64,000 nucleotides of DNA. Source: Eleftheria terrae. Lineage in GTDB: Bacteria > Pseudomonadota > Gammaproteobacteria > Burkholderiales > Burkholderiaceae_C. Made by a program: the position numbers and the translations under genes. Positions 1 through 64,000 of this stretch are shown in pieces. The notes beneath the pieces were generated by a model. It had not been told where the DNA came from, ran no database searches, and was given only the letters and a program-made list of their open reading frames with translations. Every line of letters begins with the position of its first letter. The stretch's first letter is position 1. The stretch lies in the NCBI RefSeq assembly GCF_030419005.1, contig NZ_CP106951.1, positions 4,774,001 through 4,838,000 on the forward strand. Direction: 5' to 3'.

Positions 1-1593
1 GAGGTGGCGCCACTGCTCAAGGACCTGGCGGACCAAACCGAGCTGACGGCGCGCGTGACCAGCGAGCAGGCGGAACAGGCCTCGGTCTTCAACAAGCAGT
101 TGGCCGACTGGCGGACCAATGCCGAGGACCTGAACCGCGTCATTGCGAACGCGCTGCTGCCGACGCTCAGCGGCCTGGCCAGCTTCTACGCCAAGGCCGC
201 CCGGGACGAAGGCGTGCTCAAGGGCGCCGCCATCCTGTTCGGTGGTGGGCTGTCGGCCACGCTGGGCCTGGACCAGGTTGGCCAGCTGGAGGGCAAGGCC
301 AAGGCGCAGGCTGCCGAGATCGAGCGCGTTACCAACCTGCTGGTGGGCGTCAAGAGCACCCTGGACGTGCGGCCCGACAACCCGGAGCTGCGCCGCCGCT
401 ATGACTTCCTGAACGACAAGCTGCGCAAGCTGCAGGGCGAGGCGCAAGCCACCACGAAGCAACTGAAGGAGCTGGCCGACGCGGAAGAGAAGGCCGCGAA
501 GGCCGGCAGCGAGGACCCGCCCAAAGTGAAGCCACCACCTGGTGGTGGGGCCGGCAAGGGCGGCAAGACCGGCACGGCGCGCTTCAAGTCGGGCACCGAC
601 CTGGGCCTGAGCTTTGAGCCGGTGTCGGAGGCCCAGGAGCTGGCCCTCAAGGCGCTGCAGGACAACGACGTGGTGTCGGCCCGCAAGTACGCCGAGGCCA
701 TCGACCTGCTCAAGCGCAGCCTGTCGGAGGTCTCAGCGGACCAGCTGCCCATCACGCAGGCTGCGATTGCCAAGCTGACCGAGCTGCACAAGGGCGCCAG
801 CGCCGAGGCGACCGAACTGGCCGAGAAGGAGAAGCGCCTGAATGCGCTGTTGGAGGCGGCCCCCACCGGCAAGCTGGAGGCCCAGCGCAAGGACATGCAG
901 ATGCTGGCCGAGGCCTTCGAGAGGGGCGAAATCAGCGCCGAGCGGTTCAGCGAAGCCGCGCAGGCTCGGCTGGAGATCCTGCCGGACAAGCTGAAGCAGG
1001 CCACGGACGCAATGGACACCTTTGCCGACGAAGCGGCCCGCAACATCCAGGACGCCCTCGGCGACACGCTGAGCAAGACCTTGGAGGGCGACTTCAAATC
1101 CATCGGCGACATGTGGAAAGGCTTGCTGGTCCGCATGGCGGCCGAAGCGATTGCGGCCGACATCGGCCAATCGCTGTTCGGCAAAGGCGGCAAGGGCGGC
1201 GGCTGGGTGAGCCAGATTTTCGACTTCGTGGGCGGCCTCATGGCCAACGCGAAGGGCAATGCCTTCGGCAGCAGTGGCGTGCAGGCCTTTGCCAAGGGCG
1301 ACATCTTCGGCAGCCCGACCCTGTTCCAGTTCGCCAAGGGCGGCGGCTTCTCGCTGGGCGTCATGGGCGAGGCGGGGCCCGAGGCGGTCATGCCGCTCAA
1401 GCGCGGCCGCGATGGCCGCTTGGGTGTGTCCTTGCAGGGCGGTGGATCGCAGGGCGCCGTGGTCATCAACAACCACTACACGTTTGGCGACGGTGTGAAC
1501 CGGGCCGAGCTGGCGGCGTGGGGCGAGCAGGTGCGCGCCCGCACGCTGGCCGACGTGCACCGCAGTCGCAACCGGGAGGGGAGTTTGTCATGA
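1..1593 (+). CDS. Phage tail tape measure protein, C-terminal part
   Basis: The frame is open to the left edge, so this is the C-terminal ~530 residues of a longer protein. Tape measure proteins set tail length and are ejected into the cell envelope during infection. The visible part has long charged helical stretches (about residues 40-170 and 210-370), a Gly/Pro-rich linker near 175-195, and a C-terminus with the GEAGPEAVMPLKR motif typical of lambda-H-like tape measures, followed by a short beta-rich tail. It overlaps the next gene by an ATGA junction, and the whole tail block is read in one direction. The GTG at position 4 is probably not the real start. Confidence 0.85.
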   Translation, partial: EVAPLLKDLADQTELTARVTSEQAEQASVFNKQLADWRTNAEDLNRVIANALLPTLSGLASFYAKAARDEGVLKGAAILFGGGLSATLGLDQVGQLEGKAKAQAAEIERVTNLLVGVKSTLDVRPDNPELRRRYDFLNDKLRKLQGEAQATTKQLKELADAEEKAAKAGSEDPPKVKPPPGGGAGKGGKTGTARFKSGTDLGLSFEPVSEAQELALKALQDNDVVSARKYAEAIDLLKRSLSEVSADQLPITQAAIAKLTELHKGASAEATELAEKEKRLNALLEAAPTGKLEAQRKDMQMLAEAFERGEISAERFSEAAQARLEILPDKLKQATDAMDTFADEAARNIQDALGDTLSKTLEGDFKSIGDMWKGLLVRMAAEAIAADIGQSLFGKGGKGGGWVSQIFDFVGGLMANAKGNAFGSSGVQAFAKGDIFGSPTLFQFAKGGGFSLGVMGEAGPEAVMPLKRGRDGRLGVSLQGGGSQGAVVINNHYTFGDGVNRAELAAWGEQVRARTLADVHRSRNREGSLS

Positions 1594-2189
1594 CGATCTA
1601 CCAATGGCGGCAGGAGTGGCTGCCGCAGTCCATGCAGCTGTCCCTGGAGGCCAACACCCGGGTGCACACCAGTCCCTTCACGCAGGGAGTGCAGGTGCTC
1701 GACCTGCTGGGCGAGCGCTGGCGGCTGTCCATGACGCTGCCGGAGCGCCGGCCGCAGCACGGCGCGGCGCTGGAGGCCTTCATTGCCCGCCTGCGCGGCC
1801 CCTCGCATGAGGTGGCCTTGTGGCACTTCCGCCGGCCGGTGCCGCGCGGCACGCTGCGCGGGGCGCCGACGCTGGGGGCGGCGGCAGGGCAGGGTGCCGC
1901 GGTGCTCATGCTGGCCGGCTGTGCGCCCGGGGCGACGCTGCTGGCCGGCGACCTGCTGGGCCTGGGCGAGCAGCTGCTGATGGTGGCCGAGGATGGCCAG
2001 GCCTCGGCGGCCGGCGAGCTGGTGGTGCCGCTGGCCAACCGGGTGCGGGTCGTCCAGCCGGTGGGTGCCGCAGTGGTGTGGAACCGGCCCACCGGGCGGT
2101 TCCGCCTGGCGGCCACCGCCGTGCCGGTGGGCTACCGGCCGGGGGCGGTGCAGCCCCTGGAGCTGGAGTTTCTGGAGAGCTGGACATGA
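1590..2189 (+). CDS. Phage minor tail protein
   Basis: A 199-residue protein. The ATG overlaps the tape measure stop (ATGA) and follows a good GGGAGGGGA ribosome site. It starts MTIYQWRQEW and is predicted to be mostly beta, with an Ala/Gly/Leu-rich middle. Its place between the tape measure and the DUF2163-like/NlpC-like genes is that of the lambda gpM/gpL or gene-transfer-agent tail-tip proteins, so a role in the distal tail or baseplate hub is likely. No catalytic motif is seen. The family is assigned mainly from position. Confidence 0.7.
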   Translation: MTIYQWRQEWLPQSMQLSLEANTRVHTSPFTQGVQVLDLLGERWRLSMTLPERRPQHGAALEAFIARLRGPSHEVALWHFRRPVPRGTLRGAPTLGAAAGQGAAVLMLAGCAPGATLLAGDLLGLGEQLLMVAEDGQASAAGELVVPLANRVRVVQPVGAAVVWNRPTGRFRLAATAVPVGYRPGAVQPLELEFLESWT

Positions 2190-2752
2190 GAACGCTGACG
2201 CCTGCCGCCCATGCGGCGCTGTCCAGTGGCCGGGTGGTGATTGCGCAGCTGATCTACCTGGGCCTGTCGCAGCCGGTCTACCTGAACACCACCGGCTGGG
2301 ATTTGCAATGGAACGGCAGCACCTGGCGCGGCGCCGCCGGCATCGGCAGCATTGATGTCATCGAGGACAGCCCCGGCGAGATCAAAGGGCTGAGCCTGGA
2401 GCTGTCGGCGGTGCACGCGAGCGACATCGCCCTGGCCCTGGCCGAGCCGCTGCAGGGCCGCCCGGTGGAGATCCGCACCGCGATCTTTGACCCCGACAGC
2501 CTGCAGGTGCTGGACGCGCCGGTGGAATGGGCCGGCCGCCTCGACACGGCGGCCCTCGCGGAGTCTGGTGGCGCGGCCCGCATGGCAGTGACCGCCGAGC
2601 ACATCGGCATTGATCTGCTGCGCTCGACCGTGATGCGCTACAGCGACGCCGAGCAGCGCCGGCTGTTCCCTGGGGATCGGGGCCTGGAGTACGTGAGCGA
2701 CCAGGCCGAACAAAACATTGTCTGGCCTGCGGCCAGCTTCCACCGCCGATGA
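2186..2752 (+). CDS. Phage tail-tip protein, DUF2163/BR0599-like
   Basis: A 188-residue protein with an ATG start overlapping the previous stop (ATGA). The N-terminal part (VIAQLIYLGL then YLNTTGWDLQW) and the alternating beta pattern resemble the N-terminal domain of DUF2163 (phage BR0599) proteins, which sit in the tail hub of lambda-like phages and gene transfer agents. It is shorter than full DUF2163 proteins and has no C-terminal extension. It is coupled to the following NlpC/P60-like gene, the usual partner order. The family call is by pattern recognition only. Confidence 0.65.
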   Translation: MRTLTPAAHAALSSGRVVIAQLIYLGLSQPVYLNTTGWDLQWNGSTWRGAAGIGSIDVIEDSPGEIKGLSLELSAVHASDIALALAEPLQGRPVEIRTAIFDPDSLQVLDAPVEWAGRLDTAALAESGGAARMAVTAEHIGIDLLRSTVMRYSDAEQRRLFPGDRGLEYVSDQAEQNIVWPAASFHRR

Positions 2753-3165
2753 CAACCTGGACCCGCTTACCCGCCTGGCGTGATCGCTTGGCGGTGTTGG
2801 TGGCTGCGCGCTTGCGCCAGCCCTTCGCCTGGGGGCAGCACGACTGCGCCTTGTGGGTCGCCGATGCGGTGCACGCCCTCACGGGACAGGACCCGGCCGC
2901 CGAGCTGCGCGGCCGGTACCACAGCGCCCTGCAGGCCGCCCGCCTGGTCGCCGAGCGCGGCGGCCTGCAGGCGCTGGGCACCGCGCTGTTCGGCCCGCCC
3001 ATTGGCCCGCTGCTGGCCCGGGTGGGTGATGTCGGCCTGGTGGTCGATGAGGGCCGCGAGCTGTGCGCGGTCTGCAATGGCGATCACTGGCTGGCCCCGG
3101 GTGCGGCCGGCCTGGTCGCGCTGGAGCTGTCGGCCGCCACGGTGGCCTGGAGGATCGGAACATGA
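2749..3165 (+). CDS. NlpC/P60-like tail assembly protein (DUF6950 type)
   Basis: A 138-residue protein that looks like the small cysteine-peptidase-fold protein found before the J-like gene in many siphophages (lambda gpK position). It has the WGQHDCALWVADAV segment, with the Cys followed by an Ala/Leu-rich helix, which is the nucleophile region of the NlpC/P60 fold. A clear catalytic His is less obvious; GDHWLAP near residue 107 is a candidate. It may cut peptidoglycan during DNA entry or work in tail assembly. Start and stop both form ATGA overlaps with the neighbours. Confidence 0.7.
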   Translation: MTTWTRLPAWRDRLAVLVAARLRQPFAWGQHDCALWVADAVHALTGQDPAAELRGRYHSALQAARLVAERGGLQALGTALFGPPIGPLLARVGDVGLVVDEGRELCAVCNGDHWLAPGAAGLVALELSAATVAWRIGT

Positions 3166-6100
3166 AACGACACCTGGAGCGGCTGCTGGCCGCGGGGCTC
3201 CTGCTGTGGGCCGGACACGCCCACGCCATGCCGCAGGCCATTGCCGCTGCCATCATCACGTCCATTGGCGCGGCCGGTGCGGCGGCGGTGGCCATCACGG
3301 CCGTCACCTACGTGGTGACCTTCGCCGCGGTGGGTCTGTACGCCAAGCACCAAAAGCGCAAGGCAGAGCAGGCCGCCCGCAACGCCTACAACGCGAGCCT
3401 GCGTGACCGCCACATCATGGTGCGGGGCGCGGTCGAGCCGCGCGACCTGGTGCTCGGCCGCGTGCGCAAGTCCGGCCCGCTGGTGTTCTTTGGCACCACC
3501 GGGCCCGACAAGGAGCGGTTTGTGGCGGTGGTCGCGCTGGCCGCGCACGAGATCGACGGCATTGAGGCCGTGTACTTCAACGACGAGCGGGTCGAGCTGG
3601 ACATGGACGGCTGGGTGCGCACCGCGCCCTATGTGCGCGGCCGCAAGGCCAGCCACAGCGTGCCGGTGCAGCTGGTCAACAACGTGGGCACCGTGGTCCT
3701 GCCGCACGAGCCGCACCGGGCCAGCGTGAAGTGCACGTTCCGGTTCAGTGGCGGCTACACCAACCAGCTGGAGGCCCGAGTGAACGGCCGCACTGTCACG
3801 GTCAACGCCGACACCTACCCCGCGGTCAGTGGCACCGGCACCGTCAGCTACCAGTACACCGAGGACGTGCCCAAAGCCCGCGTGCACTGGCACCTCGGCC
3901 ACCCCGACCAGCCGGCGCACTGGCGGCTCAAGGAGCTGTTTCCGCAGCAATGGGGCGATGAGCACCGCTTGCGGGGCATTGCCTACTTGGTGGTCGAGCT
4001 GGTGTACGACACGGACGCTTTCCCGTCCTCGATCCCGAACATCAGCGCCGTGGTGCGCGGTGCCCGGGTCTACGACCCGCGCACCGGATCGACGGCCTGG
4101 AGCGAGAACCCGGCCCTGCTCATGCGGCACTACGCCTATCACCCGATGGGCGGCAACCTGCCACCAGGCTCGGTGAGCGAGCCGCACTGCATCGCGGCGG
4201 CCAATGCCTGCGACGAGCGGGTCACCTACCAGGTGCTGTTCGGCGTGCCCATCACGCGGCCGCTCTACACCGCCAGCACGGTGGCCCGCAGCGGGGCGCG
4301 GCCCATCGAGGTGCTGGGCGAGCTGGCCGAGGCGATGGCCGGCAAGTGCGCGTTTGCCGGCAACCGCCTGGTGATGCGGGCGGGGGCCTACGTCGCGCCG
4401 GTGCTCGCGCTGGGGGAGAACGACTTCAGCGACGCGGCCGAGATCCGCATTCAGCCGCGCCGGCCGCGCGAGCAGCTGGTGAATCTGGTGACGGGCACGT
4501 TTGCCAACGCAGCCCAGGACTACACGGTGATGGACTTCCCGCGGGTGTCCTTTGCCTCCTATGTGCAAGAGGACGGCCGCGAGCTGCCGATGGAGGTCGA
4601 GCTGGGCGCGGTCACGGTGTCGGCCCAGGCGCAGCACGTGTGCCGGGTGATGCTCAGGGAAGCGCGCCAGGCGCTGACCCTCACGGCGGCCTTCAAGCTG
4701 TCGGCCTACCCGGCGGAGGTCTTCGACGTGGTGACGCTGACCTCGGCGCGCTACGGCTGGGATGCCAAGCCGTTTGAAGTGCAGTCGCGGCGTTGGACGC
4801 TGCAAGGCTTCATTGAGTTGACGCTCAAGGAGACCGCCCCGGAGGTCTACAGCTTCGATCCGCGCGTGGACGCCTTGAACGCCACGCCGAACACCAACTT
4901 GCCCAAGTGGTGGCAGGTGCCGGAGCCCGGCCCGCTGACGGTGGAAAGCGGCACGGCGCTGTTGCTCAAGCAGTCGGACGGCACCTTGATTACCCGGGTG
5001 CGCGTGAGCTGGCCGGCACTGGCTGACCAGGCTGTGCTCACCGCCGGGCACATCGAGGTGGCCTACACCCCGGCCGATGCGCCGGCCGCTGATGGCCGCT
5101 GGTCCAGCGTCAGCGTGCCAGGGTCCAGCACCGAGGCGGTGCTCACCGGTCTGGAGGATGGCCGGCACTACCTGCTCCGGGTGCGGGCGCGCAACAGCCT
5201 GGCCATGGGCGACTGGTCGGTGCAGGTCATTCACCTGGTGGTGGGCAAGACCGCACCGCCCAGCAATGTGCCGTGGGCGCTCATCACCGGCAACCGTCTG
5301 ACCTGGGGCCCGGTGGACGAAGCCGACATTGCGGGCTACCGCTGGCGGTATGTGAGCGGCGCCAATGTGAACTGGGCAGCGGGCCAGCCGATGCATGACG
5401 GGCTGTTGACCGAGGCGAGCTGGGCCATGGTGACCCGGCCGGTGGGGCTCAACACCTTGATGGTCAAGGCGGTGGACACCTCGGGCAACGAGAGCGAGGC
5501 GCCGGCCTATGTCATCACCGACCTGGGCGACCCGGTGACGCTCAACGTGCTGGAGAGCTGGCCGCAGGCGCCGCACTTTGCGGGGCTGATTGACGGCGGG
5601 GCGGTCAACGAGGGCGTGCTGGAGGCGGACGGCGCCACCGCCTACTGGCAGGAGGGCACGGGGCTGCACTGGGGCAGCGGCGGGGCGCCGTACTGGCCGC
5701 TGTCGAGCTACCGCGGCTTGAGCTATGAGTTCGGTTTCACGACCACCGCCGAGGGCACGCTCTCCATCGACATGGACGTCGAGGGCGACGACGTGCGGCT
5801 GCAGTACCTGCGCGAGGCCCAGACCGCGTACTGGAGCGACGACGGCGCGGCCTTCTGGCCGGCCGACAGTGACCCGATCTGGCCGGCGGGGCCCGGCTGG
5901 CAGCCCTGGCCCGGCAATGTGGTGGTCTCGCAGGGCGAGCCCATCGGCGTGCGCCTGGCGACCGCGGCCGGCCTGGTGCGCGGCCGCGTCCTGCAGCTGA
6001 CACCGCACCTCGACGTGCCCGACCTCACCGAGCGGCTGGACGATGTGCCGGTGTCGCTGGGCGGGACCCGGCTGCCGGTGGGCAAGGCCTATCGCGTGAT

Positions 6101-6257
6101 CAAGAACATCCAGCTGACCGTGCAGAGCGATGGGCAGGGCGGCGTCGGGGCGCGCATCGTGGACAAGCAGGTGAGTCCGGGGCCGCTGGTCCAGGTGCTC
6201 GACATCAACAACACGAGCGTCCCCGGTGTGGTGGACGCCTACATTCAAGGGTATTGA
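3162..6257 (+). CDS. Phage tail tip attachment protein J-like (host specificity)
   Basis: A 1031-residue central tail-tip protein, the lambda gpJ equivalent that contacts the receptor. The ATG at 3162 overlaps the previous stop. The N-terminus is unusual: MKRHLERLL, a hydrophobic stretch and AHA resemble a signal peptide, then a second long hydrophobic stretch (about 25-65) follows. Residues ~90-420 form the conserved phage tail protein region, and ~600-800 contain fibronectin-III-like repeats (LTVESGTALLLKQSDG, then ALTGLEDGRHYLLRVRARN-type strands). The C-terminal 250 residues are Trp/Tyr-rich and probably receptor-facing. It is the last gene of the coupled tail block. Confidence 0.85.
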   Translation: MKRHLERLLAAGLLLWAGHAHAMPQAIAAAIITSIGAAGAAAVAITAVTYVVTFAAVGLYAKHQKRKAEQAARNAYNASLRDRHIMVRGAVEPRDLVLGRVRKSGPLVFFGTTGPDKERFVAVVALAAHEIDGIEAVYFNDERVELDMDGWVRTAPYVRGRKASHSVPVQLVNNVGTVVLPHEPHRASVKCTFRFSGGYTNQLEARVNGRTVTVNADTYPAVSGTGTVSYQYTEDVPKARVHWHLGHPDQPAHWRLKELFPQQWGDEHRLRGIAYLVVELVYDTDAFPSSIPNISAVVRGARVYDPRTGSTAWSENPALLMRHYAYHPMGGNLPPGSVSEPHCIAAANACDERVTYQVLFGVPITRPLYTASTVARSGARPIEVLGELAEAMAGKCAFAGNRLVMRAGAYVAPVLALGENDFSDAAEIRIQPRRPREQLVNLVTGTFANAAQDYTVMDFPRVSFASYVQEDGRELPMEVELGAVTVSAQAQHVCRVMLREARQALTLTAAFKLSAYPAEVFDVVTLTSARYGWDAKPFEVQSRRWTLQGFIELTLKETAPEVYSFDPRVDALNATPNTNLPKWWQVPEPGPLTVESGTALLLKQSDGTLITRVRVSWPALADQAVLTAGHIEVAYTPADAPAADGRWSSVSVPGSSTEAVLTGLEDGRHYLLRVRARNSLAMGDWSVQVIHLVVGKTAPPSNVPWALITGNRLTWGPVDEADIAGYRWRYVSGANVNWAAGQPMHDGLLTEASWAMVTRPVGLNTLMVKAVDTSGNESEAPAYVITDLGDPVTLNVLESWPQAPHFAGLIDGGAVNEGVLEADGATAYWQEGTGLHWGSGGAPYWPLSSYRGLSYEFGFTTTAEGTLSIDMDVEGDDVRLQYLREAQTAYWSDDGAAFWPADSDPIWPAGPGWQPWPGNVVVSQGEPIGVRLATAAGLVRGRVLQLTPHLDVPDLTERLDDVPVSLGGTRLPVGKAYRVIKNIQLTVQSDGQGGVGARIVDKQVSPGPLVQVLDINNTSVPGVVDAYIQGY

Positions 6258-6258
6258 G

Positions 6259-6600
6259 ATGGCATTGCTTCCAACCGAGGCGTCGCTCACCGGCGCCTCG
6301 ACCACCAACGACCAGCAGAAACTCAACTTCGCCCGCTTGCGGCAGTACCTGGCCGACCTGCTGGGTACCGATAGCAGCGACCGGGCCGCGGCGCGGGCGG
6401 CGCTCGGCGCCTTCTCGGCCAGCGGCGGCACCATCGCCGGGGCCACCACGGTGCAGGGCGACTTGACGGCGCAAGGGGCGGTGAAGGCGTCCGGCTTGAT
6501 CTACGCCCGTGGTGGTGGTCAGGGCCTGGGCCAGGTCACCGTGTCCACCGCCCCGCCCAGCGGCGCAGCGGCCGATGGCGATCTCTGGCTGCAGTACTGA
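6259..6600 (+). CDS. Short tail-fibre paralogue
   Basis: A 113-residue protein beginning MALLPTEASLTGASTTN, one base after the J-like stop. Its first ~50 residues, including FARLRQYLADLLGTDSS and an AARAALG helix, match the N-terminus of the long tail fibre at 7704. The C-terminal half (IAGATTVQGDLTAQGAVKASG) is a short beta/collagen-like fibre segment ending DGDLWLQY. It probably attaches to the J-like tip through the shared N-terminal module. Either it is a naturally short fibre adaptor or a fibre whose distal part was lost. A small virion protein in this position is well supported; the exact role is inferred. Confidence 0.7.
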   Translation: MALLPTEASLTGASTTNDQQKLNFARLRQYLADLLGTDSSDRAAARAALGAFSASGGTIAGATTVQGDLTAQGAVKASGLIYARGGGQGLGQVTVSTAPPSGAAADGDLWLQY

Positions 6601-6601
6601 C

Positions 6602-7060
6602 ATGGCCATCGAACGCAACATTGCAGGCGCCTGGAGCGGGTGCGTGCCTTGGGTGCGCCACGCCGGTGAGTGGCGCGAGGCCCGCGGGGTCTGGCGTCAC
6701 GAGGCCGGCGCCTGGCGTCGGGTGTACGAGCACTTTGACAGCTCCATTCTGGTGGTCAGCGCGGGCGGCGCCGCGGGCGGCAACCGGCGGATAGGCGCAT
6801 GGGGCACGCTGCCGCGCTTCAAGGGCGCCGAAGTGGCCTTGACGTACACGCTGACCAGTAACACCACCACGCTGCATATCACCGGGCAATGGCCGGCGTC
6901 CTTCATCACTCAACTGGTCTTGCAGGATGAGAACGGCTACACCACGGTCCACTGGCGCAAAGACGCCGTGCATTCGGTGGACAGCAGCACCACCTGGCGG
7001 TGGCGTGGCAGCGGGCTGCCCATGCTGGACACCTGGGGCCATCTCTGGCTCAAGGGCTGA
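6602..7060 (+). CDS. Phage virion-associated protein of unknown function
   Basis: A 152-residue protein starting MAIERNIAGAWSGC, with the ATG two bases after the previous stop. It is Trp-rich (AWSGC, WREARGVWRHEAGAWRRVYEHF) in the first 45 residues. That repeated W-x-R/E-A pattern is often seen in small fibre-associated phage proteins. The remainder is predicted beta-sandwich (VALTYTLTSNTTTLHITGQWP, then TTWRWRGSGLP). No enzyme motif. It overlaps the end of the converging minus-strand gene by 11 bases. A fibre-tip or decoration protein is plausible but not shown. Confidence 0.6.
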   Translation: MAIERNIAGAWSGCVPWVRHAGEWREARGVWRHEAGAWRRVYEHFDSSILVVSAGGAAGGNRRIGAWGTLPRFKGAEVALTYTLTSNTTTLHITGQWPASFITQLVLQDENGYTTVHWRKDAVHSVDSSTTWRWRGSGLPMLDTWGHLWLKG

Positions 7061-7556
7061 GCTGAGTGCCCATCGGCGCCTGCGGCTCACGACCGGCAAC
7101 GCCGTCGCGGTAGCCGCGCCCGTAGTCGTCCTGTTTCTCCAACCACTGCTCATGTTGGGAGGGGGAGCCGAAACGCTCGCCGTAGTAGCGGCGACGCAGG
7201 CCATTCTGGTATCCCAGGCCGTAGTCGCCCGTCAACAACGTTTTCGCCCAGTGGGACAGGCGCTTGAACTCCGCTTCACTCGTCGGCACGGCGCGTCGCA
7301 CAGCGTACCGAAACACGCGGCCTTCGGCGTCCTTCAGCTCGCCCAGTTCGAAGCCTGAATACAGAACCGCATCGCCTTCCTCAACATCGTCGGTCAGCGT
7401 AAGGCCGCTGGTGATGTTGATGTCGGCTCTGTCGAACGTTTCGCCAACCATTTTCTCTTCGGCAGCAATCGCCGCTTCGATGTCCGCGCCATCGGGCGCC
7501 GTGGCAATCAAAAGGCCGGTGCCCGCCAGCGTGGCGATGGTGTAAGTCACTTGCAT
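7050..7556 (-). CDS. Inverted prophage gene of unknown function (moron-like)
   Basis: A 168-residue protein on the opposite strand from the surrounding tail genes. The start at 7556 (MQVTYTIATLAGTG) is chosen because GGGAGCGG lies 6-8 bases upstream. The protein has a hydrophobic N-terminus, an acidic middle (AAIAAEEKMVGETFDRADI) and a basic, Tyr/Gly-rich C-terminus (GYQNGLRRRYYGERFG; YGRGYRDG). No family recognised. A single inverted gene between two tail-fibre genes fits a moron expressed from the lysogen. Anti-superinfection or host-modifying roles are possible but purely inferred. Confidence 0.6.
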   Translation of the reverse strand: MQVTYTIATLAGTGLLIATAPDGADIEAAIAAEEKMVGETFDRADINITSGLTLTDDVEEGDAVLYSGFELGELKDAEGRVFRYAVRRAVPTSEAEFKRLSHWAKTLLTGDYGLGYQNGLRRRYYGERFGSPSQHEQWLEKQDDYGRGYRDGVAGREPQAPMGTQLSP

Positions 7557-7703
7557 CGTTCCGCTCCCTATAGCCGGCCGCAGCATGTGCCGGCAGGTGT
7601 GAATGTAGTACGTCGCAAGCGGTGCGTCACCTCCGCCGGTTTGCCTCATGTCAGATCGGTGCACACCAAGCCGGGAGCCTCCTCTACCACCTCATTCATC
7701 CAT

Positions 7704-8861
7704 ATGGCACTCCTTCCAACTGAAGCCGCCCTCATCAGCGGCGCCACCACCGCCGCCCAGCAGAAAGGCAACTTCGCGGCGCTGCGGCAGTTCCTGGCCG
7801 ACTTGCTGGGCACCGACAGCAGCAACAAGGCGGCCGCCCGTGAAGCCCTGGGCGTGCCGGACGCAAGTGCGGCGGCGCGCGGCCTGGTAGAGCTGGCCAC
7901 CGTGGCCGAGGCGCAGGCGGGCACCGACACGGCGCGGGCCGTCACGCCGGCCGGCCTGGCCGCGCGCACTGGCGCGATGGGCTTCCGCAACAAGATCATC
8001 AACGGCAACATGGACGTGTGGCAACGGGGCACCAGCTTCACCAATCCGGTGCCCTATGCCTACACCGCCGACCGCTGGCGGGTGGACCATGACGGCACGG
8101 GCGCCACCCGCGTCATCTCCCGCCAGTCCTTCGCGGTGGGCGACACGGTGGCCGGCGAGGCGGTGCACTACCTGCAGTTCGCTCAGACGGCCGCGGGCAG
8201 CGGCGCCACCTTCACGGCGCTGACGCAGAACATCGAGCGGGTGCGGACCTTGGCGGGGAAGACCGTCACCGTGAGCTTCTATGCCCGCGCCTCGGCGCCC
8301 TTGACCCTGCCGAACATCGCGCTCGGGCAGTACTTCGGTGCGGGTGGCTCGCCCTCGGCCACCGTCTTCACCAACGTAGCGACCAACCTGGCCCTGACAA
8401 CCAGCTGGCAGCGCTACGTCTTCACGGTGACGGTGCCACCCATCACAGGCAAGGTGCTGGGAACCAGCGGCGACTGCTTGCACCTCACCTATAACTTCTC
8501 GCCGAACACGGTGTTCACCTTCCAGGTGACCGGTGTGCAGGTGGAGGAGGGCGGGCACGCCACGCCCTTCGAGCTGCGGCCGCTACAGGTCGAGCTGGCC
8601 CTGTGTCAGCGCTACTACGAAGCCCTGCAGGTCTACCACCGGGCGCAGTGCGGCGCCGGTTCGCAGACCAACGGGACGGCCTTCAACTTTCGAGTGGAAA
8701 AGCGCGTGACCCCCACCGTAACCGTCGCGGTGACCTATGCGAACGCGGGCAATGCCCAGCTGTTCGATGTCTCGCCCTTTGGCGGCAGCCTGCGGGCCGA
8801 CGTGGGCAGCACGGGCGACTCCATCGTGAACGGGCTTCTCTACGCCTCTGCGGAGCTGTGA
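7704..8861 (+). CDS. Phage tail fibre protein
   Basis: A 385-residue fibre. Start MALLPTEAALISGA at 7704; the first ~50 residues are a duplicate of the N-terminal module of the gene at 6259. Residues ~55-90 carry the AARGLVELATVAEAQAGTD-type heptad region common in tail fibres. FRNKIINGNMDVWQRGTSF (around 95-115) is the hallmark of the receptor-binding C-terminal half of many phage fibres, followed by a beta-rich carbohydrate-binding-like domain (VTVSFYARAS, FTFQVTGVQVEEG). It directly abuts the assembly gene downstream. Confidence 0.85.
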   Translation: MALLPTEAALISGATTAAQQKGNFAALRQFLADLLGTDSSNKAAAREALGVPDASAAARGLVELATVAEAQAGTDTARAVTPAGLAARTGAMGFRNKIINGNMDVWQRGTSFTNPVPYAYTADRWRVDHDGTGATRVISRQSFAVGDTVAGEAVHYLQFAQTAAGSGATFTALTQNIERVRTLAGKTVTVSFYARASAPLTLPNIALGQYFGAGGSPSATVFTNVATNLALTTSWQRYVFTVTVPPITGKVLGTSGDCLHLTYNFSPNTVFTFQVTGVQVEEGGHATPFELRPLQVELALCQRYYEALQVYHRAQCGAGSQTNGTAFNFRVEKRVTPTVTVAVTYANAGNAQLFDVSPFGGSLRADVGSTGDSIVNGLLYASAEL

Positions 8862-9287
8862 ATGTACCGACTGAATGCAAACGGATTTGTGATCCGGCTG
8901 AGCGATGGGGCCTACATCCCCGACGACGCCGGGAACCGGGATTGGCAGGAGTACCAGGAATGGCTCCAGGCGGGGCACGAGCCGGAGGCGCCGCCGTCAC
9001 CGGTGATCGAGGACCAGGCCGCCCAGCTGGAAGCCGCCGTGCAGGTGCACCTGGACGCGCAGGCCGGCCGCTGGGGCTACGACAGCATCTTTACAGCCGT
9101 GACCTACGGCGAGGAACCCAGCGTGCCGCGCTTCCAGGCCGAGGGCCGGGCGCTGCGTGCCTGGCGGTCCCAAGTGTGGGCGCGCTGCCATGAGCTGGTG
9201 GCCGAGGTGCAGGCGGGCCGGCGCCCTGTTCCTACCGTAAGCGAGCTGCTGGCTCTGCTGCCGGGAGCGCCCACGCGGCCGGCTTGA
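8862..9287 (+). CDS. Tail fibre assembly/chaperone-like protein
   Basis: A 141-residue protein whose ATG follows the fibre stop directly. The N-terminus (MYRLNANGFVIRLSDGAYIPDD, then WQEYQEWLQAGHEPEAPP) is the arrangement seen in phage tail fibre assembly and DUF4376-like proteins: a short beta hairpin, then W-x-x-Y-x-x-W-L, then a Pro-rich hinge. A helical C-terminus contains RWGYDSI. Position after the fibre gene supports a chaperone for fibre folding. Confidence 0.65.
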   Translation: MYRLNANGFVIRLSDGAYIPDDAGNRDWQEYQEWLQAGHEPEAPPSPVIEDQAAQLEAAVQVHLDAQAGRWGYDSIFTAVTYGEEPSVPRFQAEGRALRAWRSQVWARCHELVAEVQAGRRPVPTVSELLALLPGAPTRPA

Positions 9288-9300
9288 GCCGGATCGCATC

Positions 9301-9320
9301 GTGTCCAGACGTCTGGACAC
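9301..9320. promoter_or_regulatory. Perfect 20-bp palindrome before the lysis genes
   Basis: GTGTCCAGACGTCTGGACAC is a perfect inverted repeat with no loop, in the 61-base gap between the fibre-assembly gene and the lysis cassette. There is no T-run, so it is not a standard terminator. A dimeric repressor or activator site controlling late lysis expression is the simplest reading. The cognate protein is not identifiable here. Confidence 0.45.
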
Positions 9321-9348
9321 CTCACACCAACGACAGAAGGAGGGGCCC

Positions 9349-9630
9349 ATGGCCCAAACGAACAAGGAGGGCAGCGGCTTCGATCCGGCCGACCTGGTGG
9401 CCCGGGTCGAGCGGCTGGAAGCCGGCATGCAGGAGAACACGGAGGCGACCCGCCGGGTGGAAGCGAACACCGGCGAGCTGGTCGAGTTTTTCAGCAGCGT
9501 GAAGGGGGCCTTCAGGGTCTTCAACTGGATCGGCACAGTCGCCCGACCGATTGGCTACATCGCGGCCGCAATCGCCGCGCTGGCCGGCGCCTGGTCGGCA
9601 TTCAAGGGGGGAGGGTTCGGTCCGCGATGA
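9349..9630 (+). CDS. Putative holin/small lysis membrane protein
   Basis: A 93-residue protein. The ATG at 9349 is preceded by a very strong AAGGAGGGG site, which decides the start over upstream codons. It has a charged heptad-like N-terminal half (ARVERLEAGMQENTEATRRVEANTGELVEFF) and one C-terminal hydrophobic segment (IGYIAAAIAALAGAWSAF). It overlaps the endolysin by ATGA. Its position suggests a holin or a holin-accessory protein of the pinholin/SAR type. No holin family is named with certainty. Confidence 0.6.
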   Translation: MAQTNKEGSGFDPADLVARVERLEAGMQENTEATRRVEANTGELVEFFSSVKGAFRVFNWIGTVARPIGYIAAAIAALAGAWSAFKGGGFGPR

Positions 9631-10097
9631 CGCCAAAACAGAAGTTCTTGATGAGAGCAGGGGCCGCAGTTGCGGCCCTTGCCGTTTCTAGCGTGGTGAC
9701 GTTCGAGGGGACGGTGCCGCGCACCTACCGTGACCCGGTGGGCATCCTCACGGCTTGCCGGGGCCACACCGGCCCGGAGCTGCGAATGGGCCAGCAGTTC
9801 ACGCCGGATCAGTGCGACGAGCTGATGTACATCGACCTGCTGGAGGCCGAGGCGGACATTGCCTGCATCAAGCAGCCGCTGCGGCCGCATGAGAAGGCGG
9901 CGTTTATCAGCTTCGCCTTCAACGTGGGCCGAGAGAAGTTCTGTGCCTCGACCCTGGCCAGGAAAGCGAACGCGGGGGACCTGGCCGGAGCCTGCGCTGA
10001 GCTGTCGCGCTGGGTGTGGGCCGGTGGTCAGCAGCTGCCCGGCCTGGTGCGGCGGCGCGCGCATGAGCGGGCCATGTGCGAGGGGCGGGTGTCATGA
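9627..10097 (+). CDS. Endolysin, GH24 lysozyme with SAR-type N-terminus
   Basis: A 156-residue phage lysozyme that cuts the MurNAc-GlcNAc bond of peptidoglycan. The catalytic triad of the P21/T4 family is visible: Glu in TFEGTV, Asp in YRDPVG and Thr in LTACRGH. A weakly hydrophobic Ala/Val-rich segment (residues ~9-25) directly before the catalytic Glu is the hallmark of a signal-arrest-release endolysin, secreted by Sec and activated on membrane release. The conserved AFISFAFNVG and CAELSRWVWAGG motifs follow. Linked by ATGA overlaps to the holin-like gene and Rz. Confidence 0.92.
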   Translation: MTPKQKFLMRAGAAVAALAVSSVVTFEGTVPRTYRDPVGILTACRGHTGPELRMGQQFTPDQCDELMYIDLLEAEADIACIKQPLRPHEKAAFISFAFNVGREKFCASTLARKANAGDLAGACAELSRWVWAGGQQLPGLVRRRAHERAMCEGRVS

Positions 10098-10465
10098 GCC
10101 CGGCCGCCCCCTACCTGCTGCTCGCTGCTGGGGCCCTGTGGGTGGCCAGCGCTGCCGGTGCATTCGTCTACGGCCGCACTGTCGGGCAGGACGCCTGCGA
10201 AGCCGCGAAGGCCCGGGAAGAGAGGGTGGCCCAGGTCGCCCGCGATGCCGCCATCGACGCGGCTGCCAAGGCGATTTCCAACATCACGGTGCAGCACACC
10301 ACCGTTCATCAGAAGCTGGAGCATGAAGTACGCACCAAGACCGTTTACCGCGACTGCCGTTCTGGCCCTGATGCTGTGCGGCTGTTCAACAGCACCCTAC
10401 CGGGCGCCGAGCCGGCCCAGCCCGCTGGTAGTGGCCAGCTGCCCGCCGCGAACCCCGCTCACTGA
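10094..10465 (+). CDS. Inner-membrane spanin Rz
   Basis: A 123-residue i-spanin. Start MSPAAPYLLL at 10094 overlaps the endolysin stop. It has one N-terminal transmembrane segment (residues ~5-25), then an Ala/Arg/Lys-rich periplasmic coiled coil (~30-85) and the YRDCRSGPDAVRLFN motif common in Rz C-termini. It spans the periplasm and joins Rz1 to fuse inner and outer membranes at lysis. The 3' part is overlapped in another frame by Rz1. Confidence 0.85.
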   Translation: MSPAAPYLLLAAGALWVASAAGAFVYGRTVGQDACEAAKAREERVAQVARDAAIDAAAKAISNITVQHTTVHQKLEHEVRTKTVYRDCRSGPDAVRLFNSTLPGAEPAQPAGSGQLPAANPAH

Positions 10466-10550
10466 GGATTCGTTTGGTGCCTGGGTGATGAAGGCGCAGG
10501 AGATGGCCAGTCTCTACGACCGGTGCCGGGCTGCCGCTCTTGCTCCCTGA
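10323..10550 (+). CDS. Outer-membrane spanin lipoprotein Rz1
   Basis: A 75-residue o-spanin starting within Rz in a different frame (143-base overlap), beginning MKYAPRPFTATAVLALMLCGC. The LMLCGC lipobox gives a lipoprotein whose mature chain starts with Cys. It is followed by a Pro-rich segment (STAPYRAPSRPSP) as in lambda Rz1. It runs past the Rz stop by 85 bases, with a helical tail (WVMKAQEMASLYDRC). The overlapping arrangement itself supports the call. Confidence 0.88.
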   Translation: MKYAPRPFTATAVLALMLCGCSTAPYRAPSRPSPLVVASCPPRTPLTEDSFGAWVMKAQEMASLYDRCRAAALAP

Positions 10551-10943
10551 CCTTCAGGCCCAGCGCTTCACGCGCATCGCGGCCCCAAGGCTCTGCGATT
10601 AGCGGGGGGCGCCCCTTGGTCGCGATTTCTGTGAAAACAACTGCCGGAATGCGCCGCATCCATTGCTGTGCCTGACAGCAATGCCGCTCGCGGCTGGATC
10701 GAGATCTACATCGCGGACCCGTGACGCCGCGGTGAAGTGAATAGTCAACGTCAATATGTAAGAGGTCACCGTTTCGGATGTCCCCAATAGGAGGGGGCTT
10801 CCTCAAACTGGTTCGTTGCCCGGAAAATCTCCTTTCAGGGCACCGCGCCGAATACCCAATCTGGGCTTTCTTCCCGCCTCCCAGTTATCCATTGAGAGGT
10901 GTTGTCATTCTTGTGGGAATCGTTTTTCAACGAAGAACTTGTT
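10551..10943. other. Intergenic spacer, start of low-G+C cargo
   Basis: No convincing gene on either strand in about 390 bases. The composition shifts here from phage-late G+C-rich to visibly more AT-rich, marking the join between the lysis cassette and the cargo genes. Confidence 0.5.
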
Positions 10944-11294
10944 ATGAAAATTGAGCCATTCCTCATGGGGTTGGTTGTGACGCTGGCTGGTTCCAACGCC
11001 GTCTCTGCGGACTGGAGTGAAAGATCCGGTGTAATCTCTTTAGTGCCGGAAGGTGATACTGTCGCGGTAGAGGTGTATTCCTCTACGAAATTCTGCGCTG
11101 ATCCGGTTCCTACCCTCGCGAAGGCGTCCGAGGGGAGCCGAGTGTTCGTGTTGAGGATGGATTCGCAGAAAGGGCGTCACCAATACGCTCTAGCGTTAAT
11201 GGCGCTTTCAATGGGGAAGCAAATGCGCGCCACATTCAAAGGGTGCGACAAGGACAAGAGGCCCCTTGTCGACGCTCTGGCGGTATATCAATAA
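10944..11294 (+). CDS. Small secreted protein, paralogue 1
   Basis: A 116-residue protein with a clean Sec signal peptide (MKIEPFLMGLVVTLAGSNAVSA, cleavage after ~22). A GTG further upstream (10899) is possible but would spoil the signal peptide. The mature part has two Cys and ends with a GRHQYALALMALS / helix / FKGCDKDKRPLVDALAV pattern shared with the next gene. That pattern (short beta strands, one long helix of Ala/Leu, then a Cys) resembles small secreted OB-fold-like proteins including B-subunit-type proteins, but the resemblance is weak. Lower G+C than the phage genes suggests recent acquisition. Confidence 0.65.
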   Translation: MKIEPFLMGLVVTLAGSNAVSADWSERSGVISLVPEGDTVAVEVYSSTKFCADPVPTLAKASEGSRVFVLRMDSQKGRHQYALALMALSMGKQMRATFKGCDKDKRPLVDALAVYQ

Positions 11295-11372
11295 GCGGTA
11301 GCCTTGTATTTTCCTGGCAGCTCGCTCCGGTACGCCATATAGGCGAAATCTACTATTTAACTTCCTGGTGCT

Positions 11373-11696
11373 ATGTATATTCGGTCCTTGTTCGCTGTTG
11401 TCGCTATGTCGGTCAGTTCTTTCGCCTTCGGGGCCGTCCCGATCGCCTCCATCATCGTTGAAGGGGGCGACAGTGAGGGGAGGGTCTACATCCTAAGCGG
11501 CGGGAACCCGTCCGCCCAGTGCGGTGCACCAGCGGGGCCAACGTATTTTCGAATCAAAGCAAATACGGAGAAAGGTCGGCAACAATACAGCCTGGCTTTG
11601 ACAGCGTTCTCGCTCGATAAGAAGGTCGATGTTGCAGTTGTGGAATGCGACGACTGGAAGCGCCCTATAGTGGACTCGCTCTCCATCGCTCCGTAA
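11373..11696 (+). CDS. Small secreted protein, paralogue 2
   Basis: A 107-residue protein with a signal peptide (MYIRSLFAVVAMSVSSFAFG, cleavage near residue 20). The C-terminal half aligns by eye with its upstream neighbour: KGRQQYSLALTAFSLDKK against KGRHQYALALMALSMGKQ, and C-D-x-x-x-RPIVDSLSI against C-D-K-D-KRPLVDALAV. The N-terminal halves have diverged. Two diverged tandem copies point to an old duplication kept by selection. Function unknown. A TGAAGGCC/GGCCTTCA hairpin without a T-run lies just downstream (11708-11734). Confidence 0.65.
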   Translation: MYIRSLFAVVAMSVSSFAFGAVPIASIIVEGGDSEGRVYILSGGNPSAQCGAPAGPTYFRIKANTEKGRQQYSLALTAFSLDKKVDVAVVECDDWKRPIVDSLSIAP

Positions 11697-11761
11697 GGTT
11701 GAGCTGGTGAAGGCCGGCGCCAAGCTGGCCTTCAGGTGAGGCGTGGCTTATTTGCTTAGGG

Positions 11762-13084
11762 ATGATGATTAAATATTTTGCTGCACTTCTTTTGTGCATC
11801 GTTTCTCAGGTGGCAATGGCACAGGCCAAAAGTTTGTTTCTGCCCGTGGATACCGCCCGTAAGGCGCTATCCACGGAGGTGAACGACAAACTGAAGGCCT
11901 TGAAAGCAAAGCGTACTACTGTCGATGTTCGAGTTCTTAACATTGACGTGAGCGCTTTACAGGCTGACGAAGTGCGGGTTGAGCTTGCTCCAGGGCGGGT
12001 AATCGTCTTCAAGGGAGGGAAACGCGAACCGCTTGAGGACGGCGGCTTCTCTTGGTCGGCCCGCACACAGGACGGCGACGACGCTCTCTTTCTAGTTAAA
12101 GGAGACCGGATTTGGGGCGGGCGGGTGCGCTCGCATGACGTCTACATCGTGACGGCGCTTGACGACGGGTCATATGCGCTTACCCGCATGGACCCCCGCA
12201 GACTTCCACAAGAGTCGGACAATCCAAAGCCGCTGCCTACGCCTTCGGCACCGCCCGCTTCTGCTGCCGCAAAAGCCTCCTCCGTCAGCAGCGCTGCAAA
12301 ACCCGTGCAGCTGGATCTGCTATTTGCTTTTACTCCCCGCGCAAGGGCTAGTACGGACGATATGAAACGCGACGTGGCGATCGCAGTTAATGAGCTTAAC
12401 AAAGCTTATGCCGCAAGTCGCGTGAATATCAAGGCTTCCGCCGTCGATATTTTCGAAATACCCTTGAGTGAGGCAGGCAAGAAGCCTACTGACGTTCTGC
12501 GGGAGTTCTCTCTGATGGAAGAGGTTCGGCGCCGTCGCGATGCATCGGGTGCAGACATCGGCGTGCTGGTGGCAACACCTCCGACATGCGGGGAGGCGAG
12601 AGGCCTCGCCGTGCCGGCGTCGGATGCATATGTGATCGTCGATATCAATTGCATGGTCGGCGATTTGACCTTAGGTCATGAAATCGGGCACCTGTTTGGC
12701 GCGATGCACGAGGATGATTACTCCCAGCCTCCGCTATATGCGCACGGTTTTCGGGACAGCACCTACAATGATGCACCATCCTGCGCGCCATGCTTCAGTA
12801 CGATTATGGCAACGCCACGAGTGCACAAGTGCACTTTTGGCAATAACGGGTCCACTTGTTGGAGTAAAAAGATATCTGTTTTCTCTAGCCCGAGACGCGA
12901 CTGTCAGGGTTTCGCCTGCGGTAACGACAGCAACGGCGACGTTGCGCGCTTTCTGAACGAGAAGGCCTCTTACGTGGCGGCATTTCGAACCAAGCCGAAC
13001 GGCGGCACGCCTCAGCAACCGAGGCCGAAGTCAAAGCGAGCGGCTGTCGCAGTAGCTGCGGTCGTGCCATTCATTGTTCAGTGA
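11762..13084 (+). CDS. Secreted metzincin-type zinc metalloprotease
   Basis: A 440-residue protease. Signal peptide 1-20 (ends VAMA), a propeptide-like beta domain (~25-145), a Pro/Ala/Ser linker (~150-180), then the catalytic domain. The extended zinc motif HEIGHLFGAMH gives His306, Glu307, His310 and His316 with Gly313 between, as in reprolysin/astacin-like metzincins, and TIMAT (Met349) is a good Met-turn. The C-terminal part is Cys-rich (CAPC, C-x8-C, CQGFAC), suggesting disulfides in the periplasm or medium. The basic tail ends with a hydrophobic AVAVAAVVPF. It lies between secreted small proteins and a toxin gene in prophage cargo, so it may be a toxin-like effector. Exact M-family not assigned. 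Confidence 0.88.
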   Translation: MMIKYFAALLLCIVSQVAMAQAKSLFLPVDTARKALSTEVNDKLKALKAKRTTVDVRVLNIDVSALQADEVRVELAPGRVIVFKGGKREPLEDGGFSWSARTQDGDDALFLVKGDRIWGGRVRSHDVYIVTALDDGSYALTRMDPRRLPQESDNPKPLPTPSAPPASAAAKASSVSSAAKPVQLDLLFAFTPRARASTDDMKRDVAIAVNELNKAYAASRVNIKASAVDIFEIPLSEAGKKPTDVLREFSLMEEVRRRRDASGADIGVLVATPPTCGEARGLAVPASDAYVIVDINCMVGDLTLGHEIGHLFGAMHEDDYSQPPLYAHGFRDSTYNDAPSCAPCFSTIMATPRVHKCTFGNNGSTCWSKKISVFSSPRRDCQGFACGNDSNGDVARFLNEKASYVAAFRTKPNGGTPQQPRPKSKRAAVAVAAVVPFIVQ

Positions 13085-13221
13085 ATCTGTGATTGCTGCC
13101 TGCATGCGGGCAGCGCGCGCTTAACAGTCGGTCACAGCGACTGCTGGACAGGTTGCCATACTCGCCGCCGCGCTGACACACCTTCCTGGGGCGGCGCTCA
13201 GCTGTGGGAGGCAGCGATGCG

Positions 13222-14649
13222 ATGGTAGGCAGGGGTTTCAACCGCTTCAGCTTATTGAGTGAGCTGCGGTACAAGGAAGAAGAGCTACGGCGAGGCCACA
13301 GCTCCACTGGAGGCTATGCCTTCGACCACTGGGGGCGTGCACTGCGTGACCAGGTGAACAGCGCGGCGCGGTTCATGGACCGGCAGATGAGCCGCGTGGA
13401 TCGCGTCACAGAAGCGCTGTACAGGTCGGGTGAAGAGACCCGCCGCATTGTGGTCAACCGCCTGGCCGGCCTGGAGGTGTCGATGATCCTCGACATCCTC
13501 ATTGAGGCCTGCAAGGACATTGCTTTGTACTACGGCGGTTCAGTCGTGGTCGGCGGCGTGGCGGGTGGCGTCGCGGGCTTCTTTGCTGGTGGCGTGGGCG
13601 CGGTACCGGGGGCCGGCATTGGCGCCGGCCTAGGCGCGAAGGCCGGTGTGTGGATTCTCGGCCTCCTGGGGCTCGCCTCATTGGTGGAGTACCTAGCCGA
13701 CTCGTTGCCCGATGCCTTCCGGTGCTATGAGGACGGCTTCCGCGCGTGCTGGGGGCCGCCACCGGGTACTGGCATGCGTTCGAGGGACTACGCCTTTGTG
13801 GGCGAGGACAACGCCGTAAGCTTCGCCGCCGGTCAGTTCGCGCAAGGCCACGTCATCCTTGTCATGGCGGTCCTGATGGCCCTCTCGGAGTACCTGACGC
13901 GCGGTAGAGGCGACAAGGCGCAGCTGCTGCGCGAGATCCGAGAGAGCCCCCGGCTCGGGCCGAGGGTCGCTGACTGGCTGGTAGCGAACGAGAAGCAGCT
14001 GGCGGGCCACCCAGGGTTGAACTATCGCAGCGCCAATGGCAGTGCCGCGGGCGGCGGGGGCAAGGGCGCCATACCGCCACCGCCTCCCCCGCCGCCCCGA
14101 GGCCCGAAGGAGCCCGATGGCACACCCAGCGGGCCGAGGCGCATGCCCGAGAAGAAGGTGCCGTGCTTCGAGTCGAACGACCTACCGGAGTCTATGATTC
14201 CCGAGTTCGACCGGCAGCTAGGCGGCCAAGAACGTGGCTTGAACGACATGACCGTTGCCGAATACCTTGAGGGCCGACGCGCATTTGAGGAGGGCGAGTC
14301 TGTTCGAGATCCGCAGATCGCGCGAAGCGCGCGCAACGCGTACCGTAGAGCCCTTCAGGACGACCTCACTGACAAGTTCAGGGCAGAGGGAATGAGCCCG
14401 AAAGCGGCAAAGGCAAAGGCGATTGAAGTGGCGAAAGAGCAAATGTCCACTTTGGCCGCTCTTCACAACCCCGACATGAAGGCGGGAGGCCGTGACTGGA
14501 TCACAGATATGGGCGACAGCGACGTCAATTCAAGGATCGGTGCCCAATGGGCATCACGAATTGAAGACTTAGACCGAGCGGCCGAGAATGTGCCGAAAGG
14601 CGACCGAGCAAAAACGCTCATGCATGCCAAGTTGCACCGTTGTAAATAG
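13222..14649 (+). CDS. Polymorphic toxin with Ntox15 (Tde1-like) DNase domain
   Basis: A 475-residue toxin. The ATG at 13222 follows GGGAGG; a GTG at 13204 is an alternative. Residues 1-180 form a helical domain with a Gly/Ala-rich hydrophobic segment (~101-158) resembling the DUF6861-type pre-toxin region. A second hydrophobic helix lies at ~208-224. A Pro stretch (285-292) separates the C-terminal toxin (~313-475), which carries the HNPD motif (His415, Asp418) plus GGRDWITDMGDSDVNSRIG, the HxxD signature of Ntox15 nucleases such as Agrobacterium Tde1. Those are type VI secretion DNases; no secretion genes are visible here. The next gene is the expected immunity protein. Confidence 0.82.
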   Translation: MVGRGFNRFSLLSELRYKEEELRRGHSSTGGYAFDHWGRALRDQVNSAARFMDRQMSRVDRVTEALYRSGEETRRIVVNRLAGLEVSMILDILIEACKDIALYYGGSVVVGGVAGGVAGFFAGGVGAVPGAGIGAGLGAKAGVWILGLLGLASLVEYLADSLPDAFRCYEDGFRACWGPPPGTGMRSRDYAFVGEDNAVSFAAGQFAQGHVILVMAVLMALSEYLTRGRGDKAQLLREIRESPRLGPRVADWLVANEKQLAGHPGLNYRSANGSAAGGGGKGAIPPPPPPPPRGPKEPDGTPSGPRRMPEKKVPCFESNDLPESMIPEFDRQLGGQERGLNDMTVAEYLEGRRAFEEGESVRDPQIARSARNAYRRALQDDLTDKFRAEGMSPKAAKAKAIEVAKEQMSTLAALHNPDMKAGGRDWITDMGDSDVNSRIGAQWASRIEDLDRAAENVPKGDRAKTLMHAKLHRCK

Positions 14650-14657
14650 GGCATCAG

Positions 14658-15296
14658 ATGGATGAAGATTTCGAGTTCTTCCTGGAAAACATCGGACCGC
14701 CGGTAAGCGCACGTCTTGTTCCGAAGCAAGTTATTGAGAAGTACACAGGAGTGCTACCGTCTCAGCTGCTGACGTACTGGAAGGAATATGGATGGGCCGG
14801 ATACGGAAGCGGAGTGTTCTGGGTCGTCGATCCGGAGGAGTATCAGCCGGTAGTGAAAGCGTGGATCGATCGCACTCCTCTTGCGCAGGAGGATAGCTTC
14901 TATGTGATTGGACGCGGCGCGTTCGGGAGGTTGCATTTCTGGGGCCGCGAGACAGGGGTGGCTTTGAGCATTGACGCGGTGCATGCAACAGCGTATCTCG
15001 GTAGCGCCCGGCTGACTGGTGAAAAGGAGGATCTTGGCATCCGTGCCTTTTTCTCCCGGCAGGATCAAGACAGAAATGACTGCGACGACGACTCCGGTGA
15101 GCCGCTCTTCGAGCGGGCGCTGGAACGACTAGGGAGGCTCAGCAGCGACGAAATGTATGGATTTGTCCCGGCGCGTGCTATGGGCGGAAATGGTTCTCTG
15201 ACAACACTCAAGCGCGTTAAGGCGATCGAACATCTCGTGTTTCTCGCGCAGCTAGTGCCTCTGCGGATTCATCGCCTGCCCGGGATACAGTCCTAG
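14658..15296 (+). CDS. Immunity protein, GAD-like/DUF1851 (Tdi1-like)
   Basis: A 212-residue cytoplasmic protein starting 8 bases after the toxin stop. The N-terminus (FLENIGPP, then IEKYTGVLPSQLLTYWKEYGWAGY) is the GAD-like domain. Residues ~60-200 (FWVVDPEEYQPVV, FYVIGRGAFGRLHFWG, MYGFVPARAMGG) match the DUF1851 pattern found in Tdi1-type immunity proteins. It should bind and block the HxxD nuclease, so lysogens resist self-intoxication. Pairing and spacing strongly support the call. Confidence 0.82.
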   Translation: MDEDFEFFLENIGPPVSARLVPKQVIEKYTGVLPSQLLTYWKEYGWAGYGSGVFWVVDPEEYQPVVKAWIDRTPLAQEDSFYVIGRGAFGRLHFWGRETGVALSIDAVHATAYLGSARLTGEKEDLGIRAFFSRQDQDRNDCDDDSGEPLFERALERLGRLSSDEMYGFVPARAMGGNGSLTTLKRVKAIEHLVFLAQLVPLRIHRLPGIQS

Positions 15297-15387
15297 CGGC
15301 TCGGGTGCTACAGCACCTCGGCCGGGACGTGCTGCTTGCCTTCACGGAGCGGGTTCGGATGGGGCCGCCGCGGCCAGCGGTAGGACG

Positions 15388-15409
15388 GCTACTGCGGAAT
15401 TCACTGCGG
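15388..15409. repeat. Left pair of ACTGCGG direct repeats (putative att arm site)
   Basis: Two ACTGCGG copies 12 bases apart (15391 and 15403), starting GCTACTGCGGAATTC. The same pair type occurs at 15578-15598 on the other side of the tRNA fragment. Paired short direct repeats flanking an att core are typical of arm-type integrase sites. Confidence 0.5.
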
Positions 15410-15501
15410 AATGAGCCCGCTTCAGCCCGCTTTCGCCCGTCCTTTTCCGACGGGGCACCTAAGAATGCCAGGGCTTGAGTGGGTTGACGTGGGCTAGAAA
15501 A

Positions 15502-15527
15502 GGGTTCGAATCCCTCCCTTTCCGCCA
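15502..15527 (+). other. tRNA-Ser 3' fragment, prophage attachment core
   Basis: GGGTTCGAATCCC followed by TCCCTTTCCGCCA is the T-arm, acceptor 3' strand and CCA of a tRNA-Ser. The matching 5' acceptor (GGAAAGG) is not found at the required distance upstream, so this is not a full gene. A short tRNA 3' end after tail, lysis and cargo genes is the usual right-hand att site. The intact tRNA-Ser is expected left of the window. Confidence 0.75.
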
Positions 15528-15536
15528 AGACAGATC

Positions 15537-15568
15537 AAGCCGTTGAGTTTCAACGGCTTTTTCTTTTT
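15537..15568 (+). terminator. Rho-independent terminator after the tRNA fragment
   Basis: AAGCCGTTG and CAACGGCTT form a 9-bp stem around AGTTT, followed by a T-rich tract. It sits where the terminator of a complete tRNA-Ser would be, and may have been carried with the att core. Confidence 0.75.
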
Positions 15569-15577
15569 CCGGCGTCT

Positions 15578-15598
15578 GCTACTGCGGTTCTACTGCGG
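15578..15598. repeat. Right pair of ACTGCGG direct repeats (putative att arm site)
   Basis: Two ACTGCGG copies 11 bases apart (15581 and 15592), within the 3' end of the integrase remnant. The shared CTACTGCGGAATTC 14-mer also occurs at 15389-15402. Confidence 0.5.
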
Positions 15599-16097
15599 AA
15601 TTCGCTGTTGGAGCCTGCTCAGCAAGGGCTCTGTTCACCGCTGCGAGGTTGCGTCCACGGTCGGCTTTAGGAATGACGCCTGCATAGTCGCGCATCATCA
15701 CCTGGATGCTGCGTCCGTGCTGACGAGCGACCCACACAGGATCGGCGCCGGCCTGTAGGGCCAAGGTGACGCTGGTGTCGCGGCACTCCTTTGGGGCTCG
15801 ATACCGGACGCCGCACCGGCGCAGGAAAGCATTTCAGGCCCTCCACTGCAGCGGTTCGTCGTGCCACGGCTTCTCGGGCTGCCCTGGCGTCGCAAAGACC
15901 CGTCCGTGCTTCTGCAGCTGCGTTCGCGTGTGCTGCCGTTCAAGGACCTGAGCGGCCCTCGCGTTCAGCTCGACCAGCCGCTCTACTGCTGTCTTTGTTC
16001 GCGCCTTGTCTCGACCAAGGACCCTTGCTTCTCGGACCAGCACGGTGAGCTGTTGTAGATCAACGCTTTGCCAGCGCAGCGCTGGATTAGTCGCCAT
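15579..16097 (-). pseudogene. Tyrosine integrase remnant, truncated with in-frame stop
   Basis: Only the C-terminal half of a phage tyrosine recombinase remains. One frame reads ALRWQSVDL ... GRVFATPG ... EPLQWRA, then an in-frame TGA (15832-15834), then continues RYRAPKECRDTSVTLALQAGADPVWVARQHGRS ... MRDYAGVIP. The nucleophile Tyr region survives, but the usual RHT reads RDT, the GHS reads GRS, and the N-terminal domain and first catalytic Arg are missing. The neighbouring secreted-protein gene begins where the integrase should continue. It points at the tRNA fragment as an integrase of a right-hand element would. Confidence 0.82.
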
Positions 16098-16944
16098 TAA
16101 TCAGCCCGGTATCAAAAACTTTGAAAGATTTCTTCTTGCGGTTTTTGTTACCGCGAGGTGCTGCCCCGGTCTCAGGCGGCACGAGGTCCAGAGTTTCGAG
16201 TTTCGCTTGTCTATCTGCGGGTTGCGGCCGCTCGATTCTCGACATGGTGATGGTTGCCTCTTTCGAAAGCTTCACCTGAGGGAAGATGTCGATCATCGGG
16301 AAGGCGCCGCCTGCCTTGTGAACAGAAAGATGAAAAATATGTGGCGATTCAGTGGCCTTCTCAGGAATGTGCAGCGTCACTCCTAGGGGGAGATTGGCGG
16401 TCGTCGCGAACTTCGGGTTGTAGTAAACGCGAGTGCCTTCCGGGTGCCAGAGGTTCGTGGCGGCGGATATTGGTGCGTATAATTGGCGGCCAGGTTGGTC
16501 AGTTTTCTCGAGCACTACTGCAATCTCTGCGCCTCTGTAATCCGCTTCCAGTTTCAACGAAGTCTGTAGTTTTAAGTCGCCCAGCACTGATTTCTGACCT
16601 GTCGTCGATCCAAAATGGACCGATCGAATTTCTATAAGCGGCACAACTATGTCGGCAACGAGGGTGCCGAGCCCCTGGGTAGAGTTTTTTAGGCTGACTG
16701 TTTGCGGCGTGTTTGCTTGATAACAAGCCGATTCCGAGCAGACTGCAACCTGGCCGAGCCGTATTCCGCTTTGACTATTTGCATCGTTGCTAGACAGGCT
16801 GAGTCTCAGGCGCGTAAAGCCATCCTTCGGAAGGTCCTCGCCACTTACAGACGACGTCGGCTGAGGATGGAATGGCAGACCCGCAAGACTTTCCTGCGCG
16901 AGTAGACATAAAGTCACAACTGCGGCTGCGGAGAATGATCTCAT
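16087..16944 (-). CDS. Secreted protein of unknown function
   Basis: A 285-residue protein with a Sec signal peptide (MRSFSAAAVVTLCLLAQESLAG) and a good AGGAG site 7 bases before the ATG. The mature chain is beta-rich (FTRLRLSLSSND, LVADIVVPLIEIRSVHFG, LKLEADYRGAEIAVVLEK) with two early Cys (VCSESACYQ), suggesting a periplasmic or exported beta-sandwich. The C-terminus is basic (RGNKNRKKKSFKVF) and overlaps the integrase remnant by 11 bases. No family recognised. AT-richer than the chromosome, so likely mobile-element cargo. Confidence 0.6.
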   Translation of the reverse strand: MRSFSAAAVVTLCLLAQESLAGLPFHPQPTSSVSGEDLPKDGFTRLRLSLSSNDANSQSGIRLGQVAVCSESACYQANTPQTVSLKNSTQGLGTLVADIVVPLIEIRSVHFGSTTGQKSVLGDLKLQTSLKLEADYRGAEIAVVLEKTDQPGRQLYAPISAATNLWHPEGTRVYYNPKFATTANLPLGVTLHIPEKATESPHIFHLSVHKAGGAFPMIDIFPQVKLSKEATITMSRIERPQPADRQAKLETLDLVPPETGAAPRGNKNRKKKSFKVFDTGLINGD

Positions 16945-17378
16945 TCTGCGGCTCCTGGCATGTTAGGCGATGTTCGGTTTCTGGCGGTCTAAAGACAGGG
17001 AAGCGGGAGAGTATGTTTTTCTCGGTCTTTGCTTGAAACCTGTCAACTTTCCTAATTTGATTGTTAGGCGATTGACGAAGTGCCTCTGTTTAGTTGCAGC
17101 GGTAGCCGATCCATAGAGGCAACGTGAGGCCCGGCTTTCAGCTCACTTTAGGTGCCCAGAGTGAAGTGGGTGTGAAGTTGGCGCCGTCTATAAGCGATCC
17201 GTGCCTACGCGCCGGCAGTGTTGCCAGCAGTATTCGTTAAGCACCTTAGTGGCCCTCGTGCGGCATCTGAGAACAAGCCACCTGTTCAACAAGTCGTCGA
17301 CATGACCCGACAAGCTCGGCGTTACCATTCGCGGAAGAGTCGCCTTGCCAAAAGAACGATCTATGCGAGGGGTTGTGA
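16945..17378. other. Intergenic spacer between divergent cargo genes
   Basis: About 430 AT-richer bases with no gene supported on either strand. It must hold the promoters for the divergent secreted-protein genes, but no single promoter can be named with confidence. Confidence 0.4.
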
Positions 17379-17885
17379 ATGATGTGTATTTGTGGGAATC
17401 GAATCAATGCGGCGTTGCTGATCGTCAGCTCGCTGATTGCTGCGAACGCTTTTGCAGTTCAGCCTCAGTGTGGAAAAATCTTTGCCATCAGGCACGGAAG
17501 TATCCATGCCGATGGCGGGTCTGTGGAGTTGGAAGTCAGCTGCGCCGGCGCCATCAGGAAAATTAGATCTCACCTTTCCGTTGACGGTTACTTGAAGGGA
17601 ATCTCGATCGATGGCAGTCGGGCCCGCCCTTCATCTCGCCAGGCCATTCTCCTGATCAAAGGGTTGGACGGTCTCCTGAAGACCAGTTTCCCTGGGCGGT
17701 CGATCAGCGACATCAGGGAGGCGCAGTTCAGAACACCACGCGTCGCAGAAGCAAACGTCCCGATCCTGGCAGCAATTTCTCTGGTCGAGCAGGTGTGCCT
17801 TCAGTCGGGAGCGCCTGCCACCATCACGGAGATGTGCAGTGGGTATGTGACGCCGCCGTCACCGGCTTTGGATTCACAGTTCTGA
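17379..17885 (+). CDS. Secreted protein of unknown function
   Basis: A 168-residue protein. ATG at 17379 or 17382 follows GAGGGG. Signal peptide MMCICGNRINAALLIVSSLIAANAFA. The mature part has four Cys (QPQCGK, VSCAGA, EQVCLQ, TEMCSG), giving two likely disulfides, and a beta-rich middle (IRSHLSVDGYLKGISIDG). No family recognised. It stands alone between the decayed integrase region and the AAA+ operon; composition suggests acquired DNA. Confidence 0.55.
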   Translation: MMCICGNRINAALLIVSSLIAANAFAVQPQCGKIFAIRHGSIHADGGSVELEVSCAGAIRKIRSHLSVDGYLKGISIDGSRARPSSRQAILLIKGLDGLLKTSFPGRSISDIREAQFRTPRVAEANVPILAAISLVEQVCLQSGAPATITEMCSGYVTPPSPALDSQF

Positions 17886-18394
17886 CCCACAGTTCGGTCG
17901 CAGTTCCTGGGACCGCATGGCGTTGACCACGATGGGCAGCGGCAGGACATCAGCCAGGGCGCATGGAGCGCCAAAGGACCGCCTTTTCCCGCTTCTGGAT
18001 TGGCGAGTCGACTTCAACTTGCAAGGTCAAGGGCGTCGTTCGGCAACGGCGAAGCAGGCCGATTGCGCGAACGCAGGACGGGCGGATCGAATGCATCGAC
18101 CGCGCTGAGGCGCCGCTCCGTCCCACAAACGCACGCGGGACTGAGCCGGAAAATGTCCCCGGAAATCAGAACGCCCGGCGACCCCATGCGGTCGAGGAGA
18201 GCCCTGTTCGCTTCTGCCGCAGCCTCAGTGTTTTGCAGGGCCGCTGCTTCAGTGGCGGGCGGCGACAGGAGGCGCGACGACGAGGATGACGACTGACGGT
18301 GCCCGGCAGCGCCCGGTGCCCGCGGATTGGGTACGGCACGGCATATCAGCCTTCTGCCATCCTGCGCCGCGGGGGTGGCATTCCTCGATCGCCT
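17886..18394. other. Gene-poor spacer at the right end of the mobile region
   Basis: About 500 bases in which short open frames exist but none has a ribosome site, conserved motif or convincing codon pattern. A 36-codon frame at 18186-18296 ending in an Asp/Arg run (RRRDDEDDD) was considered and not accepted. G+C rises to the chromosomal level across it, so the outer boundary of the mobile DNA probably lies here. Confidence 0.45.
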
Positions 18395-20671
18395 TCACTC
18401 GCCGCGACGCACCGTCACCACCACCTCATCCGCCACCACGCCCACTTCCAGCACAGCCCGGTCCTCCACGCCCCCAAACAACGCTCGCGCCACCGCCGCC
18501 ACCACCCGCTGCTCCACCACCCGTTGCAGCGGCCGTGCGCCATACCGAGGGCTGAAGCCCACCGCGGCGACGAATGCCACCAGCTCCGGCGAGAACCTCA
18601 ACCGGATGCCGCGCCGCCGCAGCCCCTCCCGGTCGCCCACCGCCTCCAGCTCCTGCTGCGCAATCGCCTCGATCGCCGCCCGGGACAGGGGCGCAAAGGG
18701 CACCACCCGGTCGATGCGATTGAAGAACTCCGGCCGGAAGAACTGCCGGATGCCCTGCAGCGTGCCCGCCGCGCCGTCGTCGTCCATGAAGCCCAGCGAC
18801 GCGCCCTGCCGCACGCCCAGGTTGGTGGTCATCACGATCAGGCTGGAGCGGAAGTCGGTGACCCGGCCGCGGCTGTCCCTCAGCCGGCCTTCGTCCAGGA
18901 CCCCCAGCAACAGGTCGAACACCGATGGGTCGGCCTTCTCGATCTCGTCGAGCAGCACCACCGAGAACGGCCGCTGGCGCACATGCTCCACCAGCTTGCC
19001 GGGCCGGTCGCCACTGCCCACCAGGCGCGCCACCTGGAAGCTGTGCTGGAACTCGCTCATGTCGATGCGAAACAGCGGGTCACTGCCCCCGCCCGCGCCA
19101 AAGAAGTAGGCCGCCAGCGCCTTGGCGGCGGCCGTCTTGCCCACGCCGGTGGGGCCGGCGAACAGCAGGGTGGCCATGGGCTTGGCCGGGTCGTTCAGGC
19201 CGGCCTTGAAGAGGTACACCACCTCCTTCAGCTGCTCGATGGCGGCGTCCTGCCCGAACAGCCGCCGGGCGAAGAAGCCGTGCACCGCGGCCTCGTCCAG
19301 CGGTTGGTCGTCACGCAGGAAGGTCTCCGGCAGGCCGGTGGTGCGGGCGAACTGCGCGATGGCGGCCGCCTCGGTCACCACCGGCATGCCGTCGGCCAGC
19401 GCGCCGCGCACGCATTCGCCGAAGAATTTCACCGCCTTGCCCGGGAAGCGCTCATAGCGCACATACCGGTTCAACAGCCGATAGCCGGTGTCGAGGGCCG
19501 CGGCGTCCATCTCCACCGACAACGCAGCCTTGGCATGGCCGGCAAACAGCTCCAGCACCCGGCGCGCGCGGCTGCCGTCCATCTCGGGCAGCGACAGCGG
19601 CTCGAAGCAGTCGATGAAGCTGGGCAGCCGGCGCCGCGCGGTCTCCAGCTCACCCGGGGTGGCCTCGCCCACCAGCCGCAGCGTGCCCCGCCGCAGCGCC
19701 GGCAGCAGGTAGGCGGCCATCGAATCCTCGGCATTCTCGCCGCCGGTCTGCAGCAGGTTCACGAAATCCGTGAGCCACAGCACGCCTTGCGACAGCTCCA
19801 GCCACTGCACCAGCTGGTCGCACAGCGCCTGCCACTCGCCCAGGTACTTGGCGCGGCCGATCAGGCGCTCGGCATGGCTGCGCCAGAAGGTGGGCTGCTG
19901 CGCCTCGCGTCCGGCAGCCAGGCGGTGGGCCTTGCGGATCGCCTCCATGATGGCCACGCTCTTGCCCACCCCCGGCTCGCCCACCAGCAGCAGGTTGCCG
20001 CCGCGCAGCAAGCGCGCCACCAGCTCATCCAGCAGTGCGCCCTGCTCCCATGCGGTCTCGGGGAACACATGCTGGCCGCGTCGCCCGCCCGGCTCGGGCA
20101 GGCGGTCGGCCACCAGCTCGAGCTGGCTGTGCGCGTCGCGCAGGTGGCGGGGCAGGCCGCGGCTGTCCGCGCCGCGATCATCGTGGCGCCACTCCAGCTG
20201 CTCCAGCCAGGGACGCGTCGGCATCAGGTAGCGCTGCGCGGCTTCGGGTGGGAGTCCGTCCAGGCGGTCGCGCGTGTAGTGCTCGATCAGCACCGGCAGC
20301 TGCGCGTCGTCGTAGTAGTAGAAGCTCTCGTCGAGGTAGGGCAGATAGCACTTCGAATAGCCCTCCGCGGCATTGGCGCCGTACACCGCCGCCACCGTGA
20401 AGTCGCTCGCGCCGGGCACCGGGAAGCTGCCCTTTGGCGTGCGGTGGGCAAGGCTGACCTTCACGTTCAGCAGCTTCAGCCGCGCCTCGTCGATGTCCGG
20501 CGCCGGCACCCAGCGGCCGCGTTCGCGCTCGCGCTGCAGGGTCTCCGCCAGGGCGGTCTTGAGCCGGCGCGGGTTGCGCTCGACGGCCTGCAGGCCGGTG
20601 CCGAGCAGCAGCCCGAAGACCGACTCCTCGCCGGTCTGCCAGCACAGCAGGGGGTAGGACGATGTGGCCAT
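18395..20671 (-). CDS. ClpA/ClpB-like double AAA+ ATPase (third of three)
   Basis: A 758-residue ATPase. Start MATSSYPLL at 20671 after GAGGAGG, 14 bases from the previous stop. An unfamiliar N-terminal domain (1-200) replaces the Clp repeat domain. NBD1: Walker A GEPGVGKS (231-238), a ClpB-like pore loop AKYLGEW (~274-280), but Walker B reads GVLWLTDF, so the Asp-Glu pair is lost. NBD2: GPTGVGKT (506-513), VVLLDEIEKA (571-580), sensor TTNLG, arginine finger in FRPEFFNRID, all intact. The aromatic GYVG pore loop expected after RLVG is absent. No middle domain: spacing between the NBDs is as in ClpA. An unfoldase or remodelling role is likely; no ClpP partner nearby. Confidence 0.85.
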   Translation of the reverse strand: MATSSYPLLCWQTGEESVFGLLLGTGLQAVERNPRRLKTALAETLQRERERGRWVPAPDIDEARLKLLNVKVSLAHRTPKGSFPVPGASDFTVAAVYGANAAEGYSKCYLPYLDESFYYYDDAQLPVLIEHYTRDRLDGLPPEAAQRYLMPTRPWLEQLEWRHDDRGADSRGLPRHLRDAHSQLELVADRLPEPGGRRGQHVFPETAWEQGALLDELVARLLRGGNLLLVGEPGVGKSVAIMEAIRKAHRLAAGREAQQPTFWRSHAERLIGRAKYLGEWQALCDQLVQWLELSQGVLWLTDFVNLLQTGGENAEDSMAAYLLPALRRGTLRLVGEATPGELETARRRLPSFIDCFEPLSLPEMDGSRARRVLELFAGHAKAALSVEMDAAALDTGYRLLNRYVRYERFPGKAVKFFGECVRGALADGMPVVTEAAAIAQFARTTGLPETFLRDDQPLDEAAVHGFFARRLFGQDAAIEQLKEVVYLFKAGLNDPAKPMATLLFAGPTGVGKTAAAKALAAYFFGAGGGSDPLFRIDMSEFQHSFQVARLVGSGDRPGKLVEHVRQRPFSVVLLDEIEKADPSVFDLLLGVLDEGRLRDSRGRVTDFRSSLIVMTTNLGVRQGASLGFMDDDGAAGTLQGIRQFFRPEFFNRIDRVVPFAPLSRAAIEAIAQQELEAVGDREGLRRRGIRLRFSPELVAFVAAVGFSPRYGARPLQRVVEQRVVAAVARALFGGVEDRAVLEVGVVADEVVVTVRRGE

Positions 20672-20685
20672 GCAGTGGCTCCTCC

Positions 20686-23600
20686 TCAGGCCGCCAGGTC
20701 GGCCTGGTGGCCGTCCCACAGCAACAGTCGCCAGTCGTCTTCGCTCAGCGGGCCCGAGAACTTGCGCACCCAGCCGGAGCGCAGGTCGGTCAGGCGCCTG
20801 AGCTCGGCCGGGCGGGTCGGTTCAAGGCGGATGCGGATGATCTCGGTGGGCATCGGCGGCGCCGCCCCGGCCTCCAGCGGCCGCAGGCGAACGGCCACCG
20901 GCACCGGTCGGTCGCTGCCCAGGTACCAGAGATGAACGCCGCACTCCCGGTCGAAGGCCTTGCGCAGGCCGGTGCCCTCGAAGCAGCGCGTGCCGGGGCT
21001 CGACGACGGCAACTCGTGCGCGTCCAGCTGCAAGAGCAGGGCGGCATAGTCGCCCCAGGCCGCCTCCAGCACCGAGGGCGGCGCGCTGCTCTGCAACGGC
21101 ACCACTTCGATGCCGACGCGCTCGACGCCATGGCGCCGCAGGCTGGCCGCGCGGCGGGCCAGCCCCTCCAGCTCCAGCTGCCAGCGCACCACTTCCGCCT
21201 CTGCTTTGCGCAGCGGCCGGGCGCTGCTGTGTGCCTGCTCGAAGAAGTCGCGGATGTCGTGCTGCGCAAACAGCATGTCGGCCAGCGGCCGGCCTTGCTC
21301 GCGCCAGTCGCGCGGCCGCAGCTGGGGGGCGGCCACCGGGCGGGCGGTCGCTATGCGCTGCTCGGCCAGTTCCCAGCAGCGCTGCGCCAGCCTGTCGCGC
21401 AGCGGGTCGAGCCGCACCTGCAGCGCCCGCAGTGCGAGCGACACGGCCGCGTCGGTCGCGCGGTCCAGCTCGACACGCAGGTGCTCGTGCAGCGCCTGCG
21501 CGCGGTCGGACAAGGCCTGGTAGGCCGCCGGGGACGCGCTGTCCTGCGGCAAGGCCACCGGCTGTAGCGCGGCATAGTCGAGCAGCGTGGCGCGGGTGGC
21601 CAGCCGGCCGCCCTGCAAGTCGACGTCCAGCAGCATCGGCTGGCCCACCGGGGAGGCGGCCAGGCGCTGCGCAATGGGCCCGGTGAGGGCCCGCTCCATG
21701 GCACGCTTGAGCGCACGGGCCCCCAAGGCTTCGTCATGGCCCAGGCGGGCCAGCTGCTCCAAGCCTTGCGGCGACACGTTCAGGAAGCTCAGCCGGCGCA
21801 GGAAGCCGTCACGCGACAGGATCCGCTCCAGCTGCAGTCGCGCAATCGCCGCCATGTCCGCGGCTGCCAGGGGCTTGAAGCCCACCACCTGGTCGATGCG
21901 GTTGAGGAACTCGGGCCGGAAGAAGCGTTCCACCGCCTCCCGGTAGCTGTGGGCCGCGTCGGCGGCCTGGCGCATGAAGCCGGTATGGCGCTGGGCTGCG
22001 GCGGCCCCCAGGTTGGACGTCAGCACCACCACGCAGTGCGAGAAGTCGGTGGTGCGGCCCAGCGCGTCGGTCAGCCGGCCTTCGCCGAGCAGCTGCAGCA
22101 GCAGGTCGTGCACCGCGGGGTGCGCTTTCTCGATCTCGTCGAGCAGCAGCACGCAGGCACGCCGCTGCCGCACGGCCGCCGTGAGCTGGCCATCGGGCCG
22201 TGCGGCATCGCCCACCAGGCGCTCCAGGGCGCTGGCATCGACGTATTCGTTCATGTCGAAGCGAACCAGGCCGCCTTCGTCCTCGAACAGGTAGTCGGCC
22301 AGCAGCTTGGCCGCCTCGCTCTTGCCCACGCCGGTGGGGCCGATGAACAGCAGCGACGACAGCGGCCGGCCGGGCGCGGCCAGGCCCGACTTCACCAGGG
22401 CCACCACATCGACCAGTTGCGCGCAGGCCTCCGGCTGGCCGATCAGGCGCTGCTCGAAATGGGCCTGCGCCTCCACCGGGGCCAGGCCCACATGGCGCGA
22501 GAACAGCCGCTCGCGGAAGTGGTAGGCGGCGGTGTAGGCCGCCAGCACCTCGGCACGGCCCACCGACTGCCGTGCATGCCGCACCGCGAGGCGGTCGAGC
22601 ACCCGCAGCGCCGAGCCGGGCAGCACCTCGTCGCCAGCAAAGCGGCGCTCCATCTTCAGCAGCTCGGCCACCGCCGCCGAGTCGATGCGGCAGCCGTGCT
22701 GCGCTTCGAGCTCGGCCCGGCGCCGGCCGACGATGCGGATGGCCACCTGCCGGGGCGGCGGCTCGACCCGGATCACGCGGAACAGGTCGGCGAAGCGGCG
22801 GTCGCCCTGCTGCACCTTCTGCCACGCCTCGGGCGTCGCCTCGCCGATCATCGTGAAGGCGCGCCGCTCCAGGGGCGGGCGCAGCACGTCGGCCAGCGTC
22901 AGCCGGTTCTGCGAACTGCGGCCGATGGACAGCAGCGGCACCAGGTTGTCGCAGTAGAGATGGTCGGGTTGGTCAATGCGGAACGGCTCCTGCCGGCGCG
23001 ACTGCACATGCTGCAGCACCACCGCCATGCGGCGCTGCCACTGGCCGACCACGCTCATGCCCGAGATCACCCGCATCGGATCGAGCTGCCAGATCTTCTG
23101 CAGCCGGGCTCGGTCCTGCCCGGCGTGCGCGGCCATGTAGCGGCGCAGCGCACCGTGCACCAAGGTGGTCTTGCCGGCGCCGCGCGGGCCCACCAGCACC
23201 AGCGCACCGCCGTCGGGCCGGTAGATGGCCTGCTCCAGCGCCTGCACCGCGTCGTCGCGCAGGAAGGCGCTGGACAGCCCGTCGGGGTACAGCTCGTTGA
23301 GGTCGCTCGCCACCCGCACGATCTCGCTCGCACCGTCGCCCATCGGGTCGCCGTGCAGCGCGGCCATCAGCTCGTTGCCGCCTTCGAAGGGAAAGCGGCC
23401 ATGCCCGAGGTGCAGCGACAGCTCCAGCTCCGCCAGCTCGTCGTTGGGTGCCGCCAGGTAGCGTTGCGGGTCGAAGCGCTCGCCCAGCTCCTTGCGCTGC
23501 TCGCGGAAGTAGGCCTGGATGCGCGCCACCAGCCGTTCGGTGCGCTGGGCCTTGTCCAGGTGCAGCTCGCCCAGGTCGGCCACCGTGCCGTCCAACTGCG

Positions 23601-23928
23601 GCAGGCAGGCATAGCGGCGCTCGCCCACGCTGAAGTGGGCCGCCGCGAAGACGCCCTCGACCCAGCGTCGCCCGGTGTCGAAACCCAGCGGCACCAGCTC
23701 GAAGCGCAGCTCCGGCGCAAAGGTGAGCCACAGCCGCTCGTCCAGCGTGGAGCGCTCGCTCTTCACGCCACGGAAGTGCTGCACCACCACCTGGCGCAGC
23801 TTGTTCAGCGCCGTCTCGTAGCGCTGCGCGACCGCGTCCAGCTGCGGCAGGAACAGGCAGCGCAGGCGGTAGCCGGCGTCCTTGCGGTGGGTCACGAAGA
23901 CGGGAATCTTCAGCATGCCGGTACTCAT
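20686..23928 (-). CDS. ClpA/ClpB-like double AAA+ ATPase (second of three)
   Basis: A 1080-residue ATPase coupled to the previous gene by a TGATG junction, with GGAGGACG as ribosome site. N-terminal domain 1-200 (IPVFVTHRKDAG, LFLPQLDAV) of the same type as its neighbours. NBD1: Walker A GPRGAGKT (247-254); Walker B degenerate (LYCDNLVPLL, no catalytic Glu) and no Tyr in the first pore loop. NBD2: GPTGVGKS (530-537), VLLLDEIEKA (593-602), TSNLGA, FRPEFLNRID. The GYVG loop is missing. A C-terminal ~330 residues beyond the AAA+ core are Leu/Arg-rich helices then beta strands (DRPVPVAVRLRPLEAG), not seen in ClpA/ClpB. Probably assembles with its paralogues. Confidence 0.85.
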   Translation of the reverse strand: MSTGMLKIPVFVTHRKDAGYRLRCLFLPQLDAVAQRYETALNKLRQVVVQHFRGVKSERSTLDERLWLTFAPELRFELVPLGFDTGRRWVEGVFAAAHFSVGERRYACLPQLDGTVADLGELHLDKAQRTERLVARIQAYFREQRKELGERFDPQRYLAAPNDELAELELSLHLGHGRFPFEGGNELMAALHGDPMGDGASEIVRVASDLNELYPDGLSSAFLRDDAVQALEQAIYRPDGGALVLVGPRGAGKTTLVHGALRRYMAAHAGQDRARLQKIWQLDPMRVISGMSVVGQWQRRMAVVLQHVQSRRQEPFRIDQPDHLYCDNLVPLLSIGRSSQNRLTLADVLRPPLERRAFTMIGEATPEAWQKVQQGDRRFADLFRVIRVEPPPRQVAIRIVGRRRAELEAQHGCRIDSAAVAELLKMERRFAGDEVLPGSALRVLDRLAVRHARQSVGRAEVLAAYTAAYHFRERLFSRHVGLAPVEAQAHFEQRLIGQPEACAQLVDVVALVKSGLAAPGRPLSSLLFIGPTGVGKSEAAKLLADYLFEDEGGLVRFDMNEYVDASALERLVGDAARPDGQLTAAVRQRRACVLLLDEIEKAHPAVHDLLLQLLGEGRLTDALGRTTDFSHCVVVLTSNLGAAAAQRHTGFMRQAADAAHSYREAVERFFRPEFLNRIDQVVGFKPLAAADMAAIARLQLERILSRDGFLRRLSFLNVSPQGLEQLARLGHDEALGARALKRAMERALTGPIAQRLAASPVGQPMLLDVDLQGGRLATRATLLDYAALQPVALPQDSASPAAYQALSDRAQALHEHLRVELDRATDAAVSLALRALQVRLDPLRDRLAQRCWELAEQRIATARPVAAPQLRPRDWREQGRPLADMLFAQHDIRDFFEQAHSSARPLRKAEAEVVRWQLELEGLARRAASLRRHGVERVGIEVVPLQSSAPPSVLEAAWGDYAALLLQLDAHELPSSSPGTRCFEGTGLRKAFDRECGVHLWYLGSDRPVPVAVRLRPLEAGAAPPMPTEIIRIRLEPTRPAELRRLTDLRSGWVRKFSGPLSEDDWRLLLWDGHQADLAA

Positions 23929-26900
23929 CACACGTCCTCCCCGAGCAGCATGCGGTCGATCAAGGCCTCGAAGTGCCGGTCGAGCACCCGCTTCCAGGCA
24001 AACTCGTCCGGGAACTCGCAGCGCCAGTCTGCGCCTGGGTCGCTGAGCAGGCCCTGCTTGAGCTGCCGGTGCACGGGCAGGCCGTCGAAGAAGTGCTGCC
24101 GGTGCACCTGGTGGGGCGTCTCGAACTCCGCCAGCGGCTGGTTGCGCACCGACACCCAGGCGTCGGTCTTGCGGTCGTCCTCCCAGAGGCGCCAGACGCC
24201 GCCTTCCTGGCGGAAGTAGTCGAAGGCGGCCGGTCCGCTGAATTCGATCTCGAAGCCCACCATCAAGGCATGCCGGCCCTCCTTCTGCGGCCAGGGGAAC
24301 TTGCGGTAGGCACTGGCCCGGGCGGCGGCTGCTTCCTCGTTGCGGGCTGGCCCGTCGCTGGCCGCATCAGGCTCGCGCGGCGGGGCCGGCCGGTGCGTCT
24401 CGTCCGCCAGGCGCACCACCTGGCTGCGCGCCTCGAACCCGGCGCGCGCGGCCACCTCGCACCAGGCCTGGTGCAGCACCGGCAGCAGGCGCGGCGAGGC
24501 GTACAGCCCCACCGTGCAGCGGGCGCTGGCCGGGCGGGCCGCATGGAAGGCCTGCTGCTTGAAGGCCAGGAAGCGGCCGCGCCAGGCCGCCACGTCGGGC
24601 GGCGCTGCGTGCTCGCCGGCCAGCGCGAGCAAGGCCTGGCCCTCGAGGTCGGCGATCTCGGCGAACAGCGCCTCGGCATCCTGCTGCACGGCGGCCAGGC
24701 TGCGGGCGCGCGCCGCATCCTCGGTGCCGTCCCAGTGCGGCAGCTGCGGCGCACGGCGGCGCTTGTGCTCGTAGCGCTGCCGCTGCTTCTCCAGCCGGAA
24801 CACCTGATTCACGAGGTTCACGAACAGCGGCCCCTCGGTCACGCGCTGCCAGTGGCGCCGCGCCTCGGCCAGCGCGTCGGCGGCCTGCAGCGGTGTGGGG
24901 TCCACCGGTCGCTGCAGCGGCTCGGCCTGCAGCGCCAGCGCGCCTGGCGCACCGGGGCGCAGCTGCACCGCCAGTGGCGCCACGTAGGCATGCGGGGCCA
25001 GCGCATGCGCCAGCGGCAGCAAGAGGTGGCGGCGCAGCACGCGCTGCACGTCGCGGGCGCCGTAGCGCGGGTCGCCGGGCAGGGCGGCCAGTGCGTCCGC
25101 CACATCGTTGGCCAGTGCGAGCTCGACGTTGCGCTCCAGCAGCCCCTCGCGCTGGCGCATCAAGGCCATCTCGCGCGCGAAGATCGGTGCCCGTTGCGCG
25201 GACGATAGCGCCGCGTAGGGCACGATGTGGTCGATGCGGTTGAACAACTCGGGCCGGAAGGCGTCCTGCACCGCCTGCTCGAAATGCCGCCGGGGATCGT
25301 CCCGGCGCTCGGTCATCGCGATGGGCGCGCGCTGCATCACCTCGGCGCCCAGGTTGGAGGTCATCACCACGAAGCAGCCGCAGAAGTTGGCGGTCAGGCC
25401 ATTGCCACCGGTCAGCCGGCCTTCACCCAGCACCTGCAGCAGCAGGTCGAAGAAGCTCGGGTCGGCCTTCTCGAGTTCGTCGAACAGCACCACCGAGAAG
25501 GGCTGCCGGCGCACCGCGCCGATCAGCACGCCCTCGTCGCCGCCCAGGTCACCCAGCAGGCGCAGCACGGCGTGCGGGTCGGCGTACTCGCTCATGTCGA
25601 TGCGGATCATGCGGCGCGGGTCGCCGAACATGAATTCGGCCAGCGCCTTGGCCGTCTCCGTCTTGCCAACGCCGGTGGGCCCGATCAGCAGCAGCGAGGC
25701 GATCGGCTTGCCGGTGCGCGCCAGCCCCGTCTTGGTGGTGGCCAGCAGGCCGGTGACCACGTCCAGTGCCTCGTCCTGCCCGAAGAGGCGGCGGCGGAAG
25801 AAGGCATCCACCTCGGCCAGGTCCAGCGGCAGCCGGGCGTCCAGCATGCGTCGCGGCATGCCGGTCTCGGCGCAGAAGGCGTCCAGCGCTTCGTCACGGC
25901 CCAGCCGGGGCGATTGCCCGCGGGCGTGCAGGATCAATTCCTCGAAGAACCGGATGCCCTTGCCCGGAAAGCCCGAGTAGGGCGAGAACCGCCGCTGCAG
26001 CGCCAGCACTTCCGCCACCGCCTCCTGCGACAGGGCCACCCGGTGTTCCTGCGCCAGTGCGCCGACCGCCTCGACGATCACCTGCTCCTGCGCCGCCTCG
26101 GTCAGCTCGGGCAGGGTCACCGCCTGGAACAGCGCCGAAAACCCGGGGCTGCGCAGCTCGATGCGCGCCAGCTCCGCCGGGGTGGCTTCCGCCAGGAGCA
26201 TCAGGCGGCCGCGGGCCAGTGGCTCGCGCAGCGCGTCGCCGAGGCTGACCGCATTGCCTTGGTACTGGCCCACCTCGAACAGCTCCGCCAGGTGGCCGAC
26301 GTAGAGCATCAGGTCGCGCTGAGCCAGCTCGTGGCACAGCACCGCCAGCGCGTGCTGCCAGCCGCCGTCGCGGGTGAGCCCCTGGATCAGCCGCGCCGCA
26401 CTGGTCTCCCAGGGGGCGGCCAGCCCGCGCCGGCGGCGCTCGCGCACATACTGCTGGAGCAGGGCGGTCTTGCCGCTGCCCTCGGCGCCGACCACCAGCA
26501 CGCTGCGCGCGAACGGCCCCTCGGCCGCGCGCAGCAGCGCCGCCAGCGGGTCGGCCAGCCCGGCGGCAGGGCGGGTCGCCACATGCATCTCGTCGGCCAC
26601 CGCCTCCAGCAGCGGCTCGCTGCGCTGCTCCTGCAGGCGGCGCAGCGCCTCGGCGCTGTGGAAGACCAGCTCCAGCGGCAGCTGCTTCAGCTCCACCTGC
26701 TCGAACCAGGCGGCGGCGACCTGGCGGCGCACGTCGGCTTGCCGGCCCTCGCGCCGGTGTTCCAGCCGGATCGCCTCGACCACCGCTTCGCGCAGCAGCC
26801 CGGTCTCGGCCAGCGCCACGATGCCGAGGGCCGGCACACAGGCGAGGCTGCGCGCGCCGGCGCGCCCGCTGGCCAGGAAGGCCACATGCCGGACGCGCCG

Positions 26901-27173
26901 GGCGGGCTGCAGCAGTGCGTCCGGGCCGCCCGGCAGGTCCACCTCGATCTCGTGGCGCTCGAACTCCGGCGGGTCGGCCAGCTGTATCGCATCCAGGTAG
27001 CGTCCCTGGTCCAGCCACTCGGCCTGCACCGCGCGCGCCAGCTTGCGTGCCATGGCCGGCGCGCTGCTGCCGAGCCAGGCCACCTCGGGAAAGGCCAGCG
27101 GCGTGACGACGGTCTCGCCGGAAACGGTGGTGAGCTCGAAGAAGGCGAGCGGGGGCAGGCTCGTAGGTCGCAT
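23928..27173 (-). CDS. ClpA/ClpB-like double AAA+ ATPase (first of three)
   Basis: A 1081-residue ATPase, first large gene of the operon. N-terminal domain ~1-200 (FFELTTVSGETVVTPLAFPEV) has no Clp repeats. NBD1: Walker A GAEGSGKT (229-236); Walker B replaced (LMLYVGHLAEL), so hydrolysis there is unlikely. NBD2 is intact: GPTGVGKT (498-505), VVLFDELEKA (561-570), TSNLGA (605-610), FRPELFNRID. The GYVG pore loop after RLLG is absent. A ~350-residue C-terminal extension (from ~735) has coiled-coil-like and Trp-rich segments (FPWPQKEG, WRLWEDDRKTD). No strong ribosome site at 27173, so the start is less certain; it lies 90 bases after the small leading gene. Confidence 0.83.
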   Translation of the reverse strand: MRPTSLPPLAFFELTTVSGETVVTPLAFPEVAWLGSSAPAMARKLARAVQAEWLDQGRYLDAIQLADPPEFERHEIEVDLPGGPDALLQPARRVRHVAFLASGRAGARSLACVPALGIVALAETGLLREAVVEAIRLEHRREGRQADVRRQVAAAWFEQVELKQLPLELVFHSAEALRRLQEQRSEPLLEAVADEMHVATRPAAGLADPLAALLRAAEGPFARSVLVVGAEGSGKTALLQQYVRERRRRGLAAPWETSAARLIQGLTRDGGWQHALAVLCHELAQRDLMLYVGHLAELFEVGQYQGNAVSLGDALREPLARGRLMLLAEATPAELARIELRSPGFSALFQAVTLPELTEAAQEQVIVEAVGALAQEHRVALSQEAVAEVLALQRRFSPYSGFPGKGIRFFEELILHARGQSPRLGRDEALDAFCAETGMPRRMLDARLPLDLAEVDAFFRRRLFGQDEALDVVTGLLATTKTGLARTGKPIASLLLIGPTGVGKTETAKALAEFMFGDPRRMIRIDMSEYADPHAVLRLLGDLGGDEGVLIGAVRRQPFSVVLFDELEKADPSFFDLLLQVLGEGRLTGGNGLTANFCGCFVVMTSNLGAEVMQRAPIAMTERRDDPRRHFEQAVQDAFRPELFNRIDHIVPYAALSSAQRAPIFAREMALMRQREGLLERNVELALANDVADALAALPGDPRYGARDVQRVLRRHLLLPLAHALAPHAYVAPLAVQLRPGAPGALALQAEPLQRPVDPTPLQAADALAEARRHWQRVTEGPLFVNLVNQVFRLEKQRQRYEHKRRRAPQLPHWDGTEDAARARSLAAVQQDAEALFAEIADLEGQALLALAGEHAAPPDVAAWRGRFLAFKQQAFHAARPASARCTVGLYASPRLLPVLHQAWCEVAARAGFEARSQVVRLADETHRPAPPREPDAASDGPARNEEAAAARASAYRKFPWPQKEGRHALMVGFEIEFSGPAAFDYFRQEGGVWRLWEDDRKTDAWVSVRNQPLAEFETPHQVHRQHFFDGLPVHRQLKQGLLSDPGADWRCEFPDEFAWKRVLDRHFEALIDRMLLGEDV

Positions 27174-27263
27174 CGGACGCGCAGCAGCAGGGCAAACGGC
27201 GGATTCTGCCGCAGCAGCGCGCCGGCCCGCATGCCGCCCGGGGCCCCCAGGCGGGGGTGTCGC

Positions 27264-27791
27264 TCAGGCGCCGGCGGCCAGGGCACCCAATGGTGCCCCA
27301 CCGGTGGCCCGCGCCACTGCGGCCGTCTCGCCCGCGCGCTCGGCCGCGTAGCGCTCGCTGCAGAGCCGCTGCACCGTCTCCCACAACGGCGCGCGTTCCG
27401 CGTGCACGCAGTAGATGGAGCGGTTCGGTGCGGCCGAAGCGGGCAGCAGGATCGCCGCCGCGCGGGCGCGGGCCATCGAGCGCTGCCACCAGGCGATCGG
27501 CCGGCCCCGCGCATCCAGCAGGGTGCGGATCATGGTCAGCGACACCGGCCGGCCGGCTGCGCCGGCATCGGCCGCTTCCGCCAGGCAGTAGCGCAGCTCC
27601 AGCACCCGGGCCCGCGGCGCCTCCCACAGCACCGTTTCGGCGTCTCCGCAGCAGCTCAGCAGGCGGTCGACGCCGTACTCCCAGTCCGCCTGCAGCGGCT
27701 CGGGAACCGGCTCGGCCGGCGACAGGCGGTACAGTCGCAGGGCCGGCACGCGGGCCGGACGCAGGGGCAGCAGGCGGGGCAGGGCGGGCAT
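27264..27791 (-). CDS. Small protein leading the AAA+ operon, unknown function
   Basis: A 175-residue protein. Start MPALPRLLPLRP at 27791 is set by AAGGAG 9 bases upstream. An N-terminal Pro/Leu/Arg-rich stretch is followed by a mixed alpha/beta body (DWEYGVDRLLSCCGDAETVLWEA, RVLELRYCLAEA, IAWWQRSMARARAAAILLP, SIYCVHAERAPLWETVQRLC) and an Ala/Gly-rich tail. No family recognised and no membrane segment. As the first gene of a four-gene unit it may be an adaptor, target or regulator of the three ATPases. Confidence 0.6.
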   Translation of the reverse strand: MPALPRLLPLRPARVPALRLYRLSPAEPVPEPLQADWEYGVDRLLSCCGDAETVLWEAPRARVLELRYCLAEAADAGAAGRPVSLTMIRTLLDARGRPIAWWQRSMARARAAAILLPASAAPNRSIYCVHAERAPLWETVQRLCSERYAAERAGETAAVARATGGAPLGALAAGA

Positions 27792-27914
27792 GGCGGTTCT
27801 CCTTCTCGACGCCGGCATTCTGGGAAGGCCGGGTTAAGAAGTCTTTAATGGCGTTCCGGCACACTGCGCGGCACGGCGGGCGCCCGCCCTGACAGATGCT
27901 TTTGAGGTGGAACG

Positions 27915-28580
27915 ATGCACTTGCTGCTGGTCGAGGACGACGACATGCTGGCCGAGGCGGTCCGCGACGGCCTGCAGCGGGCCGGCTACACGGTCGACCG
28001 CGCGCCTGACGCGCCGGCCGCGCGCCTGGCGCTCACCGACCACGCCTACCACGCGGTGCTGCTCGACCTGGGCCTGCCCGGCGGCTCCGGCCTGGCGGTG
28101 TTGCAGGGCCTGCGGGCACGCTACGACGCCACACCGGTCCTCATCATCACCGCCCGCGACCAGCTCAGCGACCGCATCCACGGCCTGGACGCCGGCGCCG
28201 ACGACTACGTGGCCAAGCCCTTCCAGCTCGACGAGCTGTGCGCCCGCCTGCGGGCGGTGGTGCGGCGCAGCCAGGGCCGGGTCTCGCCGCTGATCAGCCA
28301 CGGCAAGGTCTGCATCGACCCGGCGAAGCGCGTCGTGACCCGCGACGGCGAGCCGGTGTCGCTCAGCGTGCACGAGTACCGCACGCTGCTGGCCCTGATG
28401 GAGAAGCGCGGCTGGGTGGTCACCCGCGACCAGCTGCAGGATGCGGTCTATGGCGGCAGCAGCAGCATCGAGAGCAACACCATCGCGGTCTACATCCACC
28501 AGCTGCGGCGCAAGCTCGGCGACGATCTGATCGTCACCGTGCACGGCTTTGGCTACCGGGTGGGCGAGGAGCGCGCATGA
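27915..28580 (+). CDS. OmpR/QseB-type response regulator
   Basis: A 221-residue regulator. Receiver domain 1-115: acidic pocket Glu7/Asp8, phospho-acceptor Asp51 in LLDLGLPGGSG, TARD and Lys101 in YVAKPF. Winged-helix DNA-binding domain ~125-221 (SVHEYRTLLALMEKRGWVVTRDQL, VYIHQLRRKLG, VHGFGYRVG). The order and sequence are of the QseB/PmrA/BasR kind. It overlaps its sensor kinase by ATGA. Divergent from the AAA+ operon across ~120 bases, so it may control that operon as well as itself. Confidence 0.93.
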   Translation: MHLLLVEDDDMLAEAVRDGLQRAGYTVDRAPDAPAARLALTDHAYHAVLLDLGLPGGSGLAVLQGLRARYDATPVLIITARDQLSDRIHGLDAGADDYVAKPFQLDELCARLRAVVRRSQGRVSPLISHGKVCIDPAKRVVTRDGEPVSLSVHEYRTLLALMEKRGWVVTRDQLQDAVYGGSSSIESNTIAVYIHQLRRKLGDDLIVTVHGFGYRVGEERA

Positions 28581-30004
28581 AGTCGCTGCGGGTGCGCCTG
28601 CTGGTGGTGCTGCTGTCCACGATGCTGCTGTTCTGGGGCGTGTGGATTGGCTGCCAGGTGGTGCAGATGGGCCGGCACCAGACCGGCCAGTGGGACGCGA
28701 TGCTGCGCGACATCGCCACCCAGATCCTGCTGACCCTGCCGGCCGACGCCGGCAGCCAGCCCATCAGCAAGGCGCGCTTCCGGCTGCCGCCGCAGGCGGA
28801 CGACTACCACGGCGACAAGGTCAGCTTCCAGGCCTGGCGCCACCGCCAGCGCCTGGCCTTGCAGTCGCCGGGCGCGCCCGACCTGCCGATCAAGCCTGAT
28901 TTCCGCGACGGCTTCGACGAAGTGGAGGTGGCCGGCGAGACCTGGCGCGTCTATGCCGTGTCGGATGCCACCGGCACGCTGCAGATCCAGGTTGGCAAGC
29001 CCAAGACGCTGCTGATGGCCGACCTGCGGCGCTGGGCCAAGATCAGCCTGTCGTCGGCGCTGCTGGTGCTGGTGCTGCTGAAGGCCGCCATCTGGGGGGT
29101 GGTGCACTGGTCGTTCCGGCCGGTGGCCGCGGCGCAGCGGGCGCTCAGCCGCCGCAGCCCGCTCGACCTGGAGCCGCTGCCGACCCAGGGGCTGCCCCTG
29201 GAGGTACAGCCCCTGGTGGCGTCCTTCAACCGCCTGCTGAGCCAGCTCGACACCGCCCTGCAGGCCGAGAAGCGCTTCATCGCCGACGCCGCGCACGAGT
29301 TGCGCACACCGCTGGCGGCGCTGCTGGCGCATGCCCAGCTGGCCGCCTCGGCCGACAAGCCGCAGGAAGCCAAGGCCTCGCTGCTCAAGCTGATTGCCGG
29401 CGTCGAGCGCAGCACCCGGCTGTCGGAGCAGCTGCTCGACCTGGCCCGCATCGACGCCTCGCAGCCGCGCCGGGGCGAGCCGGTGGAGCTGTACGAGACC
29501 ATCGAGCTGATCGCCCGCGACTTCGAGGTGGTGGCCCAGCAGAAGCAGCAGCGCATCGTGCTCGACGTGGAGCCCTGCGTGATCAGCGGCCATGTCGACG
29601 CGCTCGGCATCCTGCTGCGCAACCTGATCGACAACGCCCTGCGCTACACCCCGCCCGGCGGGCGCTGCGTGGTGTCCTGCCGCTGCGGCCCGGAGGGCTC
29701 GCAACAGGCCGTGCGGCTGATGGTGGCCGACAACGGCCCCGGCGTGCCGCCGCAGGAACACGAGCGCATCTTCGACCGCTTCTACCGCGTGCCGGGAGTG
29801 GGCGGGCGCGGCAGTGGCATCGGCCTGTCGCTGGTGTCGCGGATCGCTCAGCTGCATGGCACCTGCGTGCAGGTCGGCGAGGGCCTGGACGGGCGCGGCC
29901 TGGCGGTGTGGCTGGACTTCGAGCCCCTGTCCGCCCTGCCGCCGCCGGCTGCCCAGCCGGCCGCCGCCCTGCCGCGCACGCCACGTGCTGCTGAGGCCTT
30001 CTGA
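28577..30004 (+). CDS. QseC-like sensor histidine kinase
   Basis: A 475-residue membrane kinase paired with the response regulator just upstream. TM1 ~8-30, a periplasmic sensor of ~125 residues (QPISKARFRLPPQADDYHGD), TM2 ~156-180, a short HAMP-like linker, DHp domain with the phospho-His at ~240 in FIADAAHELRTPLAALL, and CA domain with N-box NLIDNALRYTPPGG, G1 DNGPGVPP and G2 GRGSGIGLSL. The C-terminus has an unusual Pro/Ala tail of ~35 residues. The signal is unknown. Confidence 0.92.
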   Translation: MKSLRVRLLVVLLSTMLLFWGVWIGCQVVQMGRHQTGQWDAMLRDIATQILLTLPADAGSQPISKARFRLPPQADDYHGDKVSFQAWRHRQRLALQSPGAPDLPIKPDFRDGFDEVEVAGETWRVYAVSDATGTLQIQVGKPKTLLMADLRRWAKISLSSALLVLVLLKAAIWGVVHWSFRPVAAAQRALSRRSPLDLEPLPTQGLPLEVQPLVASFNRLLSQLDTALQAEKRFIADAAHELRTPLAALLAHAQLAASADKPQEAKASLLKLIAGVERSTRLSEQLLDLARIDASQPRRGEPVELYETIELIARDFEVVAQQKQQRIVLDVEPCVISGHVDALGILLRNLIDNALRYTPPGGRCVVSCRCGPEGSQQAVRLMVADNGPGVPPQEHERIFDRFYRVPGVGGRGSGIGLSLVSRIAQLHGTCVQVGEGLDGRGLAVWLDFEPLSALPPPAAQPAAALPRTPRAAEAF

Positions 30005-30032
30005 CCCAGGTGACCGTGAAAGGCAGGTGTTG

Positions 30033-31070
30033 ATGGACAGCGTGGATCTGGAGGTACTGAGCCGTGCCGCGGCCTGGCGCGCCCAAGGCCGCGGCGTGCT
30101 GCTGGTGACGGTGGTCAGGACCTGGGGCTCCTCCCCGCGGCCGGAGGGCGCCATGCTGGCGCTGCGCGACGATGGGCGCGCGGTGGGCTCCGTCTCGGGC
30201 GGCTGCATCGAAGACGACCTGATCGCCCGCGTGCAGGCCGGCGGCATCCCCGCGGCCCGGCCCGAGGTGGTGAGCTATGGCATCTCGGCCGAGGAGGCAC
30301 GGCGCTTCGGGCTGCCCTGTGGCGGCACCTTGCAGCTGGTCTGCGAGCCGCTGCATGCGGCCAGCCGCATCGAGGAACTGCTGGCCGCGGTGCAGCAGCG
30401 GCGCCTGGTGGCGCGCCGCCTCGACCTGGCGACCGGCGCGGTCGACCTCACCCCGGCGCAGCCCTCGGCGGGCCTGGCCTTCGACGGCCGTAGCCTGACC
30501 ACCCTCCACGGCCCGCGCCTGCGGCTGCTGGTGATCGGCGCCGGCCAGCTGTCGAAGTTCCTGTGCCAGATCGCACTCGGCCTCGACTTCGACGTGCTCG
30601 TCTGCGACCCGCGCGAGGAATACCACGAAGGCTGGGCGCTGCCCGGCGTGCGCCTGAGCCGCGCGATGCCCGACGACCTGGTGGCCGAGATCCGCCCCGA
30701 CGAGCGCACCGCCGTGGTCGCGCTGACACACGACCCCAAGCTGGACGACCTGGCCCTGATGGAGGCGCTGCGCTCACCGGCCTTCTATGTCGGCGCCCTC
30801 GGCTCGCGCCGCAACAACGAGGCGCGGCGCGAGCGGCTGCGCGACCATTTCGGCCTCACCCCGGCGCAGCTGGCCCGGCTGCACGGACCGGTGGGCCTCT
30901 ACATCGGCAGTCGCACGCCACCGGAGATCGCGGTGTCGATCGCGGCGGAGATCATCGCTGCCAAGAACGGTGTCCCGGCGGCCACCGACATGGCACGAGC
31001 CAAGGCCGCCGCCGCCGTGGTGCCCGGGCCGGGCTGCGGCCTCGCCGGCCAGCAGCCGCAGCCGTCCTGA
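30033..31070 (+). CDS. XdhC-family protein (molybdoenzyme maturation)
   Basis: A 345-residue protein with both halves of the XdhC/CoxI family: the N-terminal XdhC domain (VVRTWGSSPRPEGAMLAL, GSVSGGCIEDDL, FGLPCGGTLQL) and the C-terminal Rossmann-like domain (LLVIGAGQLSKFLCQIA, DVLVCDPREEY, FYVGALGSRRNN, YIGSRTPPEIAVSIAAEI). Such proteins bind and sulfurate molybdenum cofactor and deliver it to xanthine dehydrogenase-type enzymes. No xdhA/xdhB genes are adjacent, so its client is elsewhere. Not obviously linked to the two-component genes before it. Confidence 0.9.
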   Translation: MDSVDLEVLSRAAAWRAQGRGVLLVTVVRTWGSSPRPEGAMLALRDDGRAVGSVSGGCIEDDLIARVQAGGIPAARPEVVSYGISAEEARRFGLPCGGTLQLVCEPLHAASRIEELLAAVQQRRLVARRLDLATGAVDLTPAQPSAGLAFDGRSLTTLHGPRLRLLVIGAGQLSKFLCQIALGLDFDVLVCDPREEYHEGWALPGVRLSRAMPDDLVAEIRPDERTAVVALTHDPKLDDLALMEALRSPAFYVGALGSRRNNEARRERLRDHFGLTPAQLARLHGPVGLYIGSRTPPEIAVSIAAEIIAAKNGVPAATDMARAKAAAAVVPGPGCGLAGQQPQPS

Positions 31071-31111
31071 GGCTGCGGGCGCCCGGCCTGGCGGCCGCAG
31101 CCTTCACACAA

Positions 31112-31140
31112 CTTTACCGGCGCGGCACGGTGGCTTTACC
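31112..31140. promoter_or_regulatory. CTTTACC direct repeat, putative response-regulator box
   Basis: Two CTTTACC copies start exactly 22 bases apart (31112 and 31134), i.e. GGTAAAG on the other strand. GTAAA is the half-site of CpxR-type regulators, and 22 bases is two helical turns. It lies ~58 bases before the CpxP/Spy-like gene and upstream of a CpxRA-like pair, so autoregulation is plausible. A CATGACGTCATG palindrome follows at 31153-31164. Confidence 0.45.
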
Positions 31141-31197
31141 TGGGGCCGCGAGCATGACGTCATGGGCGCCGTGCCCGAGTCCTGCAAGGAGTGCATC

Positions 31198-31791
31198 GTG
31201 ACCAAGTTCAACACCGCCAACACCACCACCACCGCCGCCCCGGCCCCGGCGCGCCGTTCGCTCAAGGGCCTGGCGCTCGGCCTCGTGCTCGGCCTGGCCG
31301 CCGCGGCCGCCGTGCCGGTGCTGGCCCATGGCCATGGCGGCCCCGGCCACCATGGCGGCATGGGCATGGGCATGCCCGGCGCGTTCATGGGCAGCCCGGA
31401 ACGGGTCGAGCGCATGGTCGACCGGCTGCTCAAGGACCTCAACGCCACCGACGCGCAGCGTGCCCAGGTCAAGCAGATCGCGCTGTCTGCCGCCAACGAC
31501 CTGAAGGGCCAGCGCGAGGCCGGGCGCGCGCTGCGCCAGCAGGCCATGGCGCTGTTCGCCCAGCCCACCGTCGACGCCAATGCGGTCGAGGCGCTGCGGC
31601 AGCAGCAGATGGCGCATGCCGACCAGGTGTCGCGCCGCGTCAGCCAGGCCATGATCGAGGTCAGCCGGGTGCTGACCCCCGAGCAGCGCCTGCAGCTTGC
31701 CGAGCGCATGAAGCAGCATGCCGAGCGCTGGAAGCAGCACGGCGAGCAGGCACGCGAGAAGGCGGCCCAGTCGCCCAAGCCGCAGCAGTGA
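31198..31791 (+). CDS. Spy/CpxP-like periplasmic protein
   Basis: A 197-residue protein. The GTG at 31198 follows AAGGAG by 6 bases, preferred over an ATG at 31162 without a site. Signal sequence ~20-45 with RRSLKG before a long hydrophobic core, cleaved after VLA. The mature N-terminus is His/Gly/Met-rich (HGHGGPGHHGGMGMGM), a likely metal-binding stretch, followed by long helices with the LTPEQRLQLAERM (LTxxQ) motif of Spy/CpxP/ZraP proteins. It is a periplasmic chaperone or stress/metal sensor accessory to the two-component genes just downstream. Confidence 0.82.
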   Translation: MTKFNTANTTTTAAPAPARRSLKGLALGLVLGLAAAAAVPVLAHGHGGPGHHGGMGMGMPGAFMGSPERVERMVDRLLKDLNATDAQRAQVKQIALSAANDLKGQREAGRALRQQAMALFAQPTVDANAVEALRQQQMAHADQVSRRVSQAMIEVSRVLTPEQRLQLAERMKQHAERWKQHGEQAREKAAQSPKPQQ

Positions 31792-31898
31792 GCGACGCCT
31801 CCTCTGCCTGAGCGGAGGTGCGCGGCACCGCCGCCCCCGGGGCGCGCGGTGCTGCGCGCTATGCTTTGCGCCACTCCTGATTGCCCAATGTTTCTGCC

Positions 31899-32621
31899 AT
31901 GTCCGCTCGCCTGCTCCTGATCGATGACGACACCCGGCTCACCGGCATGGTGGGCGACTACCTGCGCCAGGCCGGCTACCTGGTCGAGACGGCGCCCACC
32001 CTGCGGGCCGCGCGCGAGCGGCTGGAGGCGCGCGAGCCGGCCATCGACGCGGTGCTGCTCGACCTGATGCTGCCCGACGGCGACGGCCTCGACCTGTGCC
32101 GGCAGCTGCGGGCCCAGGCGCGCACCCGTGCGCTGCCGGTGCTGATGCTGACCGCGCGCGGCGAGCCGATGGACCGGGTGGTGGGCCTCGAGCTGGGGGC
32201 CGACGACTACCTGCCCAAGCCCTTCGAAGCGCGCGAGCTGCTGGCCCGCGTGCGCGCGCTGCTGCGCCGCAGCAGCGGCGCGCCGGCTGCCGACGATGCA
32301 GAAGTGAAGCGTTTCGGGCGGCTGGAGATCGACCTGGGTGCCCGCATCGCCCGGCTCGACAGCCGCGAATGCGAGCTCACCAGCTACCAGTTCCAGATGC
32401 TCGCGGTGCTGGCGCAGCAGCCGGGACGGGTGCTCTCGCGCGACCAGATCATGGATGCACTCAAGGGCCACGCGCTGGAGGCCTTCGACCGTTCCATCGA
32501 CGTGCACATCTCCCGCATTCGCGCCGCGATCGAGGACGACCCCAAGAACCCGCGCCGCATCCTCACCATCCGCGGTGCCGGCTACATGTTCGCCAAGAAG
32601 CAGGACGGCGAGCGCGACTGA
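31899..32621 (+). CDS. CpxR/OmpR-type response regulator
   Basis: A 240-residue regulator starting MSARLLLIDDD at 31899. Receiver: Asp9-Asp11 acidic cluster, phospho-Asp55 in LLDLMLPDGDG, TARG, Lys107 in YLPKPF. The winged helix (SRECELTSYQFQMLAVLAQQPGRVLSRDQI, DVHISRIRAAIEDD, IRGAGYMF) is of the CpxR/RstA type. It is joined to its kinase by TGATG and preceded by the Spy/CpxP-like gene, so the three genes look like an envelope-stress or metal-response unit. Confidence 0.92.
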   Translation: MSARLLLIDDDTRLTGMVGDYLRQAGYLVETAPTLRAARERLEAREPAIDAVLLDLMLPDGDGLDLCRQLRAQARTRALPVLMLTARGEPMDRVVGLELGADDYLPKPFEARELLARVRALLRRSSGAPAADDAEVKRFGRLEIDLGARIARLDSRECELTSYQFQMLAVLAQQPGRVLSRDQIMDALKGHALEAFDRSIDVHISRIRAAIEDDPKNPRRILTIRGAGYMFAKKQDGERD

Positions 32622-33997
32622 TGAAAAGCCTCTACCTGCGCATCTACCTCACCGTGGTGGCGGTGCTGCTGCTGTTCGCGCTGGTGGCCGGCTGGCTGTT
32701 CCAGCACAACCTGGAGAACGAGCGCCAGCAGGAGCAGGCCGTCTGGTCCGACCGCATGGCCGCCTGGGGCGAGCTGGCCCAGAACAACCTGCCCGGCCCC
32801 GATGCGCCCGAGGCCGAGCAGCGCGCGGCCTTGCTCGAATGGGCCGAGCGGCTGCGCCTGCCGCTCGCGCTGGACAGCGCCGACGGCCGCCGCATCGCCA
32901 CCTCCGCCACCTTCGAGCGGGTCGAGCAGGAAGGGCCCCGGCGGCGCTTTCGCCTGCCGCTGAGCGACGGGCGCCTGATCTGGGTGCTGCGCGGCAACCG
33001 CGGCACGCGCGACGGTGCGCGCGCCGCCTCGGGTGCGCTGCCTGGGGTGCCCGGCCGCGAGGCCGACAGCGCGCGGCCGTCTCGCCACGGCGGACCGCTG
33101 GAGCCGCCGCCCTTCCTGCGTGGTGGCGGCCTGGTGGTGGCGCTGGTGGTGTTGTTCTTCGCCGTCTCGGCCGGGGCCTGGCCGGTGGTGCGGCGGCTGA
33201 CCCGCCAGCTCGAAGCACTCAAGGGCGGCGTGGAACGCTTCGGCGCCGGCCAGCTGAGCCACCGGGTGGCGGTGAGCGGCCGTGACGAGGTGGCCGCGGT
33301 CGCCGCCAGCTTCAACCAGGCGGCTGACCGCATCGAGGCGCTGGTGCGCTCGCACCAGTCGCTGCTGGCCAATGCCTCGCACGAGCTGCGCTCGCCGCTG
33401 GCGCGGCTGAAGATGGCCGTGTCGTTGATGGAGTCGGCCTCGCCCGAAGGGCGCGCGGGGCTGAAGCAGGAGATCGAGCACAACATCCGCGAGCTGGACG
33501 CGCTGGTCGAGGAAGTGCTGCTGGCCAGCCGGCTCGATGCCATGCCGCCGCTCGATCTCGCCGAGCCGGTCGAGTTGCTGGCGCTGGCCGCGGAAGAGGG
33601 CGCCCATGTCGATGCCCAGGTGAGCGGTCGCCAGGTGACTGTGCCGGGCGATGAACGCCTGCTGCGCCGCGCCCTGCGCAACCTGCTGGAGAACGCGCGC
33701 CGCTATGGCGGCAGCGAGCCGCCGGAGGTGTCGGTGAGCCTGCAGGGTGGGGAAGCCGTGGTGCAGGTCTGCGACCGGGGGCCGGGCGTACCGCCCGAGC
33801 AGCGCGAGCGCATCTTCGAGGCCTTCTACCGCATGCCCGGACATGCCGAGTATGCCGGCGGCGTCGGCCTCGGCCTGAGCCTGGTGCGCCAGATTGCGCA
33901 GCGCCACGGTGGCGTGGTGCGCTGCGACGGGCGCGAGGGCGGCGGCAGCTGCTTCAGCCTGCGCCTGCCGCTGGGCAGGGACCCCGCGGCAGCCTGA
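32621..33997 (+). CDS. CpxA-like sensor histidine kinase
   Basis: A 458-residue membrane kinase. TM1 ~8-27; periplasmic domain ~28-168 with an Arg/Gly-rich end (RGTRDGARAASGALPG); TM2 ~169-190; HAMP (~190-245, RLTRQLEALKGGVERFGAGQLSHRV); DHp with the phospho-His near 254 in LLANASHELRSPLARLKM; CA domain with NLLENARRYGG, DRGPGVPPEQ and GGVGLGLSL. SHELRSPLARL is typical of CpxA/RstB-class kinases. The last ~10 residues are not conserved. Confidence 0.92.
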   Translation: MKSLYLRIYLTVVAVLLLFALVAGWLFQHNLENERQQEQAVWSDRMAAWGELAQNNLPGPDAPEAEQRAALLEWAERLRLPLALDSADGRRIATSATFERVEQEGPRRRFRLPLSDGRLIWVLRGNRGTRDGARAASGALPGVPGREADSARPSRHGGPLEPPPFLRGGGLVVALVVLFFAVSAGAWPVVRRLTRQLEALKGGVERFGAGQLSHRVAVSGRDEVAAVAASFNQAADRIEALVRSHQSLLANASHELRSPLARLKMAVSLMESASPEGRAGLKQEIEHNIRELDALVEEVLLASRLDAMPPLDLAEPVELLALAAEEGAHVDAQVSGRQVTVPGDERLLRRALRNLLENARRYGGSEPPEVSVSLQGGEAVVQVCDRGPGVPPEQRERIFEAFYRMPGHAEYAGGVGLGLSLVRQIAQRHGGVVRCDGREGGGSCFSLRLPLGRDPAAA

Positions 33998-34036
33998 CAG
34001 GCATCGATCGGGCGGCGCCGGTGTCGGCCCGCCGGT

Positions 34037-34471
34037 TCAGCTGTCGCTCGGCGGGACGGGCTTCTTGTCTTCCCGCGCGCGTTCGGCATAGCGGTTGAAC
34101 CGCCAGGCACTGCCCTGCAAGGTGATGCGGCGCCAGGTGGCGCGCTTCTCTGCCGGGCTCATCTCGGGCCAGAACTGCACTTCGCCGAAGTCGCGCCCGC
34201 AGCCCTTGCACACGTCGTCGCCCTGGCTGGTGGAGCAGATCGCGATGCAGGGCGTGTCGGGCAGGGTGTCGTACCAGGCCAGCCAGGCCTGCTTGGCGGC
34301 GGCCGGCATGCTGTGCTCGTCGCACTCCTGCTCGTGGTAGTACACCATCAGGGCATACACCTCGGCCAGCGCCCGCAGCGGGGGGCACAGCGAGATGCCG
34401 TCGGGCGAGGGCTCGCGTTCGCGCCACCAGTTGATGGCGGCCTCGATGTCGGTGATGTGGATGCCGGCCAT
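34037..34471 (-). CDS. DUF3717-DUF1289 fusion protein
   Basis: A 144-residue protein. The start MAGIHITDIEAAINWWR is typical for DUF3717; an ATG at 34516 overlapping the trpS stop would add 15 residues. Residues 1-75 are the DUF3717 domain (also ALAEVYALMVYYHEQECDE). Residues ~88-125 are a DUF1289 domain with its four Cys: CIAIC, then VCKGCGRDF, then WPEMSPAEKRATWRRI. DUF1289 proteins are small Cys-rich proteins thought to bind metal or Fe-S. It follows trpS closely and is probably co-transcribed with it. Function unknown. Confidence 0.78.
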   Translation of the reverse strand: MAGIHITDIEAAINWWREREPSPDGISLCPPLRALAEVYALMVYYHEQECDEHSMPAAAKQAWLAWYDTLPDTPCIAICSTSQGDDVCKGCGRDFGEVQFWPEMSPAEKRATWRRITLQGSAWRFNRYAERAREDKKPVPPSDS

Positions 34472-34512
34472 GGCGTCTGCCTGCTGGGGGAATGCCGCGG
34501 TATCGCGGCCGT

Positions 34513-35820
34513 TCATTCCTGTGCCGCCACCAGCGCCGCCAGCGCCGCCTCGACGGCGGCCGGCGACACGCCGTCGCCCCGCTGCACCGGCGCTTCGGCC
34601 AGCGCGGCAGCGCCTTCGGTCTTCAGCCGCTTGACCCAGGCGCCCGCCTCCCGGCCCTCGGCCAGGCCCTGGCTCTGCAGCAGCACGCTGCCGTCGGCCG
34701 CCGTGAGCTTGAAGTAGAAGCGGCCGTCGGCCTCGCGGTATTGCTTGAACACCGGCAGTGCCGGCTTCGCGGCGTCGGCCGCGGTCGCGGCCACCACCGG
34801 CAGCGCGGTCATCGGGCGCAGGCCCACCGCATGGCGCAGCTCGGCAAGGAAGGGCGTGGCCACCGCGCGGGCCTTCTGCGCGCCGGCCTGCAGCACCGCC
34901 TCGATGCGTTCGGGATGCGCCATCAGCTCGGCATAGCGGGCCCGCATCGGGCCGATGTGCGCCTCGATCAGCGCCACCGCGCGTTGCTTGGCCTCGCCCC
35001 AGGACAGCCCGCCGCGCAGCTCGGCATGGAAGGCAGCCCGTTGCTCCGGTGTGGCGAAGGCGTCGTGGATCGTGACCAGGTGCGCCCCTTCCGGGTCCTT
35101 GGGCTCGCCCGGCAGGCGCGAGTCGGTCACCACCCGGGCGATTGCCTCCTTCAGCCCCTTGGCACCGCCCTCGAACAAGGGGATGGTGTTGTCATAGCTC
35201 TTCGACATCTTGCGGCCGTCCAGCCCGGGCAGGGTGGCCACGTCCTCTTCGATCTCCGCCTGCGGCAGCACGAACAGCTCGCGGCCCTGGCCGAACAGGT
35301 GGTTGAAGCGCTGGCCGACGTCGCGCGCCATCTCGATGTGCTGCACCTGGTCGCGCCCCACCGGCACCCGGTGGGCGTTGAACATCAGGATGTCCGCCGC
35401 CATCAGGATGGGGTAGGAGAACAGCCCCATCGTGATGCCGGCGTCCGGATCTTCGCCGGCGGCGGCATTCGCGTCGGTGGCCGCCTTGTAGGCATGGGCC
35501 CGGTTCATCTGGCCCTTGGCGGTGACACAGGTCAGCAGCCAGGTCAGCTCGGTGATCTCGGGGATGTCGCTTTGCCGGTAGAAGGTCACGCGCTCGGTGT
35601 CCAGGCCGGCGGCCAGCCAGGTGGCGGCGATCTCCAGCCGCGAGCGTTCGATGCGGGCCGGGTCGTCGCACTTGATCAGCGCATGGTAGTCGGCCAGGAA
35701 AAAGAAGCTCTCGACACCCGCGGCACGGCTGGCGGCAATGGCGGGGCGGATCGCGCCCACGTAGTTGCCCAGGTGCGGGGTGCCGGTGGTGGTGATGCCG
35801 GTGAGGACTCGTTCGCTCAT
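34513..35820 (-). CDS. trpS: Tryptophanyl-tRNA synthetase with C-terminal extension
   Basis: A 435-residue class I aminoacyl-tRNA synthetase that charges tRNA-Trp. The HIGH-like motif PHLGN is at 15-19 after the TGITTTGTP start; KMSKS is in [25 protein letters not shown] and [12 protein letters not shown] are family signatures. Beyond the usual ~335 residues there is a ~95-residue extension ([43 protein letters not shown]) resembling a YegP/DUF1508 module, found in other betaproteobacterial TrpS. Divergent from purN. Confidence 0.95.
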
Positions 35821-35962
35821 GGAAGGCTCTCAAGGAAGCGCCGTGCAGCGCGGGGCCGGGGTCGCTCGGCAGGGGCTGCGTGGCGGGAGCGCGCATTGTA
35901 GGTGGCGGCCGCCTGGCACGCCGCTGGCCGCGGCCCGACCCCGGCCGCTACACTGCCGGCCC

Positions 35963-36589
35963 ATGAAACGCATCGTGATCCTGATCTCCGGCCGCGGCTC
36001 CAACATGGAGGCCATCGTCAATGCCTGTGCGGCGGAGCAATGGCCGGCGCAGGTGGCGGCCGTGATCAGCAACCGCCCGGACGCCCTGGGCCTGCAGTTC
36101 GCCGCTGCGCGCGGCATCGCCACCGGCGTGGTCGACCACAAGCAGCATGCCAGCCGGGAGGCCTTCGACGAAGCGCTGGCCCAGGCCATCGATGCGCATG
36201 CGCCCGACCTGGTCGTGCTGGCCGGCTTCATGCGCATCCTCACGCCGGCTTTCGTCGCCCGTTACGACGGCCGGCTCATCAACATCCACCCGTCGCTGCT
36301 GCCCGCCTTCCCGGGCCTGCACACACACCGGCGCGCCATCGAGGCGGGCTGCAAGCTTGCCGGTGCGACCGTGCACTATGTCACGGCGGAACTCGACCAT
36401 GGGCCCATCATCGTGCAGGCCGCCGTGCCGGTGCAGCCGGACGACAGCGAGGACAGCCTGTCGCGGCGAGTGCTGGTGCAGGAACACCGCATCTACCCAA
36501 TGGCGGTGCGCTGGATCGTCGAAGAGGCGTTGGAGGTGAGCGGCAACCGCGTCACCCACCGCCGCGGCGAGTCGCAGCTGGTGAACTGA
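35963..36589 (+). CDS. purN: Phosphoribosylglycinamide formyltransferase
   Basis: A 208-residue GAR transformylase, third step of purine synthesis, using 10-formyl-THF. Start MKRIVILISGRGSNMEA with the nucleotide-binding loop SGRGSN. Catalytic Asn/His in INIHPSLLPAFPGLHTH, and Asp in AELDHGPIIVQAAVPV. Length as in the family. Starts divergently from trpS. Confidence 0.96.
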   Translation: MKRIVILISGRGSNMEAIVNACAAEQWPAQVAAVISNRPDALGLQFAAARGIATGVVDHKQHASREAFDEALAQAIDAHAPDLVVLAGFMRILTPAFVARYDGRLINIHPSLLPAFPGLHTHRRAIEAGCKLAGATVHYVTAELDHGPIIVQAAVPVQPDDSEDSLSRRVLVQEHRIYPMAVRWIVEEALEVSGNRVTHRRGESQLVN

Positions 36590-36735
36590 GTCATCCCGGT
36601 CCCTGCCGGGGGGGCCCCGACCGGGCGCAGCCGCCACAGCGGCCGCACCGGCGCCGCTCCCCGCCGGCCCGACGCCGCATCCCGCTGCCGCGATGCTGTC
36701 GCGGCGCCGGCATGCCGGGCTGGGATAATCGCGGC

Positions 36736-37995
36736 ATGCATCCTCATGCCCTGCTTGATCTCGCCACCGACCTGGTGCGCGCCGTCCTGAAGTTCGACGC
36801 GCCTGCCGACAGCGTCGTCTCCGCCTTCTTCCGCCAACACCGCCTGCTCGGCCCGCGGGAGCGCCACACCCTGGCCGAAACCGCCTATGCCGTGGTGCGC
36901 CAGCGCCTGTTGCTGCAGCACTTCGCGCAGTCCGGCTCCGGTGCGCTGGAGCGGCGCCTGGCCATCCTGGCCTGGCAGGGCAGCGACAGCTTCCTGCGCA
37001 GCGCACTCGGCCCCCATGAGCAGGCCTGGCTGACGGAAGTCAAGGCGATCAACCCCGCCAGCCTGCCCGAGAAGTTGCGGCACAACCTGCCGGACTGGCT
37101 GGTCACGCCGCTCAAGGACACCTTGGGTGACGAATTCTGGCCGCTGGTGGACAGCCTCAACCAGGGCGCGCCGCTCGACCTGCGGGTGAACCTGCTGAAG
37201 ACCCGCCGGGAAGCGGTGATCGAGGAACTGCGCAGCCACGGCATCGAGGCCCGCGAGACCCCGCATTCCCCCTGGGGATTGCGGCTGGAAGGCAAGCCCG
37301 CGCTCAACAAGCTGGAGCTGTTCACCCGCGGCGACGTCGAGGTGCAGGACGAGGGCAGCCAGCTGCTGGCCCTGCTGACCGAAGCCAAGCGCGGCGAGAT
37401 GGTGGTCGACTTCTGCGCCGGCGCGGGCGGCAAGACGCTGGCGCTGGGCGCGGCCATGCGCAACACCGGTCGGCTTTACGCGTTCGACGTGTCCGGCCAC
37501 CGGCTCGACAACCTCAAGCCACGGCTGGCCCGCAGCGGCCTGTCCAACGTCTACCCGGCGCAGATCGCACACGAGCGCGACGAGCGCATCAAGCGCCTGG
37601 CCGGCAAGATCGACCGCGTGCTGGTCGACGCCCCTTGCTCCGGGCTCGGCACCCTGCGGCGCAACCCCGACCTCAAGTGGCGCCAGTCGCCCAAGGCGGT
37701 GGCCGAGCTGGTCGAGAAGCAGGCCGCCATCCTGCAGAGCGCGGCCCGCCTGGTGAAGCCGGGCGGCCGGCTGGTGTACGCCACCTGCAGCGTGCTGGCG
37801 GAAGAAAACGAGCGCATCGCCGACCGTTTCAGCGAGAGCGAGCAGCGCCACTTCAAGCCAGTGCCGGTGGCCGAGGTGCTGGCCCATGCCAAGGTGCCGG
37901 AACCGAACTTGCTTGTACACGGAGAGCACCTGCGACTGTGGCCGCACCGGCACGCGACGGATGGCTTTTTTGCCGCCGTGTGGGAACGCGGCTAG
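36736..37995 (+). CDS. RsmB/NOP2-type 16S rRNA (cytosine-C5) methyltransferase
   Basis: A 419-residue SAM-dependent methyltransferase. Start MHPHALLDLATDLV at 36736. The N-terminal helical domain (~1-140) precedes the RNA-binding and catalytic domain: SAM motif VVDFCAGAGGKTLALGAAM, DVSGHRLDNLKPRL, motif IV DAPCSGLGTLRRNPD with the first Cys, motif VI YATCSVLAEEN with the catalytic Cys, and GGRLVYAT. C-terminal LRLWPHRHATDGFFAAVW is the usual end. Target is probably 16S C967 or a related cytosine. A GATAAT -10-like box lies right before the start. Confidence 0.9.
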   Translation: MHPHALLDLATDLVRAVLKFDAPADSVVSAFFRQHRLLGPRERHTLAETAYAVVRQRLLLQHFAQSGSGALERRLAILAWQGSDSFLRSALGPHEQAWLTEVKAINPASLPEKLRHNLPDWLVTPLKDTLGDEFWPLVDSLNQGAPLDLRVNLLKTRREAVIEELRSHGIEARETPHSPWGLRLEGKPALNKLELFTRGDVEVQDEGSQLLALLTEAKRGEMVVDFCAGAGGKTLALGAAMRNTGRLYAFDVSGHRLDNLKPRLARSGLSNVYPAQIAHERDERIKRLAGKIDRVLVDAPCSGLGTLRRNPDLKWRQSPKAVAELVEKQAAILQSAARLVKPGGRLVYATCSVLAEENERIADRFSESEQRHFKPVPVAEVLAHAKVPEPNLLVHGEHLRLWPHRHATDGFFAAVWERG

Positions 37996-38115
37996 CACCG
38001 AGGGCTCCAACAGGGAGCTCGTCAAGCAGGGGCAAGGTGGAAACTTCGCTGCAGATGCCGCGGAAGTCCCGGAAATTACCCGTCTTTTCCGCGCGGCTCG
38101 CGAGAGTCGGTCCCC

Positions 38116-38121
38116 TACAAT
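38116..38121 (+). promoter_or_regulatory. -10-like box (TACAAT) for the desaturase gene
   Basis: TACAAT 28 bases before the desaturase start. The -35 is poor, so this is only a plausible sigma-70 -10 element. Confidence 0.35.
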
Positions 38122-38148
38122 GCGGCGAGCTTTTTGAAAGGCTGATTG

Positions 38149-39372
38149 ATGTCTGAGATTCTTGTCGTGTGGGAGAGCCTGGTCGACTGGCTCGCCAATG
38201 GTGTGCTGAATGCCTCCTGGTGGCAGGTCCTTGCCATCACCCTGGGCGCGACCCATATCACGATTGCCGCGGTGACGATCTTCCTGCACCGCTCGCAAGC
38301 GCACCGCTCGGTCGACCTGCACCCGATCGTCTCTCACTTCTTCCGCTTCTGGCTGTGGATGACCACCGGCATGGTGACCAAGGAATGGGTCGCCATCCAC
38401 CGCAAGCACCACGCCAAGTGCGAGACGCATGACGACCCGCACAGCCCGCAAACCCGCGGCATCAAGACCGTGCTGCTGACCGGCAGCGAGCTCTACCGTG
38501 CCGAGGCCAAGAACCAGGAAACCCTGAGCAAGTACGGCCACAACACGCCCGACGACTGGATGGAGCGCAACGTCTACAGCCGCTTCACCTGGCACGGCGT
38601 GGGCCTGATGCTCATCATCGACCTGCTGATGTTCGGCGCCCTGGGCGCGACCGTCTGGGCGGTGCAGATGCTGTGGATCCCGATCACCGCCGCCGGCATC
38701 ATCAATGGTCTGGCGCACTGGTGGGGCTACCGCAACTTCGAGGCGGCCGACGCCTCCACCAACATCTCGCCCTGGGGCATCATCATCGGCGGCGAGGAGT
38801 TGCACAACAACCACCACACCTACCCGACCTCGGCCAAGCTGTCCGTCAAGAAGTACGAGTTCGACATCGGCTGGCTCTACATCCGCACCTTCGAGATCCT
38901 GGGCCTGGCCAAGGTCCGCAAGACCCCGCCGATGCTCAAGCTCGGCCAGGTTCGCCCGGTGGCGGATGCGCACACGCTGGAAGCCATCATCGCCAACCGC
39001 TACGAGGTGATGGCCAAGTACGGCCGCGAGCTGAAGCGGGCCTGTGCTGCCGAGCTGGACCAGCTCAAGGCGGCCGGCGCGAAGAACACCGCCAAGTGGA
39101 AGGAATTGCGCCTGGCCAAGCGCTGGCTGCACCGCGACGAGGACCGCATCCCGAGCAGCGTGCGCCAGCAAATCGCCAGCGCCTGCGCCGACTCGCCCGC
39201 CCTGGCCAAGCTGCTGGCCATGCGCGAGGAACTGCGCCAGCTCTGGACCCGCACCAATGTGTCGGCCGAGCAGCTGGTGGCCGACCTGCAGGCCTGGTGC
39301 AAGAAGGCCGAGGAAAGCGGCATCGCCGCCCTGCAGGACTTCGCCCTCAAGCTGCGTGCTGCCCACGCCTGA
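38149..39372 (+). CDS. Membrane acyl desaturase (delta-9 type)
   Basis: A 407-residue fatty acid desaturase that makes unsaturated acyl chains for the membrane. Start MSEILVVWESLVDW. Three His boxes of the membrane di-iron family: HRSQAHR, HRKHHAKCETHDDPH and HNNHHTYP. Four or so membrane spans in between (WQVLAITLGATHITIAAVTIF, VGLMLIIDLLMFGALGATVW). The C-terminal ~110 residues are a Lys/Ala-rich soluble helical tail longer than in most desaturases. Followed by a strong terminator. Confidence 0.92.
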   Translation: MSEILVVWESLVDWLANGVLNASWWQVLAITLGATHITIAAVTIFLHRSQAHRSVDLHPIVSHFFRFWLWMTTGMVTKEWVAIHRKHHAKCETHDDPHSPQTRGIKTVLLTGSELYRAEAKNQETLSKYGHNTPDDWMERNVYSRFTWHGVGLMLIIDLLMFGALGATVWAVQMLWIPITAAGIINGLAHWWGYRNFEAADASTNISPWGIIIGGEELHNNHHTYPTSAKLSVKKYEFDIGWLYIRTFEILGLAKVRKTPPMLKLGQVRPVADAHTLEAIIANRYEVMAKYGRELKRACAAELDQLKAAGAKNTAKWKELRLAKRWLHRDEDRIPSSVRQQIASACADSPALAKLLAMREELRQLWTRTNVSAEQLVADLQAWCKKAEESGIAALQDFALKLRAAHA

Positions 39373-39393
39373 CCGGCCGTCCCGCTGACAAGG

Positions 39394-39422
39394 AGCGCCT
39401 TCTTCGGAAGGCGCTTTTTTTT
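39394..39422 (+). terminator. Rho-independent terminator with UUCG loop
   Basis: AGCGCCTTC and GAAGGCGCT form a perfect 9-bp stem closed by TTCG, followed by eight T. Ends the desaturase transcript. Confidence 0.95.
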
Positions 39423-39636
39423 CACCGCTGTTATTTCACTTCTGCATATTCGCTGGCGCCGGCCGGTACGGCACGACCGCCGCCGCCGTCCGTCTGGCGG
39501 CGAGGGCTTCGCCGGCGCACGGTGGCCCGCTATGCTTGCGATGGCAAGCGCTCGGCGAGCAGAAGCGCGGGGTGAGGGAATCGTCCGGGCCTTGGGCCCG
39601 ATTCCTACTTTGTTGCCTTGTCAGGGAAGACCCGTC

Positions 39637-40350
39637 ATGAAAATTCTCCATCCCGCCCTCCGCCGAATCGTCCTCGGCGTTGGCCTCGCCATCGGCATGC
39701 AAGGTGCGGCGCAGGCCATCATCCTCGACAGCTCCTTTGAGGCCAAAGACCTGCCGGGCACCAGCGTGGCCCAGCGGCCGAGCCTGGCTGGCGAAGTGCT
39801 CGAAGACGAGCTGGTGTCCTTCTCCTACGGGGTCGATGGGCGGCCGGTGTCCGGGCAGATCCAGTCCCGCGTGGTGCGCTCCTCGGTGGACGGCACGCTG
39901 GACTTCTACTGGCGCATCTCGGTCGACGAAGGCTCGCAGGCCGCTGTCAACAACTTCGAGGTGCGCGACATCGAAGCCCCGAGCTATGACGTCGACTGGC
40001 GCTCCGACGGCCTGGGCGACGTGGCCCCCACCGAGGCATTCGCGGTGTTCTCGCCCGACACCTACTCGGTGTTCTATTTCGACTTCCCGAACTGGGTGGC
40101 CGGCATCGAGGCCGGGCAGAGCTCGCGCTTTCTCTTCCTCGACACCCAGGCCACCAGCTACACCCGGGGCGCGAGCATGAGTGTCGGCACCTATGGGTGG
40201 ATGCACAGCTCGAGCATCTTCACCACCTTCGCCCCGGCGGTGCCCGAGCCGGCCACGGTGGCGCTGACGGCGCTGGGCCTTGTCGGCCTGGCGGCGGTTG
40301 GCCGCCGGCGCCAGGCGGCCACCCGGTCCAGCGAGTCGCACGCCGGCTGA
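39637..40350 (+). CDS. PEP-CTERM sorted exported protein
   Basis: A 237-residue exported protein. Start after GGGAAG. Signal peptide ~1-27 (RRIVLGVGLAIGMQGAAQA). The beta-rich middle is of unknown fold. C-terminal VPEPATVALTALGLVGLAAVGRRR is a complete PEP-CTERM signal (PEP, hydrophobic helix, basic tail), recognised by an EpsH/exosortase system that anchors or releases such proteins in exopolysaccharide-producing bacteria. No exosortase gene is in the window. Confidence 0.9.
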   Translation: MKILHPALRRIVLGVGLAIGMQGAAQAIILDSSFEAKDLPGTSVAQRPSLAGEVLEDELVSFSYGVDGRPVSGQIQSRVVRSSVDGTLDFYWRISVDEGSQAAVNNFEVRDIEAPSYDVDWRSDGLGDVAPTEAFAVFSPDTYSVFYFDFPNWVAGIEAGQSSRFLFLDTQATSYTRGASMSVGTYGWMHSSSIFTTFAPAVPEPATVALTALGLVGLAAVGRRRQAATRSSESHAG

Positions 40351-40394
40351 TGCCGGCCCCTGCCGGCCACGCCCGCCGGCAGGGCGGCAACGAC

Positions 40395-40429
40395 AAAAAA
40401 CCCGCCGGGCTTTCGCCGGGCGGGTTTTC
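40395..40429. terminator. Bidirectional terminator between PEP-CTERM gene and rpmG
   Basis: AAAACCCGCC...GGCGGGTTTT type hairpin with a TTTC loop and one mismatch, A-run on one side and T-run on the other. It can stop both the plus-strand gene and the minus-strand ribosomal protein operon. Confidence 0.9.
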
Positions 40430-40456
40430 TACTTGCGATCTGCAAGGGAGGCTGAA

Positions 40457-40624
40457 TTACTTCAGCTTCACTTCCTTGTAGGCGACGTGCTTGCGAGCCT
40501 TGGGATCAAACTTCATGATCTCCATCTTCTCGGGCGTGGTCTTCTTGTTCTTGGTGGTCGTGTAGAAGTGACCGGTGCCTGCGGTCGACTCCAGCTTGAT
40601 CTTTTCGCGAGCGGTCTTGGCCAT
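40457..40624 (-). CDS. rpmG: 50S ribosomal protein L33
   Basis: A 55-residue protein: [28 protein letters not shown] and [18 protein letters not shown] are the L33 pattern of Cys-free type. AAGGAG ribosome site before the ATG. Follows rpmB by 26 bases, the usual rpmB-rpmG operon. Confidence 0.97.
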
Positions 40625-40650
40625 GGTGTGTGCTCCTTAAGCAGTGGCGA

Positions 40651-40884
40651 TCAGAGCTCGCCCTTGGCGCGCAGGTCGGCCACGACCTGCTCGATGCCGA
40701 CCTTGTCGATCAGGCGCAGCGCGGCGTTGCTGATGCGCAGGCGGACCCAGCGGTTCTCGCTCTCGACCCAGAAGCGGCGGTACTGCAGATTCGGCAGGAA
40801 GCGACGCTTCGTTTTGTTGTTGGCGTGGGACACATTGTTGCCCACCATCGGGCGCTTGCCCGTAACTTGACAGACGCGTGCCAT
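40651..40884 (-). CDS. rpmB: 50S ribosomal protein L28
   Basis: A 77-residue protein starting [17 protein letters not shown], with [16 protein letters not shown] and [16 protein letters not shown], all L28 hallmarks. Start at 40884 (not the ATG six codons upstream) by family length. Confidence 0.97.
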
Positions 40885-41065
40885 GACGCTTCTCCGTTTC
40901 AATCTCGGTTCAGATTTGACGCCTAGAGCAGGCAGCCCGGTCAGAGAAACCGAACCAAGCCGCTTGGTGGACGCCCTTCGAAGGCTTCGCGTCCTGCGTT
41001 CGCGACGGTGAGCTGGAACTCACATGCGAAAAATAGAGGCAAAGCCGGTTTCGGCAAAGACGGCG

Positions 41066-41071
41066 ATTATA
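41066..41071 (-). promoter_or_regulatory. -10 box (TATAAT) for rpmB-rpmG
   Basis: On the minus strand GGCTATAATCGCC gives a perfect TATAAT about 180 bases before rpmB, downstream of trxB's stop. No good -35 at 17 bases, so a promoter is likely but not proven. Confidence 0.5.
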
Positions 41072-41155
41072 GCCAGAAAAAACCGCGGCGGCCCATGCAA
41101 GGCCGCCGCCGATGTGCAGGGCCCCGCTTTCAGGCGGTGGCCGGGACGCAGTATC

Positions 41156-43031
<1,876 letters not shown>

Positions 43032-43125
43032 GCCCGGCCGCCACGGCGGCACGGAATCGTTCACAGGTGTTGCACCCGGGGCCTTCTGTGGTGTCGGCGC
43101 CACGCGCTTGATTCACAATTCGCGC

Positions 43126-45552
43126 ATGGCATTTCCTCTTGGCTCCCTCGGGGGCGATCCGACCTCGGCGGCGGCGCCCGTGCCGCCGCCTCCTGCGCCC
43201 GCGCCTGCGCCCGCTTCGGGCCGCGCGGCTTCTGCGCCCTATACCCGCACGCCCAGGGCCAAGAAGGCCGCGCCCGAACCCGCCGTGCCGCCGCGCTGGC
43301 GGGTGCAATTGAGCGTGTTCCTCGGTGCGCTGGGCCTGATCCTGCTGCTGTTCGCCATGCTCAGCCACACGCCGGCCGATGCGGCGTGGTCCACCACCGG
43401 CGACGGCACGGGCGTGCACAACGCCGCCGGCGTGCTGGGAGCGTGGGTCTCCGACCTGATGTACTTCCTGTTCGGCTTCTCCTCCTGGTGGCTGGTGCTG
43501 GTGGCCTTGCGCGGCTGGCTCAGCGCGCTGGCCGACCTGCTGCGGCCGCCGGACGTCGCGCCGGCAGAGCCGGTGGCGGCTCCCCCTCGCTGGCTGTTCT
43601 GGCTGGGCCTGGCGGCCCTGTTGTGCGCCAGCTGCAGCCTGGAGTGGACGCGGCTGTACCGGCTGGAAGCGCACCTGCCCGGCCATGCCGGCGGCGTGCT
43701 GGGCGACGTGCTCGGCCCGGCCAGCATGAAGTTGCTCGGCTTCGCCGGCTCCGGCGTCTGGTGGATCGCCCTGCTGGTGGCGGGGGTCTCGATGGCGCTG
43801 CGTTTCTCGTGGGTGCGCGCGGCCGAGGGCCTGGGCGCGCGCATCGACGGCTGGCGCGTCAAGCGCGAGGTGCGCCGCGAGATCAAGGAAGACCTGCGCC
43901 TGGGCGAGAAGGCGATCAAGGAACGCGAGAAGGTGGTGGAGGTGCAGCGCCACGTCGTGGAAGACCACCCGCCCATCATGATCGAGCCGGCGGTGGTGGA
44001 GGTGCCGAAGTCCGAGCGCGTCGTCAAGGAGCGCCAGAAGCCGCTCTTCAAGGAGCTCAACGACACCAAGCTGCCCCAGGTCGACCTGCTGGACGCGGCT
44101 CCTGCCAAGCTAGAAACCACCGTGACGCCCGAGACGCTGGAGATGACCTCCCGCATGATCGAGAAGAAGCTGAAGGACTTCGGCGTCGAGGTGCGGGTGG
44201 TGGCGGCCTCGCCGGGCCCGGTGATCACCCGCTACGAGATCGAGCCGGCCACCGGCGTCAAGGGCTCCCAGATCGTCAACCTGGCCAAGGACCTGGCGCG
44301 CTCGCTCAGCCTGGTCAGCATCCGGGTGGTGGAGACCATCCCGGGCAAGAACCTGATGGCGCTGGAGCTGCCCAATGCGAAGCGGCAGAGCATCCGGCTG
44401 GCCGAGATCCTCGGCTCGCAGATCTACAACGACGCGCAGTCCCTGCTCACCATGGGCCTGGGCAAGGACATCGTCGGCCATCCCGTGGTGGCCGACCTCG
44501 CCAAGATGCCCCACGTGCTGGTGGCCGGCACCACCGGCTCGGGCAAGTCGGTGGGGATCAACGCGATGATCCTGTCGCTGCTCTACAAGGCCGAGGCGCG
44601 CGACGTGCGCCTGATCATGATCGACCCGAAGATGCTCGAGATGGCCATGTACGAAGGCATCCCGCATCTGCTGGCGCCAGTGGTCACCGACATGAAGCAG
44701 GCCGGCAACGCGCTGAACTGGTGTGTCGGCGAGATGGAGCGGCGCTACAAGCTGATGAGCAAGCTGGGCGTGCGCAACCTGGCCGGCTACAACAAGAAGA
44801 TCGCCGAGGCGACCGAGCGCGGCGAGAAGATCAGCAATCCCTTCAGCCTCACGCCCGAGGAACCGGAGCCGCTCGACCGGCTGCCGCACATCGTGGTGGT
44901 GATCGACGAGCTGGCCGACCTGATGATGGTGGTCGGCAAGAAGATCGAGGAGTTGATCGCCCGCCTGGCGCAGAAGGCGCGCGCCGCCGGCATCCACCTG
45001 ATCCTGGCCACCCAGCGCCCGAGCGTGGACGTGATCACCGGCCTCATCAAGGCCAACATCCCGACCCGCATCGCCTTCCAGGTGTCGAGCAAGATCGACT
45101 CGCGCACCATCCTCGACCAGATGGGCGCCGAGGCCCTGCTGGGCCAGGGCGACATGCTCTACATGGCGCCGGGCACCGGCCTGCCGATCCGGGTGCACGG
45201 CGCCTTCGTCAGCGATGACGAGGTGCATCGCGTGGTCGAGTACCTGAAGAGCCAGGGCGAGCCCAACTACATCGAGGGCATCCTTGAAGGCGGCACGCTG
45301 GAAGGCGAGGGCGGCCCGGGCGGCGAAGGCGGCGGCGGAGGCGAAGAGGGCGAGGCCGATCCGATGTACGACCAGGCGGTGCAGGTGGTGCTGCAGCACC
45401 GCCGGGCCTCGATCTCGCTGGTGCAGCGGCACCTGCGCATCGGTTATAACCGGGCCGCCCGGCTGCTGGAACAAATGGAGAAGTCGGGGCTCGTATCAAG
45501 CATGGCCACCAACGGGAACCGGGACATCATCGTTCCCAAGCGAGACGAATGA
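43126..45552 (+). CDS. ftsK: DNA translocase FtsK
   Basis: An 808-residue septal DNA pump that drives chromosome-dimer resolution and segregation. A Pro/Ala-rich N-terminus precedes four membrane spans (~66-230; e.g. [33 protein letters not shown]). A charged linker leads to the motor: Walker A GTTGSGKS (~468-475), Walker [14 protein letters not shown] (~588), arginine-rich RASAGIHL region and [19 protein letters not shown]. Gly/Glu-rich spacer ([17 protein letters not shown]) then the gamma winged helix (~746-808, [25 protein letters not shown]). Overlaps lolA by ATGA. Confidence 0.95.
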
Positions 45553-46157
45553 AAAAACTGCTGATGCTGGCGGCGCTGCTGGGCGCCGCGCTCCCTGCCT
45601 GGGCCGACTCGGTCGACACGCTCAAGGCTTTCGTGCAGGACGTCAAGAGCGGCCGCGCCTACTTCAGCCAGACGGTGACTTCGCCCGACGGCGCCAAGAA
45701 GCGAACCACCAAGGGCACCTTCGAGTTCCTGCGGCCGGGGCGCTTTCGCTTCGAGTACGCCAAGCCCTTCGAGCAGCTGATCGTGGCCGACGGCCAGAAG
45801 GTCTGGCTCTACGACACCGACCTCAACCAGGTCACCGTGCGGCCGATGACGCAGGCGCTGGGCGCCACGCCGGCGGCCTTGCTGGCCGGCGGCGCGCTGG
45901 AGAAGGACTTCGAGCTGAAGCCGCTGCCCGAGAAGGACGGCCTGCAATGGGCCGAGGCCGTGCCCCGGCAGAAGGACAGCCAGTTCCAGTCGGTCAAGGT
46001 CGGCTTCAAGGGACGTGACCTGGCGGCGGTGGAGATCCTGGACAGCTTCGGGCAGAAGTCGCTGCTGAGCTTCACGCGCGTCGAGCCCAACGTGGCGCTG
46101 GACTCGCAGACCTTCAAGTTCACGCCACCCGCCGGAGCGGATGTGCTGGAGGAGTGA
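45549..46157 (+). CDS. lolA: Outer-membrane lipoprotein carrier protein LolA
   Basis: A 202-residue periplasmic chaperone that ferries lipoproteins from LolCDE to LolB. Signal peptide [19 protein letters not shown]; then [49 protein letters not shown], which is the LolA beta-sheet signature with the conserved Arg. Coupled to ftsK, as in many betaproteobacteria. Convergent with metG. Confidence 0.95.
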
Positions 46158-46235
46158 GGCCGCCGCCCCGCCAGCCGGGCGGCTGGGCGAGGGGTGGCGA
46201 CACGTAGCCGGCCCCCAGGCCGGGCCGGCCGGTGC

Positions 46236-48299
46236 TCAGCGCACGCGCATGCCGGGCGTCGCGCCCGGCCACGGCTCCAGCACGTATAGGCCCGGGTTGG
46301 CCTTGTCGTCGGCATGCGAGGCGGCCAGCACCATGCCTTCGCTGATGCCGAACTTCATCTTGCGCGGCGCCAGGTTCGCCACCATCACGGTCAGCTTGCC
46401 GATCAGGTCCTCGGGCGCATAGGCGCTCTTGATGCCGCTGAAGACATTGCGCGTGCGGCCTTCGCCGACGTCCAGCGTCAGGCGCAGCAGCTTGTCGGAG
46501 CCCTCGACGTGCTGGCAGTCGACGATCTTGGCGATGCGCAGGTCGATCTTGGCAAAGTCGTCGATCGAGATGGCCGGCGCGATGTCCTCGCCGCCGGGCT
46601 TGGGCGCCTCGACCGCCGGCGGCTCGAACAGTGCTTCCAGCTGCTTGGGATCGACCCGCTGCATCAGGTGCTGGTAGACGCCGATCTGGTGCTCGCCCAG
46701 GCCGCGGGCCGCATCCTCGAAGGTCAGCGGCGGCACCTGCAGGAAGGACTCCACCTGCGCGGCCAGCGCCGGCAGCACCGGCTTGAGGTAGATGCTCAGC
46801 AGCCGGAAGGCCTCGATGCACACGGTGCAGACCTCTTGCAGGCGCGCGTCGGCGCCCTGCTGCTTGGCCAGCTCCCAGGGCTTGTTCTGGTCGACGTATT
46901 CGTTGACGCGGTCGGCCAGCAGCATGATCTCGCGCAGCGCCTTGCCGAATTCGCGTTCCTCGTAGAGGCGCTGCACCTCGGGTGCGCCGGCGCGCAGGGT
47001 GGCCAGCAGCTGTTCGCCCTCGGGCGCCGCAACGGTGCCCAGCTTGCCGCCAAAGCGCTTGCTGATGAAGCCGGCCGCGCGGCTGGCGATGTTGATGTAC
47101 TTGCCGATGAGGTCGCTGTTGACGCGGGCGACAAAGTCCTCGGGGTTGAAGTCGACGTCTTCCACCTTGGCGCTCAGCTTGGCCGCGATGTAGTAGCGCA
47201 GCCACTCGGCATTCATGCCGAGCGACAGGTACTTCAACGGATCGATGCCGGTGCCGCGGCTCTTGCTCATCTTCTCGCCGCTGACCGTGATGAAGCCGTG
47301 CACGAAGACGTTGTCCGGCACCTTGCGGCCGCTGAAGTGCAGCATCGCGGGCCAGAACAGCGTGTGGAAGTAGGTGATGTCCTTGCCGATAAAGTGGTAC
47401 TGCTCGACCTCGGGCGAGGCGATGAATTCATCGAAGGAGCGGGCCTCGCCGTACTTGGCCTTCGGGCCACCGGCGCTGAAGTAGCTCTTGAGCGACGCCA
47501 GGTAGCCCACCGGCGCGTCCAGCCAGACGTAGAAGTACTTGCCCGGCGCGTCAGGGATCTCGATGCCGAAATAGGGCGCATCACGGGAGATGTCCCAGTC
47601 GCTCAGGCCGCCGTGGCCGGCCTCGTCGGTGGTGAACCATTCCTTGATCTTGTTGGCCACCTCCGGCTGCAGCTTGCCGTCCTGGGTCCAGTCCTTGAGG
47701 TAGTCGATGCAGCGCGGCGAGGAGAGCTGGAAGAAGTAGTGCTCGCTCGACTTCATCACCGGCGTGGCGCCGGTCAGGGTGGAATAGGGGTGCTTCAGCT
47801 CGGTGGGCGCGTAGACGGCGCCGCAGACCTCGCAGGAATCGCCGTACTGGTCCCGGGCGCTGCACTTGGGGCATTCGCCCTTGATGTAGCGGTCGGGCAG
47901 GAACATCTGCTTCACCGGGTCGAAGAACTGCTCGATGTGGCGCGAGAAGATCAGGCCGTTCTTGCGCAGGGCGCAATAGATGCCCTGGGCGAGCTCGGTG
48001 TTCTCGGCACTGTCGGTCGAATGCCAGTGGTCGAAGCTGATGTGGAAGCCGTCGAGGTACTGCTTGCGCCCCGCCGCGATGCCGGCGACGAAGGCCTGCG
48101 GCGTCTTGCCGGCCTTCTCCGCCGCGATCATGATCGGCGCGCCGTGCGCGTCGTCGGCGCCCACGAAGTGCACCTGGTGCCCCTGCATGCGCTGGAAGCG
48201 CACCCAGATGTCGGCCTGGATGTATTCCATGATGTGGCCGATGTGGAAGTTGCCGTTGGCATAGGGCAGCGCAGTGGTGACGAAGAGCTTGCGGGTCAT
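46236..48299 (-). CDS. metG: Methionyl-tRNA synthetase
   Basis: A 687-residue class I synthetase. HIGH at ~19-22 ([10 protein letters not shown]), catalytic [11 protein letters not shown], zinc knuckle CPKC...CEVCG, KMSKS in [15 protein letters not shown], anticodon helical domain, and a C-terminal EMAPII-like tRNA-binding domain ([29 protein letters not shown]). Complete length of the MetG1 type. Divergent from mrp. Confidence 0.97.
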
Positions 48300-48439
48300 C
48301 GTGGCCTCGTGGGGGCGCGCGGGCGCCGGTCAGGGAAAACCGAGATTCTAGGCGGCGCATGCCGCCCTCGGGGGCGGTCGGCCGCGGGCTGCGCTAGACT
48401 GGTTCGGCACATCCACAACGCCTACGCTTTCGCTCCTCC

Positions 48440-49531
48440 ATGCCCGTCTCCCAAGAAGCTCTGCTTGATGCCCTGCGGCGTGTCGCCGACCCCCACACCG
48501 GCAAGGACTATGTGACGTCGAAGTCGCTGAAGAACCTGCGCATCGACGGTGCCGACGTCGCCTTCGAGGTCGAGCTGGGCTACCCGGCCCGCAGCCTGGA
48601 GCCGGCGCTGCGCGAGCAGCTGGCAGCGGCGGCACGTTCGGTCGACGGGGTTCGCCAGGTCGATGTGCAGCTGCGCACGCAAGTCATCGCCCATGCGGTT
48701 CAGCGTGGCGTGCAGCTGCTGCCCAGCGTGAAGAACATCATCGCGGTGGCTTCGGGCAAGGGCGGCGTCGGCAAGAGCACCACTGCAGTCAACCTTGCGC
48801 TGGCACTGGCTGCCGAAGGGGCCACGGTGGGCCTGCTGGACGCCGACATCTACGGCCCCAGCCAGCCAACCATGATGGGCATCGAGGATCGCCCGCAGAG
48901 CGCCGACGGCAAGACCATGGAGCCGCTCGAGAACCACGGCGTGCAGGTGATGTCGATCGGCTTCCTGGTGGAGCCCGACAACCCGATGATCTGGCGCGGC
49001 CCCATGGCCACCCAGGCGCTCGACCAATTGCTGCGGCAGACCAACTGGCGCGAGCTCGACTACCTGATCGTCGACATGCCGCCGGGCACCGGCGACATCC
49101 AGCTCACCCTCAGCCAGCGGGTGCCGCTGACCGGCGCCGTCATTGTCACGACCCCGCAGGACATTGCGCTGCTCGACGCCCGCAAGGGGCTGAAGATGTT
49201 CGAGAAGGTGGGGGTGCCCATCCTGGGCGTGGTCGAGAACATGGCCGTGCATGTCTGCACGAACTGCGGCCATGCCGAGCACATCTTCGGCGCGGAAGGC
49301 GGCCGCCGCATGGCCGAGCAGTTCGGCGTGGACTACCTGGGTGCCCTGCCGCTGAAGCTCAGCATCCGGGAGCAGGCGGATTCGGGGCGGCCCACCGTGG
49401 TCAGCGAGCCGGGCAGCGAGGTGGCCCGCATCTACCTTGACGTGGCGCGCAGGATCGCCGCCAAGGTGGCCGAGACGGCCAAGGACTACTCGGCGAAGTT
49501 TCCGACCATCTCGATCTCGAAGAACACCTGA
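48440..49531 (+). CDS. Mrp/ApbC iron-sulfur cluster carrier ATPase
   Basis: A 363-residue P-loop protein that carries and delivers [4Fe-4S] clusters. N-terminal DUF59-like domain (1-85), deviant Walker A SGKGGVGKST (105-114), LLDADIYGPSQPTMMG, IVDMPPGTGDIQLTL, and the cluster-binding pair CTNC in VCTNCGHAEHIFG. Matches Mrp/ApbC/NBP35 in length. Divergent from metG. Confidence 0.94.
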   Translation: MPVSQEALLDALRRVADPHTGKDYVTSKSLKNLRIDGADVAFEVELGYPARSLEPALREQLAAAARSVDGVRQVDVQLRTQVIAHAVQRGVQLLPSVKNIIAVASGKGGVGKSTTAVNLALALAAEGATVGLLDADIYGPSQPTMMGIEDRPQSADGKTMEPLENHGVQVMSIGFLVEPDNPMIWRGPMATQALDQLLRQTNWRELDYLIVDMPPGTGDIQLTLSQRVPLTGAVIVTTPQDIALLDARKGLKMFEKVGVPILGVVENMAVHVCTNCGHAEHIFGAEGGRRMAEQFGVDYLGALPLKLSIREQADSGRPTVVSEPGSEVARIYLDVARRIAAKVAETAKDYSAKFPTISISKNT

Positions 49532-49551
49532 GGCCGCCCCGCAGCCCGACG

Positions 49552-50079
49552 TCAGGGCCGGGCGTTGGCCAGGTCACGCAGCACCGTGGGGCCGGCGCGG
49601 CGCTCGATCTCGCGCAGCAGGGCCGGGTTCCAGCCCAGCGCGAACATCGCCTCGGCGACCACGAACATCGGGCCCACCAGCAGGCCGATCAGGTCGTCGA
49701 CGAAGGCCGGCTTGCGGCCCTCGTAGTAGTGGCCCAGGAACTGGATCATCCAGCCCAGCACCAGGAAGCCAATGCCGGTGGCCAGCCAGAGCGCCGTGCT
49801 CGCGTCAGCCGCACGGTGTGCCAGCAGCATCAGCACGCCGATGGTCGCGCTGACCGCCAGGCCCAGCACCGCATGGCGGCTCAGGTACCAGGCGGCGGCC
49901 GCCGCAAAGGCCAGCCAGGCAGGGGTCAGAGTCAGGCCTCCGACCTCGAAGCCGGGGCGGGCCATCAGCACGCCGACGGCAAAGACAATCATCGGCACAC
50001 CGACGAAGTGGGTCGCGATGTTGCGCTGGTCGCGGTGGTACTCGGCGTATTGGCTCAGCAGGGTCAGGACGTTGCGCAT
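49552..50079 (-). CDS. Mpo1-like membrane protein (DUF962)
   Basis: A 175-residue membrane protein: YAEYHRDQRNIATHFVGVPMIVFA and GWMIQFLGHYYEGRKPAF are the DUF962/Mpo1 signatures; the yeast homologue is an Fe(II) dioxygenase of 2-hydroxy fatty acids. Four hydrophobic spans. The His residues in HRDQRN, THFVG and GH are possible iron ligands. Convergent with mrp by 20 bases. Confidence 0.88.
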   Translation of the reverse strand: MRNVLTLLSQYAEYHRDQRNIATHFVGVPMIVFAVGVLMARPGFEVGGLTLTPAWLAFAAAAAWYLSRHAVLGLAVSATIGVLMLLAHRAADASTALWLATGIGFLVLGWMIQFLGHYYEGRKPAFVDDLIGLLVGPMFVVAEAMFALGWNPALLREIERRAGPTVLRDLANARP

Positions 50080-50267
50080 GCTTGTCTCCGGGGACGGTCG
50101 CTGAAGCGACTCGGCAATGTGTCAATGCTAGGGCTTCGAGTCCATCCCGGCCGCGAAAATCCTGGCATCTCTTGCAGCTTTGCATGAAGGTTTTCACTGA
50201 CCCAGTGTTGCAAGCGCCGTGCGCACCACAGGGCTCGGGCACGCGGGACGCTGATATGGCGCAAGTA

Positions 50268-50293
50268 GATGAGAACGATTCTTGTTGAGAATC
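50268..50293. promoter_or_regulatory. Fur-box-like site before the iron permease gene
   Basis: GATGAGAACGATTCTTGTTGAGAATC matches the betaproteobacterial Fur pattern (TGAGAAnnATTCT units with a second overlapping GAGAATC) 32 bases before the FTR1-type gene. It predicts iron repression of the permease. Confidence 0.65.
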
Positions 50294-50324
50294 GGCGCAT
50301 CTTCAAGACACCGTCACTGCCGCC

Positions 50325-51125
50325 ATGCTGCAAACCCTGCTGATCTGCCTGCGCGAGGGGCTGGAAGCCTTCCTCATCATCGCGATTGCTTCCACCTGGC
50401 TGAGGCGCGAGGGCCGCGCTCGCCTGCTTGGGGCATTGCGCAGCGGCACCGCCGCGGCGGTGGCCGCATCCATCGGTCTGGGCTGGCTGCTGTCGCGCAT
50501 CGGTGCCCTGTCGCCGGCCTGGGAAGGGGCGATGGCCCTGCTCGCGATGGCTGCCGTGCTCGGCTGCGTGTTGCACATGCGGAAGGCCGGCCGCGCGCTG
50601 CGGCAGCAGATGGCCAGCGAGCTCTCGGTCCGCACGGCGCCGCAGGACGGCATGCGCGCCTGGTGGGGCGTGGCGGTGTTCGCCTTCTTCATGGTCGGCC
50701 GGGAAGGGGTGGAGACGGCCACCATCCTGGCCTCGCTTGCCGCCAATGAGGAGCTGCGCCACCTCGCCTGGGGCGGCCTGCTGGGGGTCTCCATCGCCGG
50801 CCTGCTGGCCTGGGCCTGGACCCGGCAGGGCACGCGCATCGACCTGGCGCGCTTCTTCCAGGTCACTTCGATCTTCATGGTGCTCTTCAGCGTGCAACTG
50901 CTCATCTACGCCCTGCACGAGTTCACCGAGGCGGCACTGATCCCCGGCGTGGACAACGCCTGGTGGCACCTGGCAACGGAAGACATCGCCGAAGGCCGCC
51001 TGGCGCAGTTGTTGAGCCTCGCCTTGGTGGTGTTGCCGGTCCTGTGGCTGCTGGCTGGCGCCTGGCTGGGCCGCGGCGACCGGTCGATGAAGGCTGGCGC
51101 CGTTGCCGGCCGCCCGAGCCCCTAG
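50325..51125 (+). CDS. FTR1-family iron permease
   Basis: A 266-residue membrane permease with the two RExxE iron-binding motifs: REGLE (10-14, start of TM1) and REGVE (126-130). About seven hydrophobic spans. EfeU-type permeases take up iron with an oxidase or peroxidase partner, but no efeO/efeB lies next to it. The Fur-like box upstream fits iron control. The next gene, dcd, starts 39 bases later. Confidence 0.93.
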   Translation: MLQTLLICLREGLEAFLIIAIASTWLRREGRARLLGALRSGTAAAVAASIGLGWLLSRIGALSPAWEGAMALLAMAAVLGCVLHMRKAGRALRQQMASELSVRTAPQDGMRAWWGVAVFAFFMVGREGVETATILASLAANEELRHLAWGGLLGVSIAGLLAWAWTRQGTRIDLARFFQVTSIFMVLFSVQLLIYALHEFTEAALIPGVDNAWWHLATEDIAEGRLAQLLSLALVVLPVLWLLAGAWLGRGDRSMKAGAVAGRPSP

Positions 51126-51164
51126 AATGTCGGACCCTTTTTCATCGCGCACGGACGGCACAGC

Positions 51165-51734
51165 ATGAGCATCAAGAGCGACAAATGGATCCGCCGGATG
51201 GCTGAGGAGCAGGGCATGATCGAGCCCTACGAGCCTGGCCAGGTCCGCTGCGCGGCCGACGGCCACAAGATCGTGAGCTACGGCACCAGCAGCTACGGCT
51301 ACGACATCCGGTGTGCCGACGAGTTCAAGATCTTCACCAACATCCACTCCACCGTGGTGGACCCGAAGAACTTCGACGAGAAGAGCTTCGTCGACTTCAA
51401 GGGCGATGTCTGCATCATCCCGCCCAACAGCTTTGCGCTGGCGCGCACGATGGAGTACTTCCGCATTCCCCGCAGCGTGCTCACCATCTGCCTCGGCAAG
51501 AGCACCTATGCGCGCTGCGGCATCATCGTGAACGTGACGCCCTTCGAGCCGGAGTGGGAAGGCTATGTGACGCTGGAGTTCAGCAACACCACGCCACTGC
51601 CGGCCAAGATCTACGCCGGCGAAGGTTGCGCCCAGGTGTTGTTCTTCGAGAGCGACGAGGTCTGCGAGACCAGCTACAAGGACCGCGGCGGCAAGTACCA
51701 GGGCCAGCGCGGTGTGACGCTGCCCAAGACCTGA
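51165..51734 (+). CDS. dcd: dCTP deaminase
   Basis: A 189-residue enzyme converting dCTP to dUTP, the main route to dTTP in proteobacteria. Start [54 protein letters not shown] with the catalytic Glu, and [15 protein letters not shown] at the end. Normal length. Confidence 0.96.
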
Positions 51735-51881
51735 AGCCGGTCCGGCGCCTGCCGGCAGGGCCTTTCCATCCCAAAACTGGGGGGGCGCTCCCCCCTCTTG
51801 CTTGGGATGTCGGAATGCCGGCCGCCTCCTAATCTTGCTGCATGGCTCCCCGACGCAGGGGCGATGACAGTGGAGGCGCAC

Positions 51882-52133
51882 ATGGGCACGATGAGACTCA
51901 ATGAAGCGGCCGCCAGCCGGCCGCCGTCCGGGCCGGTCGAGTGGCTGCAGCTGGTGGACTTCAAGTGGATGATGGCCGGGCAGGGCTGGTGGGTGGACCT
52001 GACCCGCCTGCAGCGCGACCGCGGCTATGCGGTTGATTTGATCCGTTCAGCGCTGTCGAGTGACTGCCACCCGCTGCGCCGCTGCGCCACCGACCTGCAG
52101 GCCTGCTGGTCGCTGCCGGCCCTGGCATGCTGA
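51882..52133 (+). CDS. Small protein, paralogue of the gene at 52324
   Basis: An 83-residue protein. Start at 51882 after TGGAGG; an ATG at 51864 adds six residues. The core WLQLVDFKWMMAGQGWWVDLTRLQRDRGYAVDLI...SLPAL aligns by eye with the next gene along ~60 residues: the MAGxGW, RxYAxD and final LPxL positions match. No known family recognised; soluble and helical. A tandem duplicate pair of small cytosolic proteins. Confidence 0.55.
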   Translation: MGTMRLNEAAASRPPSGPVEWLQLVDFKWMMAGQGWWVDLTRLQRDRGYAVDLIRSALSSDCHPLRRCATDLQACWSLPALAC

Positions 52134-52323
52134 GGCCGACATGGCTTGCCACCGACGCCCCGGCCCCTCGCGCGCACGCAGGGCGACACCCCGGCCGGCT
52201 CCCCGTGGCGGCGGAAGTGGCCGCAGTGGGCCGTGCTTTTCCAGGGATAGGCGGGCTTGCCACCGCGCTATCGTGACGAGCATGGCTTCTGCCCTCGAAG
52301 CCGATGCAGTACAGGAAGTGCCC

Positions 52324-52662
52324 ATGATCCCCCTGCCCGAAGTCGTCGAGTACCTCGACGAGCTGCCGCCGGAGTTCGGCAGCGCCGTCGCCGCGGTCAG
52401 CCGCCCGCCCGTGCCGCAGCGTCCGCCCGAGTCGGTGGTGCCTGCTTCGGAGCTGCTGACCCTGGCACGCTTTCGCGAATTGATGGCCGGCTACGGCTGG
52501 CCGGTGCAGATCGGCCGCATGCTGGTCGATCGTGCCTATGCGTTCGACCGCATGGCGCTGGCGCACAGCAGCGGCGACGAGACCTTGAGCGCGCTGGCTC
52601 TCGAGTTGTTCGAAAGCTGCCGCCGCCTGCCTTCGCTGAGCAACTCCCCGCAGGCCCACTGA
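52324..52662 (+). CDS. Small protein, paralogue of the gene at 51882
   Basis: A 112-residue protein. Start MIPLPEVVEYLDELPPEFG at 52324 follows AGGAAG; an ATG at 52282 would add 14 residues. Pro-rich linker (~25-40), then LLTLARFRELMAGYGWPVQIGRMLVDRAYAFDRM, matching the upstream gene. Ends LFESCRRLPSLSNSPQAH. Function unknown. The 190-base gap between the two has no gene of its own. Confidence 0.6.
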   Translation: MIPLPEVVEYLDELPPEFGSAVAAVSRPPVPQRPPESVVPASELLTLARFRELMAGYGWPVQIGRMLVDRAYAFDRMALAHSSGDETLSALALELFESCRRLPSLSNSPQAH

Positions 52663-52741
52663 GGCGGCCGGCCGCGCCCAGGCGCTGCGTGGGCGCCCGG
52701 CTTGCTTGTGGCGGACATCGAGTCGCTCGTGGAGCTGTCGC

Positions 52742-53572
52742 ATGTCCGTCCCTGCTTCCCATGCCATTGATGCTGCCCCGGGGCGCCTGCCGTGGGGCGC
52801 TGCCCTGGTTGGCTTTGGCCTGGGCGGCTTCTTCGACGGCATCCTGCTGCACCAGATCCTGCAATGGCACCACCTGCTGAGCGGCTTGCAGGGCGGGGGC
52901 TTGCGCGACCTGCGGGTGCAGGTGATGGCAGACGGCCTGTTCCATGCCCTGATGTACCTGCTGGCGTCGGCCGGCCTGCTGATCCTGTTGCGTGAGCGCC
53001 AGCGCCTGGCGGCTGCCGGCAGTGCCCGGCTGTTGTTGGGCTGGGTCTTGCTTGGCTTCGGCATCTGGCATGGGGTCGATGCGGTGTTGAGCCACTGGTT
53101 GCTGGGCCTGCACCGCATCCGCATGGACACGACGCAGCCGCTGGCCTGGGACCTGGGCTGGCTGCTCGGCTTCGGCCTGCTGCCGATGTGGGCCGGCTGG
53201 CGCCTGTGCCGGCGGGGGCCGGCGGGCATCGGTGGGCAGGGGATGGCCGTCGTTCTGGCCGCGCTGGCGCTGGGCCTGGCTGCCTGGGCGGCGCAGCCGC
53301 CCCGTGGCACGACGCCGTCCATCACGCTGTTGTTGGCACCCGGGGTGCCGCCCGCCCGGGCGCTGGCGGCCGCCGAGCGGCTGCAGGGACGCATTGTGTG
53401 GACGAATGCGCCCGGCACCGTCTGGATCCTGGCACCCGAGCAGCCACGAAGCCAGGCGCCGACACTGCAGTGGCACGATGGCGTGCTGGCCGTCGGTTCC
53501 TCGCTGGCGGCCGGCGTCTGCCTGTCATGGCGGAAGGAGGGCATCCGCCCGCCGCTGGCATCCGGCACCTGA
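52742..53572 (+). CDS. DUF2243 membrane protein
   Basis: A 276-residue membrane protein with the DUF2243 signature: GFGLGGFFDGILLHQILQWHHLLS near residue 20, then DGLFHALMYLLASAGLLILLR and GFGIWHGVDAVLSHWLLGLHRI. Repeated His in membrane helices could bind heme or metal. The first ~150 residues are the family; the rest is a separate hydrophobic and Pro/Ala-rich segment (ITLLLAPGVPPARALAAAERLQGRIV), longer than typical. GGAG lies 9 bases before the ATG. Confidence 0.8.
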   Translation: MSVPASHAIDAAPGRLPWGAALVGFGLGGFFDGILLHQILQWHHLLSGLQGGGLRDLRVQVMADGLFHALMYLLASAGLLILLRERQRLAAAGSARLLLGWVLLGFGIWHGVDAVLSHWLLGLHRIRMDTTQPLAWDLGWLLGFGLLPMWAGWRLCRRGPAGIGGQGMAVVLAALALGLAAWAAQPPRGTTPSITLLLAPGVPPARALAAAERLQGRIVWTNAPGTVWILAPEQPRSQAPTLQWHDGVLAVGSSLAAGVCLSWRKEGIRPPLASGT

Positions 53573-54057
53573 TATTCGCTCGGGCTTCTTCGAGGGGGCC
53601 CGGCGGGCGATGGCGGCGCGCCTGCGCTGCTCGTGCAACGCATGCCGGCCTTGCCCGCGACCGCTTGCTGACACCGTGGCGATGCCGTTGGCCGGCGGCT
53701 TCCGACGGCCGTGGCGTGCCATCTCCTCGGCTTCACCGGCAGCATGGCCAGGGCCACATCTGTTCCGGTCGGCCGGCTACCAATGCTTGGCACAGCTGTC
53801 GGCACGATGGGTATTTATCGCAGCAACGCCTGTGGTTGTAGGTCGCGCTGTTTGCGAGGCAGGGGTTACGCCTTCGATACTGGAGCTACGATGTTTCACA
53901 AGCTTGTTGCATGTACCCCACCTTCAATGCCGTCAAGCATGAAGCGCCTTGCCAGACCTTTCCGCCCATGTGGCACCGAAAAAACGGCTGTGCCTGCCCG
54001 GGTGCCCCCGTGCCGGCGGCGCCGCGGTGACGCGGCGGCGGGCAGGGGGTAGCCCAG
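53573..54057. other. Intergenic spacer without a supported gene
   Basis: About 480 bases. Short frames exist (for example 53891-54052, 53 codons, Arg/Pro-rich) but none has coding character or a recognisable domain. No terminator, repeat or RNA gene seen. Confidence 0.4.
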
Positions 54058-54420
54058 ATGCGGATTCCTGTACGTCCCGCAGCCCTCGTGGCGGCGTATT
54101 TCGACAACCTGCTGCCGGAGGAGCGTGCCACCGCGCAGGCTCTGCAGCGCACCGTGCTGGAGGCGGCGCCGGGCCTGGAGCAGGCGGTCAAGTGGGGCAA
54201 CCTGGTGTTCACCCAGGCCGGCCAGCATGTGCTGGCCATCGTCACCCACAAGACACATGCCAACCTGCAGTTCTTCCACGGCGCCGCGCTGGCGCCGCAA
54301 TTTCCGCAGCTGGAGGGCTCCGGCAAGGGGGTGCGGCACCTGAAGTGCCGTTATCGCCAACCGGTGGACGAGGCGCTGGTAAAGGCCCTGGTGCGGGCGG
54401 CGCTGGACCTGCCGCCCTGA
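54058..54420 (+). CDS. DUF1801 domain protein
   Basis: A 120-residue protein with the DUF1801 pattern: YFDNLLPEERATAQALQRTVLEAAPGLEQAVKWGNLVFT, then LAIVTHKTHANLQFFHGAAL, and FPQLEGSGKGVRHLKCR. These small alpha/beta proteins are of unknown biochemical function, possibly binding small molecules. Stands alone, convergent with the next gene. Confidence 0.85.
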   Translation: MRIPVRPAALVAAYFDNLLPEERATAQALQRTVLEAAPGLEQAVKWGNLVFTQAGQHVLAIVTHKTHANLQFFHGAALAPQFPQLEGSGKGVRHLKCRYRQPVDEALVKALVRAALDLPP

Positions 54421-54463
54421 GCGGACGCCGGCCGCGCTGGGGCGCCAGCACCTCGCCAGGCGC

Positions 54464-54742
54464 TCAGGCGCGGGCAGTCTCGATCACATTCAGCCAGTCG
54501 CAGCGCAGGCGGCCGCGCACATGCAGGCGCCAGCGGATGGTGACGTAGAAGGCCGGCACCAGAAAAAGCAGGCCGCAGGCGAATAACGGCAGTGTCTCGC
54601 CAAGCAACAGCGCCGCCGGCGCGCCGGCCCAGCCGAGGATCCAGGCGGTGAGCACGAGATCGTAAACGTGGTATTCGATCGGGCGGTCGGCCTTGTGCGC
54701 CTGGTGCCAGCGCTTGATGAGGTGAAGTTGGTGCAGGGTCAT
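54464..54742 (-). CDS. Small membrane protein of unknown function
   Basis: A 92-residue protein: a basic, His-rich start (LHQLHLIKRWHQAHKADRPIEYHVYD), two hydrophobic spans (LVLTAWILGWAGAPAALLL; LPLFACGLLFLVPAFYVTI) and a basic C-terminus. Such small proteins occur across Burkholderiales. No motif points to a function. It lies 66 bases from the CPBP protease start. Confidence 0.7.
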   Translation of the reverse strand: MTLHQLHLIKRWHQAHKADRPIEYHVYDLVLTAWILGWAGAPAALLLGETLPLFACGLLFLVPAFYVTIRWRLHVRGRLRCDWLNVIETARA

Positions 54743-54808
54743 GGGAAGCTCTCGGCCGCCATTGTAAGTTTGGCGTCAGCACCTGCAAGCCTTGCCAGCC
54801 CCCCGGAA

Positions 54809-55516
54809 TCAATGGCCGAAGAGGCCCACGCGCAACACGTTGAGGGCCAGGTGCACCGCCACGGCGGCCCAGACGCTGCCGCCGCTGAGCTGGAACACCG
54901 CCGCATAGCCCAGGCCGGCAACGCCGGCCAGCAGCGCGAAGGTCTGACCTGCGCCCAGGTGGGCGAGGCCGAACAGCACCGCCGTCAGCACCACGGCCAC
55001 GACGCTGCCCAGGCGCTGCAAAGGGGTCTGCACCCAGCGGCGGAAGAACCATTCCTCGGCGAGGGTGCCGAACAGGTTGCCCGCGGCAAAGACGGCGAGC
55101 AAGGCCGGCCCCGTCGGTGCCCACCGCACCTGCCCCACCGCCCAGGCCAGGGCCGGGACGCCGATCAGGCAGGCAGCCGCCGTCAGCGTACAGGCGCGAT
55201 TCCAGCGCCATGCTGAGGGCAGCATCACCGCCGCGGCGAGTCCTCCCAGCGCCTTGGCGGTATTGACCGTGACCGGTCCCAGGTCCAGCCGGCTGAAGCC
55301 CGGCACTGCGCCGAGGGCTAGCGCCAGCATCACTGCGCCGGCGGCCGCGAACGCCCACGGCGCCACCCGGCGGGAGGCCGCCTGGGAGGCGTACAGCAGG
55401 AGGCCGAACAGGCTGGCCGCGAGCAAGGGCCATGGCCCGCGCGCCAGGCCCAGGGCATAGGCGCCAAGGCACAACAACGGCGCGACCGGCGCACGCCAGG
55501 CGGCCGACGCAATCAT
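54809..55516 (-). CDS. CPBP-family intramembrane metalloprotease
   Basis: A 235-residue, mostly membrane protein with the CPBP/Abi motifs: LAEEWFFRRWV (EExxxR), VLFGLAHLGAG with His in the second motif, and AVAVHLALNV with His/Asn in the third. Six to eight spans. Family members process prenylated or other membrane proteins, or confer bacteriocin immunity. The substrate is unknown. Confidence 0.88.
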   Translation of the reverse strand: MIASAAWRAPVAPLLCLGAYALGLARGPWPLLAASLFGLLLYASQAASRRVAPWAFAAAGAVMLALALGAVPGFSRLDLGPVTVNTAKALGGLAAAVMLPSAWRWNRACTLTAAACLIGVPALAWAVGQVRWAPTGPALLAVFAAGNLFGTLAEEWFFRRWVQTPLQRLGSVVAVVLTAVLFGLAHLGAGQTFALLAGVAGLGYAAVFQLSGGSVWAAVAVHLALNVLRVGLFGH

Positions 55517-56376
55517 CGGCGGCCTCCTGGCAGCCCGGGCGGGAAGGCGGGTGGCGGCAACGGGTCAGGGGCAGGCAGCGGGACGGGCAGCATCATCGGT
55601 CGGGTCCGCAGGGGGCTGGCAAGCGGTAGGGCGGCGTGCGGCACGCGAGAACGGGCCGCGTCGAGGCTGCGCATTCTGCATCCGCTGGCGCAGGCCTCGG
55701 TCGCGCAGTCGCCCAGCCGGGGGCGGGCCGCCGTCGGGCGGTGCGCGTCGCTGGCCGGGCGGGAGGCCGCGCCGCCTGGCCCGCGAGCAGCGGTGGGTGG
55801 CGGTCGCCACTTCTGTCCGGGATGAAGCCCGTCAGCCCGCAACAACCGGTCGACGCGCCGGGCAGCTCGGCCGCGGTGGCGGCCGGGGGCCCGGCCGTTG
55901 GGCGTCTTTGCACCAGCGCGGTCGGTGTGCGGGGCGGGCGGGCAGCAGCCCCGGTGTCGCAGCAGCATCAGGAACCCCTCGATGAACCGCCTGTCCGGAA
56001 CGCCGCCGATGGGGCGGCCGTCCGGCCGCAGGCATGGCGGCCAATCTAAGCAGCCTGGCCCGTGCGCCGGTTTCACTTTGTGTGATGCACGCCGGGCAGC
56101 ACACCCGATGAGGTGTCGCATGGAGGGGCGAGGGCCGGCGCGGCGGAGGGGTGCCGGTTCAGGGCCGACGGCATGCGGTGCGTGCCAGGCGTGCCCGCAG
56201 CCACCGCTGGATGCGGCTGGACGGCTGCACGGCGCACGCTCGTCGCGGCTACCGGGCGGCACGGCATGGCCGGCGGACGGCGATGCGCACCGGCCTGTCA
56301 CCCGGCCGTGGTGCTCGAGGCTGTGGGCGCGGCCCGTCGCAGGGCAGGAGCGGCAGCCGGGCGGCCCGCCGCGGGT
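55517..56376. other. Long gene-free, very G+C-rich spacer
   Basis: About 860 bases where all long open frames are low-complexity Arg/Pro/Ala shadows. No signal of an RNA gene, repeat or terminator was found. It may hold a decayed gene or simply be spacer. Confidence 0.4.
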
Positions 56377-57561
56377 TCAGGCGACGCGCCGCACCGGGCC
56401 CGCGCCGCGGGCCGTTTCGCCGGGCAGGCGCAGCAGGGCAGGCGAGGCCTCGAGGATGTCGCGCGTGCCGGTGAGCGCCATGCTGACGTCCAGCTCGTTG
56501 CGCAGGATCTCCAGCACACGGGTGACGCCGGCCTCGCCCATGGCGCCCAGGCCGTAGAGGAAGGCGCGCCCGATCATGCAGCCGCGGGCGCCGAGGGCCA
56601 CCGCCTTCAGCACGTCCTGGCCCGAGCGCACGCCGCCATCGAACAACAGCTCGGTGCGGTCGCCGACCGCGTCGGCGATCTCGGGCAGCGCCCGGATGCT
56701 GGACAGGGCGCCGTCCAGCTGGCGCCCGCCGTGGTTGCTCACCACGATGGCATCGCAGCCGGCCGCGGCTGCCAACCGGGCATCCTCGGCGTCGAGGATG
56801 CCCTTGAGGATGAGCTTGCCGCCCCACAGGCCACGCACCCACTCCACATCGGCCCAGCTCAGCGTGGGGTCGAACTGCCCGGCGATCCACTGGCTCAGCG
56901 TGCTGAGCGAATCGGCGCCCCTGACGTGGCCTTCGAGGTTGCCGAAGGTCTTGCGTCGCCCGCCCAGCACCCGCAGCGCCCAGGCCGGCTTGCTGGCGAT
57001 GTCGAGCAGGTTGGCCAGGGTCAGGCGGGGGGGCACCGACAGGCCGTTCTTGATGTCACGATGGCGTTGGCCCTGGATCTGCAAGTCCAGCGTCAGCACC
57101 AGGGCCGAACAGCGGGCGGCCTTGGCCCGCTCGATCAGCGAGGCGGCGAAACCGCGGTCGCGCATCACATAGAGCTGGAACCAGAAGGGCCGCTGCACGA
57201 CGCTGGCGACGTCCTCGATCGAGCAGATCGACATCGTGCTGAGCGTGAAGGGCACGCCGAAGCGTTCGGCCGCCCGGGCGGCGAGCATCTCGCCGTCACC
57301 CCAGTTGAGGCCGGTGAGGCCGGTGGGCGCAATCGCCACCGGCATGCGCGCCGGCTCGCCGAGCAGCGTGGTGGCGGTGGAGCGGTGCTCCACATTGATG
57401 GCCACCCGCTGGCGCAGCGCGATGGCGTCGAGGTCGGCCTTGTTGGCGCGCAGGGTGAGCTCGTCGTAGGAGCCGCGGTCGACGTAGTCGAAGATGGCGC
57501 GCGGCACTCGCTTGCGCGCCAGCTGGCGCAGGTCTTCGATGTTGGTGATCACGGGGGGCAT
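56377..57561 (-). CDS. FMN-dependent alpha-hydroxy-acid oxidase (LldD-like)
   Basis: A 394-residue TIM-barrel flavoenzyme oxidising 2-hydroxy acids such as L-lactate. Start MPPVITNIEDLRQLARKRVP at 57561 set by AGGAG. FMN and active-site motifs: APTGLTGLNW, FWFQLYVMRDR, LTLDLQIQGQRHRD, KGILDAEDA, SNHGGRQLDGA with the catalytic His, DGGVRSGQDVLKA, and IGRAFLYGLGAMGEAGV. LysR gene immediately upstream on the same strand. Confidence 0.93.
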   Translation of the reverse strand: MPPVITNIEDLRQLARKRVPRAIFDYVDRGSYDELTLRANKADLDAIALRQRVAINVEHRSTATTLLGEPARMPVAIAPTGLTGLNWGDGEMLAARAAERFGVPFTLSTMSICSIEDVASVVQRPFWFQLYVMRDRGFAASLIERAKAARCSALVLTLDLQIQGQRHRDIKNGLSVPPRLTLANLLDIASKPAWALRVLGGRRKTFGNLEGHVRGADSLSTLSQWIAGQFDPTLSWADVEWVRGLWGGKLILKGILDAEDARLAAAAGCDAIVVSNHGGRQLDGALSSIRALPEIADAVGDRTELLFDGGVRSGQDVLKAVALGARGCMIGRAFLYGLGAMGEAGVTRVLEILRNELDVSMALTGTRDILEASPALLRLPGETARGAGPVRRVA

Positions 57562-57601
57562 GCGGGTCTCCTGTGCGGCTCGATCGGCCGCGCTCGCCAT
57601 G

Positions 57602-58555
57602 CTAGGCCTGGGTGGCGCGCCCGGTGCGGAAAGTTTCTCGGGTGTGACGCGAAAGAAGTTCCTCCCCTTCGGCGACCACCTCGGCGCACCAGCCTTGCAG
57701 CCAGGCGGCGAAGTCCGCCGCTGTGCCGCTGCCGGCATGCGGCAGCAGGTAGTAGGGATGGTCGGCCGGCGTCGACAGCCCGAACAGCGCTTGCAGCATG
57801 CCGCCGGCCAGTGCCTGGCGGGCCAGGCTGGGTCGCATGAGGGCCACGCCCTGGCCGGCGATGGCGGCCTCCAGCAGCAGGCCAAGGTCCACCAGCTTGG
57901 GGCCGTGCGCCGGTTCGGGCCAGTCCAGCGCGGCGGCACGAAACCACGGCAGCCAGGCCTGCAGCGGCGTGCGCAGCAGCGGTGCGTGAAGCAGGTCGGC
58001 GGGCTCGCGCAGCGGCGGCAAGCGCTGCAGCAGCGCGGGGGACGCCATGGGTATGACGATGTCGTGCATCAGCACCGTGCCGCCGGCCGCTGCGGCATCG
58101 CCGTTGCGGACCTCCACATGCGCATCGCCCGCGGTTTGCTCGAGGTAGGGGATGCTCAGCACCACTTCGAGCTCGACCTCGGGATGCGCCCGGGTGTAGC
58201 TGTCGAGCCCGGGCACCAGCACCTGGCGAGCAAAGGTGGGAGGTGCGCAGACGCGCAGGCGCTCGCTGTGGCGGCCCATGCGCCGGTGCAGCGGCACTGC
58301 GGCCAGCAGGCCCAGGGCGGCGCGCACCTGATCGAGGTATTCCTTGCCGGCGGCCGTCGGCGCCAGGCTCTTGCCATGGCGCAGCAGCAGCTGGGTGGCC
58401 AGCAATTCTTCCACCGTGGTCACCCGCTTGCTGACGGCGCTGGCGGTGATGCTCAGCTCCTGGGCCGCCCGCTCGAAAGTGCCGAGGCGGGCGGCCGCCT
58501 CGAAGGCGCGCAGTCCGTCGAGCGATGGCAGGCGCAGGTGGGGCGGGGCGGGCAT
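57602..58555 (-). CDS. LysR-family regulator
   Basis: A 317-residue regulator: winged HTH at 10-70 (SLDGLRAFEAAARLGTFERAAQELSITASAVSKRVTTVEELL, LLLRHGKSLAPTAAGKEYL) of the GcvA-like subgroup, then a periplasmic-binding-fold effector domain. It lies 40 bases upstream of the alpha-hydroxy-acid oxidase in the same direction, so the two may be one transcript; control of the oxidase is the obvious guess. dinB is just upstream. Confidence 0.9.
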   Translation of the reverse strand: MPAPPHLRLPSLDGLRAFEAAARLGTFERAAQELSITASAVSKRVTTVEELLATQLLLRHGKSLAPTAAGKEYLDQVRAALGLLAAVPLHRRMGRHSERLRVCAPPTFARQVLVPGLDSYTRAHPEVELEVVLSIPYLEQTAGDAHVEVRNGDAAAAGGTVLMHDIVIPMASPALLQRLPPLREPADLLHAPLLRTPLQAWLPWFRAAALDWPEPAHGPKLVDLGLLLEAAIAGQGVALMRPSLARQALAGGMLQALFGLSTPADHPYYLLPHAGSGTAADFAAWLQGWCAEVVAEGEELLSRHTRETFRTGRATQA

Positions 58556-58589
58556 GGCCGAATGCTAGCGGATCGATCGTCCGCGGCCC

Positions 58590-59801
58590 TCAGAACAGCG
58601 GCAGGGTATAGGGGGTGCGGGGCGCCGCCGCCTCGTCGGCCGGCACCTCGGCCACCTCGGCCGTGGGCAGTTCACCGGGCCGGCACAGCGAGCCCACCCG
58701 AACGCCCAGCAGGCGCAGGCGCCGCTCCAGCGGCACGCGCTTGAGGCAGAGCCCGGCCGCCTGGCGGATGGCGCGTGCATCCTGCGTGTGGCGCGGCAGC
58801 GTCAGGTCGCGGGTGACGGTCTTGAAGTTGTCGAAGCGCAGCTTCAGGCCGATGGTCTTGCCGACATAGCCCTTGCGCACCAGGTCGTCGGCCACCTGTT
58901 CGCAGAGCCGGGTGAAGATGGCGCTCAGTTGCTCGCGGTCGTGGCGCGCATGCAGGTCACGGTCGAAGGTGGTCTCTCGGCTGAGCGACTTGGGCTCGCT
59001 GTAGGTGACCACCGGCCGGGTGTCGCGCCCGTGGGCGGCTTCATGCAGCCAGGCACCGTAGCTGGCGCCGAACTGGCTGATGAGCCATTGCGGATCAGCC
59101 GCCGCCAGCTGGCCGATGGTCTGGATGCCAAGGGCCTGCAGCTTCTCGCTGGCTTTCGGGCCGATGCCGTTGATGCGCTTGGCCGGCAAGGGCCAGATGC
59201 GGGTGGGCAGGTCTTCGGTGCGCAGCAGGGTGAGGCCGTCGGGCTTGTCGAGGTCGGAGCCCAGTTTGGACAGCAGCTTGTTGGGCGTCACCGCGATCGA
59301 GCAGCTCAGCCCGGTGGCGCGGCGCACGCTGGCCTTGATGGCCGCGGCCAGGGCCCGCACCCCGCCCAGCGCGTCGTCGCCGACGGCGTCGCGCACCCCG
59401 GGCAGCTCGCTCAGGTCGATGTAGATCTCGTCGATGCCGCGGTCCTCGATGTGGGGAGCGACTTCAGCCACCGCGGCCTTGAAGAGCCGCGAATAGCGAC
59501 GGTACTCGTCGAAGTCCACCGGCAGCAGGACCGCGTCGGGGGCGAGCGCGGCGGCCTTCATCAAGCCCATCCCCGAATGGACACCCAGCGCGCGCGCCTC
59601 ATAGGTGGCGGTGGTAATGACGCCGCGCCCGACATAGCTGCGCAGCACCGCATACTCGCGGCTGCCGTCGTCCCGTTGCACCGGCTGGTGGCGCCGTCCG
59701 CCGCCGATGACCACCGGGCGGCCGCGCAGGTCGGGGTAGCGCAGCAGTTCCACCGACGCATAGAAGGCGTCCATGTCGAGGTGGGCGATGTAGCGGTCCA
59801 T
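58590..59801 (-). CDS. dinB: DNA polymerase IV
   Basis: A 403-residue Y-family translesion polymerase. Metal-binding HLDMDAFYASVELL at the start and EDRGIDEIYIDLS with the second acidic pair; SCSIAVTPNKLLSKLGSDLDKPDG and NGIGPKASEKLQALGI (helix-hairpin-helix in the thumb) are signatures. The little-finger domain follows, and the protein ends with a short C-terminal tail. A LexA-type box lies 216 bases upstream. Confidence 0.95.
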   Translation of the reverse strand: MDRYIAHLDMDAFYASVELLRYPDLRGRPVVIGGGRRHQPVQRDDGSREYAVLRSYVGRGVITTATYEARALGVHSGMGLMKAAALAPDAVLLPVDFDEYRRYSRLFKAAVAEVAPHIEDRGIDEIYIDLSELPGVRDAVGDDALGGVRALAAAIKASVRRATGLSCSIAVTPNKLLSKLGSDLDKPDGLTLLRTEDLPTRIWPLPAKRINGIGPKASEKLQALGIQTIGQLAAADPQWLISQFGASYGAWLHEAAHGRDTRPVVTYSEPKSLSRETTFDRDLHARHDREQLSAIFTRLCEQVADDLVRKGYVGKTIGLKLRFDNFKTVTRDLTLPRHTQDARAIRQAAGLCLKRVPLERRLRLLGVRVGSLCRPGELPTAEVAEVPADEAAAPRTPYTLPLF

Positions 59802-60017
59802 GAGGGGTACTGCCGGGGCGCGTCGCTAGTGCCGGCGCCCGGCCCGGCCCGCCACCCGGTGCCAGCCGGTGCCCGCGCGGTGGGCCCTGCGCGAAGGGTG
59901 GACGCGCAGGCGCCGCCTGCGTATGCTGCGGCCCGGCGCTCCGGCATCCAGCAGCGAAGGCTGCGCGGGCAGGGAAGGCCGGACCGAAGGGCAAGCGTCG
60001 AGCATGAGAAATCTAAC

Positions 60018-60033
60018 CTGTATGTTCATACAG
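60018..60033. promoter_or_regulatory. LexA (SOS) box
   Basis: CTGTATGTTCATACAG is CTGT-N8-ACAG and almost fully palindromic, like the LexA consensus. It lies between dinB (minus) and the YdcF-like gene (plus). dinB is the natural target, though the distance (~216 bases to its start) implies a long leader. Confidence 0.75.
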
Positions 60034-60136
60034 TATACGGGCGGCGCGACGATCCAGCGAGGCCTCGGCGCCCCTTGCAGCGCGGCATCCAGCCGGCAGC
60101 TTGTCTCCATGGCCTTGTTCCCACCCTCCACCACGA

Positions 60137-60766
60137 ATGACCCGCCGTTCACCTCCCCGCCACAGTGATGCTGGCTCGCCCTTGCCACGCCTGGCCACCC
60201 CGGGCCGCCGGTGGCTGTGGCGACTGCTGGTCGCCGCGGCCAGCGCCTATGCGCTGGCCGCGGCTGCGATCGTCGTGCGGGGCCTCGACGACGAGGTCTT
60301 CCCGGCGGATCTCATCGTCGTGCCCGGCAACACGGTCGCGCCTGACGGCCATCCGGGCCCGCGACTGAAGGCGAGGCTGGATGCAGCGTTGCTGCTGTAC
60401 CGTCAAGGCCGGGCGCCGCGGCTGCTGGTCAGCGGCGGCATCGGCCGGGAGGGGCATGACGAGGCCGCAGCGATGGCCCGCTACCTGGTGGCGCAGGGCG
60501 TGCCGGCAGCGGCCATCGTGCAGGACAACCAGGGCGTCAACACCGCAGCCACTGCCCGCTTCACCGCCCGCTACCTGCAGCGGCACGGGCTCACCTCCGC
60601 GCTCGTCGCCTCGCAGTACTTCCACGTGGCGCGCACCCGGCTGGCGCTGCAGAAGGCCGGCGTGCCGCGCATCGGCTCGGCCCATGCACGGTATGTCGAG
60701 TGGCGCGATGCCTACTCCCTCGCTCGCGAGGTGCCTGCCTACCTCATGTATTGGTGGATGCCCTGA
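60137..60766 (+). CDS. YdcF/DUF218-family membrane protein
   Basis: A 209-residue protein with one N-terminal TM (~22-45, LWRLLVAAASAYALAAAAIVV) and a DUF218 domain: DLIVVPGNTV, LLVSGGIGREGHDEA, VQDNQGVNTAATARF, VASQYFHVARTRLALQKAGV. Members such as YdcF/SanA are linked to envelope homeostasis and bind S-adenosylmethionine or similar. Start MTRRSPPRHSD at 60137. Confidence 0.85.
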   Translation: MTRRSPPRHSDAGSPLPRLATPGRRWLWRLLVAAASAYALAAAAIVVRGLDDEVFPADLIVVPGNTVAPDGHPGPRLKARLDAALLLYRQGRAPRLLVSGGIGREGHDEAAAMARYLVAQGVPAAAIVQDNQGVNTAATARFTARYLQRHGLTSALVASQYFHVARTRLALQKAGVPRIGSAHARYVEWRDAYSLAREVPAYLMYWWMP

Positions 60767-60932
60767 GGCCCCGGACCCCTGCTGCTCCAGCATGCGACCC
60801 GGGTCGTGCCAGCCTGACACGGTGCGGCGCGGCTACAGATACAACTCTGTGAAAAATGCAATAGAAGCGCGTGATCCCATTGTCGCAAGATGCACAAGTG
60901 CATGATGAAGCTGTGAAAGGATCACATTCGCC

Positions 60933-61451
60933 ATGACACAAGCGGTTCAAGACATCCAGTTCCGTGCCACGCGGGCCGGCGCTGCCTCTGTGCGGGGTGC
61001 CGCGCTGCCCTTGCCGTCCGACTTCGCCTTGTTCTCGGAGGCGCCGGCACCGGTGCTGCATCAGCCGCAGGAGGTGATGGCGCTGCTCGCGCAGGCCTGC
61101 CCCTCGTTCGCCCCGGAGTGGTTGGAGCACCAGCGTGCCCATGGCCACACCCTGCTGTACATCGCGGCGAGCGCCTTTGCCCACCACCTGCTGTCGCTGT
61201 GCAAGGCTGGCGACGCCTCCTGCTTCGAGGCAGTGGCGGCCTGCCTGGAGCGGGCCTTCCGCGACGGCTCGCAAGCCGTCCGCGAGTTCGCCACCATCGG
61301 CGTGCTCGAGGGCGTGCAGAACGTATGGTCCAGCGACGGAGCCGATGCCGACCACTTCCGCCGCCACCTCGGCAGCGAAGGCCAGCGTTGGTGGCAGAGC
61401 CTCACCGACTTCTGGTCCGGCAAGGTGCCCTACGTCGGCTACGCCGCCTGA
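60933..61451 (+). CDS. Conserved hypothetical protein (possibly DUF7674-like)
   Basis: A 172-residue soluble protein with AAAGGA before the ATG. Mostly helical: QEVMALLAQACPSFAPEWLEHQRAHG, AASAFAHHLLSLCKAGDASCFEAVAACLERAF, VREFATIGVLEGVQNVW. The regular helical pattern suggests the DUF7674 type, but this is a weak guess. It stands alone. Confidence 0.6.
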   Translation: MTQAVQDIQFRATRAGAASVRGAALPLPSDFALFSEAPAPVLHQPQEVMALLAQACPSFAPEWLEHQRAHGHTLLYIAASAFAHHLLSLCKAGDASCFEAVAACLERAFRDGSQAVREFATIGVLEGVQNVWSSDGADADHFRRHLGSEGQRWWQSLTDFWSGKVPYVGYAA

Positions 61452-61586
61452 GCGACCGGCGGCGGCAGCCGGCCTTGGCGGGCTCGTCGCTCGGCGCCTG
61501 CCGCTTGCGGCAGAAGGGCGCGCCATGCAAGCGAATATTGCTTATCCTTGGCACCCTTTCGCCTCGCGCTGCCCGGGAGTCCGCCC

Positions 61587-62189
61587 ATGCTGATCACCCA
61601 CGCCGGCTTGTCGCCGCGCATCCATCCCGCTGCCTACGTGGCGCCCAACGCCGTCGTCTGCGGCGACGTGCGCATCGGTGCCGGCTGCCGCATCCTCTTC
61701 GGGGCCCAGGTGGTGGCCGAGGGCGGCTCGATCGAGATCGGCGAGAACACCATCGTGATGGAGAACGCAGTGCTGCGCAGCACCGCCCGGCATTCACTGG
61801 TGGTGGGCAACCATTGCCTGGTGGGTCCGCAGGCGCATGTGGTGGGCTGCACGCTGGAAGACGAGGTGTTCGTCGCCACCGGTGCGGCGATCTTCCATGC
61901 AGCCCAGGTCGGCCGTGGCAGCGAGGTGCGCATCCATGCCGTCGTCCACCTGAAGACGCAGCTGCCCGCGGGCACCACGGTGCCCATCGGGTGGGTGGCG
62001 GTCGGCGAGCCGGCCGAGCTGCTGCCGCCCGGCGAGCATGAGCGCATCTGGGCGCTGCAGCAGCCGCTGGACTTCCCGCTCACCGTCTATGGCCTGCAGC
62101 GCAGCGAGGCGGACATGGTGAAGATCACACGCGGACTCTCGCAGTCGCTGGCCGCCCACCGCGACGACCGCGTCCACGACGCGTCCTGA
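61587..62189 (+). CDS. Left-handed beta-helix protein, gamma-carbonic-anhydrase-like
   Basis: A 200-residue hexapeptide-repeat protein: HPAAYVAPNAVVCGDVRIGAGCRILFGAQV, IEIGENTIVMENAVLRS, HSLVVGNHCLVGPQAHVVG, VFVATGAAIFHAAQVG are turns of the beta helix. Several His could bind zinc as in gamma carbonic anhydrases, but the spacing is not the canonical one. Likely a trimer. Start at 61587 by family pattern. Confidence 0.8.
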   Translation: MLITHAGLSPRIHPAAYVAPNAVVCGDVRIGAGCRILFGAQVVAEGGSIEIGENTIVMENAVLRSTARHSLVVGNHCLVGPQAHVVGCTLEDEVFVATGAAIFHAAQVGRGSEVRIHAVVHLKTQLPAGTTVPIGWVAVGEPAELLPPGEHERIWALQQPLDFPLTVYGLQRSEADMVKITRGLSQSLAAHRDDRVHDAS

Positions 62190-62292
62190 GGCGGCCGCAT
62201 TCCATCCCCCCCTTTCTGAGGATAGGCAAGGCGAGCCGTGCATGGGACGCTTGCAGCCCGCCAGGCCGTCCGCTCTCCGGTTCCGACACACG

Positions 62293-62619
62293 ATGTATTC
62301 CGCCACCTTCATCTTTCGCAAGAAGCAGTTCGACGAAGAGTTCCACCAGCTCGACCAAGCCATTGCCGAGGTGGCGCGCCATTCCGACGGCTACCTGGGC
62401 GAAGAGAGCTGGGAGGACCCGGCGACGGGGCGCATTGCCAACGTGTACTACTGGTCGTCGGAGGTCGGGCTGCAGGCGCTGATGCGCCATCCCGAGCACC
62501 TGCGGGCCAAGGCGGCCCAGGGACGCTGGCTCGACGGCTACCAGGTCATCGTCTCGCAAGTGCTGCGCACCTATGGTGACGGCACCTTGCCGCACGTGGT
62601 GCACAACCGCCCGGCCTGA
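62293..62619 (+). CDS. Antibiotic biosynthesis monooxygenase-like (ABM) protein
   Basis: A 108-residue ferredoxin-like ABM protein: MYSATFIFRKKQFDEEFHQLDQAIAEVARHSDGYLGEESWEDP, VYYWSSEVGLQALMRHPEHLRAKAAQGRWLDGYQV. Family members are dimeric and may act as oxygenases without cofactor, or have other roles. A single gene between the beta-helix and NADAR genes. Confidence 0.8.
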   Translation: MYSATFIFRKKQFDEEFHQLDQAIAEVARHSDGYLGEESWEDPATGRIANVYYWSSEVGLQALMRHPEHLRAKAAQGRWLDGYQVIVSQVLRTYGDGTLPHVVHNRPA

Positions 62620-62682
62620 GCCGGTCAAGCAAGCGGCCGCGCAGGCCTTCTCCAGCCCGCCGGGCACCCGACCCTCTCACTC

Positions 62683-63255
62683 ATGGCTTCCTTTTCCCCG
62701 ATTCGCAGCCGGCAAGACCTGCTGCAGCAGCTGGCCGCCGGCCTGCATCCTGACTACCTGTTCTTCTGGGGCCACCGCAGCGCCGCCGGCGGCGGCATCG
62801 GCAAGGGCTGCCTCAGCCAGTGGTGGGAGGCGCCCTTCGAAGTCGACGGCGACCCTTACCGAAGCGCCGAGCACTTCATGATGGTGGCCAAGGCGCGCCT
62901 CTTCGGCGATGCGGAGATCGCAGGCGCCATCCTCGCGGCCGGTACGCCCGCCGAAGCGAAGAAGTTGGGCCGTCAGGTGCGCGGTTTCGACGAGGCGGTG
63001 TGGACGCGGCAGCGCTTTGCCATCGTGGTGCAGGCCAATGTCGAGAAGTTCGGGCAACACCCGGCGCTGGCCGACTACCTGCTGGGCACCGGGGAGCGGG
63101 TGCTGGTGGAAGCCAGCCCGGTGGACAGTGTCTGGGGCATCGGGCTGGCGGCCACCGATCCCGATGCGGCGGCACCGGCGAAGTGGCCCGGGCTGAACCT
63201 GCTGGGCTTTGCATTGATGGAAGCCCGCCGGCAACTGCGGGAGCGGCGCGCATGA
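62683..63255 (+). CDS. NADAR-family protein (YbiA-like)
   Basis: A 190-residue NADAR domain protein: YLFFWGHRSAAGG, CLSQWWEAPFEVDGDPYRSAEHFMMVAKARLFGD, WTRQRFAIVVQANVEKFGQHPALADYLLGTGERVLVEASPVDSVWGIG. Members remove ADP-ribose or cleave N-glycosidic bonds in riboflavin-pathway intermediates; some sit in anti-phage loci. Overlaps the next gene by ATGA. Confidence 0.9.
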   Translation: MASFSPIRSRQDLLQQLAAGLHPDYLFFWGHRSAAGGGIGKGCLSQWWEAPFEVDGDPYRSAEHFMMVAKARLFGDAEIAGAILAAGTPAEAKKLGRQVRGFDEAVWTRQRFAIVVQANVEKFGQHPALADYLLGTGERVLVEASPVDSVWGIGLAATDPDAAAPAKWPGLNLLGFALMEARRQLRERRA

Positions 63256-64000
63256 GCCCGCGGCTGATCCGGCTGAAGGCCCTGGCGGCCGGGCTGCTGG
63301 CGCTGGCTGCCGGCATGGCGCAGGCGGCCCCGGCCATTGCGCCCGGCGAATACCTCACCGAGCACGGTTGGGGCCAGCTCACGGTGCGGCCCGGCACGCA
63401 GGGTCGCCAGCGCTTCGAGCTGCAGACCGAAGGCGGCAACGCGCACGTCTGCGAGCTGGGCGGCGAGATCCTGCCCGATGGCCGCCTGCACATCGACGGC
63501 AGTGACGCTGACGAGCCGCCCTGCCATGCCACTGCCCGGCTGCAAGGCCGGGGCGTGGCGATCGCCCATGACGATGCCGACGCCTGCCGGCAGTGGTGCG
63601 GCGCACGCGCCCGTTTCGAGGGGCTGTACCTGAAGCCCGCCGCCGGTTGCACGCTGTCCGAGGTGGGGCGCAGCCGCGCCGAGGCCACGCGCCACTACAA
63701 GGCGGGCCGCCATGCGCAGGCGCGTGCGCGGCTGGAGTCGCTGCTGGCCGATTGCAGTGCCACGCTGGGCTGGGTGGACACCCACTGGATTCGCAACGAC
63801 CTGGCGTTGACGCAGTACAAGCTGGGCGACCTGGCGGCCTGCCTGAAGACCCTGGAGCCGCTGGCCGCAGACGCCGCCAAGAGCGACGCTGCACTGCGCG
63901 AGGAATGGGTGTCGCCGGTGATGGAAGACAGCTACCTGGGGCCGGTGCGCGCGGCCCGCACCAACCTGCGGCTGTGCCGCGGCGAGGGCGGGCGCACGCG
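63252..64000 (+). CDS. Secreted protein of unknown function, 3' truncated by window
   Basis: The frame is open to the right edge (249 codons seen). Signal peptide MSPRLIRLKALAAGLLALAAGMAQA. The mature chain has a beta-rich N-terminal part with Cys pairs (HVCELGG, EPPCHATA, ACRQWCGARARFEG) and a helical, TPR-like C-terminal part (EATRHYKAGRHAQARARLESLLADC, DLALTQYKLGDLAACLKTLEPLA). Coupled to the NADAR gene. Family not recognised. Confidence 0.7.
   Translation, partial: MSPRLIRLKALAAGLLALAAGMAQAAPAIAPGEYLTEHGWGQLTVRPGTQGRQRFELQTEGGNAHVCELGGEILPDGRLHIDGSDADEPPCHATARLQGRGVAIAHDDADACRQWCGARARFEGLYLKPAAGCTLSEVGRSRAEATRHYKAGRHAQARARLESLLADCSATLGWVDTHWIRNDLALTQYKLGDLAACLKTLEPLAADAAKSDAALREEWVSPVMEDSYLGPVRAARTNLRLCRGEGGRT

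Follow-up and report, generated by a model that had tools for sequence, protein, structure and literature searches.

The closest described relatives of three putative ATPases encoded in the genome of Eleftheria terrae are the Hsp100 class I proteins ClpA, ClpC, and ClpB. These have two AAA+ domains and a ClpB_D2-small domain, and the second AAA+ domain (D2) carries Walker A and B motifs, sensors, and an arginine finger. All of these are shared by the family to which the three ATPases (the trio) belong, and a GF-containing loop is found where ClpA has IGF. Unlike class I proteins, the trio has no detected Clp N-domain, and the family has no ClpB middle domain, intact Walker B motif in the first AAA+ domain (D1), or GYVG. 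The trio also differs by an extra C-terminal domain and by the presence of three paralogues in one operon. Torsins are likewise Clp-like AAA+ proteins that are membrane-associated and are without the usual pore-loop aromatic. They differ in that they have a single AAA+ domain, are eukaryotic and lumenal, and have no release factor (RF) domain.

The release factors RF1 and RF2 are the other systems for comparison. Their domain 1, codon-recognition core, and C-terminal helix are recognizable in the tail of related proteins encoded by single genes. Unlike RF1 and RF2, this tail lacks the GGQ domain and the stop-codon tripeptide and is fused behind a Clp motor. According to one source (PMC6514570), Vms1, a release-factor-family protein of eukaryotic ribosome quality control, interacts with the AAA+ ATPase Cdc48, and Dom34/Pelota, a release factor relative without the catalytic glutamine, acts in ribosome rescue. 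Vms1-Cdc48 is an analogy only, with an unrelated RF superfamily, another AAA+ clade, and separate proteins. Dom34/Pelota belongs to the archaeo-eukaryotic RF superfamily and has no ATPase fusion. A term search in a paper on ClpI (PMC10149685) led nowhere for the trio.

Operon organization and recurrence

The window is a stretch of 64,000 nucleotides of the Eleftheria terrae genome. Four minus-strand ORFs at 27791-18395 encode a small protein (175 aa) followed by three double AAA+ ATPases that are Clp-like (Table 1). The sequence GAGAAGGAGAA is located immediately 5' of the small-protein ORF (27791-27264). The ATPase-1 and ATPase-2 genes overlap at TGATG, and a 14-nt gap separates ATPase-2 from ATPase-3. 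A first-pass annotation had described these genes as three ClpA/ClpB-like double-AAA+ paralogues coupled by TGATG and short gaps behind a 175-aa protein. The ORFs and junctions confirm this layout, and the paralogy and coupling are likewise correct. A promoter scan found 0 promoters.

Table 1. Features of the operon in the window.
Feature	Position	Strand	Description
Small leading protein	27264..27791	-	175 aa; ORF with ribosome-binding site
ATPase-1	23928..27173	-	1081 aa: N-domain, D1, D2, C-extension
ATPase-1 D1	25854..26558	-	~residues 206-440; Walker A retained, GH in place of the Walker B DE, pore tyrosine lost
ATPase-1 D2 and small domain	24969..25853	-	~residues 441-735
ATPase-1 C-extension	23931..24968	-	346 aa; weak RF-like-tail match, core from ~residue 973
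ATPase-2	20686..23928	-	1080 aa: N-domain, D1, D2, C-extension
ATPase-2 C-extension	20689..21633	-	315 aa; matches RF-like tail of single-gene family
ATPase-3	18395..20671	-	758 aa: N-domain, D1, D2; without C-extension

Recurrence of the four-gene order had been proposed as a check, and the outcome is divided. The small-protein gene and the 3 ATPase genes (4/4 genes) recur in this order in Aquabacterium sp. A7-Y, and Albitalea terrae S-16 has only the 3 ATPases, in the same order. Because the order recurs in these two genomes, it is not due to chance. Separate occurrence of the genes in relatives had been named as evidence against the proposal. Single-gene homologues do exist, but they form a separate clade, and the three ATPase orthologues sit together in all 3 genomes known to carry them; the search used ATPase-1 and ATPase-3 as queries, and would have missed an ATPase-2 orthologue that stands alone. 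The dN/dS values against Aquabacterium, computed with a custom script, were 0.23 for ATPase-1, 0.25 for ATPase-2, 0.19 for ATPase-3, and 0.50 for the small protein (172 codons). The trio tails diverge faster than the D2 motor in this comparison. Neighborhoods of the family loci were inspected by eye, and no translation-related gene was found to be a constant neighbor. In Aquabacterium, a large gene that was judged by eye to be NRPS-like is located downstream of the trio.

The small protein has an orthologue in Aquabacterium sp. A7-Y (E 8e-60). There was no match better than E 0.02 in the other 4/6 genomes searched. It is not a core part of the system, because it was not found in Albitalea. No known domain was identified, with no match in Pfam, NCBIfam, or PADLOC and a best PHROG match at E 0.11. 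The possibility that it is an excised N-domain or RF piece was rejected (hhalign E 0.08 or worse).

ATPase domains, phylogeny, and distribution

Pfam matched AAA-type families and ClpB_D2-small in all three ATPases, and AAA_2 and ClpB_D2-small in 13/13 family members scanned. The core length is ClpA-like and leaves no room for a ClpB middle domain. The N-terminal domains had been called non-Clp, and indeed no Clp N-domain is among the best 25 Pfam matches listed per ATPase; the last matches listed have E values of about 0.02, 0.02, and 0.09 for ATPases 1-3, so that any unlisted match to a Clp N-domain is weaker than these. Homology of the N-domains with each other or with that of the single-gene proteins was provisionally rejected (E 0.027 or worse).

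An intact Walker B DE pair in D1 was found in 0/20 members compared. ATPase-2 retains the D of this pair, and the P-loop of D1 is kept in the trio. The catalytic motifs of D2 are kept in 20/20 members, and in ATPase-1 these include Walker A and B, sensor 1, the arginine finger, and sensor 2. The GYVG pore loop of D2 is absent from ATPase-1 and was found in 0/20 members compared, versus 9/9 ordinary Clps whose reading frame was chosen regardless of GYVG (2 further reference Clps, for which GYVG was part of the frame-picking rule, were left out of this count). The D1 pore aromatic is present in 11/11 single-gene proteins, 3/3 ATPase-3 proteins (RAKYLGEW in the window), and 0/6 ATPases 1 and 2. 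Within the trio, ATPase-3 alone has the pore tyrosine, and the tails are confined to ATPases 1 and 2, a pattern that holds over 3/3 orthologues each.

In NCBIfam, the best scores were 310.5 bits for the trio and 341.3 bits for three single-gene proteins, versus cut-offs of 885-1900 for ClpA/ClpB/ClpK/ClpG/ClpV. In the tree, 18 family members form one side of a 100/100 branch versus 11 ordinary Clps, for which GYVG was one element of the rule for choosing frames. The trio is supported at 92/93 and ATPases 1 and 2 are grouped at 94/89, with a long-branch warning at two joins, one between the single-gene form and ordinary Clps and the other between ATPase-1 and ATPase-2. An ordinary ClpB, ClpA, or ClpV was rejected by the tree and by NCBIfam scores far below the Clp cut-offs. 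Type VI secretion was rejected because there is no secretion gene in the operon.

The related single-gene, membrane-anchored family has a TM helix and was found in 12 genomes. No single-gene form was found in the three trio genomes. The family is rare and patchily distributed. Whole-genome searches covered Pseudomonadota, with one contig pattern scan for ATPase-3. In a survey of 398 genomes, 391 matched at a lax threshold, nearly all through ordinary Clps, and two new members were picked from a score gap (720 and 677 versus 444 bits). The genome surveys, whose samples overlap, scored the 2 or 3 best candidates per genome, so that members could be missed. One further genome sample, with no positive control, yielded no member. 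No place covering 80% of the query was found in plasmids for ATPase-3 or a single-gene protein or in phages for ATPase-1, and no family member was found in viral contigs. Phage or plasmid cargo was rejected on the basis of these searches.

Release-factor-like tails

The tails of the single-gene proteins were compared with release factors after one homologue (G927, a 276-aa fragment) was left out of the alignments; two tails, G126 and L082, are incomplete in the C-terminal part at contig ends. A PDB profile search with 9 tails gave 33/33 matches at E<=0.1 that are release factors, the best at 2.8e-9. One printed PDB alignment covers RF2 residues 31-216 and a second stretch, 322-354, that is weak alone (2.1 bits). 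The segment between the two, where GGQ lies in RF2, is skipped. With hhalign, the tails matched 6 RFs at E 1.4e-8. Removing the GGQ domain from the RFs improved this to 5.9e-10 (196 columns), and the match was 2.6e-8 after 2 more divergent tails were added. Against the uncut RFs the score was 65.2 (best of 100 column shuffles 21.9), and the C-terminal helix alone scored 20.2 (best of 100 shuffles 15.5). In the genomes G1365 and G642, the next genome-wide match of the tail profile is a release-factor-sized frame (361 and 373 aa). Pfam PCRF is above the cut-off in 3 single-gene members, G126, G039 (with neighboring stretches), and L060. It was found at E<=0.01 in at most 5/13 family members scanned, because it was not among the 25 families listed, the last of which was matched in 5 members.

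From these profile comparisons, the single-gene tail looks like RF1/RF2 from which the catalytic GGQ domain has been removed. Six single-gene proteins contain GGQ strings, which are located in D2 or directly after D2-small, for example SGGQFLFV. The stop-codon tripeptide (PxT/SPF) is not kept, with neither SPF nor PAT among the final 120 residues of 11 single-gene proteins (2 incomplete), and three P-x-T strings are located behind the core. Because the codon-reading residues of RFs are not conserved in the tails, the RF fold may now serve to bind a protein ligand.

The C-terminal extensions reported earlier for two of the three ATPases are indeed present, at ~346 aa in ATPase-1 and ~315 aa in ATPase-2 and none in ATPase-3, as counted after D2-small with boundaries set in this analysis. 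Neither the likeness of these extensions to a GGQ-less release factor nor the single-gene, membrane-anchored relatives had been recorded at that point. The ATPase-2 tail matched the single-gene tails at hhalign E 5e-4 over 176 columns (0/60 shuffles as good; E 0.002 with other cuts), and it had no direct match with RFs (E 0.21, 9/60 shuffles as good). The ATPase-1 tail matched a pooled profile with RFs at E 0.0066 (0/80 shuffles), with the core and C-terminal helix in order. Shuffles scored as high as the ATPase-1 tail in 20/60 cases against the single-gene tails, 1/60 against RFs, and 7/80 against the single-gene tails with ATPase-2, and two further comparisons gave E 0.27 and 0.23. PDB searches returned only a dioxygenase for ATPase-1 (E 0.2) and only mitoribosomal mS37 for ATPase-2 (E 0.035), with no release factor. 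Even with the threshold relaxed to E<=1, Pfam PCRF matched none of the ATPase loci in the window genome or Albitalea. When the single-gene tail profile was searched against the three trio genomes, it recovered no trio tail and no release factor at E<=0.01. It appears that an RF-like tail is recognizable with moderate support in ATPase-2 and weakly in ATPase-1.

Possible function of the three ATPases

The losses of the pore tyrosine and of the tails are complementary, which suggests that the trio is one hetero-oligomer. A hetero-oligomeric machine had been proposed in the first-pass annotation and has become likelier through these losses; the assembly itself is predicted from sequence. Our tentative reading is a non-canonical Clp/Hsp100 machine with three co-assembling specialized subunits and RF-derived arms, perhaps working on ribosomes. 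The ancestor would have been a single membrane-anchored chain with a TM helix, a D1 pore aromatic, a D2 motor, and an RF-like tail. In the trio lineage, this gene would have lost its anchor and then been triplicated, with labor divided. The pore tyrosine would have stayed with ATPase-3 and the RF-like tails with ATPases 1 and 2, and none would be complete alone. ATP would be hydrolyzed in D2 of the ring, and the client would be remodeled and not processively threaded. In other Clps, ClpP docks behind D2. The RF-like tails behind D2 could be the client-docking module here. Most plausibly they would bind to ribosomes, or to complexes on ribosomes, and would not terminate translation, because they have lost the peptide-release chemistry and the stop-codon tripeptide.

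It is somewhat unlikely that the RF-derived tail is a reused fold, acting as a protein-binding or ring-stabilizing adaptor in a specialized disaggregase or remodeler with no tie to translation. The lost tripeptide in the 11 single-gene proteins (2 incomplete), the faster divergence of the trio tails than the D2 motor, and the lack of translation genes seen nearby are consistent with such an adaptor, but the domain-1 helices, core, and C-terminal helix that appear kept in the single-gene tails exceed a minimal adaptor's needs. An arrangement of three separate homo-oligomers that have different clients and merely share an operon fits the complete D2 motifs of each ATPase. It is unlikely given the complementary loss of pore tyrosine and tail, kept over 3/3 orthologues each, and the overlapping or closely spaced genes.

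The tails in the window could also resemble RFs by chance, with the RF-like tail confined to the single-gene family and the extensions of ATPases 1 and 2 unrelated to it. The single comparisons for ATPase-1 were weak, PCRF was without a match in the window ATPases at E<=1, and neither tail finds a PDB release factor. However, chance is a quite improbable explanation of the 176-column ATPase-2 alignment (0/60 shuffles), the ordered ATPase-1 match to the pooled profile (0/80 shuffles), and the presence of tails in a related clade at the equivalent place behind D2.

A ClpP-partnered unfoldase, in which the LGF loop of ATPase-3 docks ClpP and substrates to be degraded are brought in by the RF-like tails, is very unlikely. 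At the ClpP-docking-loop position, where 6/11 references (the ClpA-like ones) have IGF, LGF is found in 3/3 ATPase-3 proteins and LGF or MGF in 5/11 single-gene proteins, and the ClpA-like core without a ClpB middle domain would fit. However, TGF is found in 3/3 ATPase-2 proteins, and PGF or PAF in the other 6/11 single-gene proteins, the motif ([ILV]G[FL]) is absent in 2/3 ATPase-1 proteins (the third has LGL), and 20/20 members lack the D2 pore loop that serves in threading. The earlier remark that no ClpP is present is true of the operon, which counts against this partnership, but two ClpP-family matches were found elsewhere in the window genome. A conflict or self-protection system, for phage defense or for protecting ribosomes from the producer's own compounds, would fit the rare and patchy distribution and the NRPS-like gene (by eye) in Aquabacterium but is highly improbable, with PADLOC matches limited to the AAA part, no place of at least 80% of the query in the plasmids or phages searched, no member in viral contigs, and no defense island seen.

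The machine with RF-derived arms could, in a more specific and doubtful form, be an undescribed Clp class. With a GGQ-less release factor within its subunits, the ring could dock at or enter the A site of ribosomes that are stalled or modified and remodel them mechanically, by a logic like that of Cdc48 with Vms1. The single-gene form would be anchored in the inner membrane and the trio would be a soluble hetero-oligomer. No description of a fusion of a Clp with a bacterial release factor was found in the open-licence literature searched, which was without preprints, and Clp unfoldases and bacterial release factors, joined here, are apparently not described together there. If the tails bind ribosomes, this would be a new type of ATP-driven ribosome-associated bacterial machine. 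If they do not, a translation fold would have been reused in a Clp ring that is without the normal threading loop. The one-chain form and the three-chain form with its divided functions are a natural experiment for finding out what each part does.

The operon and its recurrence

The operon consists of four consecutive genes in the 7.03-Mb genome of Eleftheria terrae (G000; window at G000:C2:4774001-4838000). The small protein gene comes first, followed by the genes for the trio of Clp-like double AAA+ proteins, ATPase-1, ATPase-2, and ATPase-3. A response regulator, a histidine kinase, and xdhC are oriented divergently from the small protein gene. AAA_2, ClpB_D2-small, and generic AAA were found in all three ATPases among the best 25 Pfam matches per protein; the small protein had no Pfam match. 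The NCBIfam Clp models were all far below cut-off for the trio (top score, 310.5 bits).

Features of the operon and of the DNA downstream of it
Feature	Position	Strand	Remarks
Small protein gene	27791-27264	-	175 aa
ATPase-1	27173-23928	-
ATPase-2	23928-20686	-	TGATG overlap with ATPase-1
ATPase-3	20671-18395	-
ORF	17379-17885	+	Directly downstream of operon; no Pfam match at E<=0.001
ORF	16087-16944	-	Directly downstream of operon; no Pfam match at E<=0.001
GAD-like/Tdi1 T6SS immunity protein	14658-15296	+	Tde1-type pair, after toxin gene
DUF6861 and Ntox15 (toxin 15) protein	13204-14649	+	Tde1-type pair
Reprolysin-like (M12) metalloprotease	11762-13084	+
Prophage tail and lysis module-like genes	1-10097		By eye, from ORF order and sequence

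The Tde1-type pair sits between the prophage-like tail module and the operon, and the last gene of that module is ~8 kb from the operon. No gene is called by the codon model in the 10.1-18.4 kb stretch that holds the two downstream ORFs.

A pattern of the ATPase-3 N-domain and first AAA+ domain (D1) was scanned over genome contigs, one genome per species, and its 42 matches led to two relatives. The four-gene order described in the first-pass annotation is kept in full in Aquabacterium sp. A7-Y, together with the regulator, kinase, and xdhC neighbors. In Albitalea terrae S-16, only the ATPase part of that order holds, with the three genes in sequence and the small gene missing ahead of them. 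The small protein was present in two of six genomes searched (the window's and Aquabacterium), and the other four gave nothing better than E 0.02. Against Aquabacterium, dN/dS was 0.23, 0.25, and 0.19 for ATPases 1 to 3 and 0.50 for the small protein gene. Within the window's family, ATPase-1 was carried by 2 of 299 genomes, its own and Albitalea terrae S-16, and was absent from the three same-genus genomes listed. A third match, in G419, is an ordinary Clp by tree placement.

A related single-gene family

Whole-genome searches identified membrane-anchored single-gene homologues of ~1100 aa. Four of 200 genomes matched in an order sample (own, G039, G126, and G044), and G044 was set aside as an ordinary Clp. 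A further order sample gave 5 of 399 (own, G039, G126, G1365, and G1495). Besides the window's own genome, only G642 and G863 stood clear of ordinary Clps in a phylum sample of 398 genomes; the two belong to family f66, where 8 of 147 genomes, these included, have a homologue. A class sample had no match in 321 genomes with a profile blind to the trio. In total, the single-gene family covers 12 genomes, and 11 proteins were taken into comparisons. The single-gene form was not found in any of the three trio genomes.

An N-terminal hydrophobic helix is present in seven of nine single-gene proteins as called and in the other two when an upstream start is used; the G1365 and G1495 proteins have one likewise (by eye). 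This family has a tail behind the second AAA+ domain (D2), and gene neighbors vary between genomes. Large M12-protease-like proteins were seen by eye nearby in several f66 genomes (L060, L079-L082).

A tree split 18 members of the trio and single-gene groups from 11 ordinary Clps by a 100/100 branch; two single-gene members found later were left out. The trio grouped at 92/93, with ATPases 1 and 2 paired at 94/89, under a midpoint root and a program warning of long branches. The ordinary Clp genes of the window's genome (L001-L004) include one that is ClpB-like by grouping, one that is ClpA-like with IGF, and two that are mutually related, which are presumably T6SS ClpV.

Release-factor likeness of the tails

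The single-gene tail appears, from its sequence, to resemble a bacterial release factor (RF1/RF2) minus the catalytic GGQ domain. Pfam PCRF was above cut-off in G126 (29.5 bits), G039 (20.4 bits; 24.5 including neighboring stretches), and the G642 protein L060 (25.3 bits). It reached E<=0.01 in at most 5 of 13 family members, with no match in the window's ATPases even at E<=1. A profile of nine tails gave 33 matches at E<=0.1 against all PDB sequences, every one a release factor, led by RF2 (E 2.8e-9). RF2 aligned over 31-216 and 322-354, the latter weak (2.1 bits alone); the skipped segment between them holds the GGQ domain. With hhalign, the tails matched six RF1/RF2 sequences at E 1.4e-8, scoring 65.2 vs 21.9 for the best of 100 column shuffles. 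Cutting the GGQ domain out of the release factors improved the match to E 5.9e-10 (196 columns), and adding the two most divergent tails weakened it to E 2.6e-8. The short C-terminal helix alone scored 20.2 vs 15.5 for the best shuffle. Neither GGQ nor a conserved stop-codon tripeptide was found in the tails. Genome-wide, the next match of the tail profile was a frame of release-factor size in two genomes; the three trio genomes gave nothing at E<=0.01. The G1365 tail matches in two pieces; by eye, its protein (L090, 5873-9301) carries an insertion where the tail corresponds to domain 1. Descent from a release factor is very probable for this family.

For ATPase-2, the same origin is likely. 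Its tail matched the single-gene tails over 176 columns at E 5e-4, with none of 60 shuffles as good, and at E 0.002 under other cuts; directly against release factors, E was 0.21 and 9 of 60 shuffles equaled it. Taken on its own, the ATPase-1 tail is marginal: it was equaled by 20 of 60 shuffles against single-gene tails, by 1 of 60 against release factors, and by 7 of 80 when ATPase-2 was added to the tails; further comparisons gave E 0.27 and 0.23. Against a pooled profile including release factors, it reached E 0.0066 with none of 80 shuffles as good, the core and then the C-terminal helix aligning in order. A release-factor origin is somewhat favored for ATPase-1. A PDB sequence search returned no release factor from either tail.

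Proposed working of the machine

All 20 members compared retain Walker A, Walker B (DE), the sensor-1 N, the Arg-finger motif, and GAR within D2. An intact D1 Walker B DE and the D2 GYVG loop were found in none of the 20; GYVG is present in all nine ordinary Clps whose frame was picked independently of it. Without this loop, processive threading of the ordinary kind would be less likely. All single-gene proteins (11/11) and all ATPase-3 proteins (3/3) have the D1 pore aromatic, which is absent from 6/6 of ATPases 1 and 2.

The release-factor-derived tails behind D2 would point to a specific partner for docking. As the site of RF1/RF2 action, the ribosome is the obvious candidate; alternatively, the tails could dock a protein ligand. 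Another, less probable alternative is a ClpP link through ATPase-3. The window's genome has two ClpP-family matches, and the ClpP-docking position reads LGF in 3/3 ATPase-3 proteins, TGF in 3/3 ATPase-2, and LGL in 1/3 ATPase-1. Single-gene proteins have LGF or MGF (5/11) or PGF or PAF (6/11).

No Clp-release factor fusion was found by full-text searches of open-licence papers or in parts of a release-factor survey (PMC6514570). It appears that this is a Clp machine with an architecture for which these searches gave no description. The single-gene chain holds all parts: anchor, pore aromatic, D2 motor, and release-factor-like tail. The trio divides them, with the pore aromatic in ATPase-3, the tails in ATPases 1 and 2, and the anchor gone. 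If the three ATPases form one assembly, losses that complement each other in this way are to be expected.
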